64,000 nt of DNA, from positions 356,051 through 420,050 of the forward strand of contig SDOX01000005.1 of NCBI GenBank assembly GCA_004565275.1, in the 5' to 3' direction. Shown here one piece after another: positions 1 through 64,000 of the stretch; the stretch's first letter is position 1, and each line of letters begins with the position of its first letter. The translations under genes were made by a program, and so were the position numbers. The notes under the pieces are model-generated. The model saw only the letters and a list, made by a program, of their open reading frames with translations. It made no database searches and was not told the origin of the DNA. The stretch comes from Nannochloropsis salina CCMP1776. Its lineage: Eukaryota > Sar > Eustigmatophyceae > Eustigmatales > Monodopsidaceae.

Positions 1-703
1 CCCTAGGCTTCTCGGAGCAAGGAAATGACCCTTCGCCTGCCTGTAGCTGGAAGGTCAAAGCTCACGATGATAATCATCGGAGAAAATGATTAGATGGTAC
101 AACGCCTTCATTCCTCAGCAACTTTCCGTGTGATCTCCGCACATGCTTCCCCAACGAGGGTAACATAGAGCTTCAAAATCTCGTAGAACTAGAGTCTAGT
201 GCATTGGGAGGAAGAAGGCAGGGGCAGGAGGTCGAGGTCCCGCCCTCCCCCCGGCCGCAACATACGAGAACCCTTTCTTTGTCGCGCGGTTCCATGCTCG
301 ACTTCTTTTGCTACATCATCCCCGCATAAACCAAAATAATCCTTGCTAACATTGACGCTCCTGGGATGCTTTGGCTTGGCGTCGTGTCAAACGGCTGGGT
401 TTAAACGACGACCGAGTCGCTGTCGGGGCAGGAAGGCCACCTTCTGCAGAAAACGACCTGGAAAACGGAAGGGGACCGTCGGCAACCTTACATTAAACTA
501 CCCACATCGTGACCATTTCCATGAGGCATCGATGATATCATGTTTCATTCGCACCAGAGGTCGGGTCTCACTGCGGTGCCGTGCTTCTCACACGTTGGCC
601 TCCCTTGCTCCTTCTGACAGGCCGGCTCAGGGAACAAAGACACTTGCGTCTCCTTCCTCTGCCTCACCGCCATAACCAGCAACGTTCCACCAAAATAACG
701 AAC
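1..703. other. Gene-free 5' flank
   Basis: I see no convincing gene here. Short open frames on both strands (for example around 343-675 and 545-820) have no recognisable protein features and look like chance frames. The right end is presumably the promoter and 5' leader of the P450 gene, whose likely start codon lies in the context aacATGgcg at 704. This window edge may also hold the end of a gene lying to the left. Confidence 0.5.
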
Positions 704-2425
704 ATGGCGCTTAAGGTGGACGAGTTGAGCCCATCCCAGCTCATAACGATGGTACTTGACAAATTTGGGCGTTGAAAGTGGAGTACTGTGAGGGGAAGGA
801 CACGATACACCTGCGAACATGGTACTACTACAGCTTTCTCATTATTATCATTTTGTCCCGCACAGTTCATCATCATGAGTATAATCACATACTTTATTGT
901 CATCCACGTCGTTTTCTTCCTGATGGACGTGATAAAGCTCAGCAAAATACCAGGACCAGTCCCTGTGCCAGTTCTGGGCAACCTGTACGACCGTATGGCC
1001 CTTACCTCGGTACGTCCTGCGAGCTCTTCTTCCACCGGGTCTTCTTTTTATGGTGACGTGCCAACACAATAAAACCGCTTTACTCCCCATTTTCATGGAA
1101 ACCGGTCACGAATCCCTCCCACATCTCTGCTTTCCTCGTGACAACAGTTCATCGGCTGGCTAAGCAAGCTGAGACGCAAGTATGGAAAGATTTACCGGGT
1201 GTTCACAGGCTCACGGGCCTACGTGGTGTTGATGGATAAGGTTGCCGCACGCGAGGCCCTGAGTGACCCCCGCACGTTCGTGAAGGGCCCAGATTACAAG
1301 GATAAATTCTCCTTCGTCTTCGGGGACGGCCTTGTGACCAGCGTGGGCGACAAGCACAAGGCCGACCGCGCTTTGTTCGCCAAGTATTTCACGCAGAAGA
1401 AGATTGAGACGCATCTGCCCGTTTTGTGCGAGCAAACTCTGCAGGCGATCAACACGGAAATGGAACCGCACGTGGGCCAGGTGGTCGACCTGGAACACTT
1501 CTTCTCCATCCTGGCCTTTAAGATGTTTTGCCGGTTCGCGATCAACCACGAGTTCGCCGATTCGGAAGTGTGGAGCGAACTCACGTCCCGGGGCTCCAAC
1601 ATCATCGGCGAGAGCATCGTCTTGGGCATCCCAGTCACGACCTGGATCCCGCGGGTCAAGAAGCTCCTGGAGGACGCGGAGAGGTTCCATCGCGTCTGCG
1701 ATCCCTTGATCGACGCGCGCATCCTGGCCTTGCAAAAGGGAGAAGAGATGGTGGACGATCCATTGACAGTCATGGTCCAGGAAAAGATGACCCGCAAACA
1801 AATGTACAGCCACCTAGTCACCATGTTAGCCGCTGGTCACGACACGACTGCCTTCTGCACCTGCTACACGCTTTTCCTCCTCGCCAAAAATCCCAAGATT
1901 CAAGCCAAACTCAAGGCGGAGGTCAAACGTGTCCTTGGAAACCGGACCAACATTACGCCCGAGGACATATCCCAGTTGACGTACGCGAAGAATTGTTTCC
2001 AGGAGTCCCTCCGCATCTACTCCGTGGTGCCGCACGTCACTCGTGTATGCATCCGCGACACGAAACTCTCTTGCGGCGTGACCGTGCCGGCCAACACCGA
2101 GGTGCTCGTGCCGATTTGCCTCTTGAACCGGGACACGGACGAATGGGGGGAGCCCATCGACGCCTTCGACCCGGACCGTTTCGAGGGCATCACGCGGGAG
2201 TCGCCGTCGAAAGGATACTTCCCCTTTGGCTACTCCACCAGGTCGTGCATCGGCGCCACACTGGCCTTGACGGAAGGAACGGTGATGATCACGCTATTAG
2301 CACAGCGCTTTACGTTCTACGAGGAACCGTCGTTCAAGTTGAAACTGAAGAGCGGCATCACAATGGTGTCTTCAAACGGGGTCAAAGTGCGCGTGGAGAG
2401 AGATACCTCGTATGCCTCATCCTGA
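704..2425 (+). CDS. Cytochrome P450 monooxygenase, membrane-anchored
   Basis: Heme-thiolate monooxygenase, expected on the cytosolic face of the ER. The predicted exons are 704-751, 866-1009 and 1148-2425, all joined in phase 0, giving 489 residues, a normal P450 length. The N-terminus has a hydrophobic anchor (about residues 17-35) and then the proline-rich hinge KIPGPVPVPVLGN. The oxygen-binding I-helix motif AAGHDTTAF is near residue 291, the K-helix ESLR near 349 and the heme-binding loop FGYSTRSCIG with Cys about 431. The loop has Ser where most P450s have Gly (FxxGxRxCxG). The first exon is inferred from its good splice pair and phase; a more conservative start is the in-frame ATG at 875. 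The substrate cannot be told from sequence. The next gene is convergent. Confidence 0.9.
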
Positions 2426-3270
2426 CGGAATAGCAAAAATAGTAGAGAGGAGTCCCACATCGGGGGGAAGGCAGTAGTGCGGATGCCTTTGATGGATGAG
2501 AACTAGGAGGAGAGAATTCTACAGAAGCGGAAGGGATTGAAATGGGTGGGAAAGTGGGTTGAGACCTGCGCTTGAACTACCACCTTCATCTGCCTGGTAA
2601 CTGACTGTGCTGCGTCATCATGGGGATAAACTCAAAGGAATTGCGGAATCGCAGCACGCAGCAAGGGGCTGGAGAAGGCACGTGCTGGGGCGAAGAGGGT
2701 GGAAAGAGAGAGGAAGCGAGAGACTGGAGGGGAACAAAGCAGGAGGTTGGACGAATGGGGAGAAGAAGAGGCACCGTACATATGGGAGGATCAACAAGAG
2801 ATAGAACGGGAAAAGCACCAGTTTAGACCTGTCTGTCGTTTAAGCGACTGCCCCGACAAATCAAAATTATTAGATGTGGGTGAAGACACGAAGACACGGA
2901 TAGAGACTGAGAGGAGGGAAGAAAGACAGCAAGTCGGTGGACGTGTGGGACCGGAGGATCGTGTTGGGGTTGCTGATGGGTAAGATTCATCGTGTGTGAG
3001 GATCAGTAAATGTTGCGGGGATGAGGCGCTCTTTATACAATTCTGACATTGTGGGTAATGGAACGAAGCGCTAAAACGGTGGCAGGGAGGGACGGGCCTG
3101 CGGTCGACATCCAAAGGAGGCCGTCCTTGGTTTTCCCTTTCCATTCTCCTGAAGGAATGAATCGTGAGGCAGATACTCGGTGGGCTGCTTTGATCCGCTT
3201 CTTCTCTCAAAGATTTCATTCACTTTCAAGTCATCATTCGTCATACGCTCCTCCTGCCCGCCGCGCTTTT
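2426..3270. other. Convergent intergenic region, purine-rich
   Basis: This lies between the 3' ends of the P450 (+) and SET-domain (-) genes. It is notably purine-rich on the plus strand (long AG runs around 2640-2950). This creates frames on both strands rich in Arg/Glu or Ser/Pro, but none has a domain, splice context or signal. I see no RNA gene or repeat unit. Confidence 0.55.
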
Positions 3271-4818
3271 CTACCAATCCAAGTTCGACGTCCGCCGGCC
3301 CCCCGAGCCGTCCACGTACTCATCATCGGTCAGGGGCCCCGAGAGTTGTAGCTCCTCCAGCCGTCTTTCTTGGTAGTATACCTTCAAATCGCTCGTCATC
3401 AGGTCCCGGTTCGCCCAGGCCTGTGTGGCCACCAAAGCCCCTTTCTCGGACTCCCGCAACCGTGCCAGCGCCTCCATCCTGGCAATCGTCAATGGGCTCA
3501 CCCCCTCTTTTTGGAGAAGTTCGTCTGTCAAGGCCTCTGCTTCCGCAAAATTGGCCAAGGCTTGTGTGCAGGCATCGATGATGACCTCGTCCACTGCTTG
3601 CTCATTCGCCTCGCTCACCGGGAGTTCCATGAATCGCCAGACCTCGTTGCGGAATACAGCCTCTAGCAGGAACGCGTCTTTTCCTCCCAGCTTCAGAAAC
3701 CTTAAAAATTGAAGCATCTCCGGGTCGACGTCGCCGTCGCTCCGGACGTCGAAGGAGAAGGCCATGGGCAGCCCCAATGTACCCATCACGTCCTCCTTGT
3801 CGTCATAGAACCTGTCCCCCTCCGGCGAGATTTTGAAGGTGAGTGAGCACATCCCCCCGACCAATGCGTTCCCCTCCAACGGCGGAGGTACAAAGCCGTG
3901 ATCTTCTAGAAATTCGATCCCGCTTTTCGGTCCGTAGGAAATGACGATCTCCTGACCCTTGTCCGTGTCCCGGTCCGCGATCACTTTCAGGCCTTTTCCT
4001 CCAAAAATCCCCAGCCCTCCAATCTGTGGTTCGTTCGTGCAGCCTTCTCCTCGGTTTGCCATGTCCAAAAGAGGGGCGAGACGTAAACCATTCTCGGCAA
4101 AAAAAGAGCGGGAGAGGACCACGGCCACCGCCCACTCAAAATCGCTCAGGTCAAAACTGTCAGCCTGAAGGCCTGAGATGTCGCCTCGGGCAAGGGCGCT
4201 TTGAATCCATCCGTAATCCTCGGCCACGGCATCTATCAAGGTTTTTCCGAGATTGCGTGTGGACGACTTGGCGAGCACGGCCTGCTCGGCGGTAGACCAG
4301 AAAAGAGGATGATCAAAGCCATCCTGCCCGGGGCGGGGAAGACTTTCGATGTAGACAGCATACTTGGATTTAGGTCCCATGTGCGCTTCGTACAAGAGTT
4401 GGAGTGCTATCAGAGATGCGTCTCCCAGAACTGGCTCAAACCCTCCGATTACCTTGCCCAAGGGGGAGGCACGAACGCTGTCCATGGAGAGGCACAAGGT
4501 AAGAGGAACAGTGGCAAGTGTTTCCCCCTGCTTGATTGGGGCAGTGGCCACCAACCCCAAACCCATCCCCGCCTGGCTCACGGGCCCGATGGTGATCTTA
4601 CTGGCATCTTTGATACCATTCTTATTACACCACTCTAGTAACTGAGGCACCACGGCGGCACGGTCCTGTGTTTCCGTGCTGCTTGTGCTCGCAGCAGCCG
4701 CCATCGCAGGTTGGGATGAGCAGGCGGATGCAATGGTGGGAGCTGGAACCAAGAACGAGTCGACATTGCAAAGCAGCGTTGCAAAGAGCACTATGTGTGG
4801 AGATATACAACTTCTCAT
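3271..4818 (-). CDS. Plastid SET-domain protein methyltransferase, Rubisco LSMT-like
   Basis: Intron-less 515-residue protein. The N-terminus reads as a signal peptide (MRSCISPHIVLFATLLC) followed by NVDS|FLVPAP, with Phe at the presumed cleavage point, so import into a complex plastid is likely. An upstream in-frame Met would add 54 residues and bury this signal, so I chose the ATG at 4818. The body matches the Rubisco large-subunit/histone lysine methyltransferase class: an N-terminal SET part (GMGLGLVATAPIKQGE), the core LAPLLDMANR near residue 255, the SET tyrosine in ISYGPKSG (about Y295), then an all-helical LSMT substrate-binding domain. Members of this class normally have Asn-His-Ser in the core motif; here it is Asn-Arg-Gly. 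Whether Rubisco, aldolase or another plastid protein is the substrate is unknown. It is divergent from the UDP-sugar pyrophosphorylase gene. Confidence 0.85.
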   Translation of the reverse strand: MRSCISPHIVLFATLLCNVDSFLVPAPTIASACSSQPAMAAAASTSSTETQDRAAVVPQLLEWCNKNGIKDASKITIGPVSQAGMGLGLVATAPIKQGETLATVPLTLCLSMDSVRASPLGKVIGGFEPVLGDASLIALQLLYEAHMGPKSKYAVYIESLPRPGQDGFDHPLFWSTAEQAVLAKSSTRNLGKTLIDAVAEDYGWIQSALARGDISGLQADSFDLSDFEWAVAVVLSRSFFAENGLRLAPLLDMANRGEGCTNEPQIGGLGIFGGKGLKVIADRDTDKGQEIVISYGPKSGIEFLEDHGFVPPPLEGNALVGGMCSLTFKISPEGDRFYDDKEDVMGTLGLPMAFSFDVRSDGDVDPEMLQFLRFLKLGGKDAFLLEAVFRNEVWRFMELPVSEANEQAVDEVIIDACTQALANFAEAEALTDELLQKEGVSPLTIARMEALARLRESEKGALVATQAWANRDLMTSDLKVYYQERRLEELQLSGPLTDDEYVDGSGGRRTSNLDW

Positions 4819-5315
4819 TGCTTTTGTGGCGCCTGTAAGGAAGAATATGGAGGACAGGCAAGTAAGCGACGGAAGCAGTGCAGGTGCATACATGGGGAGG
4901 TCGAAACCCGATGACGATCGCTCGCTGTAGGGCTCTGGAGGGTATCTTGCTATTGCGCTCGGGGCTGCCTTTATGTTCATCGTATAAGTTTAAAGGACCC
5001 AACTCTGGGCAATGGGACGCTACGACGGCAAAAATTTACGTGTTTAAGAGTATGAAAGTGTTTTTGGATGATTTTTACGAGCTTTTTGAAGGGAGCTGGT
5101 GCACAAGCTCACTGGAAAGGGTCGATTATGACAAGTGTTCAGGAGTACCCACATTTAACATGACACAGCCACATTCTCAACGAATGCTTGTTTCTCTCAG
5201 ACCAAGATACTACTGGTAAGGACATTCTTCAAAGAATTTCCGGCTGCTGTACGCTTTTCGCATCTCATTCGCGTTCGTTGCCTTCTACAACACCTCCGAC
5301 CCATTCTAAGCAACC
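4819..5315. promoter_or_regulatory. Divergent promoter region between LSMT-like and UGP genes
   Basis: About 500 bp separate two divergent start codons, so both promoters should lie here. I see no TATA box or repeat that I would trust. An open frame at 4878-5219 has no protein character. Confidence 0.45.
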
Positions 5316-6791
5316 ATGCATCGGGCACCATTACATAAGGTCGAGGACAAATACCTGCGAGGCAATATAAGCCATTCTGCAGAAGAAGCTATGAGGGAAG
5401 CAATTGTAACTGATAACATATTGCCACCGCCCCAGCGTAAAAATTTCATGAAGCTTTTCGGGAAGTTTCTTGAGTCTCGCACCCGTCCATCTCTAGACTG
5501 GACACAGGTTGAGCAAGTGCCACCCGAGCAGCTGATGGACTGGGAGGCGCTCCCTAAATGTCCAGATGATCAAGCAGTACGTCACGAGCTCTTGGACAAG
5601 CTGGTCATTCTCAAGCTGAACGGAGGACTGGGTACGAGGATGGGATGCACGTTACCCAAGTCTGCCATCGAGGTCCGCCAGGACATGACCTTTCTTGACA
5701 TGACAGTACGGCAAGTGGAATATCTGAATTCCTTATATGGGGTAGATGTCCCCTTGTTGCTCATGAATTCCTTCAAGACAGACGCAGTCACCTCGCGGCT
5801 GTTGAACAAATACCGTCAGCACAACCTCACTATACACACATTCATGCAGTCATGTTTCCCGCGCATTGTCAAAGATACTTTGCAGCCTCTACCCCAAGGT
5901 CCATTTGCAGAAGAAAATGAAGCGGACTGGTACCCGCCAGGGCATGGAGACCTCTTTCAGAGCCTCTTCCAGTCCGGCTTGCTTGATAATCTAATCGAGC
6001 AGGGGAAGGAATACATGTTTATCAGTAACGTCGACAACTTGGGGGCGACTGTGGATTTGAATCTATTGTACTACATTGCAGATAATGACATTGAATTTTG
6101 CACTGGTGTGGTCGATCTTACTAGAGCTGATCAGGACGGAGGGGTCCTTACTACATACAAAGGTAAACGTGTGGTGGTGGAGCTGTCGCAGGTTCCAAAG
6201 CAACACCTCGAAACCGTGGCCAAAAAGTTTACTTTATTCCATACGAACAATATTTGGATCAATTTGCGAGCATTGCACGCTTTGCTGGTGGAGGAGAAGC
6301 TTTCCATTGACCTGGTCACGCACGAGCGTGTCGTAGACCGTTTGAAGATCTTGCAGCTCGAGACGACAATTGGATCTGTCATTAAGGATTTTTCAAACGT
6401 CCTGACAATGAAAGTGCCGCGGAGCCGATATCTTCCTGTTAAGTCCACCTCTGATCTCTTTTTGGTGCAGTCATCTCTATACTCCGTCTCGCGAGGGATG
6501 CTCATTCCTAATCCGGGCCGGCCTTACGCCAAAGATAAGATTCCAATCATAAAGCTTGGGGAACAATTCGTCCATATACAGGACTACTTAGAGCGCATAC
6601 CAAATGGGGTCCCCGATCTGCTTGCCTTAGAGCACTTGACGGTGGCAGGAGACGTGGTTTTTGGCGCGAATGTGACGCTAAAGGGTACCGTCATTATAGT
6701 CGCAAACGAAGGGTCCGTAATCATGATACCTGATGAAACGGTGCTAGAAGATAAGGTCGTTACTGGCAATCTACGCATATTGGACCACTAA
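5316..6791 (+). CDS. UGP: UTP-glucose-1-phosphate uridylyltransferase (UDP-glucose pyrophosphorylase)
   Basis: Makes UDP-glucose from UTP and glucose-1-phosphate, feeding cell-wall glucan, chrysolaminarin-type storage, glycolipid and glycan synthesis. It is an intron-less frame of 491 residues, the usual eukaryotic UGPase length. Diagnostic features are the nucleotide-binding loop KLNGGLGTRMGCTLPKS near residue 98, the UTP-binding FISNVDNLGATVD near 230, FHTNNIWINL near 308, and a C-terminal left-handed beta-helix part with repeating hydrophobic/Gly turns ending at residue 491. There is no signal or transit peptide, so a cytosolic enzyme is expected. AATAAA-type signals follow the stop at 6815 and 6842. 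Confidence 0.95.
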   Translation: MHRAPLHKVEDKYLRGNISHSAEEAMREAIVTDNILPPPQRKNFMKLFGKFLESRTRPSLDWTQVEQVPPEQLMDWEALPKCPDDQAVRHELLDKLVILKLNGGLGTRMGCTLPKSAIEVRQDMTFLDMTVRQVEYLNSLYGVDVPLLLMNSFKTDAVTSRLLNKYRQHNLTIHTFMQSCFPRIVKDTLQPLPQGPFAEENEADWYPPGHGDLFQSLFQSGLLDNLIEQGKEYMFISNVDNLGATVDLNLLYYIADNDIEFCTGVVDLTRADQDGGVLTTYKGKRVVVELSQVPKQHLETVAKKFTLFHTNNIWINLRALHALLVEEKLSIDLVTHERVVDRLKILQLETTIGSVIKDFSNVLTMKVPRSRYLPVKSTSDLFLVQSSLYSVSRGMLIPNPGRPYAKDKIPIIKLGEQFVHIQDYLERIPNGVPDLLALEHLTVAGDVVFGANVTLKGTVIIVANEGSVIMIPDETVLEDKVVTGNLRILDH

Positions 6792-7236
6792 TTTTATTTT
6801 GAATGAAAGAATGTAATAAAAGCATGCCGATTGTAAACGAGAATAAAAGCAGATCATATGCATGCAACGGCAGATCTCATTTGAACCCCAAAACTTTTTT
6901 TTAAAATCCCAGCGAAGTATTGATAATCACTTCTCTCTGTTTTTTCGACATACTGCAGAGGGTAATCTCTATACATTGTTTTGTGTCTCCGACGAAATCA
7001 TCTCAAAACACTCCCAAAATTTGTAATATGTGCATCGTAATTGCCATTTCATTCATGTTTCTTCGGTAAACAATTTCTTGTCAGTTTTTCCGACATACTG
7101 CACTGCTTCACCTCTACAAGCATTCATATTGTTATGTGTCTTCGACAATCTGTTTCTCACGTCGCTTTCATCAACTCCGCTTCCTGCCGAGCTTGTTCCC
7201 ATCCTATTCATCTACTTTCTGCCCGATCATGTATAA
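6792..7236. other. Convergent 3' intergenic region
   Basis: AT-rich 3' flanks of the UGP gene (+) and the oxygenase gene (-). Two AATAAA motifs at 6815-6820 and 6842-6847 are suitable polyadenylation signals for UGP. Nothing else is seen; the short frames here look like chance. Confidence 0.5.
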
Positions 7237-8583
7237 TTACCTATCGGATTTATTTGATGCATTCACCGTGAAAGGAGCTGCGGGAGCGAAATGTGCGAAA
7301 AGATTATCGAAATATCTTCCCCGCAGGGCTTGCGTTCGCCCATGCAGGGCCGTTGCGCTCTCATAAAGACACATTTCCCCCGGAGCCATGTCAATGAAAT
7401 GCCGGCGTCCTTGGTGATCCAAAATGCTCAGCGGCCATACTTCATCCACATCTTGTCGTACGTTGAGGATGGCAGACACAATGTGCGTGCGTCCAATGTC
7501 AACATGGTCCCGCAAGACGCTTCCATTGTAGTATCGTCGTATTCCGTAGGTGCTTGTTGGCATGAGTTTCTCCCCGCCTACCCATGATTCCAAAATGGGT
7601 TTCAGGGTCTTGAATACAATGTCGCGCATTTCTCGATCTGTGTAAACGATAGTTGTCATTTTTTCGTAGAAATTGACGTGCAAGTCGTCCTTGTGCCATG
7701 GTTCATCCATACGCTGGTCTTCATGTCGCGCCAGATATTCCAAGAGCCTTGTATGAAGATGGGAGGGCATAAGCATCTTCTTGAACCCCCCACCTGTGTA
7801 TTTTTTCACGGTAGAGGGTTGCAGCTCATTCTGGCGAAGTCTTGCTACGTTGGTGTTTTGTCTACCGCGCCAAACATCGGCCTGGTTCTTATTCAATTGC
7901 AAAGTTTCTGTGTCGCCCTTGCCCATCAGCGTTTGAGACAAAATCAAAGGTTTGTTCCCGTCCGTGATGACACTGCGGGCCAAGAGACGCATACCATCAT
8001 ATACGTCCCGGAAAATGAAAACATCGCCCAAGAAAGAACGGAACCTTTCTTCTTGGCCTGAGTTAAGTCTCACGACCCGAAACTCTGTCAAGAATCCGTC
8101 TCGCGACTCCCAGAACACGTCTACCACACGCTGCAAGTCATTACGAATGCGAAGATTGGGTAGTGTTTGATCATGCCAAAAAGCATCTTCCAACGACGCC
8201 TGATCAGATGGGACAATTTTATTACCTTTGCTATGTATGGAATCGCCTGCAGTAAAAGAGTACAAGGATTTGCAATCACTGACGTTGAAGAATGACATGA
8301 GCTCATTTGGAGGCGTTTCCACAAGTATGTTTGCCAGCTCGTGAGTTGCTCCGGGCAAATCCATGAAAATGAAAGGAAACCCTATGTCGTGCAAGTCCTG
8401 TACGCATTCATTGTTGGAGAAGGAGAAGAGAGTGTTTTTCTGTAGTACGCCTGCGCCATCAGTGATTCCCAAGGCTTTCATAGCGACAAATGAGTCTAAG
8501 CCAGTAAAGTAGTTTACAGCAGCTGCTGCATAAGGTCCAAGAGCTAGTACAGATAAAAGCGTTAATATACTGACGATTTTCAT
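7237..8583 (-). CDS. Secreted 2-oxoglutarate/Fe(II) dioxygenase, prolyl-4-hydroxylase-like
   Basis: Intron-less 448-residue protein with a clear N-terminal signal peptide (MKIVSILTLLSVLALGPYAA). I therefore take the ATG at 8583 rather than an upstream in-frame Met at 8697. The C-terminal 100 residues carry the jelly-roll iron site: His360-x-Asp362 in DHVDIGRTH, the distal His near 414 in TALHGRTQ, and a basic residue (Arg421/423) suited to 2-oxoglutarate binding. This is the arrangement of ER/Golgi prolyl 4-hydroxylases and relatives. The N-terminal 250 residues match no domain I recognise. Hydroxylation of secreted or wall proteins is a reasonable inference; the actual substrate is unknown. 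Confidence 0.7.
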   Translation of the reverse strand: MKIVSILTLLSVLALGPYAAAAVNYFTGLDSFVAMKALGITDGAGVLQKNTLFSFSNNECVQDLHDIGFPFIFMDLPGATHELANILVETPPNELMSFFNVSDCKSLYSFTAGDSIHSKGNKIVPSDQASLEDAFWHDQTLPNLRIRNDLQRVVDVFWESRDGFLTEFRVVRLNSGQEERFRSFLGDVFIFRDVYDGMRLLARSVITDGNKPLILSQTLMGKGDTETLQLNKNQADVWRGRQNTNVARLRQNELQPSTVKKYTGGGFKKMLMPSHLHTRLLEYLARHEDQRMDEPWHKDDLHVNFYEKMTTIVYTDREMRDIVFKTLKPILESWVGGEKLMPTSTYGIRRYYNGSVLRDHVDIGRTHIVSAILNVRQDVDEVWPLSILDHQGRRHFIDMAPGEMCLYESATALHGRTQALRGRYFDNLFAHFAPAAPFTVNASNKSDR

Positions 8584-9061
8584 ATTCGGACGGGCACGTG
8601 TGTCTTTTCTTTTTTTCGATCGAATCTCCTGTTGGAATGAGGGCAGATGGTAAATGGGCCACATGGTGTATAGAAATAGGTGCAACTCGCCAAGCAAAAC
8701 AAATCCGCTTCACCGTATGTCGATGAAAAAAGAACACCAGCTCGTGTTGATTGTCAGCTCTCGACTTCAAGAAATGCGATGTAGGCTAGTTGAGGTAAAA
8801 TATAGAACCGTACGACACCCCGTACGGAAATCAAACCCCGAGATTCGCGGTACGCACGTGTCACTCCTCGAAAAGAACATCCGCCAAAGAAACTTCAACT
8901 TGCTCGTTCTGCGACAACAGAGAGGGCAAAGACATTGGGAGACGACGACCATTAAAACGGTAGAACTCGCGCATGCAAAGTTTTGGTGATTTGTTGCACT
9001 GCACATGGTTACTTTCCTTTCACTGTACACTAACTGACGGACGATAATTTGCCCGAGGAAA
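8584..9061. other. Intergenic region, promoter of the oxygenase gene
   Basis: This lies between the oxygenase start and the 3' end of the RlmN gene; both genes are on the minus strand. It contains the near-palindromic pair ccgtacg/ccgtacgg around 8807-8826 and no convincing gene. Confidence 0.4.
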
Positions 9062-10607
9062 TCAGCTCTTTAGGGCCTGAGCTTTCAACATCTTTTCCTG
9101 AGGTTGTCCAGAGAAGCCGGTAGCCAGTTGTCCACAAGCGCTGGAGTCCTCCCTTCCTCTAGGAGTGCGTGCAAATGTTAGCCACCCGCCATGAGCCCGT
9201 ACGTACGTCTGGAATGCCAAAATGTTTCCCGAGGGAGAAGGCATCCAGCCATTGACGCCAGTGTCATTGTAAGGGATAAGATTCACTTTAACGGCAGTCC
9301 TGCCAAAAGGCCTCAACAATTCCACCAGAGCCTCAGCATCATCCAAAGAGTCATTTACTCCTTCGATCAAGGTCACTTCTATGAAAATGTATGTATCCCC
9401 GCGCTGAGCCATCACCTCTCGAAACGCTTCCCGCAGCTCCACCATACTCGAACTAGTTGTAGGCACCAATGTTCGGCGTAAGCCATCCGCGGCGCCATGA
9501 ACGGACCAAGCCAGTCTAATTTTAGGCATATCGAGGAAATGTCGTACGTGTCCAGGAGACGGTGCGACGGTCGAGAGGGTGATAAAAGAAGGGGAGAGGG
9601 CGAAAGCGTGTGGATCGGTCATGCAGGCCAAGGCGTGCCTGACAGCGCGATGGTTATTCAGCGGCTCCCCCATGCCCTGTTCACGTAGTCGCGTTTGACA
9701 AGAGAATCACATGCGTGAGCAAGCTTTACCATCGAAGCACATCCGTCGTGCTCCTCTCCCCCTCTGTCCGCCACCGGCTTATCCTCACCATGAACACCAC
9801 GTTCCGTAGCCCGGGAAGCCCCTCCGCGCGTACTTTCTGCAAGGCCAACTGCACCTGCATCAGGATTTCGTCCATGCTCAAGTGTCGGACAAATCCCATG
9901 GTCCCTGTAAGACAAAAGGCACAGGCTTGGGCACAGCCGACCTGGGAGCTCACACACACGGTGGAACGAGACGCCAGCGCCAAGGAATCCTCTGCCTCCC
10001 GGCTCATCCCCCTGGCAAGGCCGTTGGACCTAGGGCCCAAGCGCGCAGGAATAACCACGGTCTCCACCATCAGTCCATCGTGCAATCGAATCAACAACTT
10101 GAGCGTCCCGCACGTGCTACTTGTCCTCTGCACCAAGGTCCATTGAGGGCCAAGGACGCGCTCTTGGAGTATCGCCCGGGTCCTGCTGGTAATGCGGCTG
10201 TCGAACATAGGCGAAGCTGGATCCGTTTCATGTGGATCAAGGCCTTCTCGGACAGCACGCCATACCATTCGCGCCCTCCCCTTACCCTCCAATACTCTTT
10301 CCAAGCCGTCGGTGCCCAGCTTCAAGATGGTCTCTTTTTGAGGAATGGGGTCGGTTGAAAGAGGCTTAGAAGCTTTTACCAGTGTGTTCTCTGCCGCAAT
10401 TGAAGAGACCATGGCAAAGGTAGGGAGTCCAGGGCGTAAATCAACCGAAGTTTTTCGAGGCACTGATTTCATGACGAAAGCTGTCGTGAAAGCTGTTGAG
10501 GAGCTAAGCAGCATAACTGTGGACAGCAGCACGATGTGGGCATATCTGCGCCGATCCTGAAGCGCACTTGCTCTCCTTATCTCTTGAGATATCCTCGGGC
10601 CCTGCAT
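9062..10607 (-). CDS. rlmN: Plastid dual-specificity RNA methyltransferase RlmN (radical SAM)
   Basis: RlmN methylates C2 of adenosine in 23S rRNA and some tRNAs, using a [4Fe-4S] cluster and SAM. Two exons, 10607-9789 and 9676-9062, are joined in phase 0 across a 112-bp intron, giving the family motif FMGMGEPLNN at the junction; total 477 residues. The cluster motif CAQACAFC is at Cys225/229/232, preceded by STVCVSSQVG with the family's upstream Cys. The catalytic Cys is near 454 in SACGQLATG. The N-terminus has a hydrophobic stretch (HIVLLSTVMLLSSSTAF) followed by TTAFVM, so plastid import is likely, matching a role on plastid rRNA. The exact start is uncertain; Met codons lie at 10730, 10691, 10607 and 10514. 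It is divergent from hslV. Confidence 0.9.
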
Positions 10608-11067
10608 TTGGGCAATGTTATTTATGGCTGCGCCTGGTATATGGTGTATGCCTTTATATGCTTGGGCCGCTCTCCCATCCTCAGGGGCCATGGATAACCG
10701 TGTCCTTCGTCCTTTGTTTTGACTCTTCATTGGCCGAAAGCAGTACTATGAAGGAAACATATGGGTGAATGTGGTTTATGGAAGTGAAAGAAAGCTCGCG
10801 GATGATTACTGAAAATGGTATTTTGCATGTGATATTTGTAGCTTAGAAGAGGGCCCCCTGCCGGGCTTCCAGACCAGCTCTCACCAGCGATGCAGCAGCC
10901 AGACAAATAAGAACTCTTTGAGATTATTACGCTTGAAGATTTCATTGAACAAATGTACCGTAACGCAAAACCACACTTTTAATGTGAACATGTGCTTGCT
11001 AGTAAGTCGCAGAGTACTGACCACATTTCCCCCCCTCTTCCTCCTCGCCCGGCCATGGACAGGAAAC
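10608..11067. promoter_or_regulatory. Divergent promoter region of rlmN and hslV
   Basis: About 460 bp separate the chosen start codons of two organelle-targeted bacterial-type enzymes read in opposite directions, so both promoters should lie here. If the RlmN start is the upstream Met at 10730, the region is shorter. No distinct element is recognised. Confidence 0.4.
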
Positions 11068-12230
11068 ATGCTCTCTCATCTCCTCCGCCGGTCCGTCTCG
11101 GGGGCAAGCACTGCCTTAAAACCGCCTTTCGGCTCCTTTACGTCACCTTTAGCCTCGATACCATGCAACAGCAATTCTTTGACGAGTTGCAGCATTAATT
11201 GGGACACGGATGCTTCCGGGCCGGGAGGCTGTCGACGATTGCATCAAGCGGCGGCCCTCAGGCACCCGAGAAGTGGGTTTTACGGGGGCAATCACGCAGG
11301 ACACTTGACCATGCATGCAACCACCATTCTGTGTGTGCGCAAGGGCGACAAAGTGGTTATGATGGGGGACGGGCAGGTCTCGCAGGGCGCAACGGTTGTC
11401 AAGCCGAACGCGAAGAAAGTCCGGCGCTTGGGACAGGATATCATAGCGGGCTTTGCGGGCTCCACGGCGGATTGTTTCACGCTTATGGAGCGCCTGGAGC
11501 GGAAGTTGGAAGAGCATCCTGGTCAGTTGACTCGAGCGTGCGTGGATTTGGCAAAGGCCTGGCGCACAGATAAATACTTGCGGCGGTTGGAGGCGTCGTT
11601 GCTGGTAGCGGATAAGAACGTCTCTTTTGAAATCACAGGGTTGGGTGATGTGCTGGAACCCAAGGATGGGGTCATCGCCATTGGCTCAGGAGGGACGTTT
11701 GCGCTAGGTAAGCATGGTAGAATATTTGTATAGGGATCTCTTAAAATTTTGGACATTCAAAAAATGCCTCTGGAGCGAAGGAAAAACGGGACAATCACAG
11801 TTGTCAGCCTGAGCTTACCCCGACGCATGTGAGGTGGATGAATATGCATGGATAGATACATACATGTACATGGATACGTGCAATACATGTATATGGGACA
11901 AGAGGTTGAGGGACTCTTTGGCCTCTAGAACTGCAATTTTGCCACCTTTGGTAGATATTGAAGTTTCTCACAATGCTGCTATGCTTCAGTGGTGTAGTCA
12001 CATGGCTGGTAGAGCGTGGAACCTTTCCTTTGTCTAATATCCGACCTTCTAAATCCAACAAACTACTTGCAGCTGCGGCTAAAGCTCTTTTGGACCGGGA
12101 GGATATGGACGCCGAGCAGATTGCCCATAAGGCAATGTCCATTGCTGCTGAGATCTGTGTGTATACGAATAACAATTTTGTCACCGAGGTAGTTGGCGGT
12201 GACAAAAAGAATGAGTCTGCGGAAGCCTGA
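11068..12230 (+). CDS. hslV: HslV (ClpQ) threonine peptidase, mitochondrial
   Basis: Proteolytic subunit of the bacterial-type HslUV protease. Exons 11068-11707 and 12073-12230 join in phase 1 (donor GTAAGC; 365-bp intron), giving 265 residues and the continuous family sequence [14 protein letters not shown] across the junction. The catalytic N-terminal threonine after processing is about Thr85 in [11 protein letters not shown]. The sodium/GSGG core (IAIGSGG) and the [18 protein letters not shown] segment are as in bacterial HslV. The 84-residue leader begins [12 protein letters not shown], a basic amphipathic mitochondrial-type presequence with no signal peptide. It needs the HslU ATPase, not in this window. 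Nuclear HslV genes are known from several protist lineages, stramenopiles included. Confidence 0.9.
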
Positions 12231-12842
12231 CGGGTGAGGGTGACGTGCACACGACACCAAATACAGCGTTGCGAGGTCCAGCAGCAAGAACAGATATAGC
12301 GGAGGGTTGGCTAGGAAAAACATATTTTTTGTTATTTCCAGATGGTAATAAAAATAGACTTTTTAAAAATGATCAGTATTTATATGGTCACTGTTGATAC
12401 GAAAACTACGGCCGCGAAATAATTCTTTCCTCTAATTCCCTTGTTTTTGTGACTCCTTGGCCCCTCTGGATAGACTATAGTAGTTGACCGTGGGATATTT
12501 TATCAGTCGTATCGAGCAATTTTAGGGGTTGTGCATGCATACATCTCTCGTAGAAACAGGCATTGGGGTCTAAGCAATAACCTCCTCCCCCCTTGTCTTA
12601 CGCGGACCGATCGCAGACAAGGGCGAGAAGAGTCGCTTACAAGCCCGCAAAACCAGCCCCCCCGTGTCGTGTATGTACTAATACGTATTACTTAATGATA
12701 GCCCACGATAGTGATGGCAATGTGATGGTGTCTTCGGGCTCTTCCTCTGCATGTTGAAGGTTTTTCTGTATTATCTGGCATTGAAGACATCCCCCTTCCT
12801 TTTCTGTCAGAGACATAAGCTTTCACTCGAAACAGACAGCGT
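12231..12842. other. Intergenic region between hslV and the ankyrin-DHHC gene
   Basis: AT-rich 3' flank of hslV, then the promoter and leader of the following gene. A short palindrome TAATACGTATTA lies at about 12679-12690. No gene is seen. Confidence 0.45.
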
Positions 12843-15409
12843 ATGACATCCAAATTCGTGAGCCCAGCGGCTGGTCTTTCGCAACAAAGTCCTTCAAAAA
12901 GCGACAGCAACAAGGAGACAAGAAAAGTCGACCTAAAGATGTTGCCGGAGGCTCCGAAGCAGGTGGGTAGAAATGCTTCTTTTTCTCTTTTATGAAAAAG
13001 TGGGAACAATCAGTGCAGCACCTCATATAGTGTGGTATTCTATGTGCGCGTCCGTTTGGAACATACATGTGTTCAAACAGGCTGGCACGTCTGCAAGCAA
13101 TGACCGCGTCCAAAGCCACCGCGCCTGCTGCAAGCAAAAGGGAATGAAGGCGAATCAGCCCTTGCCTTCTGCGAGCACTAAAGAGTCGAAGATGACACTC
13201 GCCGACCTGGAATCTCTGCCTCCCTCAGAACTTGCAACTCTTCACGCACACTTGTCGAAGAGACTAGCAGCTCAACTCAGCGCTTACGAAGAGCTGCCAA
13301 ACCCGACTGTTGTCGCGACGCAAGACGAGACTGAGACCAGTGGAATCCTTTCGTCTTCGGATACTACCTTCGCCGCTCCTGCCGCGGTTCCAAAATCCGC
13401 CCCCAGTGTCGCACACAGTGGAAACAAAGTGGTGGGGCCAGCGCCGCTTGCCGTGTCTTCGGGCACAGCGACCACAAGCACGGCGGAAGCGTACCCGCAC
13501 AGGGAACCTGAAATCTCGCCTCCCCCCCTTGATCTCTTCGAGGCAGTAAAAATGGGGCTGGTGAGCGTGGTCAAGCGCCTGGTCCACGAGCACGAGGTAT
13601 CAGACTCACAGCAAGTCCCAGGAAACGGAGGAAGAAGACGAGCATTGTCCCCCTCTAGCAGGCTGCGTGCATACCTGTGGGAGCGGGACGGGGACGGGCA
13701 CACAGTCACGCACTGGGCAGCCAAGCGTGGAGACCTCGAGTTGGTTTCTTTTCTGGCGGACAAAGGCGCGCCGCTCTTTGAGGCGAGCACCGACAGTGTG
13801 GGGATGCAGCCTATCCATTGGGCGGTCACAGAGGGCCATTTGCACGTCTTGCACTACCTGGTATGCAACGGTGCGGACCTGGACGCCAGAGATAAGCAGC
13901 TTTGCACCCCTCTTTTAATTGCAGCCCAATACGGACAGACAGAAGTGGTAGCATACCTGGTGAAGAATGGCGCAGACACCAAGCTGTTGGACATGAACGA
14001 CGACTCGGTGAGTGTCTGGGGCTTGTGGCGTGGGAAGGAGAGGGAGTCCTGGGTAGACCCGTGCCTTCGCTGCCTGTATGGGCACGACCATTCGACCAAC
14101 CAGCAGATTAATGGACCCATGCTCTCATTTCCTCTCATCCCTTTCTCTGCAGAGCATGCACTGGGCAGCCTACAAAGGCGAGCTCTCGATCGTGCAGCTC
14201 TTAGACCACCTGGGGCTTCCCGTGGACGACGTGGACGGGTATGGACAGACACCTCTCCACTTGGCGGCTCTACGAGGAAATTTCTCAGTCGTGGAGTACT
14301 TGGTGCTGGACGCCGACGCACGGACGGACCGCAAGGATAGGAATGGGAGCACACCGGCCGACTTGGCTTTCAAAAAGGGGCAGAGGAAGGTGGCGGCATT
14401 TCTGGCCTCGCACGGTTTGGAAAAATTCAACTGGAGGCAGCTCTTGTCCCTTCAGCATTGGAAAGTGTGGCTGCAAGGGGGAGGAAACGCAGAGGCCTCG
14501 GCCTGGCCTTTCTACTTGGTGGTTGCAAGCAATGTGTGGGTGCTCGGGCTCTACCCTCTCCGCTTTTTCTCCGAGCGAGGTCTCCTGGCCTTGTCGAGCC
14601 ACACCCGTCTGAACACATGCTGTGTGACGCTGCAACTGAGCATGTGGGCGTTCTTTCTGCTCGCCTGGCGGGTGGATCCCGGATACGTGGAAGGGAAGAG
14701 GGAGGGCCGGAGCCAAGAATACGAGGAGGCTCTGGACACGTTCTCCAGCGAGGGAATGGCACGGGTCTTGGAAAAGGCTGCGGCTCGATCGCAGCACCAT
14801 CACCGACAACAAAATGGTCTCGCGCCATCCACAGCCGCAATTAAGCCCCCTCTGCCGAACCTGTGTCATGCTTGCCATGTAGTGCGTCCCGTGCGGTCAA
14901 AGCACTGCCGCGTCTGTCGTCGATGCGTGCAAGTCTTCGACCATCATTGTCCCTTCATCGGCAACTGCGTAGGGGCGGGAAACTACCGGTGGTTCTTTCT
15001 TTACGTTTGCGACCTCCTCCTGGCCGCCCTCCTGTACATTGCCACATGTGTGATTTACCTCAAGCGTGCGGGCTTCGACATGCTCGTTTTCTTGACGCTC
15101 CTCTACGTGCTATCCCTCGGTCTGATGGTAGGGGCTCTGGCCGGGTATCATTCCCAGCTGGTTGCTCTGAATTTCACCACGAACGAGCATCAGAACTACT
15201 GGCGGTACGACTATTTCCGAGATCCCGTAACAGGAAGAAATCGTAATCCTTTCGACAAAGGAATTTGGCAGAACTTTCTAGCCCGCATTGTGTATGGAGA
15301 GACGTACATATATGGTGGAAAAGCCCAAGCCGTTGGGAGGGTTTCGCGTCAAAGAGAAAGGATAAGAGAGGGAGATGAAGAGGAAGAAAACTTGTTGACG
15401 ATTGTATGA
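12843..15409 (+). CDS. Ankyrin-repeat DHHC protein S-acyltransferase (AKR1/ZDHHC17 type)
   Basis: Palmitoyltransferase of endomembranes. Exons 12843-12962, 13081-14007 and 14153-15409 all join in phase 0 (introns of 118 and 145 bp), giving 767 residues. After a Ser/Ala-rich N-terminus there are five to six ankyrin repeats (about residues 210-420), one interrupted by intron 2. Two hydrophobic segments follow (around 460 and 500), then the cysteine-rich domain [18 protein letters not shown] and the catalytic DHHC at Asp612-Cys615, then two more membrane segments and a short acidic tail. Ankyrin repeats before DHHC mark yeast Akr1 and animal ZDHHC13/17, where they recruit substrates. The first 40-residue exon is inferred from phase and good splice sites. 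Confidence 0.9.
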
Positions 15410-15570
15410 GGGCACATAGGCAATCTAGGATACTTTTTCGACTAACATTGGTAGTTCATATTTTAGTAGAGGTAAACACGATTGTCGTGAAAAGGTTAGT
15501 CGTTCACGCGCAACAAAGTAGTAGTGGCAAATTAGCAAATACTCATGATTATCATCAGATTTTTGCTATC

Positions 15571-15996
15571 TCATTCATCGTCATAACTGCGGTGCCTGTC
15601 GTACTTACATCCAGGCGCATTCTCATCTTCTTCTCCACAGCACCAATACATTTTTTGTGTGGCAAATCGATCCGCCGAGGCACTCCAATCCGCCTTGCGT
15701 TTAGTGTCTCCTGAGTAATGCTTCGGATGATAGCGACAAGCGCGATCGTGGTTGCGGGAGGGATCATAGTACGTTTTGCAGTTCTTGCACAATTTTTCAG
15801 TGAAAGTGCGAGACTGGTGAATATTGGAGGAGCTAGACCCTAGAACTGAAAGGTGACCAGGTGCATTTTTGACCGTGCGACTGAGAAGCCGAGAGGAGGA
15901 GAACCAGGCATGGTTGGGATGTAGTGCGAGGAGGAGGATTGCGATGATGCGGAGGAGCGAAGCAAAATTGAGAAACGAGCAATTAGTTGGCACCAT
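15571..15996 (-). CDS. Small plastid-targeted Cys/His-rich protein
   Basis: A 141-residue intron-less protein. The N-terminus is a signal peptide (LLRIIAILLLALHPNHA) followed by a tryptophan and WFSSSRLL, resembling a bipartite plastid signal with an aromatic residue at the cleavage point. The mature part has an ordered Cys/His pattern: CKNCKTYYDPSRNHDRAC, then RYHPKHYSGD, then YWCCGEEDENAPGCKYDRHRSYDD. This looks like a compact metal-binding module of the CHORD-like or CxxC...H...CC...C...H type. The pattern is tight enough to suggest a conserved family, but I cannot name it with confidence. It is convergent with the ankyrin-DHHC gene, 161 bp away. Confidence 0.65.
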   Translation of the reverse strand: MVPTNCSFLNFASLLRIIAILLLALHPNHAWFSSSRLLSRTVKNAPGHLSVLGSSSSNIHQSRTFTEKLCKNCKTYYDPSRNHDRACRYHPKHYSGDTKRKADWSASADRFATQKMYWCCGEEDENAPGCKYDRHRSYDDE

Positions 15997-16438
15997 AGCA
16001 ATGGTTGTAACACCCTTGAAGGAGCGCCTAAATCAATTGTGCCTTTGCCACTGGCAAAGCCACCAGGTAGTACGGAAGGGGGTGGGGAGGTTAATCTACA
16101 AGTAGGATGGTTATGCCCAGCCCAGAGTGATCGTAGTGCTGCCTTTCGGGTGTCACGGCTGGTCAATTCGTAAGCCCAAAAAAATCGGAGGCTCCAGGGA
16201 AGAAAATTCGAAAAATAATTCCTGATTATGAAAACATTTTTTGGTCGTAGTTTGCTACGTATGACACACTTAAGCCACGTTTCTAATACTGGTGTTCCTG
16301 TCACATGAACCAACTTTCAAGCTATCCTGCCGGTGGAAATCACTCGAGATTATACTGTAACACTTTAAGAAGGATTCTGTCAGCAACTTAAAAACATTGA
16401 AATTTGCTCATTTCGTTCTAGGCGTGCCTTTTCCCCCC
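15997..16438. other. Intergenic region between two minus-strand genes
   Basis: Promoter of the small plastid Cys-rich protein on the left and the 3' flank of the SLC35B transporter on the right. A frame at 15840-16313 on the minus strand overlaps the former and shows no features. Nothing else is seen. Confidence 0.45.
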
Positions 16439-17827
16439 TCAACTTCCCGTTCCACTTGTTGCCCGCTGCTTCCCCCGCAAGTTCCTTTTGATACGGAGGG
16501 CAATCGTTCCGAAGCAAAGGAGTGCGCCGATGAAACTCTGCCATGCCAACGGGTGTGCAAACAAAGCGCACGACAAAATCATGCTGAGCATCTGACGTAT
16601 TGTCATCATGATGGTGAAGACGATAGCACCAAACTGCTTAATTGTGTAAAAGATGAAAAGCTGTCCCGAGGCAGAGCAAAGGGACAGAATGAAGACATGC
16701 TGTGCGGCATCCGGGTGCCGCATCATGAAGGCAAGTGACGAAGCGCCTTGCCCGGTTTGCAGAAGGCTCGCGCCTGTAAAGATGATTGAGCACAGGTTGA
16801 CCCCCAGCATCATCTGGAATTGGGACACGTGGAACTTCTTGAAGACTTTGTCTTGCCACTGGCTTGTGAAGGAATCGCACATGAGATACATGGCCAGAAG
16901 GATGTATCCTAACGTGGAGTCGGCCCCGCCGTCGTGCCCGGCCTTGGGCTTCTTCTCGTTCAGAGAGAAGATGGTGACTCCCAACGTGATTAGCGCGGCG
17001 TCCACGTACTCAGCCCACGGATAGGACCTCCGGTGCAGCAGCCTCCCAACGAACATGACGGGGATGATCTTGCTGGACTTGGACAGGACCTGGGTGGGGA
17101 AGGAGACGTATTTGAGGGCCTCGTATTGAGCCCAGCTGCTCAGAATGTTGGAGAGGGAGGCAGGGGCATACTGCCACAAAGGGGCTTTCAAACCCTGGGG
17201 TACCACCGCGTCTGTATTGGACCTATTCGACCATGGCCAGAAGACAATTGTGGCGGAGACAACGAGGGCCAGGGCACGGTTACCGAACACCAAAAAGGCC
17301 GACGAGGGGAAGAATTCCGCGTCGGCGCCCTCCCCGTACGCCTTGGTCACCATCCGCTCCTGGACCAGGCCCCAGATGATGTAAGAGGCTTGAAGGCCTA
17401 AAAAGCAGCCCACGAGACGAATGGCTTTCGATTTCATGCTGTCGTCACCGCTGGTGCTCCCACTCAGAAGCATCCTGGATGGAACTCCTCCAGGCTTTTC
17501 TTTTTCATCCGTACTGTGGCTGCCACTGCCCGTAACGGGGGAGGACGCTAACAAACGCTCTTTTTCAGATTCTCGCCCTGTCATGCTCCCGTCTTCAAGA
17601 CCAACGTCTTCCGAGACTTCTGTTTTCAGTTCGATTCCAGGAGTCCTCTCGTCAGCCCTTGGAGAGAAACTGCTTCTCATGGCCGAAGACAAGGATGAAA
17701 ACCACCCGCTTCCAGAACTTGCGCTGCTACGCACAGTTTTCCGCGTGATAACCGTTGTTGGTCTCGTTTTTCCTGTCCGTGCGGGTATTGATAAGGACCA
17801 AGGAGAAGAGAAACCCGTCACGTACAT
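16439..17827 (-). CDS. Nucleotide-sugar/PAPS transporter, SLC35B family
   Basis: Multi-pass antiporter of the Golgi or ER, intron-less, 462 residues. A 130-residue hydrophilic Ser/Glu-rich N-terminus precedes about ten hydrophobic segments. Family marks include FPTQVLSKSSKIIPVMFVG (near residue 245), SLNEKK, the MYLMCDSFTSQWQDKVFK segment, and the C-terminal FTIMMTIRQMLSMILSC motif followed by a basic tail. These fit the SLC35B2/B3 branch, whose known cargo is the sulfate donor PAPS; UDP-galactose transport (SLC35B1) is the alternative. PAPS import into the Golgi would support sulfation of wall polysaccharide or lipids. It is divergent from the DUF4336 gene. Confidence 0.85.
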   Translation of the reverse strand: MYVTGFSSPWSLSIPARTGKTRPTTVITRKTVRSSASSGSGWFSSLSSAMRSSFSPRADERTPGIELKTEVSEDVGLEDGSMTGRESEKERLLASSPVTGSGSHSTDEKEKPGGVPSRMLLSGSTSGDDSMKSKAIRLVGCFLGLQASYIIWGLVQERMVTKAYGEGADAEFFPSSAFLVFGNRALALVVSATIVFWPWSNRSNTDAVVPQGLKAPLWQYAPASLSNILSSWAQYEALKYVSFPTQVLSKSSKIIPVMFVGRLLHRRSYPWAEYVDAALITLGVTIFSLNEKKPKAGHDGGADSTLGYILLAMYLMCDSFTSQWQDKVFKKFHVSQFQMMLGVNLCSIIFTGASLLQTGQGASSLAFMMRHPDAAQHVFILSLCSASGQLFIFYTIKQFGAIVFTIMMTIRQMLSMILSCALFAHPLAWQSFIGALLCFGTIALRIKRNLRGKQRATSGTGS

Positions 17828-18236
17828 TCCGTCCTACATTTGAATCGCCAGTTCAAACAGTATGGCCTTCCTCAAGACAAAGAAGTCGACATTCACACGC
17901 GCAAGACCTGCCGACTGTTCCATCATGACTCATCACGGGAAAAGACACAACAGTGAGCAGAAGTGGGAGAGCCCTACCAAGGCGTCTTGAATCCGCAGGG
18001 ACGTGAATGCGGCCGAGGCAGGTAGAAGCTCGGATGTAACTGATGCATCTCGCCAAGACGGTTCAGCCATCCACCTCCCCCCCTAAGCCCCTGCCCTGGG
18101 AAAAAAACATTAACCTCCATTCACCGATACCCCTGCCAGCGGGTTGTGGATAGTGGGAAACCATGTTGATTGATGCGGTGTAGTGGACTGAGTTTTGAGT
18201 CGCTTTCAATACCTTACAGGCGCACTTAATTTGCCC
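17828..18236. promoter_or_regulatory. Divergent promoter region of SLC35B and DUF4336 genes
   Basis: About 400 bp between two divergent start codons. No convincing gene. A frame opening upstream of 18237 begins only with TTG and is part of the leader. Confidence 0.4.
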
Positions 18237-19400
18237 ATGGCCGCAATTATCGGGGGATCGTGGCGTTTGGAGCTCCACCAGCGCAGCCGGCTCCTGAGTT
18301 TCTTTTTATTTGTCTCCCTTTTCTTACCTGTTACCGTCGAAGCCTTCACTGCACGGATCCATGGATGTCCAACGATGTCCTCCTTAAATCGACCTAAAGC
18401 TTCTGGAGGCAGCAGTGACAGACGGAGTGGCGGTACCCGCTCCTCCTTCTCAACCGCCAATGCCAAGCCCTCTTCTTGGCAACATCCTCGCTCCTCTTCA
18501 AGCCCTCCTTCTAGATACCCCATCCCGGAAAAAGGCCCGTTTCCGTGGACAAATGCCCAGTCTCCCCCGTCAACACCAACGCGCCTCACTCCCAAATCAA
18601 GCTTGCCTCCTGCTGTAGATCTTGGTGCACGGGATCAAATCTATGAGCCGTCCCTGCTTCCCCCAAGAATGAAACCTACCACACTACTTATTTCAGATCG
18701 GAAGCGTGGTCTGTGGGTTTTCGAACAACCATTTGTCCTTGGTGTCGTGGACGTGAAAAATCGGATGAGCGTCCTTCGCCTTTCAGACGGCGGTTTCGCA
18801 GTCTATTCTCCCCTGGCTGCCACACCGGAATGCATCCGCATGCTTAAAAGCCTGGTCAAAAGCGAAAAACTCTCCCTGTCTTCAGCCTGGTTCATGGTGC
18901 CCAGCTCCTTTCCCGAACACCACGAGTCCCTTGTGACGTGGCGGGAGGTATTTCCTGAGGCACGAGTCGTCTCGGTACATCCCCGGATAAATGTCATTTC
19001 CGAGTTTCTTCTGGAAGGCCCGTCAACCGACGCCCCATCTCAATTACCTCTCCCGCTGCGTAAAGATTTGGACGTGGCGGTTTACGAGACGCCCTTACTG
19101 CGGGAGATGGTCCTCACTCACAAGCCCAGCAAGACTCTTTTCGTGGCCGACTCGGGGTTTTACATCAACGAGGAGTACTCCAATGCTCTGACACGCGGCA
19201 TCACGCAGCTGCAAGGGATCTACGACAGGTTTGTCACCCCTCCCTTTTTTCGGCTGGGCATGAACGAGAAGGAAGGAAAGAGGCTGTACGAGCGTGTGAA
19301 GGACTGGGAATTCGACACGATCGTCACGTGCCACGCGGCCTTGGTGGAGGAGGGGAAGGGGAAAGAGGCATTTTTGGAAGGCTACCGACACCTGGCTTAG
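18237..19400 (+). CDS. Plastid-targeted DUF4336 (metallo-beta-lactamase-like) protein
   Basis: 387 residues, no intron. The start is the ATG in context cccATGgcc at 18237. A signal peptide (LLSFFLFVSLFLPVTVEA) is followed directly by FTARIHG, the Phe-led transit peptide of a complex plastid, then a 100-residue Ser/Pro-rich linker. The domain starts near residue 165 with MSVLRLSDGGFAVYSPL and has the split layout of DUF4336 proteins, a metallo-hydrolase-fold relative found in algae, plants and cyanobacteria. The classical HxHxDH zinc motif of metallo-beta-lactamases is not seen, so catalytic activity is doubtful. The function is unknown. Confidence 0.75.
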   Translation: MAAIIGGSWRLELHQRSRLLSFFLFVSLFLPVTVEAFTARIHGCPTMSSLNRPKASGGSSDRRSGGTRSSFSTANAKPSSWQHPRSSSSPPSRYPIPEKGPFPWTNAQSPPSTPTRLTPKSSLPPAVDLGARDQIYEPSLLPPRMKPTTLLISDRKRGLWVFEQPFVLGVVDVKNRMSVLRLSDGGFAVYSPLAATPECIRMLKSLVKSEKLSLSSAWFMVPSSFPEHHESLVTWREVFPEARVVSVHPRINVISEFLLEGPSTDAPSQLPLPLRKDLDVAVYETPLLREMVLTHKPSKTLFVADSGFYINEEYSNALTRGITQLQGIYDRFVTPPFFRLGMNEKEGKRLYERVKDWEFDTIVTCHAALVEEGKGKEAFLEGYRHLA

Positions 19401-19851
19401 TTTTTCGCTGCGTGGTGCAGATAAAATATTCAAAAGGATGCGTAGAAGGAGCCCGTGGCAGTAGACGCGTCGGGCCACACTTGTTTGCAAGCCTTTCAGA
19501 TAACTGTGCGAGTATCATAAAAAGCAACCAAACATGACTGTAACATACTCAAAGAAGGACAAAGTGTCTCCGACATGTCTTGTTCTATGTTTGCCCCCAA
19601 ATCCCACAGGGTAGAAGGAGATGGCCTATCCGACATCTATGACCCTCTGCATGGGCCCATTCCGACGTTGGACCTCATGGACGTGCACTCCTTAGTATGA
19701 CCACAACCTTAGTCTCAGATGCATGTAATTCACAAGCCTGCAGCTGTCTTTGCGTGCGAAGCCAGTCGCCTGGTTTCCGCTATCGTCACCCCCGTTCTGG
19801 TTCCCGCCACACTGTACATCCCTTAATCCTGTGCCTGCACGCCCCTCTACC
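19401..19851. other. Convergent 3' intergenic region
   Basis: 3' flanks of the DUF4336 gene (+) and the ubiquitin-like membrane protein gene (-). AT-rich at the left, C/T-rich at the right. Nothing recognisable. Confidence 0.45.
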
Positions 19852-21024
19852 CTATGGTCCCAGCCCGTTCGCCCTGCGCACCAGTGTATAAAATTGACTG
19901 GCTCTCATGAAGCAGACGCCCCACACCAAGCTGTACAGGAAACACGACAAGGACACCATGTAGATCAGTTCGCCCCGGTCCATCTGCCGATACGCCTCCC
20001 CGCCTCCCCCGCCTCCGTCATCCGTGCCGTTTCCTGCGCCGGGGGGCGGAGAGGACGCGGAGGGCTGGGGGCCGACGTCCACGTCATACCCGAGGTTCAC
20101 ACTATTCACGGCCCATATAATCCGACTGGCCATCCAGGCGGTGCCCACCACCAGCAAGCCGTACACGTACACCTTGGTCGATTGCAGCTGGAGAGTGTTG
20201 GCGCTCCGGATACCGACCAGCCCCACGTATAAACCCAAGGTGTTCATCATCACCTGCAGGATTAAGAGAGCGCTGCCCCCGTCCACTCCCCCGCCCCCTT
20301 TACCTCCCGCGCCCTTGTCCCCGGCCGCCCCGCCTCCTCCGTCCTCACCACCAGGCGCAGGCACCTCTCCTCCCCCTCCCGCACCCATAGACCAAGCCGC
20401 AAGCATCTGCAGCCCCAGCAACAACAATTGCATGGCACATATTGCCACCAAACAAGAGGAGAAGAGTTTGACCGAGTGGGTGGACCGGATCAACTCCGGG
20501 TCTCCAAAGGAGGACGGCAGGCCGTACGGGTTCAAGTGCGTGCCCGGACCCACCATCCCTCCCTCAGTCCCAGCTCCGCTTGTAGTGTTGACGACGCTGG
20601 CGATGCTGCCCGGGGCACCGGGGGGCGGGGGTGGGGGGCGCGCGAACAAATGGATCACGCAGCCCGCCTCCACCCCGCACGACCGAAGCGTCTGCTGGTC
20701 TTGCAACATTCGCCCGGCGAATATCAAACGCTGCTGTGCAGGTGGTACACCGGATGCTGCCTGCACTTTGACTTTGAGTGCGCCGATGGTTGACAAGGGG
20801 GTCTCGGCATCCAGGGCATGCTCTTTCCCGTGCGTGTCTAAAATGCGTATGGGAAACTGAGGGGGTCCACTAGGCCCTGGGGAGGGAGCGGGCGGGGAAA
20901 CTGGAGACGATCTTGGAAGGGGGCCAGAAAGCGACGGAGAAGTGGCAGACGTGGAGGCATTAGTGGCGTTTCCGGTGGTGGTGGTGGATGTGGTCGTGGG
21001 AGGGACATCTGCTTTGGTTGGCAT
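19852..21024 (-). CDS. Ubiquitin-like-domain protein with four transmembrane helices
   Basis: 390 residues, no intron. After a Ser/Thr/Pro-rich start, residues about 57-127 form a ubiquitin-like domain (FPIRILDTHGKEHALDAE... then PPAQQRLIFAGRMLQD...). It ends in GCVIHLFARP rather than Gly-Gly, so it is probably not conjugated. Four hydrophobic helices follow, near residues 190-215, 255-277, 287-310 and 352-375. They are broken by a Gly-rich loop (about 220-250) and another Gly/Pro/Ser-rich loop. The layout recalls ER membrane ubiquitin-like proteins (HERP, TMUB), known in ERAD, but similarity outside the Ubl is not evident. The dense open frames on the opposite strand are shadows of its GC-rich repeats. 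Confidence 0.7.
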   Translation of the reverse strand: MPTKADVPPTTTSTTTTGNATNASTSATSPSLSGPLPRSSPVSPPAPSPGPSGPPQFPIRILDTHGKEHALDAETPLSTIGALKVKVQAASGVPPAQQRLIFAGRMLQDQQTLRSCGVEAGCVIHLFARPPPPPPGAPGSIASVVNTTSGAGTEGGMVGPGTHLNPYGLPSSFGDPELIRSTHSVKLFSSCLVAICAMQLLLLGLQMLAAWSMGAGGGGEVPAPGGEDGGGGAAGDKGAGGKGGGGVDGGSALLILQVMMNTLGLYVGLVGIRSANTLQLQSTKVYVYGLLVVGTAWMASRIIWAVNSVNLGYDVDVGPQPSASSPPPGAGNGTDDGGGGGGEAYRQMDRGELIYMVSLSCFLYSLVWGVCFMRASQFYTLVRRANGLGP

Positions 21025-23551
21025 ATGAAAGGGAGCAGGGACAGATTAGCACGTGTCTCGTCGTCCGTTGGCCGTTCCTCTCTGTGGAGTCCCCCGTACA
21101 CTTTCTTTCACCCTATTCCTCCACCTATTGCCAGTCCCGAAAGTCATACCTTGACCGTCTAAGCCGCTAAGGGCCTCTACATCGTAGCTTTCCTCACTCA
21201 ATGCTCGGTATCCCTGCCGGGATGACATCCTCGTCCCAAGAAAGCTACAGGTCGTCTTGATTCACTTTTCAGTCTTTTGTGTCCCACACTGTACACGCGT
21301 GTCTCTTCCTCTTAGAAGTACAACCAAAGTTTCTTAGACAAAGGCGGCAGCTCCTCCTACGCTTGAGGACGACGACCCCAACGCAAAGCTCGCGACCTGG
21401 ACATGTGGAACAGGCGAAACGTGAGAATTTTCCCACATTATTTACACGCAAGTGGTGTATGAGACGGGTGGAAGACGGTTGGGCGCGTATGTTTGTGGGG
21501 GAGGAACGGATGTGTACATGCACAGGAATGGAGTAACGCTCCTCCTAACCTTCTCCTCGTCTGCCTTGGGATTGCCGTTCTTCACAAAGCCAAACACGGA
21601 CCGGAGGAACCCAGGCTTTTCTGAACACTTGAGGGGACTGTCGTGGACTCACTCGCATCACTGACGTGTACGGTTTTACTTTTTTGACATCTCGCAGGCG
21701 ATACCTATTTCCTGGACGTTTGGGAGGACGGACGACGCGAGGACACATAAACCTGGAGGACGAAGATGTAAGTTCCAACAAGGGACAGCCCAGCGTGCTT
21801 GCTGCCTGTAAGCTCTTTCAACGATATAAGCCCTGGTATCGATAAATAATCGATGCTGTAGATTTTTACAGAAATTTAATTTACAACAAGACCAGGGAGT
21901 CCTGCGTGCCATTGATGGACGGCATCTCCAGGTGTATCAGTCACCACAAAGTCCTGTGTACTGTTCTTCGACGGCATCTTCAGATATGTTTGTCAAGGAA
22001 CAGAATTACGTGCTCTATCAGACTTGAGATACAAATGTATCATGTTGCTCTTTTTGTACTTTTTTCCACTCATTGCTTGTTCATTTTCTGTAAAAAGGTT
22101 TGCTACTCCCTTTCTCGTTAAGTTATCTTTCTGAGGTCCCTCCAATAACCCCACTAACCGCTTGCTTTCGCAATCCACTTGGTCCAGATTATTGTATTAT
22201 ACATTCAATATGATCATTCCATAAAGAATCTTTTCGGAGGTATGTGGGGCCTATGGTCCTTGTAGACGATTTGATCAGGGCAGTTGTATGGTGCTACCAT
22301 GCGATCTCTACGCAACACACTTCGAAGATAGTGAATCGCTCGGTCGTGCTCCTTCCGTAAGCAGGCTTCATGGTCCATGAAATCGATGGATGATTCGTTA
22401 AGATCCTGCAACATGCCACAGTTGGGGCGCCTGCATGGACCGAAGGATTTGGAGGCAGCTTGTCATAAAGAAAATTACCCTTGGCAAGCACGAGGGACAA
22501 TGATGAAGCGCAAAGTATCCCATTCTCTCACGTTTTTTGGTCTTGAGCCTATTGCCTTTGTGCGAAATTCTGAACGTGTTCAAACCGTCTTTGTCGTCGT
22601 CCTCCACCGCACAGATAAACAACACGATTTTTGTCGTACATCTGAGTTACCTATCAATAGTTCGTTGAAGAGATCAGTTCCAGACACGTCAGCGGTAAAG
22701 ACGCACGTTCGTATGGTAATCTGATAGCCCCTATTCATTTGTGGTGTTTTCTTCGGTGCTCGCACAGAAAAGAGTTGTACGTAAATTTTGTAGCGTGTGT
22801 CTATCACCATGTCGGGGGCTTTGTTCTAGCGTCTATTTAGCCGTGGCTTGAGGCAAAAGTTTACCATAAGAGCAAGTCAACCACGCAATTACGGCTCGTA
22901 CTCTACATTTTGGGCAATTTTTCGCTGGGGTTTTGTCTGAAAGCAAAGGGTTGTCTGACCCTCCTGTACTGCCAAACGACCTTTTACCGCAGACTGCAAC
23001 CAGACGAGCGAAAAGCGATCGACTCGCACTTCTGTTTTTTCCCTTGAACGACAACTCTGGCAACGACACTTAGACTCTACCATTGAATCTAGACAGAGTC
23101 ATTATCGGATTCTAGCTTCAAACCACGGCCTTTTGACCTGTATTGCTGGGAAATTGCTGTCGTGCTGAATTGCGTCCATTCCTGTAGCTAAGCTAAGAGT
23201 ATCATGCATCCTGGGAGTCGATGTTGGAGTGATCGTCATAAGTACCAGCTGTCCTGACATACCCACATTTCTAACGCTCCTTCTCATTTTCTTCCGTTTG
23301 TCCAGGGTATCACTACCATCCACACTGGTGCAAGCCCACAGGACGATAGGTGGTAATTCTGGGTGTAGTCACGCGGCACATGTCTCTTCACTTCACGACT
23401 GAGCAGCATGCCAGACTCCTCTAATTCCTAAGCCTTGTGTCACCTTTGGCGCCATAGTCGCTGCATTGCCTTGCATTCTAATTGAACATCTGTAGGTCTT
23501 GTCTGGATGTATGCATGCTAAAGCGCTTGCGATATTTGTCCCTGGCGTATC
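21025..23551. other. 2.5-kb gene-poor region upstream of Raptor
   Basis: The longest stretch without a confident gene. It must hold the promoters of the ubiquitin-like gene and of Raptor. Many short frames occur on both strands. The only stretch with real coding character is 22214-22625 (minus), listed separately. No tRNA, rRNA or repeat is recognised. Confidence 0.4.
22214..22625 (-). CDS. Candidate unrecognised gene, last two exons
   Basis: Two pieces look coding and join in phase 0. One ends at 22479 (reading NRLKTKKRERMGYFALHHCP then SCLPR) before a donor GTAATT. The other, 22405-22214, follows the acceptor ATGTTGCAG and reads DLNESSIDFMDHEACL to a C-terminus ending PPKRFFME. The intron would be 73 bp, shorter than the others here. 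Upstream exons should lie between 22626 and about 23400, but I could not join them in frame, so the gene may be incomplete, decayed or mis-modelled. No domain is recognised. Confidence 0.3.
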
Positions 23552-26500
23552 ATGGCCGTGCCGGCTGGTGACTCCCGACGCCTCGAGCAGCCGTCCGGGG
23601 CGAGACTTGATTTCCAAGGCTCAAAAAACCAAGGCGAAAGAGATACAAATACAAGCATGAACACTACTCTCGAAAGCACTGGCAGCAACGGCAGCACTGC
23701 GAGTCCTCCTCCGGGAATTCGAGATGCCCCATCGTCCCTCTCCACAGTCATGTCTTCCATGGTATCATCCCTGACGCAGCAGCAACTTGCCGTGCAAGGG
23801 TACATGGTCTTCGAAGCACAGATGACATCCCAGCAAAGTCCTGAGTACTTAAACGAGGAGCGTTATCGCCAGTCGTACGCCTCTGTTCGGGCGGCATACG
23901 AAGACATTCCTATCACCTGGCGCCTGAAGGAGCGGATGAAGACGGTCAGCGTGGCCCTGGTCCTCTGCCTGAATGTGGGGACAGACCCGCCCGACATGGT
24001 GAAAATCACACCCTGCGCACGGATGGAGTGCTGGTTTGACCCGCGCACCACGAGCAAGAGCAAGGCCATCGAAACGATTGGGAACAATCTGCAACAGCAA
24101 TACGAACGGTGGCAGGCCCGTGCGAAATACAAACAAGCCCTGGACCCCACGATCGAGGACGTGAAAAAACTTTGCGCCTCTCTCCGACGGAATGCGAAGA
24201 CAGACCGCCTCCTCTTCCACTACAACGGTCATGGCGTCCCTCGCCCTACCTCGGCAGGGGAGATCTGGGTGTTCAATAAGACGTACACGCAATATATTCC
24301 CCTCTCCATCTACGACCTGAGGGCCTGGGTAGGCACGCCGGCCATCTATGTCTTGGACTGCTCGGGCGCCGGCATCCTGCTGCCCCACTTTATGCAGACC
24401 CCTGTCATGCCCGCGTCTTCCCGGACCGCCGGGCTCGGGGGCTTGGATGGCCCCCCGCCCCCTCCCCCTTCCGGCCCGCCCGTGCCGCCGTCGCGACCCC
24501 GAAGCAACAGCAGTGGTGTCCACCACCGCGACTGCATTGTCTTGGCACCCTGTGCGGCGAACGAGCTTCTCCTCATCAATCACAAGTTTCCCGCGGACCT
24601 GTTCACGTCCTGCCTGACAACGCCCATCCTGGTGGCCCTGCGCTGGTTCATCGCCCAGAACCCTCTCTCCATGGCCGAGGTGGACGTGGAATTCGTGGAC
24701 CACATCCCAGGGAAGCTGAACGACCGGAAGACGCCTCTGGGCGAGTTGAACTGGATATTCACCGCCATTACAGACACGATTGCCTGGAACACCTTGCCTT
24801 CGACCGTTTTTCAGTACCTCTTCCGCCAAGACTTGCTTGTCGCCAGCCTGTTTCGCAATTTCCTCCTGGCCGATCGGATCCTCCGCTCCTTCAATTGCAC
24901 GCCCACCTCCATCCCCCGGCTACCCTCCACGGCGCAGCATCCCCTCTGGCAGGCCTGGGACCTGGCGGCTGAGTGCTGTCTGCACCAGCTTGTCGTGAAC
25001 AGGAAGCCGAGCCTGGTCTCCATGAGCTCGGCCGAAGCACGCTTGGTGGCCTCAGCCTCCGCAGGGCCAGGATTCTATTCCACAGTGACCGCCTCCACCA
25101 CCAATCCTTCCCCCTTTTCCTCCACCTCAGCCCCCCCCGGCTCCCTCTCCCATGCTCCTACCTCGGTCTCCTCGACAACCTTCTTTGCGGACCAGCTGAC
25201 AGCCTTCGAGGTATGGATCGAGTACACCACCATGGCACCCACCGGAGCCCCTCCGTCCAAGCCCCCAGACCAGCTCCCCGTGGTGCTACAGGTACTCTTA
25301 TCCCAAGCACATCGGCTCCGCGCCCTCCTTCTCCTCCGTCGCTTTCTCGACCTGGGCCCCTGGGCTGTCAACCTGGCCCTCTCCGTGGGGATTTTCCCTT
25401 ACGTTCTCAAACTCTTACAGAGCCCCGCCCCCGAACTCCGGCAAGTCCTTGTCTGCATTTGGGCGAGGATTCTTGCCTTTGATCCGTCTTGCCGCTCGGA
25501 TTTGGTCAAGGACAATGCCTACTTGTATTTCATCGGGCATTTGTCTGGCGCCGACGTTCGACCTGAGCAGCGGGTATTGGCCGCTTTCATTGTCAGCGCC
25601 ATCATGGACGAGTCGCGCTCCGGGCAGCGGGACTGCTTGAAGAAAGGCGTGCAACGGACGTGTGCTCATTTCTTGTTTTCGAAAGAAACCGAGGGCATCC
25701 CCGAGTTCAGGCGCTGGTTATGCTTCTGCCTTGGTCGGTTGGCCTTTGATTACGTGGAAGGCAAGGTCGCATGTTTGCGGGAAGACATCCATTTACACCT
25801 TTTTGGGCTGCTCGGGTCTCCACACGTCGCGGTGCGTGCGGCAGCTGTGCACACGCTGGGCACGTTCTTGGGGAGTGGCGGCGGACAACCGGGGGGAGGG
25901 GCAGGGAGGGAGAGTGGAAGTGGGCAAGGACAGGGGCACAACAGCAGCAGCAGTTTGTCCTCGATGTCTTCGCCTACCTCGGAGGTGGGGACCTTGGGGA
26001 GCTCGCCGGGCGGGGGGCGGTCGCCGTCGACCGGGCGGGCCGCATCTATTGACTTGGAAGCAGCGCGGAAGACGGATGTATCGGTGATTGGCCTTCCCAT
26101 GCTCCGAGCCTTCGATGACGTAAGTCCCATGGTCAGGCGGCAAGCAATCTTCGCGCTTTTCCTGTTGGTGACGGACAGCACACATTTCTCCTATTTCGTG
26201 TGGGTGGCGCACGAGCTGACACGGTTCAACGCCGAGAAACAGCAGCAGTATCCCCACGAGTCTCAGGTCCGAGGAGAGAGGAAATCCGGGCAAACGGATG
26301 GCAAAGGGACGATGCAGAAGTCTCGAAGCTGCGATTCGATTGCATCCTTGGATGCCTCGTCCTCCACGTCCTCAATGGTAGGCTTGGTATTGGACGAGGA
26401 GGCCGAGAGCCACGGCCGCAAAGAGGATCGTGCCTTAGGGTTGTCGCCATCGCAGCAAAAAGAGAGAGATGGTGAGAGGACAGGCAGCAGGAACAAAAAA

Positions 26501-29152
26501 GACTGGGACCAGGAAGCGCGGGACAAGGGGCAGAGGCTGTGGTGCCAAGCCTTGGCGGCGCGTCTCAAGAGGAAAGCTGGGGAGATAGGCGAACACTATC
26601 TGCTCATTTGGCTCGCGATACGACAAGTGCATCAAAAAGAGCCCTTTCCGCCTGTCGCAGACGTTGCTGGCCAGATCGTACACTTGGTCCACGAATGTTT
26701 GCTGGATATGAACCTAAATCCAAGCAAGAATGTGGCCTTTCCGGGTGCTTCCGCTCGTCCCTTACGCTCCACCGCCTCCGCCATGACGTTATCCCCCATG
26801 GAGCTGCAGCACCGACAAGAGCAAGCATCAGAGGAGCAGCCGCAGCCACGACACGATCATTTGCACCATGAAAAGCGAGAGCAATATGAAATCGACGCGC
26901 AACAGCAGCAAGGACGGCAAGAGAGCTCGCTCCTCGCCTCTCCTGGACTCTCTTCAACCTCTCATCCACCGCGTGTTCCCCCTCGCCCACCCCACCCGTC
27001 CGGCATCCCACCACGCAGCCCCCCTACCTCGGCAAATCCGAATGTTTCCTCCTCCCAGAAACAACAGCTTCGATCTCGGCAGCAACAGCAACATACATAC
27101 CGTGGGCATGACGGCCACTACCGGCTGTCGTCAGGAAAATATGTCGTGAATAATCTGCCGACTTGTCCTGCCCCCGCCCATCCTTCCTCGTCAAACCGCG
27201 TTCCTCTGGAGCGTGCCGTCTCGGCGCACGAGCTTGCCCGTCTGCCTACTCCCCAGGGGGACTCTGCCTGCCCCCCTCCGACGGGTCTGCGTGAAGCTGC
27301 CGGGCGCAGCACCGCTTCGCCCTACGGAGGCACAAATCACCTGCATGCAGGCCTCGGAAACAGCACCACAACTCCCAGTGGTCCGTCAGATAGACCCATT
27401 CCAGGTGGAGGAGTCAGCACGAGACCGTCAACGGCCTCCTCCCTTTTCCAATCTGCTTCGAGAACGGGGCCAGGGGGAAACACCCTAAAGGGGAGAGGGT
27501 CGGAAGAGGTTTTCGAGGGTGGCAGCTACGAGGCCAGAGGCTTGAAGCAATCGAAGGGGGGGCTTATGGGGAGGGCGGAGATGCCGGGCTCAGTGCCCTT
27601 GATCCGCCACGAATCTCTGGCGGCCCCTGACGACTCCACAGCCATGGGACAAGCCTCCTCCGCACGCTTCTCCTCGGCCACGGCCACCGCCCTGGCCGAG
27701 TCCCCCTCTTTGCAATGGCTACGTGTCCAGTTTCAAAGGACGAACATATACGCCTGGAGCAAGAAGCAGCTCTCCGCCCCCGCTGCCCTCTCTGCGGCGG
27801 AAGGTCCCGGAGGGGAGGAAGACGACCCGCTGTCACCGGAAGGACAGGTGGCGCTCTATCGACGGTCACGGAATCAGCGGGTGCTGGAGGAGGCCAAGGC
27901 CCTTACTCTGAAATGCATGGGTGTCCTGGGCATGCCGGAAGAGGAGGAGGACTCGGACCTGTACTTCATGTTGGGCGGGATCGATGCACTGCTGGCAGCG
28001 CAACGCGAGGGGATGGATGGCGGGGCTGAGGCTCGAAAAGGTAACGTGAAGAAGACCGCGCTAACGAAGAGCATGGGAGGTGCTGTGAAGCGTAAGAACC
28101 AGGTGCTTCGACTTCAGCAAAAAGTTGTATTTGAAAGCGACGCACAAATGACGTCGCAACTGTTGTTCCACCCCTTCGAGCCGCTTTTGGTTGCCTCGGA
28201 CGACCACGCCAACCTCCGGGTATGGAATCACGAGGACGGGAAGAAGCTGGGCGTGTTCAGGAATGAGCCGATTCCTAGCAAGGCATCGAGGATCACAAGT
28301 CTGGCTTGGTTGAACGAGGCAACCTCCTCCCTCTTGCTCACCGGGACGGATGAGGGGGTCGTCCGCGTGTGGAGCGGGGTGGTCCCGACGGGGGCGGACT
28401 GGGTTCCCCCCCGTCTGGCGACTGCCTTTTTCGCTCACGCACTCGTGGGGCGTGGCTTCGGCGTTGTCACGAAATGGGTCCACGGTGAAGGCCTCCTCTT
28501 GACGGGGGGAAGCTCGGACCGGCTTCGGGCCTGGGACTTGGAAAGGGAGCAGATGGTCAGGGAGTGGGAGACGGGTGGGGAGGCTTGCGTGACATGCCTG
28601 GCTGCCAGCACGCCTCACGGAGGGGCCGGCGGGCGGGACTCAGGGGGTAACGGGGCGCGTGGCTCGCAAATCTCATCCTCGCCTCTGGTGGTTGCCGGTT
28701 TCGGTGACGGCAAGGGGAAAATCTGGGACGTACGGGTGGATAAATGCGTTGGGGTCCTCACGGAGCATCAGCAATGGCTGGTGCTCACTGATTTTGTCAA
28801 AGGGGACCGAGAACTGCTCACAGGCTCCTTAACTGGTGAAGTTCGCGCCTGGGATCTGCGAAGGCTGAAGACTTCTCTTCGTACGATGAACGTGGGCAAA
28901 GGTCCCATGACAGCTATGGCGGCTCACCAGACCTGTCCTCTCCTGGCATCGGGATCTTACAACCAGTTCATCAAGATGTTGACGCTGGAGGGGGATACTC
29001 TCAGCGTCATCCGCTATCACGACGGGATCCTCGGCCAACGGATCGGTCCCGTGGCAACTTTGGCGTTCCACCCTTGTAAACTTGTTTTGGCGGCTGGGAC
29101 TACAGACTCCTTAACTAGCATTTATACAGCTCATTTTCCTCAAGCTAGCTAA
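23552..29152 (+). CDS. RPTOR: Raptor, regulatory subunit of TOR complex 1
   Basis: Scaffold that presents substrates to TOR kinase in TORC1. A single 1866-codon exon; animal Raptor is about 1335 residues. The N-terminal caspase-like RNC domain (about residues 85-400) is highly conserved, with RLLFHYNGHGVPRPTSAGE and IYVLDCSGAG holding the pseudo-protease His and Cys, and the invariant NKTYTQYIPLSIYDL. Helical HEAT-type repeats follow to about 910, interrupted by a Gly/Ser-rich loop around 770-830. Then comes a long low-complexity insert with Gln, Ser and Pro runs (about 900-1370). The C-terminus is a seven-blade WD40 propeller (about 1525-1866). TORC1 in algae links nutrient status to growth and lipid storage. 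The lack of introns in so long a gene is notable. Confidence 0.95.
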   Translation: MAVPAGDSRRLEQPSGARLDFQGSKNQGERDTNTSMNTTLESTGSNGSTASPPPGIRDAPSSLSTVMSSMVSSLTQQQLAVQGYMVFEAQMTSQQSPEYLNEERYRQSYASVRAAYEDIPITWRLKERMKTVSVALVLCLNVGTDPPDMVKITPCARMECWFDPRTTSKSKAIETIGNNLQQQYERWQARAKYKQALDPTIEDVKKLCASLRRNAKTDRLLFHYNGHGVPRPTSAGEIWVFNKTYTQYIPLSIYDLRAWVGTPAIYVLDCSGAGILLPHFMQTPVMPASSRTAGLGGLDGPPPPPPSGPPVPPSRPRSNSSGVHHRDCIVLAPCAANELLLINHKFPADLFTSCLTTPILVALRWFIAQNPLSMAEVDVEFVDHIPGKLNDRKTPLGELNWIFTAITDTIAWNTLPSTVFQYLFRQDLLVASLFRNFLLADRILRSFNCTPTSIPRLPSTAQHPLWQAWDLAAECCLHQLVVNRKPSLVSMSSAEARLVASASAGPGFYSTVTASTTNPSPFSSTSAPPGSLSHAPTSVSSTTFFADQLTAFEVWIEYTTMAPTGAPPSKPPDQLPVVLQVLLSQAHRLRALLLLRRFLDLGPWAVNLALSVGIFPYVLKLLQSPAPELRQVLVCIWARILAFDPSCRSDLVKDNAYLYFIGHLSGADVRPEQRVLAAFIVSAIMDESRSGQRDCLKKGVQRTCAHFLFSKETEGIPEFRRWLCFCLGRLAFDYVEGKVACLREDIHLHLFGLLGSPHVAVRAAAVHTLGTFLGSGGGQPGGGAGRESGSGQGQGHNSSSSLSSMSSPTSEVGTLGSSPGGGRSPSTGRAASIDLEAARKTDVSVIGLPMLRAFDDVSPMVRRQAIFALFLLVTDSTHFSYFVWVAHELTRFNAEKQQQYPHESQVRGERKSGQTDGKGTMQKSRSCDSIASLDASSSTSSMVGLVLDEEAESHGRKEDRALGLSPSQQKERDGERTGSRNKKDWDQEARDKGQRLWCQALAARLKRKAGEIGEHYLLIWLAIRQVHQKEPFPPVADVAGQIVHLVHECLLDMNLNPSKNVAFPGASARPLRSTASAMTLSPMELQHRQEQASEEQPQPRHDHLHHEKREQYEIDAQQQQGRQESSLLASPGLSSTSHPPRVPPRPPHPSGIPPRSPPTSANPNVSSSQKQQLRSRQQQQHTYRGHDGHYRLSSGKYVVNNLPTCPAPAHPSSSNRVPLERAVSAHELARLPTPQGDSACPPPTGLREAAGRSTASPYGGTNHLHAGLGNSTTTPSGPSDRPIPGGGVSTRPSTASSLFQSASRTGPGGNTLKGRGSEEVFEGGSYEARGLKQSKGGLMGRAEMPGSVPLIRHESLAAPDDSTAMGQASSARFSSATATALAESPSLQWLRVQFQRTNIYAWSKKQLSAPAALSAAEGPGGEEDDPLSPEGQVALYRRSRNQRVLEEAKALTLKCMGVLGMPEEEEDSDLYFMLGGIDALLAAQREGMDGGAEARKGNVKKTALTKSMGGAVKRKNQVLRLQQKVVFESDAQMTSQLLFHPFEPLLVASDDHANLRVWNHEDGKKLGVFRNEPIPSKASRITSLAWLNEATSSLLLTGTDEGVVRVWSGVVPTGADWVPPRLATAFFAHALVGRGFGVVTKWVHGEGLLLTGGSSDRLRAWDLEREQMVREWETGGEACVTCLAASTPHGGAGGRDSGGNGARGSQISSSPLVVAGFGDGKGKIWDVRVDKCVGVLTEHQQWLVLTDFVKGDRELLTGSLTGEVRAWDLRRLKTSLRTMNVGKGPMTAMAAHQTCPLLASGSYNQFIKMLTLEGDTLSVIRYHDGILGQRIGPVATLAFHPCKLVLAAGTTDSLTSIYTAHFPQAS

Positions 29153-29911
29153 AACTCAAAAGGGAGACTACAGTAATACAAAAAGATACCATGCACATAG
29201 ACCTTCTGGTAAGTAAAGAGCCAGATATATGAACGGATTTGGGTTCCCAATGCAACTAAAAGGTAAACGACAAGGCGTGGCGTGTTTGATCGTCCGCGGC
29301 TCCTAGGTAACCCTACCTCTTCTTCTTCTCGCCCTTCATCACATTTCTTGAATTCTTTCTCGAAGTTAAAGTGATGCAGCATTTTTTATGACCTAAAGTG
29401 ATACAGCAGTATTCATAAGTTCCTGTTTAAAAACCACAAAACCACAAAGTCACAAAATCACCAAAAAAATGTTGCAATTGTTATTATAGATGTACCACCC
29501 AGCTTTATCAAACCTCGGGCACAATACCAGAACCCTATGCAGTAAGAAAAAAGGTCCATCTACTTTCCACGAGGCTGCATGCGCTGGAAGTCTTTTTCTA
29601 ACAGGGCTAGAAGCGGACTGTGTTCTCTTTCTCGAAGAATCCTTCAGGATGCGAAAAGCATCCCATTCATGCACGATGTTATCACGTAGAGAAGAGAAAT
29701 ACAATAATTCAGGGGTGTACGGCCATCACCAGAGGAAAAGAAAATAGAAAATATGCGGCGCAGATTCCAAGAACAAAGCCAGCGGCAGCTGCATGGGCCA
29801 GGCCGCTCGCTTGAAAAGACGGCTTCGCTGCATCCCGCCCCTTCTCATGCGAACCCCCCGTTGATGCCTTCCCACATTAAATGATAATGTTTTTCAACAT
29901 AGAGGAGAAAG
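29153..29911. other. Intergenic region between Raptor and syntaxin
   Basis: AT-rich 3' flank of Raptor and promoter of the syntaxin gene. Short frames on both strands around 29450-29750 have no protein features. The region 29395-29470 is A-rich with repeated accacaaa units. Confidence 0.45.
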
Positions 29912-31013
29912 ATGAACGACAGGTTGGCCGAGCTTCGGGCAAAGGGCGGTGGGGCACCCTCAGACAGTGTGGGAGTCGACATGACGCGTCTTCAGGGCCG
30001 AGGAGATGGTGCTGGAGCGGCGCCGTCGGCTGCCGTAACTAATGCAAGTCAGCCACAATACATGAACGATTTTTTCACTGACGTGGAAGCAACAAAAGAG
30101 GATATTAATGCCATTAAAGAGGCAATTCGACGCATGAGCGGTATCCATCAGGAAGCTTTTTTGGCCACGACGGGACCGCGAGAAGCGAAGCTAAGTCAGG
30201 AACTTAATGCCGTCATCCAAGAGACGAATCCCAAGGCTGCGCGAGCGAAAAAAATGCTCAGCAAGATGAAAGATGAAACCACGAAGCTGCGGCAGGATTC
30301 TCGGTGCACTCCGTCCCAGCTGCGAATACGGGACAATTTGACCAACACTTTGACCAGAAAGTTCGTGGACGTCATGAAGGATTACCAAAACGCACAGACA
30401 AAGTACAAGGCGTTCATCAAAGATAAAGTCCAACGTCAGGTCCAGATCGTCAAGCCTGACGCCTCAACTGAGGAGATCGAGGCGGTGTTCAAGTCAGGAG
30501 GAGGGGGGGACCAGGTTATAACACAAGCCATCTTAAAGGGTGCGAACGAGTCAATACGAAACGTTTATCAGAATGTAGCGGATAAATACCAGGACGTGTT
30601 GACCTTGGAAGCGAGCATCGCGGAGCTACACCAAATGTTCTTGGATTTTGCATTGCTTGTGGAGCAACAAGGCGAAATGTTGGACCAAATCGAGTATCAA
30701 GTCAAAGGGGCGGCCAACTACGTGGAGGAGGGAACTCTGCAGGTGCAGGGTGCCATTGCCAACGCGAAGAAGGTGGGTGTAAATGCAGTCAATCATATTG
30801 CATACACTTCTTTTCTCTGTCCGCTGAATGAATTGTCTGGTGGGATAATTTCGAACCCTCTTCGAAATTATGTTATCGCTCACTGCGAGCTCCTGACGTT
30901 TCCTCCTGACACAGGCGCGGAAATATCAATGCTGTATGCTTGTCTGTATCATGGTACTGGTTGGGATACTGATTTTAGTCTTGTTCGTATTTAAAAAGCA
31001 AATTGGTCTGTAG
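29912..31013 (+). CDS. Qa-SNARE syntaxin (plasma-membrane/SYP1 type)
   Basis: Membrane-fusion SNARE. Exons 29912-30772 and 30915-31013 join in phase 0 (142-bp intron). The second exon supplies the membrane anchor ARKYQCCMLVCIMVLVGILI and ends KKQIGL. Total 319 residues, typical for syntaxins. The Habc helical bundle spans about residues 50-165 (FFTDVEATKEDINAIKEAIR at its start). The SNARE coil is about 210-285, with LEASIAELHQMFLDFALLVE and the ionic-layer Gln in EQQGEMLDQIE. This subgroup works at the cell surface or cell plate. Without the last exon the frame runs on into intron sequence. Confidence 0.92.
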
Positions 31014-31336
31014 TCAAGTTGGACGGGTGCCGCGCCCCAAGAGGGAATAAAAGAATAATGGATAATCGAGTGTAGTAAGTCAGGCCGACATGTATTAGAA
31101 TTTCGTGCTGATTCTTTGAGTATTTTCTTCTTGCTTTTGGCCTGAAGCCATGCGTCACGATTTATGGTACGGATCGAGGCAAGCAAGCATTTTGACGGGG
31201 CAGACGTCAAGTGAGCCAGGCCAACATCGCAGCACAACATATTAGACACATTCGTCAACGGCAATGCTGGGCGCCCTGTCATCGAAATCACATCTGAATG
31301 TCTCAACCATTTCGAACTTTTCTTTTGTCCTGAGGC
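31014..31336. other. Convergent 3' intergenic region
   Basis: 3' flanks of syntaxin (+) and aminopeptidase P (-). AATAAA at 31046-31051 is a good polyadenylation signal for syntaxin. Nothing else. Confidence 0.5.
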
Positions 31337-33746
31337 TTAGCATACCATGGGTGCCGTCGCCTCCCTCAACCATGCTTCGGCCTCAGAGGATGTCAGCAGC
31401 GGACTGATGCGCTCCCACACCTCAGCGTGATACCGGTCCACCCACTTCACCTCTTCAGGCGAGAGCAGGTCTTGTTTGATAAGTCGCTTAGAGATGGGTA
31501 TGTATGTCAACCGTTCAAACCCCAAAAACTTGCGTTGCCGGGGATCCTGCCCTCCGACCCCCCCAAGCCCTGCTCTCTCCACGACGATCAGCAAATTCTC
31601 GATCCGAATCCCGAACACCCCCGAGGCATAGTACCCTGGTTCGTTGCTCACTATCATGCCTGCTTGAAGCGGCGTTCGGTTCGCGAAATTAAAAGAGATT
31701 CCGTGCGGGCCTTCGTGGACATTAAGAGCCGCCCCCACCCCGTGGCCCGTGCCATGAGCGTAGTCAGAACCCGCTTGCCACAAGGATCGACGGGCGTACG
31801 CGTCCAGGACGAAGCCAGGCGTACCCTCAGGGAAAACAGCCGTGTCCACGCCGATGTGCCCTTGCAATACGCGCGTAAATGCCTCCTTCTCATCCTCGGT
31901 CGGCTCGCCAAAGTGCACCGTCCGGGTCACGTCAGTCGTCCCGTCCTCGTACTGCCCACCAGAGTCCAGGAGGAGCATCGTCTCCTTAGTCATTTCTCCA
32001 CAGGTCTCAGGCATGGCTCGGTAGTGGATGATCGCGCCGTTTGGCCCGCTTCCCGCGATTGTGTCGAAGCTTACCCCCAGAAATTTCTCACGGCGGGATC
32101 GGAAACCCGTCAGGACATGATCAATCTCCACCTCGCTCACAGAGCGCGTTTGGATTTCCTTCTCCAACCATGCCAAGAACTCCACCTCGGCTGCACCGTC
32201 TCGTAAATGCGCGGCGCGCATCCCTTCGAGCTCTTCCTCGTTTTTGACGGCCTTGAACAGGGTAATAGGGGTGGGGTGGAGTAGGAGGGACGGCTCGGAG
32301 GGTACCTTGCCGATTGCAGCCAAGGCTCCATCACCAGTGCTTCCGCTCACTTTCTCGTACGTGACTTTTCCTTCCTCAGGGGGCATCGATGCGGCTCGAA
32401 GAAGGGCGTAATTGCTCTTGTCGGGGTCCAGCCAGATTTTTCGGCCGCTCGCATGGGCCCCTGATAGGTAAGAAAAGATCTCGGCATACGGGCGAATCTC
32501 GGCCCGGCAATCCTTCTCCAGGTGGGCGCGCGCCGTAGGACCCAGTTTTGCATCCTCCACGAAGACAATAACCCTAGCACTTTTATCCTTCCCGCCGTTA
32601 CCGCTATCAACGCCACCCCCGCCGGGCTGGGAGGCCCCCTCTCGCTCCAGCACCGCGTAGGCCACTGGCAAAGGACAGTTGGGCACGTCCTCGCCCCGGA
32701 TGTTCAACAGCCAAGCTACCTCATCCAAAGTCCCCGCCACCAGGACGTCCGCCCCCTCCTTGGCCATTTCTTTGCTCAGCCTTTTCACCTTGTCGCTCAC
32801 GGCCTCCCCGGCGAATGCCAAGGGATGGATTCGCACCGGTGCTTGCGGCGCTGGCGGTCGCCCCCCCGCCGTTCTCCACGCCAGGTCGATCGGGTTCGTT
32901 TCCGCCACGTTCAAGGGCTGCACCTGTACCTTCTTGCTCCCAAGCGCCTGCGCGAGGTTCTGGACGAATTTGACCGGATGCACCGTGGGGTCCAGCCCCA
33001 CGACCGCCTGGGCCGATAGCTCTTCCTGAAGGTAAGCGGTCAGGGAGGGCACGCCCTTTTGTCCCTCTCGCATCAGCGTCCATTCAGGCCCAAGCTGCTG
33101 CTCTGCTTGCAAGTGATAACGTCCATCTGTCCACAGTAATGCCTGCGTTGGCGTCACTACAGCAGTGCCGGCGGATCCATCAAACCCGGAGAGAAAGGCC
33201 CTGCGGCAGAAGTGGTCGGCGGGGTATTCCGATAAGTGGGGATCGCCAGACGGAACAATGAATGCAGCGAGTCCACGCTTGGACAATTCATCACGGACTT
33301 GCGTCAAGGCTGCAGTGCGTTGCTGCGGCGTGGTAGCTGGAGGAGAGACCGCTTTGGCAGGGGCAGCGGTTGCGCTGACGGAGGCGGCGGCGGTGGTTGC
33401 ACAAGGTGGGCGCGCGCGTCTGCAATGAGGAGAATTAGTGAGTGTATTGGTGCCCCCTGACCAGGAGTGCGTAGACTTCGCGGTGTAAGAGCACGTGCTG
33501 GCGAACAGAGTTAAGATCGGTGAGAACCTGGCAAATCTTGTTCTAGATACTCCCTTGAGCGTACCTTGGGGACATTGCCGAGGGAATTTCTCCTAGTGAT
33601 CGGCCTCTACAGCCCATTAATGTCGCTATATGGTGATGCCGCGAAGGTAGTACGGTCCTGACGGGCCGCAAAAAACAGGCCGTCGGCTTTACCATGGCCA
33701 GGACCGGGAGCAGCAGGAATAGCCCCGGGCGTGGCGACGAAATCAT
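31337..33746 (-). CDS. Xaa-Pro aminopeptidase P, plastid-targeted
   Basis: Dinuclear-metal exopeptidase that removes an N-terminal residue before proline. Exons 33746-33565 and 33419-31337 join in phase 2 (145-bp intron), giving 754 residues. The first exon encodes a signal peptide (GLFLLLPVLAMVKPTAC) followed by FLRPVRT, a Phe-led plastid transit peptide. The mature protein is the three-domain APP1/XPNPEP1 type. Metal ligands are visible: Asp546 and Asp557 in DSGGQYEDGTTD, the His in HGTGHGVGAALNVHEGP, and the Glu residues in SNEPGYY and RIENLLIV. An Arabidopsis APP of the same type is also plastid-targeted. A Gly-rich loop (GGGGVDSGNGG) is inserted in the second domain. Confidence 0.92.
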
Positions 33747-35781
33747 GGACGGAACACAGTTCTGGGAAGAGTATTCCACTGTCGTAGCTGCGTCGTTTAT
33801 GCCTCCGTTGTACCTGTTGGTGTCCTAAAATGATGCAGCAATCAAATGGACGTTTTCGTGCATGCTTTGTCAGTCTTGAGCGATCCCCCTCTTACCCAGC
33901 CCCACGCTCTCGCCCCTTCGCCCACTCCAACCCGCCTCACAGCGAGCATTGCTACGTCCCGTTTGCCCCGTTTTCCCTGAAAGAAAGTAGAGGCGGGCGC
34001 AGCATACGTTGGGGACGTTGCGCATCGTCCCGCTGTATGCTTTATTGACATCTTGTTGGTTCTTTCCCCGTCACGTTTTGGAAAGCTAAGTTGCTCTCGC
34101 TTGCAGGGTTGACTTAGGCGGCCCACTTGAACGACAACTACATAAGAAAACTCGAGGACCTCACTTTCCACAATAATCCAATCTTTCGTATATATCTCTC
34201 CCATATGGACACTTTTGGACATTTCTCTTCCAAGCTGTCAATGAACAGCGGAGACTATGCGTAATCATGGCGGTGTCGACAGCAACGCTGGCTCAACTAC
34301 CCATTTCCTCATGACCAGAACCTATGCGTTGTGCAGAAATTGCGCTGCTTACAAGACAATCGTGGCCCTCATGTTTGTCAAGTGATTTCCTTTTCAATAA
34401 ATTGGTATCTCGAACATAACATGGCAATACAGCGTTCCTGAGGAAATTTGTCTTACTCATTGTGAGCTCCGGAGTTTCGGCGTCCTGTCTGGACTTCCCC
34501 GCAACTTGTCTGGATTTCCCCGCAACTTAAGGGGAGGGAGAGTGTACTAGCGATGTGAAAGCAGTGAACAATGGAAAAAGCATGCAGAGATAGTGAACAG
34601 GGCGGTATAGGCGACGAAAAGGAAGAAGGCGTGAACATTTGTACCTTGCTTCTTCCTCTCCTTGTCCTGGGCCTAGGCCGAATCACGCTTAATGTGTCCC
34701 TCTTACGTCCTTGGGGAGGGACATTTGAGCTCGCTTGTCTCCTGCTTGTACAATACGTGACAAGGGCGAGCAATGGCAAGGGCCGTGAGGAGAACGTGCC
34801 GTCGCCGACACGAGACATGGGAAGATGAGAGAGAGCCTCGGCAAGGCTATCATAAAAATTGCGGCGTGGTCGCGCAAGGCAAGACGATTTAGCTTCCGCT
34901 GACCAGCGCAGCACGCAATTACGCTTGTCGCTCACCAGTCTGATGTGTCCGATCTCAGCCAGTGTGGAGCATTTCCCTCAGGCCACGGGATTCCCGGTGC
35001 CCTTGGCCTTTCTTCCGTCTTCGGAATCTTTTCCTTCTGTAACCGCGGCAACGGCATGCTTCTCTCTCAAAGGAAATAAAATGTGCCAGCGTTTATTTTG
35101 AGAGAGAAATTGCGTTAAAGTATGGTTGACAATGACCCGACCAATCAGGGAATTATGGGTCAACTTTAAAAATTATCAGCTGTTTGAACTTTCGATTCGC
35201 TAAGGGAGAATGTCTCAAGGCATGAAATTGTAGATTAACGTCGAATCTTCCACATTTATTGATGATCGATAGGCTTATTACATCAGAAATACCACAAGGC
35301 GTTTGCAGGTAGAAAAGCGACGGCCTCCTTGTATCTCGCCACAAATGCCGAGCCAATTAATGTTTTCCTCTTACTTATACATCATTTTTAAAGCCATTCT
35401 ACGAATCTTCCTGTCTCCAAATTGTTTGCCTTCGTTTGGGATCTTTTGTTCATTGCGAGCAAGACGGGAATAAGCGGCTCGGAGCGCTCGCTCCAGCGTT
35501 TCCGCGAGTTTCGCCTCGAGCAGGCCCATGCCCCCCGAACCTGTTTCTGTGACCTCTTGAACGCCTTCACGCGCGTGGAAAGCCGCTCCAGGGGCACGAA
35601 GTGTCACATTTTAAACCTTCATGTACCACGATTCAGGATTTTTTCTTGTGACTGGCCGTTTGGTCTTGCAGGAAAAAAGCTGCATCAATGCAACCTAACT
35701 CAAAATCGTGCCTTCTAGTCACTTCTAGTTCCTTTCCTCATTTAAAACACGTTAGTACGACCACAGGTCACGTTGGATACT
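33747..35781. other. 2-kb gene-poor divergent region
   Basis: This separates the divergent aminopeptidase P and GT60 genes. It contains a 21-bp tandem duplication (34486-34527) and several unremarkable frames. The only one with some coding character is a minus-strand frame at 35371-35607, reading GLLEAKLAETLERALRAA with a Met at about 35529; it would be a 52-residue helical peptide with no known relatives. No RNA gene is seen. Confidence 0.4.
34486..34527. repeat. 21-bp tandem duplication
   Basis: Two adjacent copies of tgtctggacttccccgcaac+t, period 21 bp, with one mismatch (c to t). Too short to assign a function. Confidence 0.8.
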
Positions 35782-37416
35782 ATGGGAAGCGATAACAATG
35801 GAAAGCGGGCAAGAAGCAAGTGGCTTCTACCTGCAACGGCGCTGGTCATTCTCTTGGGTAGCTTGCTTGTTTTCGTGTCCGAGTCGCCTGACCATGTGCG
35901 CGGACTCGAGGGAGAGGCAGTGGGGCGAGAATACAGTGCCAGATCTTTTACGAAGAAGGCGCTAGAATTCGCCTCGGACGAAGCCGGCAAACTTGCCCAC
36001 AACGTCCTACCCGAAGGAATCTTGCGCATGGGAAATGCGAATGAGGAGCACGAGGAAGGGCCGTCGAAGCCAGTGGCAAGCATAGAATTCATCATTAAAA
36101 AATTTGAAGAGTACCTGCAAGAACTTCACATGGAATTTGACAAGGTAGAGGTTGGCGACAACCCAGTGATCGCGGCGGAAGAGGTTTGGGAAACCTTCGT
36201 GTCCCTGACGCAGAAGCACGTTCTGCCTCTTGACACGGAGTACTCGCCACCCAGGCTTGACCCCTCTGGCGATACCACATTCATATCAATGGCCACGTAC
36301 CGCGACGAAAACTGTCCCAATACTCTAACAGAAGCTTTCAAACATGCAGACAAGCCTGAGGGACTGCACGTGGGTCTGGTGGAGCAGAATTGCTACTCGA
36401 ATTGCCGAACGGGCGTTCAGAAAGATCTCAGCATCGGTCTCGCCCCTCCCGACGTAGATTGCGTAAAAACTTTCTGCGAAGGAGAGATGGGTCAATACTG
36501 CGATCATTTGAGAATCTTGCGAATCAATGAAAGCGAGTCTTTGGGCCCCGCGATGGCGAGGTACTTTGCCTCAAAGCTCTGGAACGGGGAATCGTATTTT
36601 ATGCAAATCGACGCCCACATGTTCTTCGCGGAGAAGTGGGATATGGAGCTTAAAAAGATGATGACACTAGCGGAACGGCCGAATCCTGTCATAACCAACT
36701 ATCCCCCGCCCCAAGGAGGACACTGGCAGCGGTCCATCGGCCTCAGGATGTGCGAGGGGTACTTTTGTGAACCCGGGATCGAATCCCAGATAGTACGGCT
36801 GATGGGCTCCTCTAGGTACGAGCATGAGGAGCCACCAACACCTCGATTTGCGCCCTATATCGCTGCCGGCTTCTTTTTCACAACGGGCCAGTTCGTGGTG
36901 GACGTGCCTTTTGACCCCTACCTGCCCTGGGTCTTCATGGGCGAGGAGATCCTGCTCTCTTCGCGCGCCTTCACAAATGGTTACCACATATTCTCCCCAA
37001 CCATCAACGTACTTTCACACATTTATGTCCGACGAAACAAGCCTAAATTCTGGGAGACAGTGGGGCGGACTTTCAAGCGTCCTGGCTTTCACAATCGGTT
37101 GAACACCATCGCCATCCGTCGAGTGAAGAACATGCTCGAATACCCGGAGGTCGACGACGAGCTTGTCTGGCCTCAGTCCCTCAAGGTCGATAAGGAGAGC
37201 TATGGTATGGGTAAACTTCGGAGCTTCGCTCAGTATATGGAGATGGTGGGCTTGGATCAGATGGCCAAGACCAACCAGCAACTGGAATGGTGTGAAGCTG
37301 GTACCATTCCGCCGGTTTTGCTGCGGATCGAGGAAGAAGAACGACTTGCGGGAAAGTCAATTGTCGACATGAGAGGAAAGCAGAAAGGCAAGAGCATAGC
37401 CATCCAAAGAAGATGA
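35782..37416 (+). CDS. GT60 family N-acetylglucosaminyltransferase, type II membrane protein
   Basis: 544 residues, no intron; the ATG at 35782 is chosen because the frame further upstream opens only with TTG. A short basic N-terminus and one membrane anchor (WLLPATALVILLGSLLVFV) give a Golgi-type layout. The catalytic domain (about 170-500) matches the GlcNAc family named after Dictyostelium Skp1-hydroxyproline GlcNAc-transferase: TTFISMATYRDENCPNTL, the DxD-like metal site in YFMQIDAHMFF, GGHWQRSIGLR, and FMGEEILLSSRAFTNGY. The Dictyostelium enzyme is cytosolic, whereas trypanosome relatives are Golgi enzymes that put GlcNAc on surface glycoproteins. The anchor here favours the second role. 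Confidence 0.85.
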   Translation: MGSDNNGKRARSKWLLPATALVILLGSLLVFVSESPDHVRGLEGEAVGREYSARSFTKKALEFASDEAGKLAHNVLPEGILRMGNANEEHEEGPSKPVASIEFIIKKFEEYLQELHMEFDKVEVGDNPVIAAEEVWETFVSLTQKHVLPLDTEYSPPRLDPSGDTTFISMATYRDENCPNTLTEAFKHADKPEGLHVGLVEQNCYSNCRTGVQKDLSIGLAPPDVDCVKTFCEGEMGQYCDHLRILRINESESLGPAMARYFASKLWNGESYFMQIDAHMFFAEKWDMELKKMMTLAERPNPVITNYPPPQGGHWQRSIGLRMCEGYFCEPGIESQIVRLMGSSRYEHEEPPTPRFAPYIAAGFFFTTGQFVVDVPFDPYLPWVFMGEEILLSSRAFTNGYHIFSPTINVLSHIYVRRNKPKFWETVGRTFKRPGFHNRLNTIAIRRVKNMLEYPEVDDELVWPQSLKVDKESYGMGKLRSFAQYMEMVGLDQMAKTNQQLEWCEAGTIPPVLLRIEEEERLAGKSIVDMRGKQKGKSIAIQRR

Positions 37417-38101
37417 TCGACGACGACGACGAAAAGCGAGAGGTGAGGGGTTCCGATTGGGAAGTGGCGGAGAAAAGTGACGCGACTAGCACGCGCGCTG
37501 TCAGCGATCAGGGAAGTCTTCTTACTTTACATAGTGATAGGACGAGGAACAAAACAAATGTTATAGAGTTGCCCTTGTTGCCTTCGTTAGAGGAAGCAAA
37601 AGTAAAGAATGCGACGAGATAAAGAAATACTTTAAAGCCGTTGGGATTTACTCCGATGAATGTCGAAAATTTGGCATCATCAATTGATGTTGGAAGGTGG
37701 CATTCTTGGAATGGTCTCACGCTTGGTTGCGTTCACAGAGCCAGAAACTCGCTTTTTCTCCAAAAGTTTTCATCTGGTGACCATCAGAGTGTCAGATGTT
37801 GGTTTTCGTGAAAATGACACTGTGAACGGAGTGTGTCTTCCCCGAGAACCCTTCACCAAGCATGCGCCTCAGACTGATTACAAGCATGACCTCCTATGCT
37901 CTGCTTTCTCGCTTATCTACTGGCATCCCCCCCCCCTCTCCACCCCTCGCGAAAACATGGCCATGAAACTTCAGTCACACCCTCGGCCGGTGACTCCCAC
38001 TGGCAGCCCACTTGCCTGGCCACTGGGTGTGACACAATGTCGTATAGATCAGTACACTGGCTCAGGTCCCACTCGGACGCATTCCCCCTTTGTATTTTCA
38101 T
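37417..38101. other. Convergent 3' intergenic region
   Basis: 3' flanks of GT60 (+) and transhydrogenase (-). A C-run lies near 37928-37940. A plus-strand frame at 37660-38172 has no protein features and overlaps the transhydrogenase end. No gene is supported. Confidence 0.45.
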
Positions 38102-41100
38102 CTAAATTGCACCGCTTTCCTTGGCATAATGCTCCTTTGTGGCGGCTAAAATTGCGTCCACGGTCTTCTTAGCATCGCCCAAAAGCATTTGGGTATTAGG
38201 CTGTATGTATGTATGTAGTGACATGATAAGCAGCTTGTTCATTGCACCATTCCTAGTGCCATCAATGGAATCGGTCACGATCTCCCGGCACTCGTCGCTT
38301 CCATCGATCCAATGTTCCCATTTAAGTGTCTGTCTCCAACGCACCTTCACAAACAGAGGGTTATCCACACCAGCGTATCCAGAGGCCATCGACCGCTTCA
38401 TGACAACGACGTTTTTACTCTCCCAAGCTCGAATCACGGGCATACCCGCCAAAGGGCTGTTTGGGTCTTCCTCAGCCGCACTGTTGACCGTGTCGTTGGC
38501 CCCTATCACAAGGCATGCGTCTGATTCGTGGATGTGTTCGTTTATTTCGTCCATTTCCTGTACCACGTCGTACGGTACACCCGCTTCCGCCAGTAGCACG
38601 TTCAGCTGCCCAGGCATGCGCCCTGCCACTGTCATGACGGGGGTATAGAGAAGTTCAGCATTCTATGTTTCTTGGAAGGGGATTAGGGTTGGAGGCACGG
38701 TACTCGTCAGAAAGTACATCTCCAGACCGAGACAAAGACTTTAGAAGAAGCCTCACCAGGATGAATGCCGAAGGTAGTCTTGATCCCGTGATGGTGCAGC
38801 TTTTCAACTAGCTCGGCAATGGCGTACTGAGCCTTGGCCACGGCCAGACCTGTAGCATTTTGGGGTAGGGCGTGTGTGTAAGTGAGGTAATTCAAACATC
38901 CCGACGCCTTCAGAGGAACGATATCCAAGTTCACTTCTTGTCACTCTTCTGCACAGGACTCTTCTCCCTTTCGTCGGAATAATGTAGGACGTACCATAGC
39001 CGGGAACAATCACCACCTTCTTGCTGTTCGTCAAAAGCTCCACAGTCTGCGCAACATCCGTCATGGTCGGCTCGCCCTCGATCTTCATGGCCTCCCCCTT
39101 GCCCGTCGACGTAGTGCCGTAGCCCCCCAGGAGGACGGAGACAATGTCACGGTTCATCGCTTTACACATGATATGCGTCAGAATGGCACCGGACGACCCA
39201 ATCAATGCCCCGACCGTCGTCAAGAGAGGAGAATTCAACATGAACCCCTCCGCACACAATGCCCAGCCACTGTACGAGTTCAGGACAGTCACCACCACCG
39301 GCATATCGGCCCCCCCGATTGATGCAGTCATGTGTGCACCGAGAGCTCCACTCAACAAGGATCCTGCTCCAAGGCACGCCAGCGCCCCTTCGGGCGAGCC
39401 GGCCAGACCAAAGCCTACTGCACTGGCGGCAGTTCCGACGCCAAGGCCGAGGTTGATTGCGTCCCGACCTGGGAGGGACAAGGCCTTGGAATGCAGCCAG
39501 CCTTGCAGCTTCCCAAAGGCAACGACAGAGCCCGTGGCTGTGATGGAACCGATCACACTTGCGAGGTAGACTGCGGACATGCGGGTGGAGTCCATGATTT
39601 CTGGATTCCCCAGGTAGAGCGTCGCGTCCCCGACAGCCGTTCCAAGCGCCGCCAGCCCAACGAGCGAATGGAAAGCGGCGACAGTCTGGGGCAGCTCGGA
39701 GGGGCCCACCTTGGCGGCGATTCGCAAGCCCATCAGACCTCCTCCACCGAGGAGACCCATGACCCCTGCGAGAACGGGCATGGGGGCTTGGAGAGAGCCC
39801 AGAGTGGCCAGCGTGCCCAGTCCCACGCCGCTCATCCCAAGGACATTGCCGAGCCGTGCCGTCTGCTGGGAAGACAGCCCCGCGATGCCTCCCACGCAAC
39901 ACAGCGCGGAAACAAGGGAAACGAGGGACGTCAAGTCTTCGCCGTGGCCGGCGTGGAGCCCGTACAGATACCCGGCGGCTAGGGTCCCGGCCGGGATGGC
40001 GTAGAGGTGGTTGTACTCGGGGGCGTCCTCTTTGCGCCGGAACATGTCCAGCATCGCTCCGGTCACCTTGAAACCTCCGCCGATGTTGACCGCTGAGATC
40101 AGTGTGGCGCCCGCTCCCAGGACCTGGGCGGTCAGGTGGCCGTCGTGTATGCCGTGGGATAAGAGGATCATTCCCCCCAAGGCGGTGGTCCCACTGATCG
40201 CGTTGGTCACGCTCATCAAGGGCGAGTGTAGAGAGTGGGCTACGCCTTGGACAGTGTGGTACCCCAACATGGTCGACAAGGCGAAGGTAGTGAGCATGCT
40301 GTTAAACGCCGGGCCGGGACCCGCCATTCCCAAGGCCACCATGCCCCCCGCGCCCACGCTTCCCCATAGGGCCTTGGTCAGAAATGCCTGTCGAGGGTCG
40401 ACCGCCACCACTTGAGCGTCCTCCGCCTTCGCTTTCCCAGCCGGCGTTGTGCCTGTGGCCACCACTGGACTCGGAGGCGGAGGCGGAGGCCAGGCCAGCT
40501 CCCCGTGGTCTGTGATCAGACATCCCCGGGCAGCCTCATCCTGGTGATCGATCTTGAAGACCCCTTTCTCCTTGGTCGTCTGGGGCCCGAGGGAGAGGAG
40601 GAACTTGCTCACGTTGTTGGCGAAGAGCGTGGAGGCCGTGGTGGGCAACCGGGAGGGTAGGTCCGTGAAGCCGACCATGGTCACGCCCTGCTCCGTCGTG
40701 TACACGCGGTTGGGCTCGGAGCCCGCCACGTTTCCCCCGGACTCGGCCGCCAGGTCCACAACCACGGAGCCCGGCTTGAGGAGAGCCACCATGTCCTCGT
40801 GGATCAAACGCGGGGCCTTTTTCCCCGGAATCAGCGCCGTGGCTATAATGATGTCGCATTCTCGGCACTGTTCCGCCAGGGCCCGACGGGCGGCTTCGTG
40901 CCAGGCGGCAGACATTTCCTGGGAGGAGAGAGGCGATCAGCTCGAGGTCACACACCAGACAGGGTCGGTCTCTCTCCGCAACACATTGGGGCATTGAACC
41001 CCCCCCCTCCGACCAGACTCGTTGCCCCACCATGTCTGATGGGCCGAGCAGATGGACGGAGGTCACGTACCTTGGCGTATCCGCCCGCGCCGCTCCCGTC

Positions 41101-42099
41101 CTCTTGATGGGCCACCTCCACGAATTCCCCTCCCAGGCTCTCCACCTGCTCCTTCACCACCGGACGCACGTCAAACGCCCGCACGACCGCCCCCAAATTT
41201 TTAGCATGCTGTATAGCCGACAGCCCCGCCACCCCGGCCCCTAGGACCAGCACTTTGGCAGGTTGCACCCGTCCGGCCGCCGTTATCTGCCCGGGCACAA
41301 AGCGTTGGAAGGCATTGAAGGCCTCAAGGACTGCTTTGTACCCGGCGATGTTCGCCTGCGACGAGAGGACGTCAAAGGCCTGTCCGCGCGAGAGCGTGCG
41401 GGGCAGCTGGTCCAGGCCCAGGACCGTGGCTTTGTTCTTCTGGAAGGTTTGCAGCAATGCGGGGTTCTGGGCAGGCTGGACGATGGAGATCAGTGCTCGG
41501 TCTTCTAGAAGCTGGGCTTCTTCTACAGACGGTGGGCGCACCTTGGTGACGATGTGCGACCTCCAAACGGCGCCGGTGTCCACAACGGTGGCTCCAGCCG
41601 CCAGGTACGCGGCGTCGGTATACCCGGCGCGGGCCCCAGCTCCTTTCTCGACGTTCACGCTGATCCCCTGCGATACTAGCTTGCTCACGGTTTCAGGGGT
41701 CCCCGCTACTCGGCATTCACCTGGGTATGTCTCACGTGGCACCCCGACAATGAGCTGGGCGTATGGCACCCCTGCCCGCAGGCCCACGATGCCGCCTGTT
41801 GATGGTGCCCCGGCGTTTTCGGAAGCCGTGGGGACTTTCGTGCTAAATGCCCGTGAGAAAACCAGGCGTCGCTGGGCCACGTATGACGATGAGATAGGCA
41901 CACGCGCTTGGAAACAACATGCTTGAGGATTAGCTGAGGGAGCGGTAATTTTAATGCCACCTATGTGGCGGCGGGCCCGTACACTCGCCCATGTCCGTGA
42001 TGTGCCCTTGGAGACAGTAGTACTGCAGGCTGCATTCGAGACCTTTACTCGCTGTGCTAACACCTTGCGAAGCATGCTAGAACCTAGGAGGACATGCAT
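38102..42099 (-). CDS. NNT: Proton-translocating NAD(P)+ transhydrogenase, alpha-beta fusion, mitochondrial
   Basis: Couples proton flow to hydride transfer from NADH to NADP+. Four exons, 42099-41071, 40918-38995, 38849-38757 and 38628-38102, join with matching phases (introns 152, 145 and 128 bp), giving 1190 residues. Residues about 115-480 are the NAD-binding alpha domain ([32 protein letters not shown] across junction 1). The middle has about a dozen membrane helices. The C-terminal 180 residues are the NADP-binding domain III ([14 protein letters not shown] and [18 protein letters not shown], both formed by splicing). One chain in alpha-then-beta order matches animal NNT; bacteria use separate PntA and PntB subunits. 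The basic Ser-rich N-terminus ([18 protein letters not shown]) suggests mitochondrial import. Confidence 0.95.
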
Positions 42100-42720
42100 G
42101 GGCGTTAGAGGTTTTATGTATGGGGTAGTCCGTCCACAAATTGACTGTAGCCTGCTTTTCTGTGTGAAGTTTCTTCTTCACGAGCACCCATCACAACCAT
42201 TGCAAATCCGCGCGTATTCTCACGGCAGAATTTCCGCAGCAGTTCCATTAAATTCACTAGAAATATAGACTCGGGGTTTGTAGGGCAGAAGACCGCCCAA
42301 GAATGGTGCCATTTTTTTCTCCACGGTAGCACGGGTGGGCTCTTCAAGCGCCTCTAACGTACAAATTTGGCGACATAGTCAGCCACAGGCAGCAGTCGGA
42401 AGCGGAACGTCACCACGGGGATAAAAAGGGTGCACAGATGCCGTCCGCGTCCTGCGGGATGTTTTCAAGAGGGTCTCAGAGCATGGTCTTGATTTATTGC
42501 TCCCTTGACGATCGTTGAACGGGTGTTGCACTCTTCAATTAAAAAGCAAATAGAACGAGTTTACGACGAGGGCTACATTTCGATATGTTTTTGTAACAAA
42601 ATAAAATCCTTTCATCATTTTTCTTCCAGTTGAGAAGGGGGAGTCTTATTCAAACAGTGGGGCACGTTATTTTATGACTTTATCCGCCGTTCAAGCTCGA
42701 TTTGGGGTTTCCCAAGTACT
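42100..42720. other. Intergenic region between two minus-strand genes
   Basis: Promoter of the transhydrogenase and the 3' flank of the alpha/beta hydrolase. Frames on both strands near 42114-42347 have no features. The stretch 42540-42610 is AT-rich. Confidence 0.45.
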
Positions 42721-44373
42721 TTACTTCTTGACCGCCTGATCCATTGCATTCAACCACTGCAACAAAGCATTGGCCGCAAGACGCCATTCTGGATCCAGCA
42801 TGGCATCGTGCGCCGTTGGAAGAAAGACTGGTGGCTCTGCATCTACGAATCGTGCCGTTTCCTCCACACCTTCTTTGTCCACAAGCTTGTCGCGTTCCGC
42901 CCCTGCGTCGAGAAGAAAGCAAAGGAAACTTGTCAGCGAGAAGCGCGAAGATAAAATAGAAAGCCGACCGCAGTCGAGGAAGACACTCCTCGGGAAGGGA
43001 AATAAAAATGCAGGATCTGTAAAGTCTCACGCTTTCTCAGGGAAGCCTCCTCACATGCCTGGTGATAACTACAGACCATCACACAACTTTTGATTCGAAT
43101 CTCGATTATGCCATCAACAAGCTGTCGAGTGTCCGGGTAACGAGACCTCTTTCCAAATATTCAAGACAATCCTCCCCCCTACCGATCACGAGACGAGAGG
43201 GGACTTCATTCACCCATCGGCCCTGCCCTGTCGCCCCGTCCGCGCGCAAGACCGGCAGTTCCTTGAGAAAATTTTTAACATCGATGCCGACCACAGAGTC
43301 CTTCTTCAGCCTCTCCTTATACTTTCGAAGTAAATCAGGAGGAAGCGAGGGGCTGAAGAAGAGCTCTTGACATAGCCAGTCCCACTCTGCCCCTTTCTTG
43401 GCCACAAAGCCCAAGACGATTTTCAGCGCGAGGATGAAATCTCTCTTGAGAAAGCGAGCAGTCATCGGACCATTTCCAGAGGGAGGAACGGAACACAGAA
43501 AAGCGACGCCCCTCAGTGGCGAGGGGGTGGGCTGCTCGAGCAGTTTGAGGAGGATGGCTCCGCCAAAAGAGTGACCAATGAGGATCGGTTGAGGGGTGTC
43601 TTGCTCGCTAGGAGGGAAGGCAACCCTCAGAAAGTCTCGCAGATCTGCCGCGTGGGTATTGATGGTTATACTTGCTTCTTGATTGGGCGATGGAGAAGGA
43701 GAGGTGCCCCGACAGGAGATAGCGTAGCTGTCATATCCTTGTGCTGCAAAAAAGGGAAGGAAGTGCTCGGCCCAACACCAGGCAGAATGAAAAGATCCGT
43801 GGATGAAAACCAGCGGTTGCTTACGGCGGACATTGGGCCAAAAAAATGAAGAAAAGGCTGCCAGTATGTTGTCGGGACCGGACGAGGACGAGGAGAGTGA
43901 CTTGGCGCTGAGGACCTCCATGGACAACCCCGTATTAGGGAAGGTGACCGTCTCCGCGGTGACACCGATTGTGGCAGGTACAGAGCTTTGAGGTGCAGCA
44001 GAAGGTATGATGCCTCGTGAAGATTTAGGTGATATTACACTTTGAAACGCTTGAACATTCCCATCGTTGCAACGTAGAAGAAAGAAGGCGACGAGACATG
44101 AGGATAGGAGGTTCCTGCATAAGGGCAAGTTAGGAATTGGAAAAAAAATGAACGAATGGGGAAATGTTGCCCGCTCTCCCGCTCAAAATGTTTTCGTATT
44201 GATCACCAAGCCGAATATGGCAGAAGAGATTTAAAATGTGATTCGAGCTTTATCGTATACGCTAGTTCTCGCATCCCTCGTCAGGTCAAGTTCCAAAGCC
44301 ACAAAAGTACATACCTGGTCGCAAAAATGGCTTCTCTTCGGCGCAAAACTCTCCCGTACACGCTCTTGACCAT
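42721..44373 (-). CDS. Plastid-targeted alpha/beta-hydrolase (lipase/esterase-like)
   Basis: Three exons, 44373-44315, 44114-43183 and 42902-42721, join with matching phases (introns 200 and 280 bp), giving 390 residues. Exon 1 supplies the Met and a basic n-region; exon 2 then reads NLLSSCLVAFFLL and VQA|FQS, a signal peptide plus Phe-led plastid transit peptide. The oxyanion motif is VFIHGSFHSAWCW, the nucleophile Ser202 lies in GHSFGGA, the acid is probably in GAERDKLVD (made by splicing), and the catalytic His362 in LPTAHDAMLD sits in the last exon. Without that exon the protein would lack its histidine. The exon-1 assignment is moderately sure. Substrate unknown; plastid lipid or pigment ester turnover is possible. 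Confidence 0.8.
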
Positions 44374-45295
44374 AACAATAGCCCTATAACGCGTCACAAA
44401 CGTCAAAATCGTCGAAGCTGTGACTTAATGTCCTCTATTTGTGGGAGTAATTGAGTTGCACCCCTCTGAGACTCCCGGGCTCGCCAAGGACTAGAGGACC
44501 TGTACGTGGTGTGGTAGAAATTCATGCCTGTCAAGTCCTCTGTTTTCCAGGTTGGTTGAGGCCAGGTTTAGAGCTTGCTTGTCTCCGTAGTAGCAGAAGG
44601 GAGGAAGAATGTGGACGGTGATATCATTGGGGACGCATTCATTTGTCTTCAAATAGGGTACTTGCCTTCATTCGCCTCGCCCCAAGGGCTTCTGTCTACT
44701 CGCGTCAACACCCATAACTCACGCATCGTGTCGTGTGCCTCGGAAATGACGCCTTAACTTTCACTTAGCCACATGGCAACATGTTTCAATCGAACTCTCC
44801 ATGGAAGTTGGGGCCTCTGTCGGCAAACATGCCTGCTGCCAGCCTTGTAAATGCGTCGTACCTGGGCAGGGGAGTCCGGTAAATTACTCGCAAAGCCCCT
44901 TTACTGGCATCAAACACAGCTTTACACGTAAATTTGTGGGTAAAGCCGATATCTATTGACAGGAAATTATTGTGGTGATCATAATGGCGGTTTCCTAATT
45001 GTGGAAACTTAATGGCCTTTGATCTTGTTAGTGAGAGAGCGGAAGGGGCTGGCTTTTACCATTTAAATAAATACAAACGACTAAATTCTCCGTCTTAACT
45101 CCTTCGTAGTCGTTGTGATCACAGGTAGAGCGACGCGACTGAAATCTCTCGCAACTGGAACCCAGTAGGGCGGTTCGATGGTAGGGTGGTGGCGGGGGAG
45201 CACGGGGTAGTCAAGCCGTTTGCTTCGTACCCGTTGAAAAGCAGGAAGAATGGATAATTGTAGCTCGTAGGGAAATAACGATTCATACAGGATAG
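44374..45295. promoter_or_regulatory. Divergent region between hydrolase and Cys-cluster/ankyrin gene
   Basis: About 920 bp between divergent start codons. No gene or repeat is seen; the short frame at 44575-44757 is unremarkable. Confidence 0.4.
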
Positions 45296-48200
45296 ATGTC
45301 GAGAGAGTATTTCTCTGGTGGGCGCGAGGACTTGCGGGGAAAGAGACATCTCAGCCCGCGACATCACAGTGATGCAAGCACGGACTGGTTTGGTTCTTAC
45401 CATCGGCCGCACATTCCGTTTGAGGACCGGCATCATCCTCACGCTCTCCCTCCCACCCTTTTTCATGCTCTGCCGGCCGAAGGCCATGGGCGGGGGCCCC
45501 GACGAGGGGGGTTTCCTGTCTCGTACTCGCCACCCAGGATGCCGAGACAGCACGACCCCCCCCATTGGCTCCCGTTGGAAGAATGTGACGGTCCTTCGGA
45601 TCATTCCTTTCCTTCCACGGGGATGCCACTTGACGATTTGGACGAGGGACGAGGTTGGCGTCGGCCTCGCGTCTCCTCTGGCCAGCACTCGCACGCGATT
45701 CCCCCTCCGCCCGCCCACTCCTTCGCTTCTCCTTGGACGTCTCGCTCGTTCCCGCCGGCGCAATCTCACTCACGCTTCGGTGGCCTTGAGCATGGCGAGT
45801 CCAGTCGACAACACGAACAGTGGGGAGTGCGGAAGGAGGACCAGCTTCGCCGTGGTTGGGAGAGGGATCGTTGGGAGAGAGGGTGGGACAGAGAAGGATC
45901 CCGCTATTTAGTCAACGTGCCAGAGAGAGTGAGAAGAAGCGAAAGAGAAGCACAGACTTCGTTCAATTCATTTCCGGAGCAAACGTTGAAAGTGGTAGGG
46001 AAGACTTTCTCACATCATACAAAGGGAGGCTTCGTTCAGACGGGAGCTGTAGGGCGTGGAAGGATAAGGCAGGGAGAGCATGGCTACCTAGCGACCTTGT
46101 CTTTACCAGAGAAAGTTCTGGGAAAGCCCACTTTTTCTCCCTCGTCCTCCTCGTCCTCTCTCTCCTCGTTGCGCGACAGCGGCGGAGACAGCCTTGCCCC
46201 TCCCGCGGGAGACGAGGTGAGAGGATCCCTCATCCAGGGCGAGGGCGACAGCGTCAACGGGAGCCTCGGTCATAAACGAGGGCGTAGCGATCAAAAATGT
46301 GGATTTTCCGTGAAAAAGGCCAAAGGAAGCGGACACATCCCTGTCGGAAAGGCACGGGATGGCATTTCACTTTCCATTAAGAAGGACGAACAACTTGAAC
46401 TTGCAGTGACCATCGTTCGCGCCACCTTTTGCGCGCATATTTCGAGTCTACACGGCCATTGCTCCGCCGACCCTGCTTTCCTTCCGTGTCCGTTCCAAAA
46501 CGTGGGGGACTTGCCGCCTCCCACCGACCCCCTGGGCGAAGTGTTGGGCGAGAAGGCACGCTCCACGCTCTCCGAATGTGGCTTCCGAGCAATGCTACAG
46601 GGTGTTGGGGATGCCCTTTTGCGGATTATCCCGCGGAAAGGACAGGCAGGCGAACCCGTGGAGATCATGGTCTCCAAGGATCTGTTGACCGAGCTTCGGA
46701 ACTATTTTTGTTTGAAGTCATCAAACGCCAATAAAAGGAAACCGACCCTGAAGCAAGAGATCATTCAGAGGACCGCGAAGGCAGTGTGCGTAGGGGCGAG
46801 CGCGTTGGGCAAAGAGAAGGAGCGAGGCTACGCAGAGATGTTGCTGAGTATTCCGTGGGACGTGATTGCGTACTGTAAGAAATCCATTTTGCATCGACTG
46901 ACGGCGTTGGTTAAATGTGTGTCGGAGGAAGAGGAGAGTGTGCCGCGTGGGCTGCTTTCTAGCGCCCTACAGCGTTTATCACGTCCTTCCTCCGCTTTAT
47001 GGTATGACTCTAGTCAAAAGATACTGAGGTGCGTTGAAGGGGGAGGAGCCTTACCGCAGGGTCGCGGATAAGGTCGACGGTTTATTGAATAAGGTATTTT
47101 AACGTTGAGCGTGAGGTTGAGAATTATTTCCTCCCCCCCCCACCTAGTCTTATGGAGCAGCTTGACAGGCTACAAATTCCTCCAGTCCTACCAGACAGCG
47201 CTTTAGTCTCTTGCCGGGCCCATGCTGAAAATCACCAAATTGAGCAGTCTCCCAACCCCACTGCTGTGGCTAGTAACGAAACTGGCACAAGTGTGGAAAC
47301 TGACAGGAGGCGCATGCTGAAGCCCTTGAACGACGTTTTTGACAAAACATCCCCTACTCTTGCGTGCGATGATGATGACAACGCTTGTGTCATTTATTCC
47401 CCCGAGCGAAATCTGGAAGAAGACACCGACGAACTTGGTTCTCCGGTAGTATCCCCGCTCCATTCCCCGTCATCTCGAGGCATCCAGCAGACCGCTGCAC
47501 TTGGTAAACATGGGAAGAGAGAAGGTTTCTATGAAAATGGCCCTTCGGCCTCTTCCCTCGCTCCTGTTGCAGCTTGCAATACCGTTTCGGGCTTTCCTGC
47601 CCCGACCGCCTTGCCCGCCTCCTCGCTCGCTTCCTCTGTGCCCCGAGATCCCCGTAAGCTTGCGAGGGAGAAGATTGCGCATCGGACTACGGCTGTTAAA
47701 AAAGTTGATTTCCTCTTGCCAAATGAAGAGGACTCAGGCGGTCATTGCAAACGCACTACTTACATGCGCAGCCATGTGTTTGAAGCCATAAGGGCAACGT
47801 CCAGACAGACCTCTTACAGTAAATCATGCCCGCATTGTCAAAGTCAGATATCTACGCTTCGGTGTGGGAAGTGTGGTAGGTGCGAGCATTGCTCTTCGAT
47901 CATCTTTTGCAAGGGTGCCGAGAGGCGAAGCCGTCTGACGGAGATCGGCCATGTCAATCGATTGAGTGAACGGATGGATAGGGCTATTTGGGACGCATTT
48001 AAGGACGTGAAGAAAGGGTTTGACCCCATTTTGGCATTAGTTCAGCACGCTGGAGTGAGTGTCAATTTTAGCCGGCCCGCAAAGGGCGAAACTGCGCTGA
48101 TGGCAGCTGCTTTCCATGGCAAACTAGCAACGGTTAAGGAGCTCTTGAGTTTAGGCGCAGATCCGTGCCTAAAAACAGCTGATGGTCATACGGCATCGAC

Positions 48201-48312
48201 ATTCGCCAACAAATACAATCACAAAGAGTGTGCAGGGTTGTTGGCGATGCACCCTGTCGCGGTTCCCGCCCAGCGAGATGGAGTGCGCCTCGGGCATGGG
48301 AGGCAGCGCTAG
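45296..48312 (+). CDS. Unrecognised Ser/Arg-rich protein with Cys cluster and ankyrin repeats
   Basis: Two long frames, 45296-47028 and 47148-48312, join in phase 2 across a 119-bp intron with donor GTGCGT and a strong C-tract acceptor. This makes one protein of about 965 residues. If not spliced, the first frame stops 14 codons later and a second protein would start at 47152. The first 330 residues are disordered and rich in Arg, Ser, His, Gly and Pro (RRGWERDRWERGWDREG). Residues about 370-575 are helical and unlike any domain I know. The C-terminal part has a Cys cluster (CPHCQSQI then CGKCGRCEHC, near 800-825) and two ankyrin repeats (GETALMAAAFHGKLATVKEL). Nuclear or RNA-associated function is a guess from the basic low-complexity start. 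Confidence 0.6.
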
Positions 48313-49401
48313 TGGCTCTATGCTGTCTTTCTACAGAAAAGGAGCTTAAGTGCATGTCAGATCTTTTTAGGCTATATCTTGAGCGTGTGTGACGGAGGGA
48401 GATAGACATGGTACTTCTTGTTCTGACATTGATGTCTAACATGTGTTTCCGGAAACTGAGAGGGTATTCTGTGTCAGTTATTTCTCAGCTGTAACACAGC
48501 AGGTGGCGGCATCGATCGTCTTGTCCTTCGCGGATCGTCCTTGACAGAGAACAGCTCGTCCGCGGTCAGGAAATGCAGAACTGTCGGATAAGGTTTGAGT
48601 GCGATAGGTAGGTTAGAAAGCACGGTATCTTTAGATATCCTGGCTAGGTGGAAGTCGTCGAGATATAGGCTCGTGACTAGTTATAAGACGTCCTCCATGT
48701 GGGCTCTTTCTTGGTCCTTGTTGCTTCGGATTGTGATCATCCGCAGCACCTTTTCATGGACTGAGAAGATACGTGTGGATTTCCCACAAATATTTTCTTT
48801 GAAAGACCTGATCATTACTTATGATGCCCAGTAAAAGGTGAAAATCCTATATGACTGTAGGGAAGGTGCCGAGGTCCGTTCCATGTCATGGCGGTGGGAA
48901 AATTCGTGCTTCCCTATGAAGCGAGTCATCCGCGCACACCAAGTTTTGTGTCGCCGACCATATGCGTGCATTTTTCATATGCGCGCAGGCTCCGTGCACG
49001 TAAGCTAGTTTACTGGCCACCCCCCGGGTGTACGGGCTTGGACCTGGGCTGAACGTTGAGGAACGTAACGGGAGAGCGACGTCCTCCAACTGACAAGAAA
49101 CGTCCGCCGTGACGGGGCCAAGTGGTGGGTACTGTACGCATGGCATTTCCGCGTCACTTAAGTGTACGGGAAGTGAACGCTGTGTAAGAATAGATGCAAT
49201 CAGTAGGTTTCCTGCGATGATCCGAAAGCAAGTAAGAGACGTCGTGGGGGCGCATTATACCCCTTGATCACACCATGCCCCTGACGGGCCCCCCTCTTGG
49301 CTTCCTGAAAATACTTGTTGAGTGCTTCACCTCTGTGCTCACATCATACGAATCACACTATCTAAATAGCAAGGCTATTCTACCAATCACATTGCTGTAC
49401 G
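48313..49401. other. Intergenic region upstream of ArfGAP
   Basis: 3' flank of the Cys-cluster/ankyrin gene and promoter of ArfGAP, about 1.1 kb. Short frames at 48595-48834 (+) and 48886-49146 (-) lack features. Nothing else. Confidence 0.4.
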
Positions 49402-51343
49402 ATGGCCCACTCCATGGATAGCGTCACAGAGCGCCGCTTGCGAGAGTTGGCAGGCAACAAGGTACGCTTCTAGCATGTGTAACGACTGGTCATAAGTGGG
49501 GGTCAAAAAGGGTGAGCCCTCGCATAAACGATTTCCATGTTGTGATATTTTATTGATCTGTGCTTCAGATTGTTCCTGATGCGCTCAAATTGGGGGCAAC
49601 CGCGTGGCATACGTTTTACTTGTCGAAGATCCAGACAAAGCATGCATGATGGACCTCCTCCGTAAACATCAAATGCAGCGATGCTAGTTTCCTTGCTGAT
49701 CTTTGCAATGATAATGCGAGAAATTTGTATCTCGTATAGTCTCGCGCATTTGAGGTCTAGGTTAAAGGAAAATCTTACCTCTAACGTCATTTGTGGCCCA
49801 TTCCCTGTAATTGAATCATCAATCTTTCCCTCAGGTTTGCGCGGACTGCCCTGCTCCCAACCCTCAGTGGGCGAGCGTCTCGTATGGCTCCTTCATTTGC
49901 CTAGACTGCTCGGGGCAACATCGTGCTCTGGGAGTGCATCTCTCTTTCGTCCGTTCGATCACCATGGACAGTTGGACTGACAAACAGATAAGGCTTATGG
50001 AAAAGGGGGGAAATGACCAGGTCATAAGTTTCTTCCAGCAGCGGGGAATTGCTAAAAGTGTTCCGATCCAGCAGAAATATAAGACGGCTGAAGCGGAATT
50101 GTATCGAGAGCGGATAAAGGCGGTGGTAGAAGGAAGAGAGCCGCCGACCGAGCTGCCTGCTGGCGCGCGAGCTCTTTCAGCTAGTGGCTTGGGACAAGGG
50201 CCCGCTACTAGCAGCGGAGGGGGTCAGGGAGTGTCAGTATTGGAGCCGTTGCCAGGCGAGACCCAAGATCAGTACGTGGCGCGTCAGCGACAATTGAACG
50301 AGGAGGCGCGACACAGGATGCAAGCAAAATTCGGACCCGGTGGACTCCAAGGAGGGGGGGGGGGTCGCATGCAGGGTTTTGGGAGCGATCCCGATTACGA
50401 TCCCTCCCGCGGGAGGTTTGGAGGTGGGAAGGGACAGGAGTTGGGGAGTGAGATCATCGGGGCGGTGGGGAAATGGGGTTCGACCGTGCAGGCCCAGCTA
50501 CAGGAGGGTCAGCTTGGCAAGAAGCTGCAGGCGAGTTGGAGCACGGTGCAGAGCCGAGTCCAGGATCCGGAACTCGCCTCGAAAGTGAAGGAGCGGGCGA
50601 GTTCGGGGTGGTCGGCCTTGGCCACGGGGGCAGCGACGTTGTGGAGCAAAACGGCCGACTTGACCGTGGATTTGGTCCGGGACATTACCAAGGAGGAGGA
50701 CGAGCCCATTCGCTTCTACAACAGGTTGGGGGAAGGCAAGGAAAGGGGAACAGGAGCCGCAGTAAGGGTGGAGGGCAGGAGTGGTGCTGGCAATGTAGGG
50801 GGGAGAAGGAATATGGGTCGATTTCAGCAAGACTTGCGGAACGGCAACAGCGAGGAAGAAACCTCCATGCTGGACAGAGGGGCAGATGCCCCATATCTTG
50901 GCAGCTACGAAAGAGAAGGGAGCGGAAGCAGCCGTCTTCAGGCGCCCCTCCACGCTGCGACCCAGCCTCACACCTCAGGCGCCCGGAAAGGGGATGGATG
51001 GGACGACGACGATGAAGACTTTCTTGGAGCTGCAGCCCACGACCAGAACGGGGGCTGGCCGGAGGCAAGTAGACGGGCTCCGACCGCGGCAGCCTCCGTG
51101 TCTATTAGCGGCCTGCGGAATACACCCCCGCCTCGGCCTATGCCTTCAGGGGGAAGTGCCCCTGTTTCTTCCTCATCCTCTTCCTCCGTTGTCGCCGCTG
51201 CTTCCGGTGACGATGCCTTAGACTTGGATGTGGATGCTTTCGTGTCGAATGTCCGTATCTCTGACACGTCGGCGAAGCCGGCGCAAGGGACGAAAGCCGC
51301 CCTTCCGAAGGACGAGGATTTCTTCTCCACTTTCGGTGTCTAG
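49402..51343 (+). CDS. ArfGAP1-type GTPase-activating protein for Arf
   Basis: Triggers GTP hydrolysis on Arf1 at the Golgi during COPI coat cycling. A 20-codon first exon (49402-49461) and exon 49835-51343 join in phase 0 across a 373-bp intron, giving 522 residues. The zinc finger is complete only when spliced: Cys22, Cys25, Cys42 and Cys45, with the arginine finger at Arg50 (CSGQHRALG), the same spacing as rat ArfGAP1. Behind it are a helical segment (QAKFGPGG), glycine runs, a curvature-sensor-like amphipathic stretch rich in Ser/Thr/Ala ([17 protein letters not shown], about residue 280) and an acidic tail ending in [10 protein letters not shown]. Confidence 0.92.
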
Positions 51344-52645
51344 TCATTGAGAACAAGGGTGGGTAGGATCTAACACGTGACAAAACCGCGATATAGACAA
51401 TAGTTTTTATCTTGAAAGCAACTGTGTTGTTTCATATGGTCTCATTGTAGCTCTCAACCATGCGGATTCTGCGATATTTTTGTTTGGGGCCTGGTCAATG
51501 GGTGAAAGTGGAACAAGGGAGGGCAGAATATCGAGCACAAGGTGTAATTACCGTCTCGATTGTCTCGTACTTGTGCTTTCCGTGGCAGGGGCGAATGGAC
51601 AGTAAGGTGTCGTGTAGTTTATCAGGTATGAGTGCGTCAAAACTGTTAGGTGCCTTTTATTCTTCATCTTGTGCTCTTCGAGAACCTACCGCGACAAACG
51701 TTTCGCACGACTTACTTCTTAGGCGCTCAGGATGATATCCCATTTTTAAATTGAAGAAAAGTAATGGGAGAATCGTTATGTTCGTCGTCCTTCATAAGAT
51801 CTGTTTTGAGCACAATGCTAGTCTACATTTACTCTGGGATTTAAATGGTCGGTCAACGCCTTTACATATACAGCTGAACATGCGGCGCATTTGTTCCCCT
51901 TCAAACTCCTCTTTCCGTCTTTCCAGAGGCAATTACACAATTGGGTACAATGGTTCCTTTACGACGACTATAAGACCTTAAATAACCTCAAGTTGTATCA
52001 CACGTTGGATTCGAGGAACTCGAAACCATTCAAGTGTCGTGAGAAAGGCGCGGAAACAAACAATCGATCGCCGTAACAGAGAGGCCTCCCAGGGCCCCAT
52101 ACTACCTTCTACAAGGGTATGTTTCAATCATTACGGTAGGCAATGAAACGCTATTACAATATGGCCATTAGTGGGAAAAGTGGGAGTGTCGACTCATGGA
52201 CGCCGGAGCCCAAGGGCAGTAGTTGCCAAAAAGACAGGTCTTACGGCGTCTACTTTGCTTGCAAAAACATACGCTCTTGCAAGCTCATTCCAGTACAGGA
52301 ATGAAATGCCGCATCAATTACAGTGCAACCGAACAGTACAAGACATGCTTTGCGGGTGCGCCAGTGGGGAGGCCTGTGGGCCAACACGTACTTATCGCCA
52401 ACTCACTTGTTGTTTGAAATCCCGTGCTCCCCCTCCCTGCACCCATGGCCCCGCTCTCCTCGCCCCTGAATTTCACACCACCCACGCAATAAATGTAGCA
52501 CGGAATTGAATTCGCACCCCACACTCTTATGCCTGTCTCGTCTGTCATTGGCGGTAGCCCCTAGGTATTCCCTCGCCATTCATTTCGTGAAAAAGGCTCT
52601 CGCGCGGTCCCCGACGACCTCTTCGTCATCAGCCACCTTCCCACC
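51344..52645. other. 1.3-kb intergenic region
   Basis: Between ArfGAP and the DnaJ gene, both plus strand. It holds AT-rich 3' sequence and the DnaJ promoter. Frames of 60-110 codons occur but none has splice context, signal or domain. No RNA gene is recognised. Confidence 0.4.
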
Positions 52646-54246
52646 ATGCCGCATCTACCGGAGGACAAGCTACGCACACACAAAGCATTTCAGTTCTTGA
52701 CTTTCAACAGAAGTCAAAGACGCTCTTCTTCTTACATGCTAATCAGTCTTTGCTTGTTGATCTTTATTCTGCGTGGGCACGGAGCGGAGGACTACTACAA
52801 AACCCTGGTGAGGTTACCTAGGAGTTAGTGAGAGATGACTGGTAGGATTCAATCTCTCGGAATGAATTATGACGCCGCTTTGAAATGATACGCCGTCGGT
52901 AGCAATGCGATTTGTGTACGAGTTGGTCCCGGGGGGCGCGAAAGGAGTGATGCCATTCTCAACGACCCCCCACCCCTCTTCACCTTTGTGCTCATCGCTT
53001 CAACACACACACAGGGCATAAAACGGTCTGCTTCACAATCGGAAATTAAAAAGGCTTGGCGCAAGTTATCACTAGATCTGCACCCCGACAAAAACAACAG
53101 GTGCGTGTACATGAGCTTGCCTTGGCGTTTTGCGTCTCTCGAGGGGCGCACGTGAGCTACTAATCTGCAGCTCTTCCTGACGATAAGCTTGAGGCTGGGT
53201 GATGTAATTGATGTAACGAGTACTATTCGTTGGCTCCAAGCATCATAATTAAAGTTTGGCTTGGCGAGTCGGTCACACCTTGTGTCCCTTCTTTCCCTCA
53301 TTTACTTTCCCCCTTCACCATCGACAGCCCTGACGCCCAAGAAAAGTTTGCCACTGCCTCGAATGCATACACGGTCCTCTCCAACGAGGAACGCCGGGAG
53401 GTGTACGACAGGGAGGGAGAAGAAGGGTTGAAGCGCATGGAGGCGCGTGAGGCCCAAGGGAGTATGGACCCCTTCGGCGGCGGAATCTTCGAGGCCTTCG
53501 GCTTTGGGGGCTTTGGAGGTGGCGGCCGTCGACGGGACGAGGAGGCGAAGACGCCCAACGTGGTGATACCCCTCCGCGTCTCGCTCAAGCAGCTCTTCAC
53601 CGGAGATTTGCTGGAGGTCACCTACATTCGGCAAGTCTTGTGCATGAACCACAAGGAGTGCACGAAGCCCGCGCCCGAATGCCAAGGCCCCGGCGTCCGC
53701 CTGCGGCAGCAGCATCTGGCCCCGGGCTTCATCCAGCAGGTGCAAGTACGGGACGAGACCTGCGTGGCCCGTGGCAAAGCTTGGAGAAAGGGTTGCTCGG
53801 CTTGCCCGAACGGGCAGACGCAGCCGGAAGAGGTGAAGCTGACGGTGGACATCCAGCCGGGGATGAAGGACGGCGAGATGATCACCTTCTCCGACGTGGC
53901 GGACGAGAAGGTCGGGCACAGCGCGGGGGACCTGGTGGTACACGTCCAGGCCATCCCTCACGAGTTCTACACGCGGCACGGGGACGACCTCCGGGTATCC
54001 TTGAAGGTGGGCCTCTTGGACGCGCTTGTGGGCTTTGAGACGACCGTGAAGCAGGTGGACGGCAGGGACGTCAAGTTAAACAAACCGACCGTAACCTCTC
54101 ACGGCGAGGTGCAGCGTGTCAAGGGACAGGGCATGCCTAAGTCAGGCGGATCGGGCCTGGGCGACCTGCTTATCACTTGGGAAGTGACATTCCCGGAGGC
54201 GTTGACGGACGAGCAAAAAGCTCTGTTGAAAAAGGCTTTGGCTTAG
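52646..54246 (+). CDS. ER-luminal DnaJ chaperone (ERdj3/DNAJB11-like)
   Basis: Hsp40 co-chaperone for BiP. Exons 52646-52807, 53015-53100 and 53328-54246 join with phases 0 and 2 (introns 207 and 227 bp), giving 388 residues. The N-terminus has the signal-like MLISLCLLIFILRGHGAE; a start at the in-frame ATG 52736 would put this at the extreme N-terminus and may be the true start. The J domain (about 48-115) has the HPD motif at residues 77-79, split by an intron. A Gly/Phe segment (FGFGGFGGGG) follows, then two client-binding beta domains. The cysteine-rich insert keeps only a few Cys (CMNHKEC, CQG, CSACP) instead of four CxxCxGxG repeats, as in ERdj3. No KDEL is present. Confidence 0.9.
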
Positions 54247-54874
54247 GCTGAACCTCTGGTGGGGGCAAAAAGGGGACATCTGAGGGTCCTGGGGCTGAAG
54301 CTTGTGCAGCTGTACGAGTTGATTGCAAGAGTGGAGTAAATTACAGCCGTGACAGAACTTTCAGGAAGGTCCAATAGGTAGGAACGGAATGGATGCGACG
54401 GAGATACCTCACAATGGGTATTGCGGAGAAAATAGGAAGGGATCAGCGGGGATAAGTCTCACATGCAACGATGCGGCAAAAACAGCTTCGTGGAATATGT
54501 ACGGTATGGTGGGATGTTAAGAGGTGAGAAACTCTGTAGACTGTAGACCGCGTTTTGTAAGCCGTCGAACAACCCGGCGGGGGGGGGGTATTTTGTCGAG
54601 GATAGATGGCAAAATGCGAAATGGAAACGACGAGTGAGAAAAGTAGCTAAGCAAACGATAGCACGATCAGCATCGCTAGCCATAGTAGGATGACTAAAAA
54701 AGCTATGGAGTCAACAATCAATAAAGGTACAGGTTCAAGTGACTGTTTCCTGTTGCATTCGAGAGACTGCGGGATGGAGACTTTCTTTGACCTGTCCCCG
54801 AAAATATAAAAAGAGGACTGTAAGATCTTGTGAGTTACTGTCCACGTCGATAATCCTCCTCGCAGATGCAATTT
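54247..54874. other. Convergent intergenic region
   Basis: 3' flank of the DnaJ gene, then the 3' flank of the candidate minus-strand gene at 54875. A G-run lies near 54578-54588. No further gene is seen. Confidence 0.4.
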
Positions 54875-55597
54875 TTACTTTCTTATCACTCCAGGGCCTG
54901 CACTTGTGCATTTAAAAGGAATTGAAAGGAGTGAAAATAAGCGATAGCGGTGACCGCCGCGAAGCAAAGGCGGACGATTTACCCAAAATTCGTGACCCTG
55001 TTCTCGGAACCTCCACCACCCTCGTTCATGAAGGCAACCGTCACCATGCATATAATGTGTACAGGTATCAACAGCACGGACGAGGTATAATTTGAGCTGT
55101 GGAGGCGTCAGAAAGGACTTGACTTTCATTGTGTCGCAACACCGCCCCGTGACTGCCTCCCCCCAAAAGCTTCCATGACCTCATATCGCCGTCTCTTCAC
55201 AACCTTTTTAAACTCATACGAGTACCTTACGATTGCACACCACGGAACAGTATCATATGCCTTCTCCCTATCAACCACCTCGCTGGGCGCCTCCTCGCAA
55301 GCACGGCCTGCAAACCCCTTTTTCCAGAGATCAGCTGGGCGCAATGATTTTATATCCCCTCCTCACAATGGTACGCGTGCACATAAGGATGGGGTAGTCA
55401 AAAGGCACAAATAGAAAGGAAAGAATATGAAGTAGCAAAAGAGGTGTACTAGAGATATGGTTATCAAGGGATATGCCGTGTGTGTCAAGAATCCTCTGGA
55501 CCAAGTTTGAAGCTAGAAGAGGACCATCGCGTGTGGGAATGTGGCGCGCATAAGGGCGCGTCCATTTCTCTCCGGGAGGCTGTGTATTTTCTTTCAC
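54875..55597 (-). CDS. Candidate three-exon gene, unrecognised
   Basis: Three minus-strand pieces join with matching phases: 55597-55450 (phase 1), 55307-55231 (phase 0) and 55096-54875. The introns would be 142 and 134 bp, exactly the usual size here, with donors GTACAC and GTAAGG and acceptors TTTGCAG and CCACAG. The product is about 148 residues: a hydrophilic start (GEKWTRPYARHIPTRDGPLL), a middle exon reading RACEEAPSEVVDREKAYDTV then PWCAI, and a His/Cys/Trp-rich end (HYMHGDGCLHERGWWRF). No family is recognised. Its start is only 28 bp from the divergent DHHC start, which is tight and lowers my confidence. The last exon may contain another intron. Confidence 0.35.
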
Positions 55598-55625
55598 CTC
55601 TCCAGCGCATAAACGCCTGACGAGG

Positions 55626-56812
55626 ATGTCTGTTCATTGGTCCGTTCCTCCCCTCATTCCCAATGGTTCCTGTACACTTTCCTCGACACGCCCCGTCCCT
55701 CTGGTACGGCAGGCCTTCTACCTTATTGCCGCTTTCTACCTCCCCGACGACTACCTAGCGCTGGTCATGGCCACATACACGGCCCTGGTGCTAATATCAG
55801 TCTTTTGCTGGGCCTACATCTCTCTCACCGACCCCAGTAAGCCGGGAGGGATCCCCTGCCGGTGCATGGCTTACACACAAGCGCACTCCCGGTACTGTGC
55901 TTCCTGCCGAAAATCGGTTCCCGGACTCGACCACCACTGCCTATGGCTTAACACCTGTATCGGTGCACGGTACGGCTGCAGTGAGGGCAGAGGAAAGCGC
56001 CGGGGAAGCATGTGGGTGAGCGGGGCCTGGGTCCTTCGTTCGCCTTTCTGATCCACCCTTTTCGACCCCCTTCCCCCTTCCCCCGCAGGAACTACTTTTT
56101 CTTCTTCCTCCTCTCTTTGGCCGGCACCCTCCAGTTTGCGCTCCAGAGCCTGATCAGCATCCTTCTCCTCACCCACTGGCTCAACACCACCGAAGAAGTA
56201 CCCGCCATGGTCCAACGTACCTTGGGCCGGGCAGTCACATACCAGGCAATCCTCATCATCCACACGGCCATGTCCGGCATTGCCCTGCTCTCCTTCGCCT
56301 CCCTGTGCGTCTTCCACGGCTACCTGTTGACAAGGGGCCTGGGCACGTACGACTGGATACTCCGACAGCGCGTGCCTTCCTCCGCCTCGTCGGGGACCTC
56401 CTGGGAGAGAGGAAGACGGACTGTCCCGGCCCCGGGGGGAAGGATGGCGAGGCAGGGCTCTGTGGTGGTGGTAGGCTCCACAGAGCATGCGGATCGAAAT
56501 GGAAGTCAGGGCACGGACACGGGGAATGACAACCGTCCGGATTCGGCATCAGCGGCCGGGCCGGTGGGCACAAGCGGCTCGCACCAGCGTGCCGCCCCAA
56601 CGTTGAGCTCACAAGAAGAGTACGTGGGGACGAATGTTCCTGCTCCGCCGTCTGAGGGGGCCACGTCGACCAAGGAAGAGAACGCAAGAGGTACAGACGT
56701 CGATGGAGCGATTGTGGTGGATATGGAAGGGATGGCGGTGGAGAAGGGCCTACGGAATGGAGAAACGGGAAGTCAAGCAGGCGGTGGGATACAAGGAAGA
56801 AGTGTAATTTGA
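55626..56812 (+). CDS. DHHC protein S-acyltransferase
   Basis: Second palmitoyltransferase of the window, without ankyrin repeats. Exons 55626-55969 and 56089-56812 join in phase 2 (119-bp intron), giving 355 residues. Two membrane helices (about 35-45 and 50-70) precede the cysteine-rich domain (CRCMAYTQAHSRYCASC) with the catalytic DHHC at Asp102-Cys105. Splicing makes NTCIGARNYFFFFLLSL, leading into two more helices (about 118-140 and 165-190). The last 130 residues are low-complexity Ser/Gly/Thr. The first half of the cysteine-rich domain is shortened compared with typical members. Localisation is not evident. Confidence 0.85.
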
Positions 56813-57320
56813 CGAGAAAGTGTGCAGATAGAGGGTTTGAGGAGCGCCTGTAAAATATATTTAGAAAAACAATGTATGTTGAGAAAGACCCTCCCTGGTC
56901 CTGGTCCTGGTCGTTTCAATGCTTCACCTTAATTGTAATTAATTGCTGTTTCGCTTACGTAGTGGAAAGACCATCTAATCAATGCAACTTTAAAGACATC
57001 TCCTCCCAGTTTTCAGCCCGTCAAAATGAGCAATACGAATAAAATCCTTAGAAATGACAGTTTTCAGCGACACAGTATTAATGCAGGCTGCCGGGGCGCT
57101 CCGTCTGCGACGAACGCCAGATTGTCTTTTTCACCAATTTACGGATTTAAAATGCACTCCCGATGAAAATGAAGCGCGTACTATCGGGACAGATCATGAG
57201 AAACATGACACAGCGCGCTCTCTGGCGTCAACGCCGGCCCGTGGTTTATTTCCTTCTCCACCAGGGTGCTTGCCCTCCCTCGCAGCAACCGAGAGTTGGC
57301 TTCGAACCAAAGCCATGGCA
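56813..57320. other. Convergent 3' intergenic region
   Basis: 3' flanks of the DHHC gene (+) and the small plastid protein (-). It contains a short ctggtc repeat near 56890-56910 and AT-rich DNA. Nothing else. Confidence 0.45.
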
Positions 57321-58088
57321 TCACTTCTGCTTCTGCTTAGCCTCTTCCGCACGCGCTTTGGCGATATAGGCGTCCTTGTCTTTCAAGTATTCGTCCACCT
57401 CCCGCTCAGCCTGCTCTTTCGAAATACCTTCGTGTGTGTGCACAAAACCAATCATAAACGAGATTTTAGCAGACATGAAGAGTAAACCCTGCCACCAACA
57501 AGAACATTTCCTGTGAAGACGTCTAATTTCGTCGCCGTACGTTCCGTTTGACTCACCTGTCTTTTCCATATACTTTACTACCATCGCATCCCGCTTTCCC
57601 GCCCACATTCCTTTCTTCGCATCACCCCAAGGCAATAGCTCGTTCAAAAATCTAGACCCCATTTCCATGAAGTCGAACCCTTCGCGAAGAACCGTCCGAG
57701 AACTGCGGGTCAGTGGCTAGGGTCGTAGGTCAGGAAGGAGAGGATAATTACCGGAATGCAAATTACTACTCCCTCATCACAGAGAATCATGAAGTCCTTC
57801 ATATTTCAAGCCCCGTGTATGATTGGGAGCGCTATGACACGAAATAGCTCACAATAAATGTCTTTGTTTTCTGTCAAAAAAGAATCCGTCAATGCTCGCA
57901 AGACGTACTACCCAATTACTCATCCTTGATGGATGTTAGACTTCAACCGTTCTGAAGGCGTCACTCCTGACAGTATGTTGTTCAGCATGCTACATTACCT
58001 GAGGGCGAAGTACAAATGCGTTGCCGCTGCTCATAAACAAGAAAACCCAAAGAGCAACCAATAGTTGGCAGGGTGCAGCAACCTTCAT
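57321..58088 (-). CDS. Small plastid-targeted protein, incompletely resolved exons
   Basis: Three exons are clear. The first, 58088-57999, reads MKVAAPCQLLVALWVFLFMS then SGNA|FVLRPQ, a textbook signal peptide with a Phe-led plastid transit peptide, ending at a GTAATG donor. An internal exon (about 57702-57557) reads SRTVLREGFDFMEMGSRFLN and ends YMEKT. The last, 57427-57321, reads ISKEQAEREVDEYLKDKDAY and joins the internal one in phase 1 across a 129-bp intron. The first and internal exons do not match in phase, so a small exon between 57703 and 57998 is missing from my model or the internal border is wrong. The mature part is helical and charged; the family is unrecognised. Confidence 0.55.
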
Positions 58089-58617
58089 GTTGAAAAGGAG
58101 GCAAGGCAAGAACGACGAAGCAAAAGCGGTTCTCTGAGGAAGCAGGGGGATAACGACAGGAAGGGATGAAGATGAGGGACAAGATTTCCAATGGCCTTCA
58201 CGGGACACCTGTGCAATAAACATGCCCAATCCATACTAATGCACCAAAGTGCCGAGATGCACCAAAGTGCCGTGTGCATCTCGGCACGGCTTCGAAACAA
58301 GGACCCTGCGCATCCAAGCAGAACAAAAGCCTCTTGCCTCCCGGCCCTCCTGCCAGTCCAGCAACGGCTGGGCCCATGTCCCTTGTTCTTCGCCTGCATT
58401 GGGAGGGGTCACAGCGTCTCCGTGGCCTTTAGAAATCACGAGAACCACCTACTGTCACAATGGCAGCAACCACAAGAGCATTCCAGGTTTATCTGCATGA
58501 GTTGCTTGCCAAATTGTTACAGCTATGTTTTTAAGTACTGCTGAACCTCCACGCTGCGCATGACGACATACACATACTCCTTCACTTCTCGCACGTCGCT
58601 TTACAGTGGGCAGCCTC
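58089..58617. promoter_or_regulatory. Divergent region with a perfect hairpin, upstream of the PPCS-lipase fusion
   Basis: About 530 bp between divergent starts. It contains the 13-bp perfect inverted repeat at 58249-58287, listed separately, and a polypyrimidine/TTTACAG string at about 58585-58606, which could be the acceptor of an unseen 5' exon for the fusion gene. Confidence 0.4.
58249..58287. repeat. 13-bp perfect inverted repeat with overlapping direct repeat
   Basis: Arms gtgccgagatgca (58249-58261) and tgcatctcggcac (58275-58287) are exact inverted copies around a 13-nt loop. The loop region also repeats gcaccaaagtgcc from 58241. It lies in the leader/promoter area upstream of the fusion gene. 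It could form a strong hairpin or bind a dimeric factor. Confidence 0.8.
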
Positions 58618-61600
58618 ATGTGGTTCACCAACTCCAGGGATCCCAGTCCTAACGATGATGCCTATATCGCTGCATTTTACAAGGAATTGGATGCTGCTGA
58701 AGGCCAAAATCAGGATGGGCGCATAGGTGACCGCCCCACCGCGGTAGCATCGATCACGGAGGGGCTTGCAGATGCGGCCCAGAGCATCCGTGCCTTCATC
58801 GAATTACAGCAACAGCAATGGATAGATTCGCCTTATCATACTAGTAGCACGGACGGCGTTGTCTCGCCTTCCTCAATCGGCAGTACACCTCCCATCCGCC
58901 TGGCTATTGTCACAAGCGGGTCTGTCCCTACACCTCTGGACACGGGCATGGTCAATTACCTCGACACTTTAGGATCCGGTAACCGTGCAGCAGCTTGTGC
59001 AGAAGCATTTCTCAAAGCAGGATACCACGTCTTATTTTTGTATCGGGAAGGCTCGCTGAGGCCGTATTCCCGTGTGCTTGCCAAGCGAATGAAGAAAGCT
59101 CAAACACTCACTGAGCAGGTGCGATTAAATGCGGAAGGGCACTTGGAAATGGTCTTGGACCCTACTGAGGAAATCTGCATGACAGAGATGATCGCCAGGT
59201 ACGAAGCCGTAAAGAGTCGATTGCTTGAGGTAACCTTCTCAGATTTATTTGGATACCTCTACCTCCTCCGAGAAGCTTGCCTGGCCGCATCGCCCCTCGG
59301 CCCCAGTGCTTTGCTTTTCCTGGCCGCAGGGCTCACAAAAATGTTCATCCCTCGACACGAGCTAAGGAAACCTTCGTCTGCTTTTCTTGATCAAGGGAAA
59401 GAGGCCCTCAAGCTTTCCCCCGTGCCTCACGTCATTCGAGCCGCCCGGCAAAGCTGGTGTCCGTTGGCCTTCCTGGTGGCTTTCAAACTCGAAAACGATA
59501 CTCTCACCCTTGTGGAGGGGGCGCACAGATTGCTGGAACGACACGGTTTGCACTTGGTCGTCGGCAATACCGTGAATGACCGGAACCGCCGCGTCCTGAT
59601 CGTTACCGCGCGCGACGAAACCAGACTGGTTTCGCCCAAGGAGAAGGAGCTGGAGCCGGGTATGGTTAAGGCTGTGATTCGGGCGCACAGACACTTCACT
59701 TTGGAACGGGAAGCGCTGAAGTCCAGTCGCTCGTTGCTTGGACTGTCCGCCAAATTCACCATGCTCCGAGAGAATAAGAGCCTGGTCGACGAAGACGCCT
59801 ACGGGAACAAGCAGGTGCCCTTCAAGGTCGGTCTTCACATCAAAGGGGATCGCCGCGCCCAGCACTCGCCCATTTATGAGCTCAAAGCGGTGTACACGAA
59901 CAAAGAGGCGTCGGCAAGGGCAAACTTGTGGCAGCGCGTCGTTGACGAGGAGGGTCTTCGGGGGGAGGGAAAGGCTGGCGCCGACGGAGAGCTGGTTGGT
60001 TGCAGGGACGACGCGTCTAAGGGGCCCGGGAGCAACGTGAGCAGCTCTCCAGCTCTCTCTGTAGAGGGTTCGCCCTCTGAGGAAGCCAAGCGAGGGCGTC
60101 GAAAAGAACTTCTCCTGACCTTTTCTCCCGCAGGTACGAACGGCACACCGCTCCCAATCCTGTGTGTCATCAGCATTATCGCCGTCCTGTCCCTCCTCTT
60201 TTCATCAACCCTCCACATCCGTCCGTTACTTCTCTGTTCCTTGTCTGCCACTTTTCATGGCAAGTTCTCTCTCGAGCGCCCCATATCGAGTCGCCCTCAT
60301 AGCATTCCCCGCGCATCCCTTCCGCGCCATCGACACCAGGCAACCCGGAGACAATTCTCAACCTTTGGGGCGACACCTACAAGGGATGGCTTGAGGATGA
60401 AGTCAAACGCATCGTCACTGCCGCGAAACACATCCCCCTGAGCACGTACCTGAAGATACTGGCTGCACCTGTGACCGCGGATTTCACGGACCTCGCTGAC
60501 CTGCTCTGTCGCCTCCGGGAGTCCATCGCCCAAGCCTGGGAGAAACGAGAACGGACTCAATTCATTCAGAGCTACAACAATTTGATGAGTCTGGCCTTTG
60601 ATCGGGGCCTGACGCCCGTGGAAGGGCTCATGGATGCACATGACCTGTTGGGTCGCCGGCGGGCATTGGAGGAGCAGGAGCGCATCAGAGGTTACTCTAC
60701 CCCAAGGTCCTCCTCTTCTGGGGCTAAGACGTTCCGTGCATCATGCCGCCTTTCTAGTACCGACTCGGACTATGACCACGGAGGAAGAGGAAACAGGCGG
60801 AGACGCATGGGAGGGGAGGGAGGGGTCAAGATAGTGAAACTTCACAAACCCGTCTTCCGCGGTCTCTCGATTGGGAGCATGCTCCACCAGCAACACCAAA
60901 CGTTCTTTTCTTGGAGAAGAAACAGCAGAAAGAGTTCGGGGTTGGACGAGCAAGGCAGGCAAGAACGTGGGAGCAGGCTGAGCCTGTCGAGAAACGGGCT
61001 ACCCGTTGCGGACGCGGACAGGGAGGAGGAGGAGTTGGTTGGGAAAGCAGGGACCGTGCGGGTGCACGCCACAGTAAAACGCTTCGCGGAAGACATGCTC
61101 TCGGAGGGCTTGCTGGATGATGTGTTGCAGTGTTTGGAAGCTGCCCCCGATTGCCGGCTGGTAATCACGGGCTACTCCCTGGGCGGGATGCTCTCTCAGC
61201 TTTTCTGCCTCTACCTAGGGGAGGCCCTGGTCCAACGGGGGATGTCCACCCAACAGGTGCTTATGATGGGGTTCGGAAGCCCCCGGGTCGGCGACGATGG
61301 TTTCAAAGCGCGTCTTCGTCTTCTCTACCCCCAGCAGAGCGCATTGATGAACGCGGTATACCCGCTCGATACCTTGCACGCCTTTCCCCCGGCCTCGGAG
61401 GGCTATGCCGACGCGGTGGTGAAAGTGTTCCTGCGACAGCCAGGCCAATTCGTGGGCCGGCGGACGCCCTCCCGCTCCACCCCTTTCGCCACACCATTGT
61501 CCTGGCTGCGGGTCTTCGACACCAAGGTCGACGAGATTGCCTCCAAGCACCGTCAAGAGGTTAGGGCGAGAGGGGCAACGGGGGAGACCCTGGTCGGATC

Positions 61601-62048
61601 CCGAGGAAGCGAGGACGAATGTGTCTTGTGCGCTTCGAACGCTCATACTACCCTCCGCCACCGCTGTCGAATCTGTACGGAACGAGGATCCCATCGCTCT
61701 GCCGATTGCCCCAACCGGGGCAAAGGTTGCAAGCTTTGCGGCCTGCCTGACCACCCGACAGGACAACATTTGTGCAGTGTCTGCAAGCTTCCCGGTCACC
61801 GGGGCCGTTATTGCCATGAATTACAAAGCGTCGGATGGGCCGAGTTGGCGGCTTTTGCTCTCTTCCACGATGCTTCCTACTATTCCCTGGCTACCGCTGC
61901 CGAAGATCCTGTCAGCTTGCGGCGCATGGCTCCCGTTCCGACCACTCCGCCTCGGCCCCCACGCTCCCATGCAGGTGCCACCAAAGCCCTCGGTGTCACT
62001 TTCCACGAAGATGATTTGAAGCAGCTCGAAACCACCAAAGACGCATGA
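58618..62048 (+). CDS. Fusion: PPCS-like domain + class-3 lipase-like domain + CCHC zinc knuckles
   Basis: Exons 58618-60133 and 60340-62048 join in phase 1 (donor CAG|GTACGA, 206-bp intron), giving about 1074 residues. Residues about 85-365 match eukaryotic phosphopantothenoylcysteine synthetase: AIVTSGSVPTPLDTGMVNYL, AEAFLKAGYHVLFLYR, SALLFLAAGLTKMFIP, AFKLENDTLTLVEGAHRLLE and VVGNTVNDRNRRVLIVTARD. Several usual residues differ (DTLGSG for DNFSSG; LTKMF for VSDFY), so activity is doubtful. Residues 370-505 are unassigned. The second exon has a lipase-3-like core: VRVHATVKRFAEDML, nucleophile Ser785 in GYSLGG, and MGFGSPRVGDDGF. The C-terminus (about 930-1000) has Cys/His knuckles such as CSVCKLPGHRGRYC. 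The upstream frame opens with GTG; ATG 58618 is the first Met. Two separate genes remain possible. Confidence 0.6.
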
Positions 62049-63140
62049 CACCCAATGTAGGCCGCGGCACATCTTGGAGGGCCGCATCGCAACACGTCTC
62101 AGATAACCTCCCTTCCATAGTTTTTACGTAAAGTGTAAGTTCTGGACCGCCCATTGAGAACATGGTTATGAGTAGAGAAAGAAGAGGATGTGTACATTCC
62201 AATTTTAACAAAGAAAATTATGTCGGAGTGAGAGCTTTTGTCTACACTTGTTGAGCTGGTGTTGTGTTTCATTAGACCTTGCCTTGATTCGTGTTACCAA
62301 GAGCTCGCAACGTTGCTAGATGTGTGGAAGGGTCTTTATTTTCCAGAAGGAGATCATAATGTGTTTCAAATACTAAAGCGGCCCGTAAATAGCTGTTAAT
62401 TGGTCATAATCTGTTTCAAATACTGAAGCGGCCCGTAAATAGCTGTTAATTGGTCTAAAAGCAAGGCTAAAGCTCAGCAAGCCAGTCATGACCACATCGC
62501 CACGCGACATTGCCAACTAGGCTAGGTCTCCATGTCAGCCTCAAATTTACTACCCTTGAACACTTTCACCCGATATGCTTCCATGCTGTCACAAATCAGC
62601 CCTCTCGTCTGTTTGTCCTGCCTGTTGTTCCTGAATGGAACGAGCTCGTTTCGTTGTTCTTTAAACACACGTCCAACGCCCGCAAGTACCCCAATGCTTC
62701 AATTCACCATTTTCCAATGAAGCACGCTGTGTCTCATACATGGAACACAAGCTAGCTTGTCCAAGCGAACAACGTTCGCTTCATGACAATTTGTGGTTTA
62801 GTCAGGCCGATTTCAGCAGGCGCCTGATCGCCCCAGACGGACATCTCGGCCCTGTCGCTCGTGGGACTGGCTGGGAGCACCCGAGGAAATTATATACCGC
62901 GTCACTTTTGAAGGAAGTGGAAGAAGACTACGAACACTTTGCATGCGCATCCGTGTACATATTTACGCGTGTAAGCGGTGTCCGTTTCTCGTTTGTTGTT
63001 TGCTTATAGTTCGACGGCGGCCAAGTTGCCCTCCTCCTCCATCTCTTCAACCCGCTTCCTGCGCACTAACCTGCTTATCTCCCCTCTTCCTCCCTCCCTT
63101 CTTCCTCCTTTTACTTTTTGATGCACGACCGCAGGAAAGA
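62049..63140. other. 1.1-kb intergenic region with tandem repeat
   Basis: 3' flank of the fusion gene and promoter of phosphoglycerate dehydrogenase. It holds the 50-bp tandem duplication at 62354-62455. A plus frame at 62740-63009 has no features. Confidence 0.45.
62354..62455. repeat. 50-bp tandem direct repeat, two copies
   Basis: Copies starting at 62354 and 62404 (tcataatNtgtttcaaatac and on) repeat with a period of exactly 50 bp and only two mismatches across the unit. It is AT-rich and non-coding. A recent local duplication is the simplest reading. Confidence 0.9.
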
Positions 63141-64000
63141 ATGTTGTCTCGCGCTGTGACAGGCCTGCAGGCGTCGGGAAAGGCGGGAATCGTAACGGGG
63201 CGTCGCAACATCTCGCACACACAGGTAAAACGGAGGTGTGCGCTGACATGCGGTTGCTGTATGTCCGTCTGCTGCTCTCAAATATCTGTAGATGCTCCAC
63301 TCTTCCGCATTCAATGTTTTGTTTCACATCTCTCAAAGAAGTGTTATAATAATGAGACATCTCTGTCGCATGTGCACAGGCGCGGTTGGCCAAGATTCTG
63401 TTGAGCGACGCCACAGATAAAATATGCGCGGAGCAATTTAAAGCCCGTGGGCATGATGTGGACAGCAAACCTGGCTTGAGCAAGGAGGAGCTGAAACAAA
63501 TCATTGGACAGTACGATGGTGAGTTTGTGCGTTTGGATCAGAGGAGTGTCGTCCCAGGGGTTGGGGGCGACGAAATTTATGAGCTAGGGGAAAATGTCCG
63601 CCACACTTTCAGGACCCTAAAAATATCCGTCCGCACTTGGCTGTGTTGTAGCAATGCCTGCTCCAATCTCAGTCACATTGTCATCGCGATTGGGGACAAT
63701 GGCCTACGCGTCACTTTTACCATCGAGTGATTCACGGGTCTTGTTGACGATGTAAATGCGTACATGGACGTATATCCTAATTTCTATCCGCCTCTCCTAC
63801 GAACAGGTCTTGTCGTGCGCTCGGCGACGAAGGTCACCAAGGACATTCTCGCTGCTGCAACCAACCTGAAGGTCGTGGGTCGGGCAGGTACAGGCGTCGA
63901 CAACATTGACACGCCCGCTGCCACCATGCAAGGGGTGCTCGTCGTGAATACACCGGGAGGCAACACCATCTCCACGGCCGAGTTGACCTTCACGCACATG
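63141..64000 (+). CDS. serA: D-3-phosphoglycerate dehydrogenase, N-terminal part (runs off the window)
   Basis: First enzyme of the phosphorylated serine pathway, oxidising 3-phosphoglycerate to 3-phosphohydroxypyruvate. Exons 63141-63224, 63380-63518 and 63807 onward join in phases 0 and 1 (introns 155 and 288 bp). The protein begins with a basic, Ser-rich organelle presequence ([20 protein letters not shown]) without a signal peptide, so a mitochondrial location is more likely than plastid. The catalytic domain starts [17 protein letters not shown], then [35 protein letters not shown] and [15 protein letters not shown], all standard for the D-isomer 2-hydroxyacid dehydrogenase family, PGDH branch. 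The NAD-binding domain and C-terminus lie beyond the window edge. Confidence 0.93.

What the first reader, a model, noticed from the sequence alone, without database searches (positions are those of the whole stretch)
58618..62048. Possible fusion of a CoA-pathway enzyme domain to a lipase and zinc knuckles
One phase-consistent reading path links a divergent phosphopantothenoylcysteine-synthetase-like domain, an unassigned 130-residue region, a class-3 lipase-like core (GYSLGG, FGSPRVGDD) and a block of CCHC-type knuckles. I know of no described protein with this order. Substitutions at usual nucleotide-site residues of the PPCS part suggest it may sense a ligand rather than catalyse. A link between CoA supply and lipid hydrolysis in an oil-rich alga would be new. 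Seen: motifs and matching splice phase. Inferred: that it is one transcript.
Basis: partly seen in the sequence, partly recalled or inferred. Interest (0 to 1): 0.75.

Follow-up and report, generated by a model that had tools for sequence, protein, structure and literature searches.

The report
Pseudo-PPCS, lipase and zinc-knuckle fusion gene
A eukaryotic gene, probably algal, appears to encode one protein that joins a worn-down relative of a coenzyme-A-making enzyme to a fat-splitting enzyme and a cluster of zinc-binding motifs, an unusual combination whose function is untested.

Summary
The observation largely holds. A frame at 58618-60133 encodes a clear relative of eukaryotic PPCS (phmmer 2.1e-37 to human PPCS). 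A second frame, 60303-62048, encodes a class-3 lipase core (Pfam 6.2e-13) and a Cys/His block, with no splice between those two. Joining the frames needs one intron, best at 60134-60339. The first frame has no stop before 60439-60441 and the second no in-frame ATG before 60585, though codon scores support it from 60342. A one-transcript model beats the best non-overlapping two-gene model by 10.9 bits; the same scoring was right for 4 of 5 controls. No RNA or related eukaryote could be examined. The PPCS-like domain keeps the fold but has changed Arg55, Asn59 and Asp183, which human, yeast and two bacterial relatives all keep, so it is probably not a working PPCS. The lipase keeps its Ser, an aligned Asp and a candidate His. 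The "CCHC knuckles" are two tandem C2H2-CCHC-like units; one strict knuckle. Best reading: a PPCS-derived pseudoenzyme, dimerisation or regulatory domain fused to an acyl hydrolase. The link between CoA supply and lipid hydrolysis is conjecture.

The parts
58618..60133 (+). Exon 1 (proposed): N-terminal region, PPCS-like domain and C-terminal extension; start ATG 58618 not proven
   Evidence: Open frame 58564-60441; codon score clearly positive in this frame to about 60020, weakly positive (0.3 to 5.0) on to about 60230; 60037-60132 neutral (-0.06)
58897..59664 (+). PPCS-like (CoaB-type) domain, residues 94-349; among others R55N, N59T, S61G, G66A, A180G, D183K in human numbering
   Evidence: phmmer 2.1e-37 to 7edz; residue map
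59665..60133 (+). Extension after the PPCS-like domain, no recognised family
   Evidence: Codon score positive to about 60020; for 59680-60036 only a PDB match at E=0.76
60134..60339 (+). Proposed intron, CAG|GTACGA ... CACCAG|GC, 206 bp; alternative 60037-60302
   Evidence: Best of all one-intron joins scored; acceptor weak by a generic matrix (-0.6)
60340..62048 (+). Exon 2 (proposed): helical region, lipase core, Cys/His block, tail; TGA stop 62046-62048
   Evidence: Open frame 60303-62048; joined translation 1074 aa, no stops
60342..60740 (+). Unassigned region before the lipase core; helical only in a model of very low confidence
   Evidence: Codon score of 60342-60584 is 21.4, above 287 of 287 controls; PDB match only E=0.49; model
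61053..61334 (+). Lipase_3 (class 3 lipase) core; GYSLGG 61170-61187, FGSPRVGDD 61272-61298; nucleophile Ser codon 61176
   Evidence: Pfam PF01764 6.2e-13; PDB matches to EDS1 (3.2e-05), feruloyl esterase A (0.00077) and fungal lipases
61368..61370 (+). Candidate catalytic Asp (PLD)
   Evidence: Aligned with an Asp in feruloyl esterase A (sNDgip) and lipase 6qpr (erDivp); its catalytic role there is recalled
61548..61550 (+). Candidate catalytic His (ASKH), 60 residues after the Asp
   Evidence: Inferred from spacing only; class-3 spacing is recalled
61620..61814 (+). Cys/His block: two tandem copies of C-x2-C-x4-H-x4-H-x-C-x2-C-x4/5-H-x4-C
   Evidence: Pattern scan and shuffles; the two-copy pattern was read by eye

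Best explanation
One gene, in its simplest model two exons, encodes a protein of about 1074 residues: a PPCS-derived domain that has probably lost PPCS catalysis, an extension and linker, a class-3 lipase core that is probably an active acyl hydrolase, and a C-terminal zinc-binding Cys/His block. Most likely mechanism (inferred): the PPCS fold, a dimer in known eukaryotic PPCS, holds the lipase in a dimer or tethers it to the true PPCS, and the Cys/His block docks it on RNA or protein partners. Whether the retained nucleotide-site residues bind anything is open. Shown: domains, frames, residue changes. Inferred: splicing, catalysis, zinc binding, dimerisation, docking.
For: PPCS homology over 256 residues. 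R55/N59/D183 changed while human, yeast and two bacterial relatives keep them; G43/G63/F230/K231/N258 kept in all five rows. Bacterial CoaB R207, N211 and D281 (cation) are described as active-site residues, and eukaryotic CoaBs as stable dimers, in PMC7794376 (passages, section 6). Lipase_3 above its cut-off. Codon support upstream of any in-frame ATG in ORF B. One-gene model 41.8 against 30.9 for two non-overlapping genes; both separate-gene controls and 2 of 3 one-gene controls called rightly. The gap between the coding stretches (about 206 bp) is smaller than the distances to the next features on either side, a 131-aa minus-strand ORF ending at 57716 (no Pfam match) and the PHGDH-like start at 63141 (about 0.9 and 1.1 kb).
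Against: No transcript. The acceptor at 60339 is weak (-0.6) and the donor at 60134 moderate (4.2). One of three one-gene controls was wrongly scored as two genes, by 2.7 bits. With overlap allowed the best two-gene score is 33.2 against 41.3. A strong acceptor at 60133 (7.5) after a GTGAGC donor at 60037 (1.7) suggests another splice form. Codon scores in the lipase frame are low or negative at about 60700-60960 (a further intron is possible there) and negative in the Cys/His block, where frame 1 and a reverse frame are positive, perhaps because Cys/His codons are rare in the training set. No homologue with this order was found, but those collections hold almost no eukaryotes. The single-sequence structure model was useless (mean pLDDT 39.3).
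Confidence: 0.7

Rival explanations
1. Two adjacent genes, a PPCS-like gene and a lipase/zinc gene, wrongly joined on paper.
For: An ATG at 60257 can be spliced to exon 2 through a 76-bp intron, and a 70-bp intron can bring the upstream frame to a stop at 60118.
Against: The lipase start needs a 7-base first exon and a poor donor (-6.7); total 10.9 bits worse with no charge for gene ends; little room for a 3' end and a promoter.
Confidence: 0.15
2. The joined protein exists only as one of several splice forms; a shorter PPCS-like form ends at the TGA at 60392-60394. This can be true together with the best explanation.
For: The 60037 donor (1.7) and 60133 acceptor (7.5) pair scores well and leads to that stop.
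Against: Frame 2 is not coding-like across 60134-60392 (scores -0.2 to -16); no RNA.
Confidence: 0.15
3. A true PPCS with altered substrate geometry, fused to a lipase as a bifunctional enzyme.
For: Fold and G43/G63/F230/K231/N258 kept.
Against: R55, N59 and D183, kept in four of four comparison proteins, are all changed, D183 to Lys.
Confidence: 0.1

Closest known systems
Eukaryotic PPCS (human PPCS 7edz/1p9o; yeast CAB2 6ai8)
   Same: Homologous over residues 94-349, 36% and 30% identity; FKLE motif and Asn258 kept
   Different: R55, N59 and D183 replaced; the Lys of the HKIQ / GKI loop, kept in the four other rows, is Ala in the alignment; fused to a lipase and a Cys/His block
Class 3 lipases (Pfam PF01764; fungal lipases, feruloyl esterase A, plant EDS1)
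   Same: GxSxG elbow and GSPRVGD stretch, above Pfam cut-off
   Different: GYSLGG instead of GHSLGG; the first 30 profile positions not matched; low-complexity stretch ahead of the core; fusion partners
CCHC zinc knuckles (Pfam zf-CCHC families)
   Same: One strict CX2CX4HX4C
   Different: Two tandem C2H2-CCHC-like units; Pfam match not significant
Yeast Hal3/Vhs3/Cab3 (PPCDC relatives with a regulatory role)
   Same: Precedent for a CoA-pathway enzyme fold with a second, regulatory role (starts of abstracts in the listing)
   Different: A different CoA enzyme (PPCDC) and a phosphatase as target; similarity is of idea only

Membership tests
PPCS / CoaB | Sequence homology to solved PPCS over the domain | tested here: met
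   E 2.1e-37
PPCS / CoaB | Conserved Arg55, Asn59, Asp183 (human numbering) | tested here: not met
   N, T, K here; R, N, D in human, yeast, L001, L003
PPCS / CoaB | ATP-site residues G43, S61, G63, G66, F230, N258 (roles recalled) | tested here: inconclusive
   4 of 6 kept (G43, G63, F230, N258); S61 and G66, identical in the four other rows, are G and A here
PPCS / CoaB | PPCS catalytic activity | not testable with these tools
   Needs an assay
Class 3 lipase (PF01764) | Profile match above curated cut-off | tested here: met
   49.3 bits, cut-off 22
Class 3 lipase (PF01764) | GxSxG nucleophile elbow | tested here: met
   GYSLGG at 61170-61187
Class 3 lipase (PF01764) | Complete Ser-Asp-His triad and oxyanion site | tested here: inconclusive
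   Asp aligned; His and a VFRG oxyanion candidate by spacing and motif only; model unusable
CCHC zinc knuckle | CX2CX4HX4C | tested here: inconclusive
   1 of 4 knuckle-like matches is strict; Pfam E=1.1, below cut-off

The most novel reading that the evidence does not exclude
A PPCS-derived pseudoenzyme domain senses a CoA-pathway metabolite or pairs with the true PPCS, and so controls an attached lipase: a single-protein link between CoA supply and lipid hydrolysis, with the zinc block placing it in the cell.
Probability: 0.15. Interest if true: 0.7.

Novelty: new variant of a known kind. Interest (0 to 1): 0.45.

Why it matters
CoA is needed to activate fatty acids set free by lipases (established knowledge). 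A protein carrying both a CoA-pathway fold and a lipase would be a direct candidate for coordinating the two, of interest in oil-rich algae if the source is one. Even without that, it would be a case of a PPCS fold put to a probably non-catalytic use, comparable in idea with yeast Hal3 for PPCDC.

Tried and rejected
Whole-genome search: not possible, no genome held. Relatives: viral contigs with each half and with the PPCS alignment gave none; genome contigs with the 1074-aa protein gave none; genome contigs with the PPCS alignment gave 4 prokaryotic loci, L001-L004. I aligned L001 and L003 and left out L002 and L004, whose matches cover only query residues 160-260 and 168-227. Plasmids (lipase half only) and phages (PPCS half only): none. 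Self-comparison within the window found no second copy; beside the gene itself one match at E=0.62. The PDB match of the Cys/His block (7on7) rests on repeated weak stretches and was rejected. NAD_binding_5 for the helical region (E=0.062, 13.2 bits, cut-off 25) and XopAP for the lipase half (E=0.12) were rejected as below cut-off.

Error of my own: the PHGDH-like control exon was given the wrong frame (63143 for 63141), and one pair (syntaxin|31334) was no real test, since 31334 is antisense to a peptidase ORF; one search repeats the controls with the right frame and replaces here. The piece 63143-63230 scanned was out of frame for the same reason and says nothing.

Literature: nine searches, of which 9, 14, 23, 33, 34 and 50 bear on such a fusion. 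Two returned nothing, one returned a single paper (14); for 23, 34 and 50 I saw only the 12 of 20, 10 of 2364 and 8 of 588 listed. No title or abstract start that I saw concerns a PPCS-lipase fusion. The library lacks most subscription papers and supplements were not readable, so this is weak evidence of absence. Species: not determined. Window G+C is 53.6%; N. oceanica CCMP1779 is given as 53.8% with mean intron 230 bp (PMC3499364, passages): compatible, no proof.

Full report
Observation. The frame starting at ATG 58618 runs open to 60441. Its residues 94-349 match human PPCS (2.1e-37) and residues 94-358 yeast CAB2 (2.8e-27), and Pfam DFP passes its cut-off (34.8 against 22). A second open frame, 60303-62048, contains a Lipase_3 domain (49.3 bits against 22), with plant EDS1, feruloyl esterase A and fungal lipases among the PDB matches. 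In the same frame, without any splice, follows a Cys/His block at 61620-61814.

Is it one gene? Codon statistics were trained on 15 other ORF stretches of the window (23,400 bases, this gene not included). The first frame scores clearly positive to about 60020 and weakly positive (0.3 to 5.0) on to about 60230; from about 60260 to 60350 no forward frame is positive; the second frame is positive from about 60380 (window centres). In one search, 60037-60132 in frame 1 is neutral (-0.06) and 60303-60341 in frame 0 negative (-4.4), which favours an exon start near 60340. The second frame has no in-frame ATG before 60585, yet 60342-60584 scores 21.4, above 287 of 287 open wrong-frame windows (maximum 19.0) and at or above 73% of 381 true coding windows. 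So an upstream exon most likely feeds it. The best join is an intron at 60134-60339. With generic splice matrices (recalled), one gene reaches 41.8 and the best non-overlapping two-gene model 30.9, with no charge for gene ends; with overlap allowed two genes reach 33.2 against 41.3 (slightly different edges).

Controls for that scoring (which corrects a frame error): the separate-gene pairs raptor|syntaxin (15.5 one, 30.1 two) and lipase|PHGDH-like (-1.0, 8.1) were called as two; the one-gene pairs PNT (86.6, 71.6) and PHGDH-like exon 1|2 (14.4, -3.8) as one; PHGDH-like exon 2|3 was called wrongly (22.8, 25.5). That is 4 of 5. A further pair of unknown structure, 45296|47089, scored 23.5 and 28.0. 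The names raptor, syntaxin and PNT rest on Pfam; PHGDH is recognised from the sequence by recall. Some control genes were also in the codon training set. Not settled: the junction could be 60037-60302 (1054 aa), and a strong acceptor at 60133 points to a possible further splice form. Codon scores are low at about 60700-60960, so another intron there is possible.

What the PPCS-like domain is. In alignment A2 the window protein was compared with human, yeast and two of the four bacterial loci fetched (L001, L003). I looked at 23 chosen positions. Eight of them are identical in the four other rows and changed here: T45V, R55N, N59T, S61G, G66A, A180G, D183K, S198D (human numbering). G43, G63, F230, K231, L232, E233 and N258 are identical in all five rows. 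The VRxxxN motif also appears in the printed alignments of CoaB chains 2gk4 and 5int. PMC7794376 (passages; section 6) names R207, N211, A280, D281, I292, K293 and K294 of M. [quoted passage not shown] I matched R207, N211 and D281 to human R55, N59 and D183 by motif spacing, not by a printed alignment. Roles of single human residues beyond this are recalled from Manoj et al. 2003, which I did not read. The domain is therefore PPCS-derived but fails a tested defining feature, and I do not file it as a PPCS.

What the rest is. The lipase core keeps the GxSxG elbow (GYSLGG) and an Asp aligned with lipase chains; a His lies 60 residues later, near the recalled spacing in class-3 lipases, so catalysis is plausible but unproven. 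The Cys/His block can be read as two copies of C-x2-C-x4-H-x4-H-x-C-x2-C-x4/5-H-x4-C. Four knuckle-like matches occur by a loosened pattern, one strict; 1 of 20000 shuffles of the block reaches four, 304 of 20000 reach its four CXXC pairs, and of 5246 sampled windows of the six-frame translation only 7, all over this block, reach three or more. Pfam does not recognise it (zf-CCHC_2 E=1.1). Against its being coding: codon scores there are negative in the lipase frame and positive in frame 1. I judge the regular Cys/His spacing the stronger evidence. Zinc binding is inferred.

How it probably works. Shown: the domains, the frames and the residue changes. Inferred: a single transcript (about 0.85), a non-catalytic PPCS-like domain (about 0.8), an active lipase (about 0.65); these are judgements. 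Eukaryotic PPCS forms stable dimers (PMC7794376, passages), so the domain may dimerise the lipase or pair with the true PPCS; the Cys/His block may bind RNA or protein. Regulation by a CoA-pathway ligand is the bold reading and is not tested. Yeast Hal3/Vhs3/Cab3 (abstract starts in the listing) show that CoA-pathway folds can take on regulatory roles.

Limits. No genome, RNA or other ochrophyte sequence was available; the searched collections are mainly prokaryotic, plasmid and viral, so missing relatives say little. Literature searches that bear on such a fusion showed no such paper among the rows listed. The structure model was too poor to use.

Noticed in passing
62354-62455: Two tandem copies of a 50-bp unit, 96% matching, just downstream of the gene.
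   Followed up: no
45296-47071 and 47089-48312: Two stop-to-stop frames on the + strand 17 bases apart, the second with ankyrin repeats; may be one gene. The two-gene score was higher (28.0 against 23.5), unresolved.
   Followed up: partly
23522-29152: A 1876-aa open frame with Raptor_N, HEAT and WD40 matches: a Raptor (TOR complex 1) homologue unbroken over that length.
   Followed up: no
38807-42177, - strand: NAD(P) transhydrogenase with alpha- and beta-type domains on two open frames; a joining intron scores better than two genes (86.6 against 71.6).
   Followed up: partly
58240-58289: Repeated TGCACCAAAGTGCCG with an inverted partner (GTGCATCTCGGCAC) upstream of the gene, seen by eye.
   Followed up: no
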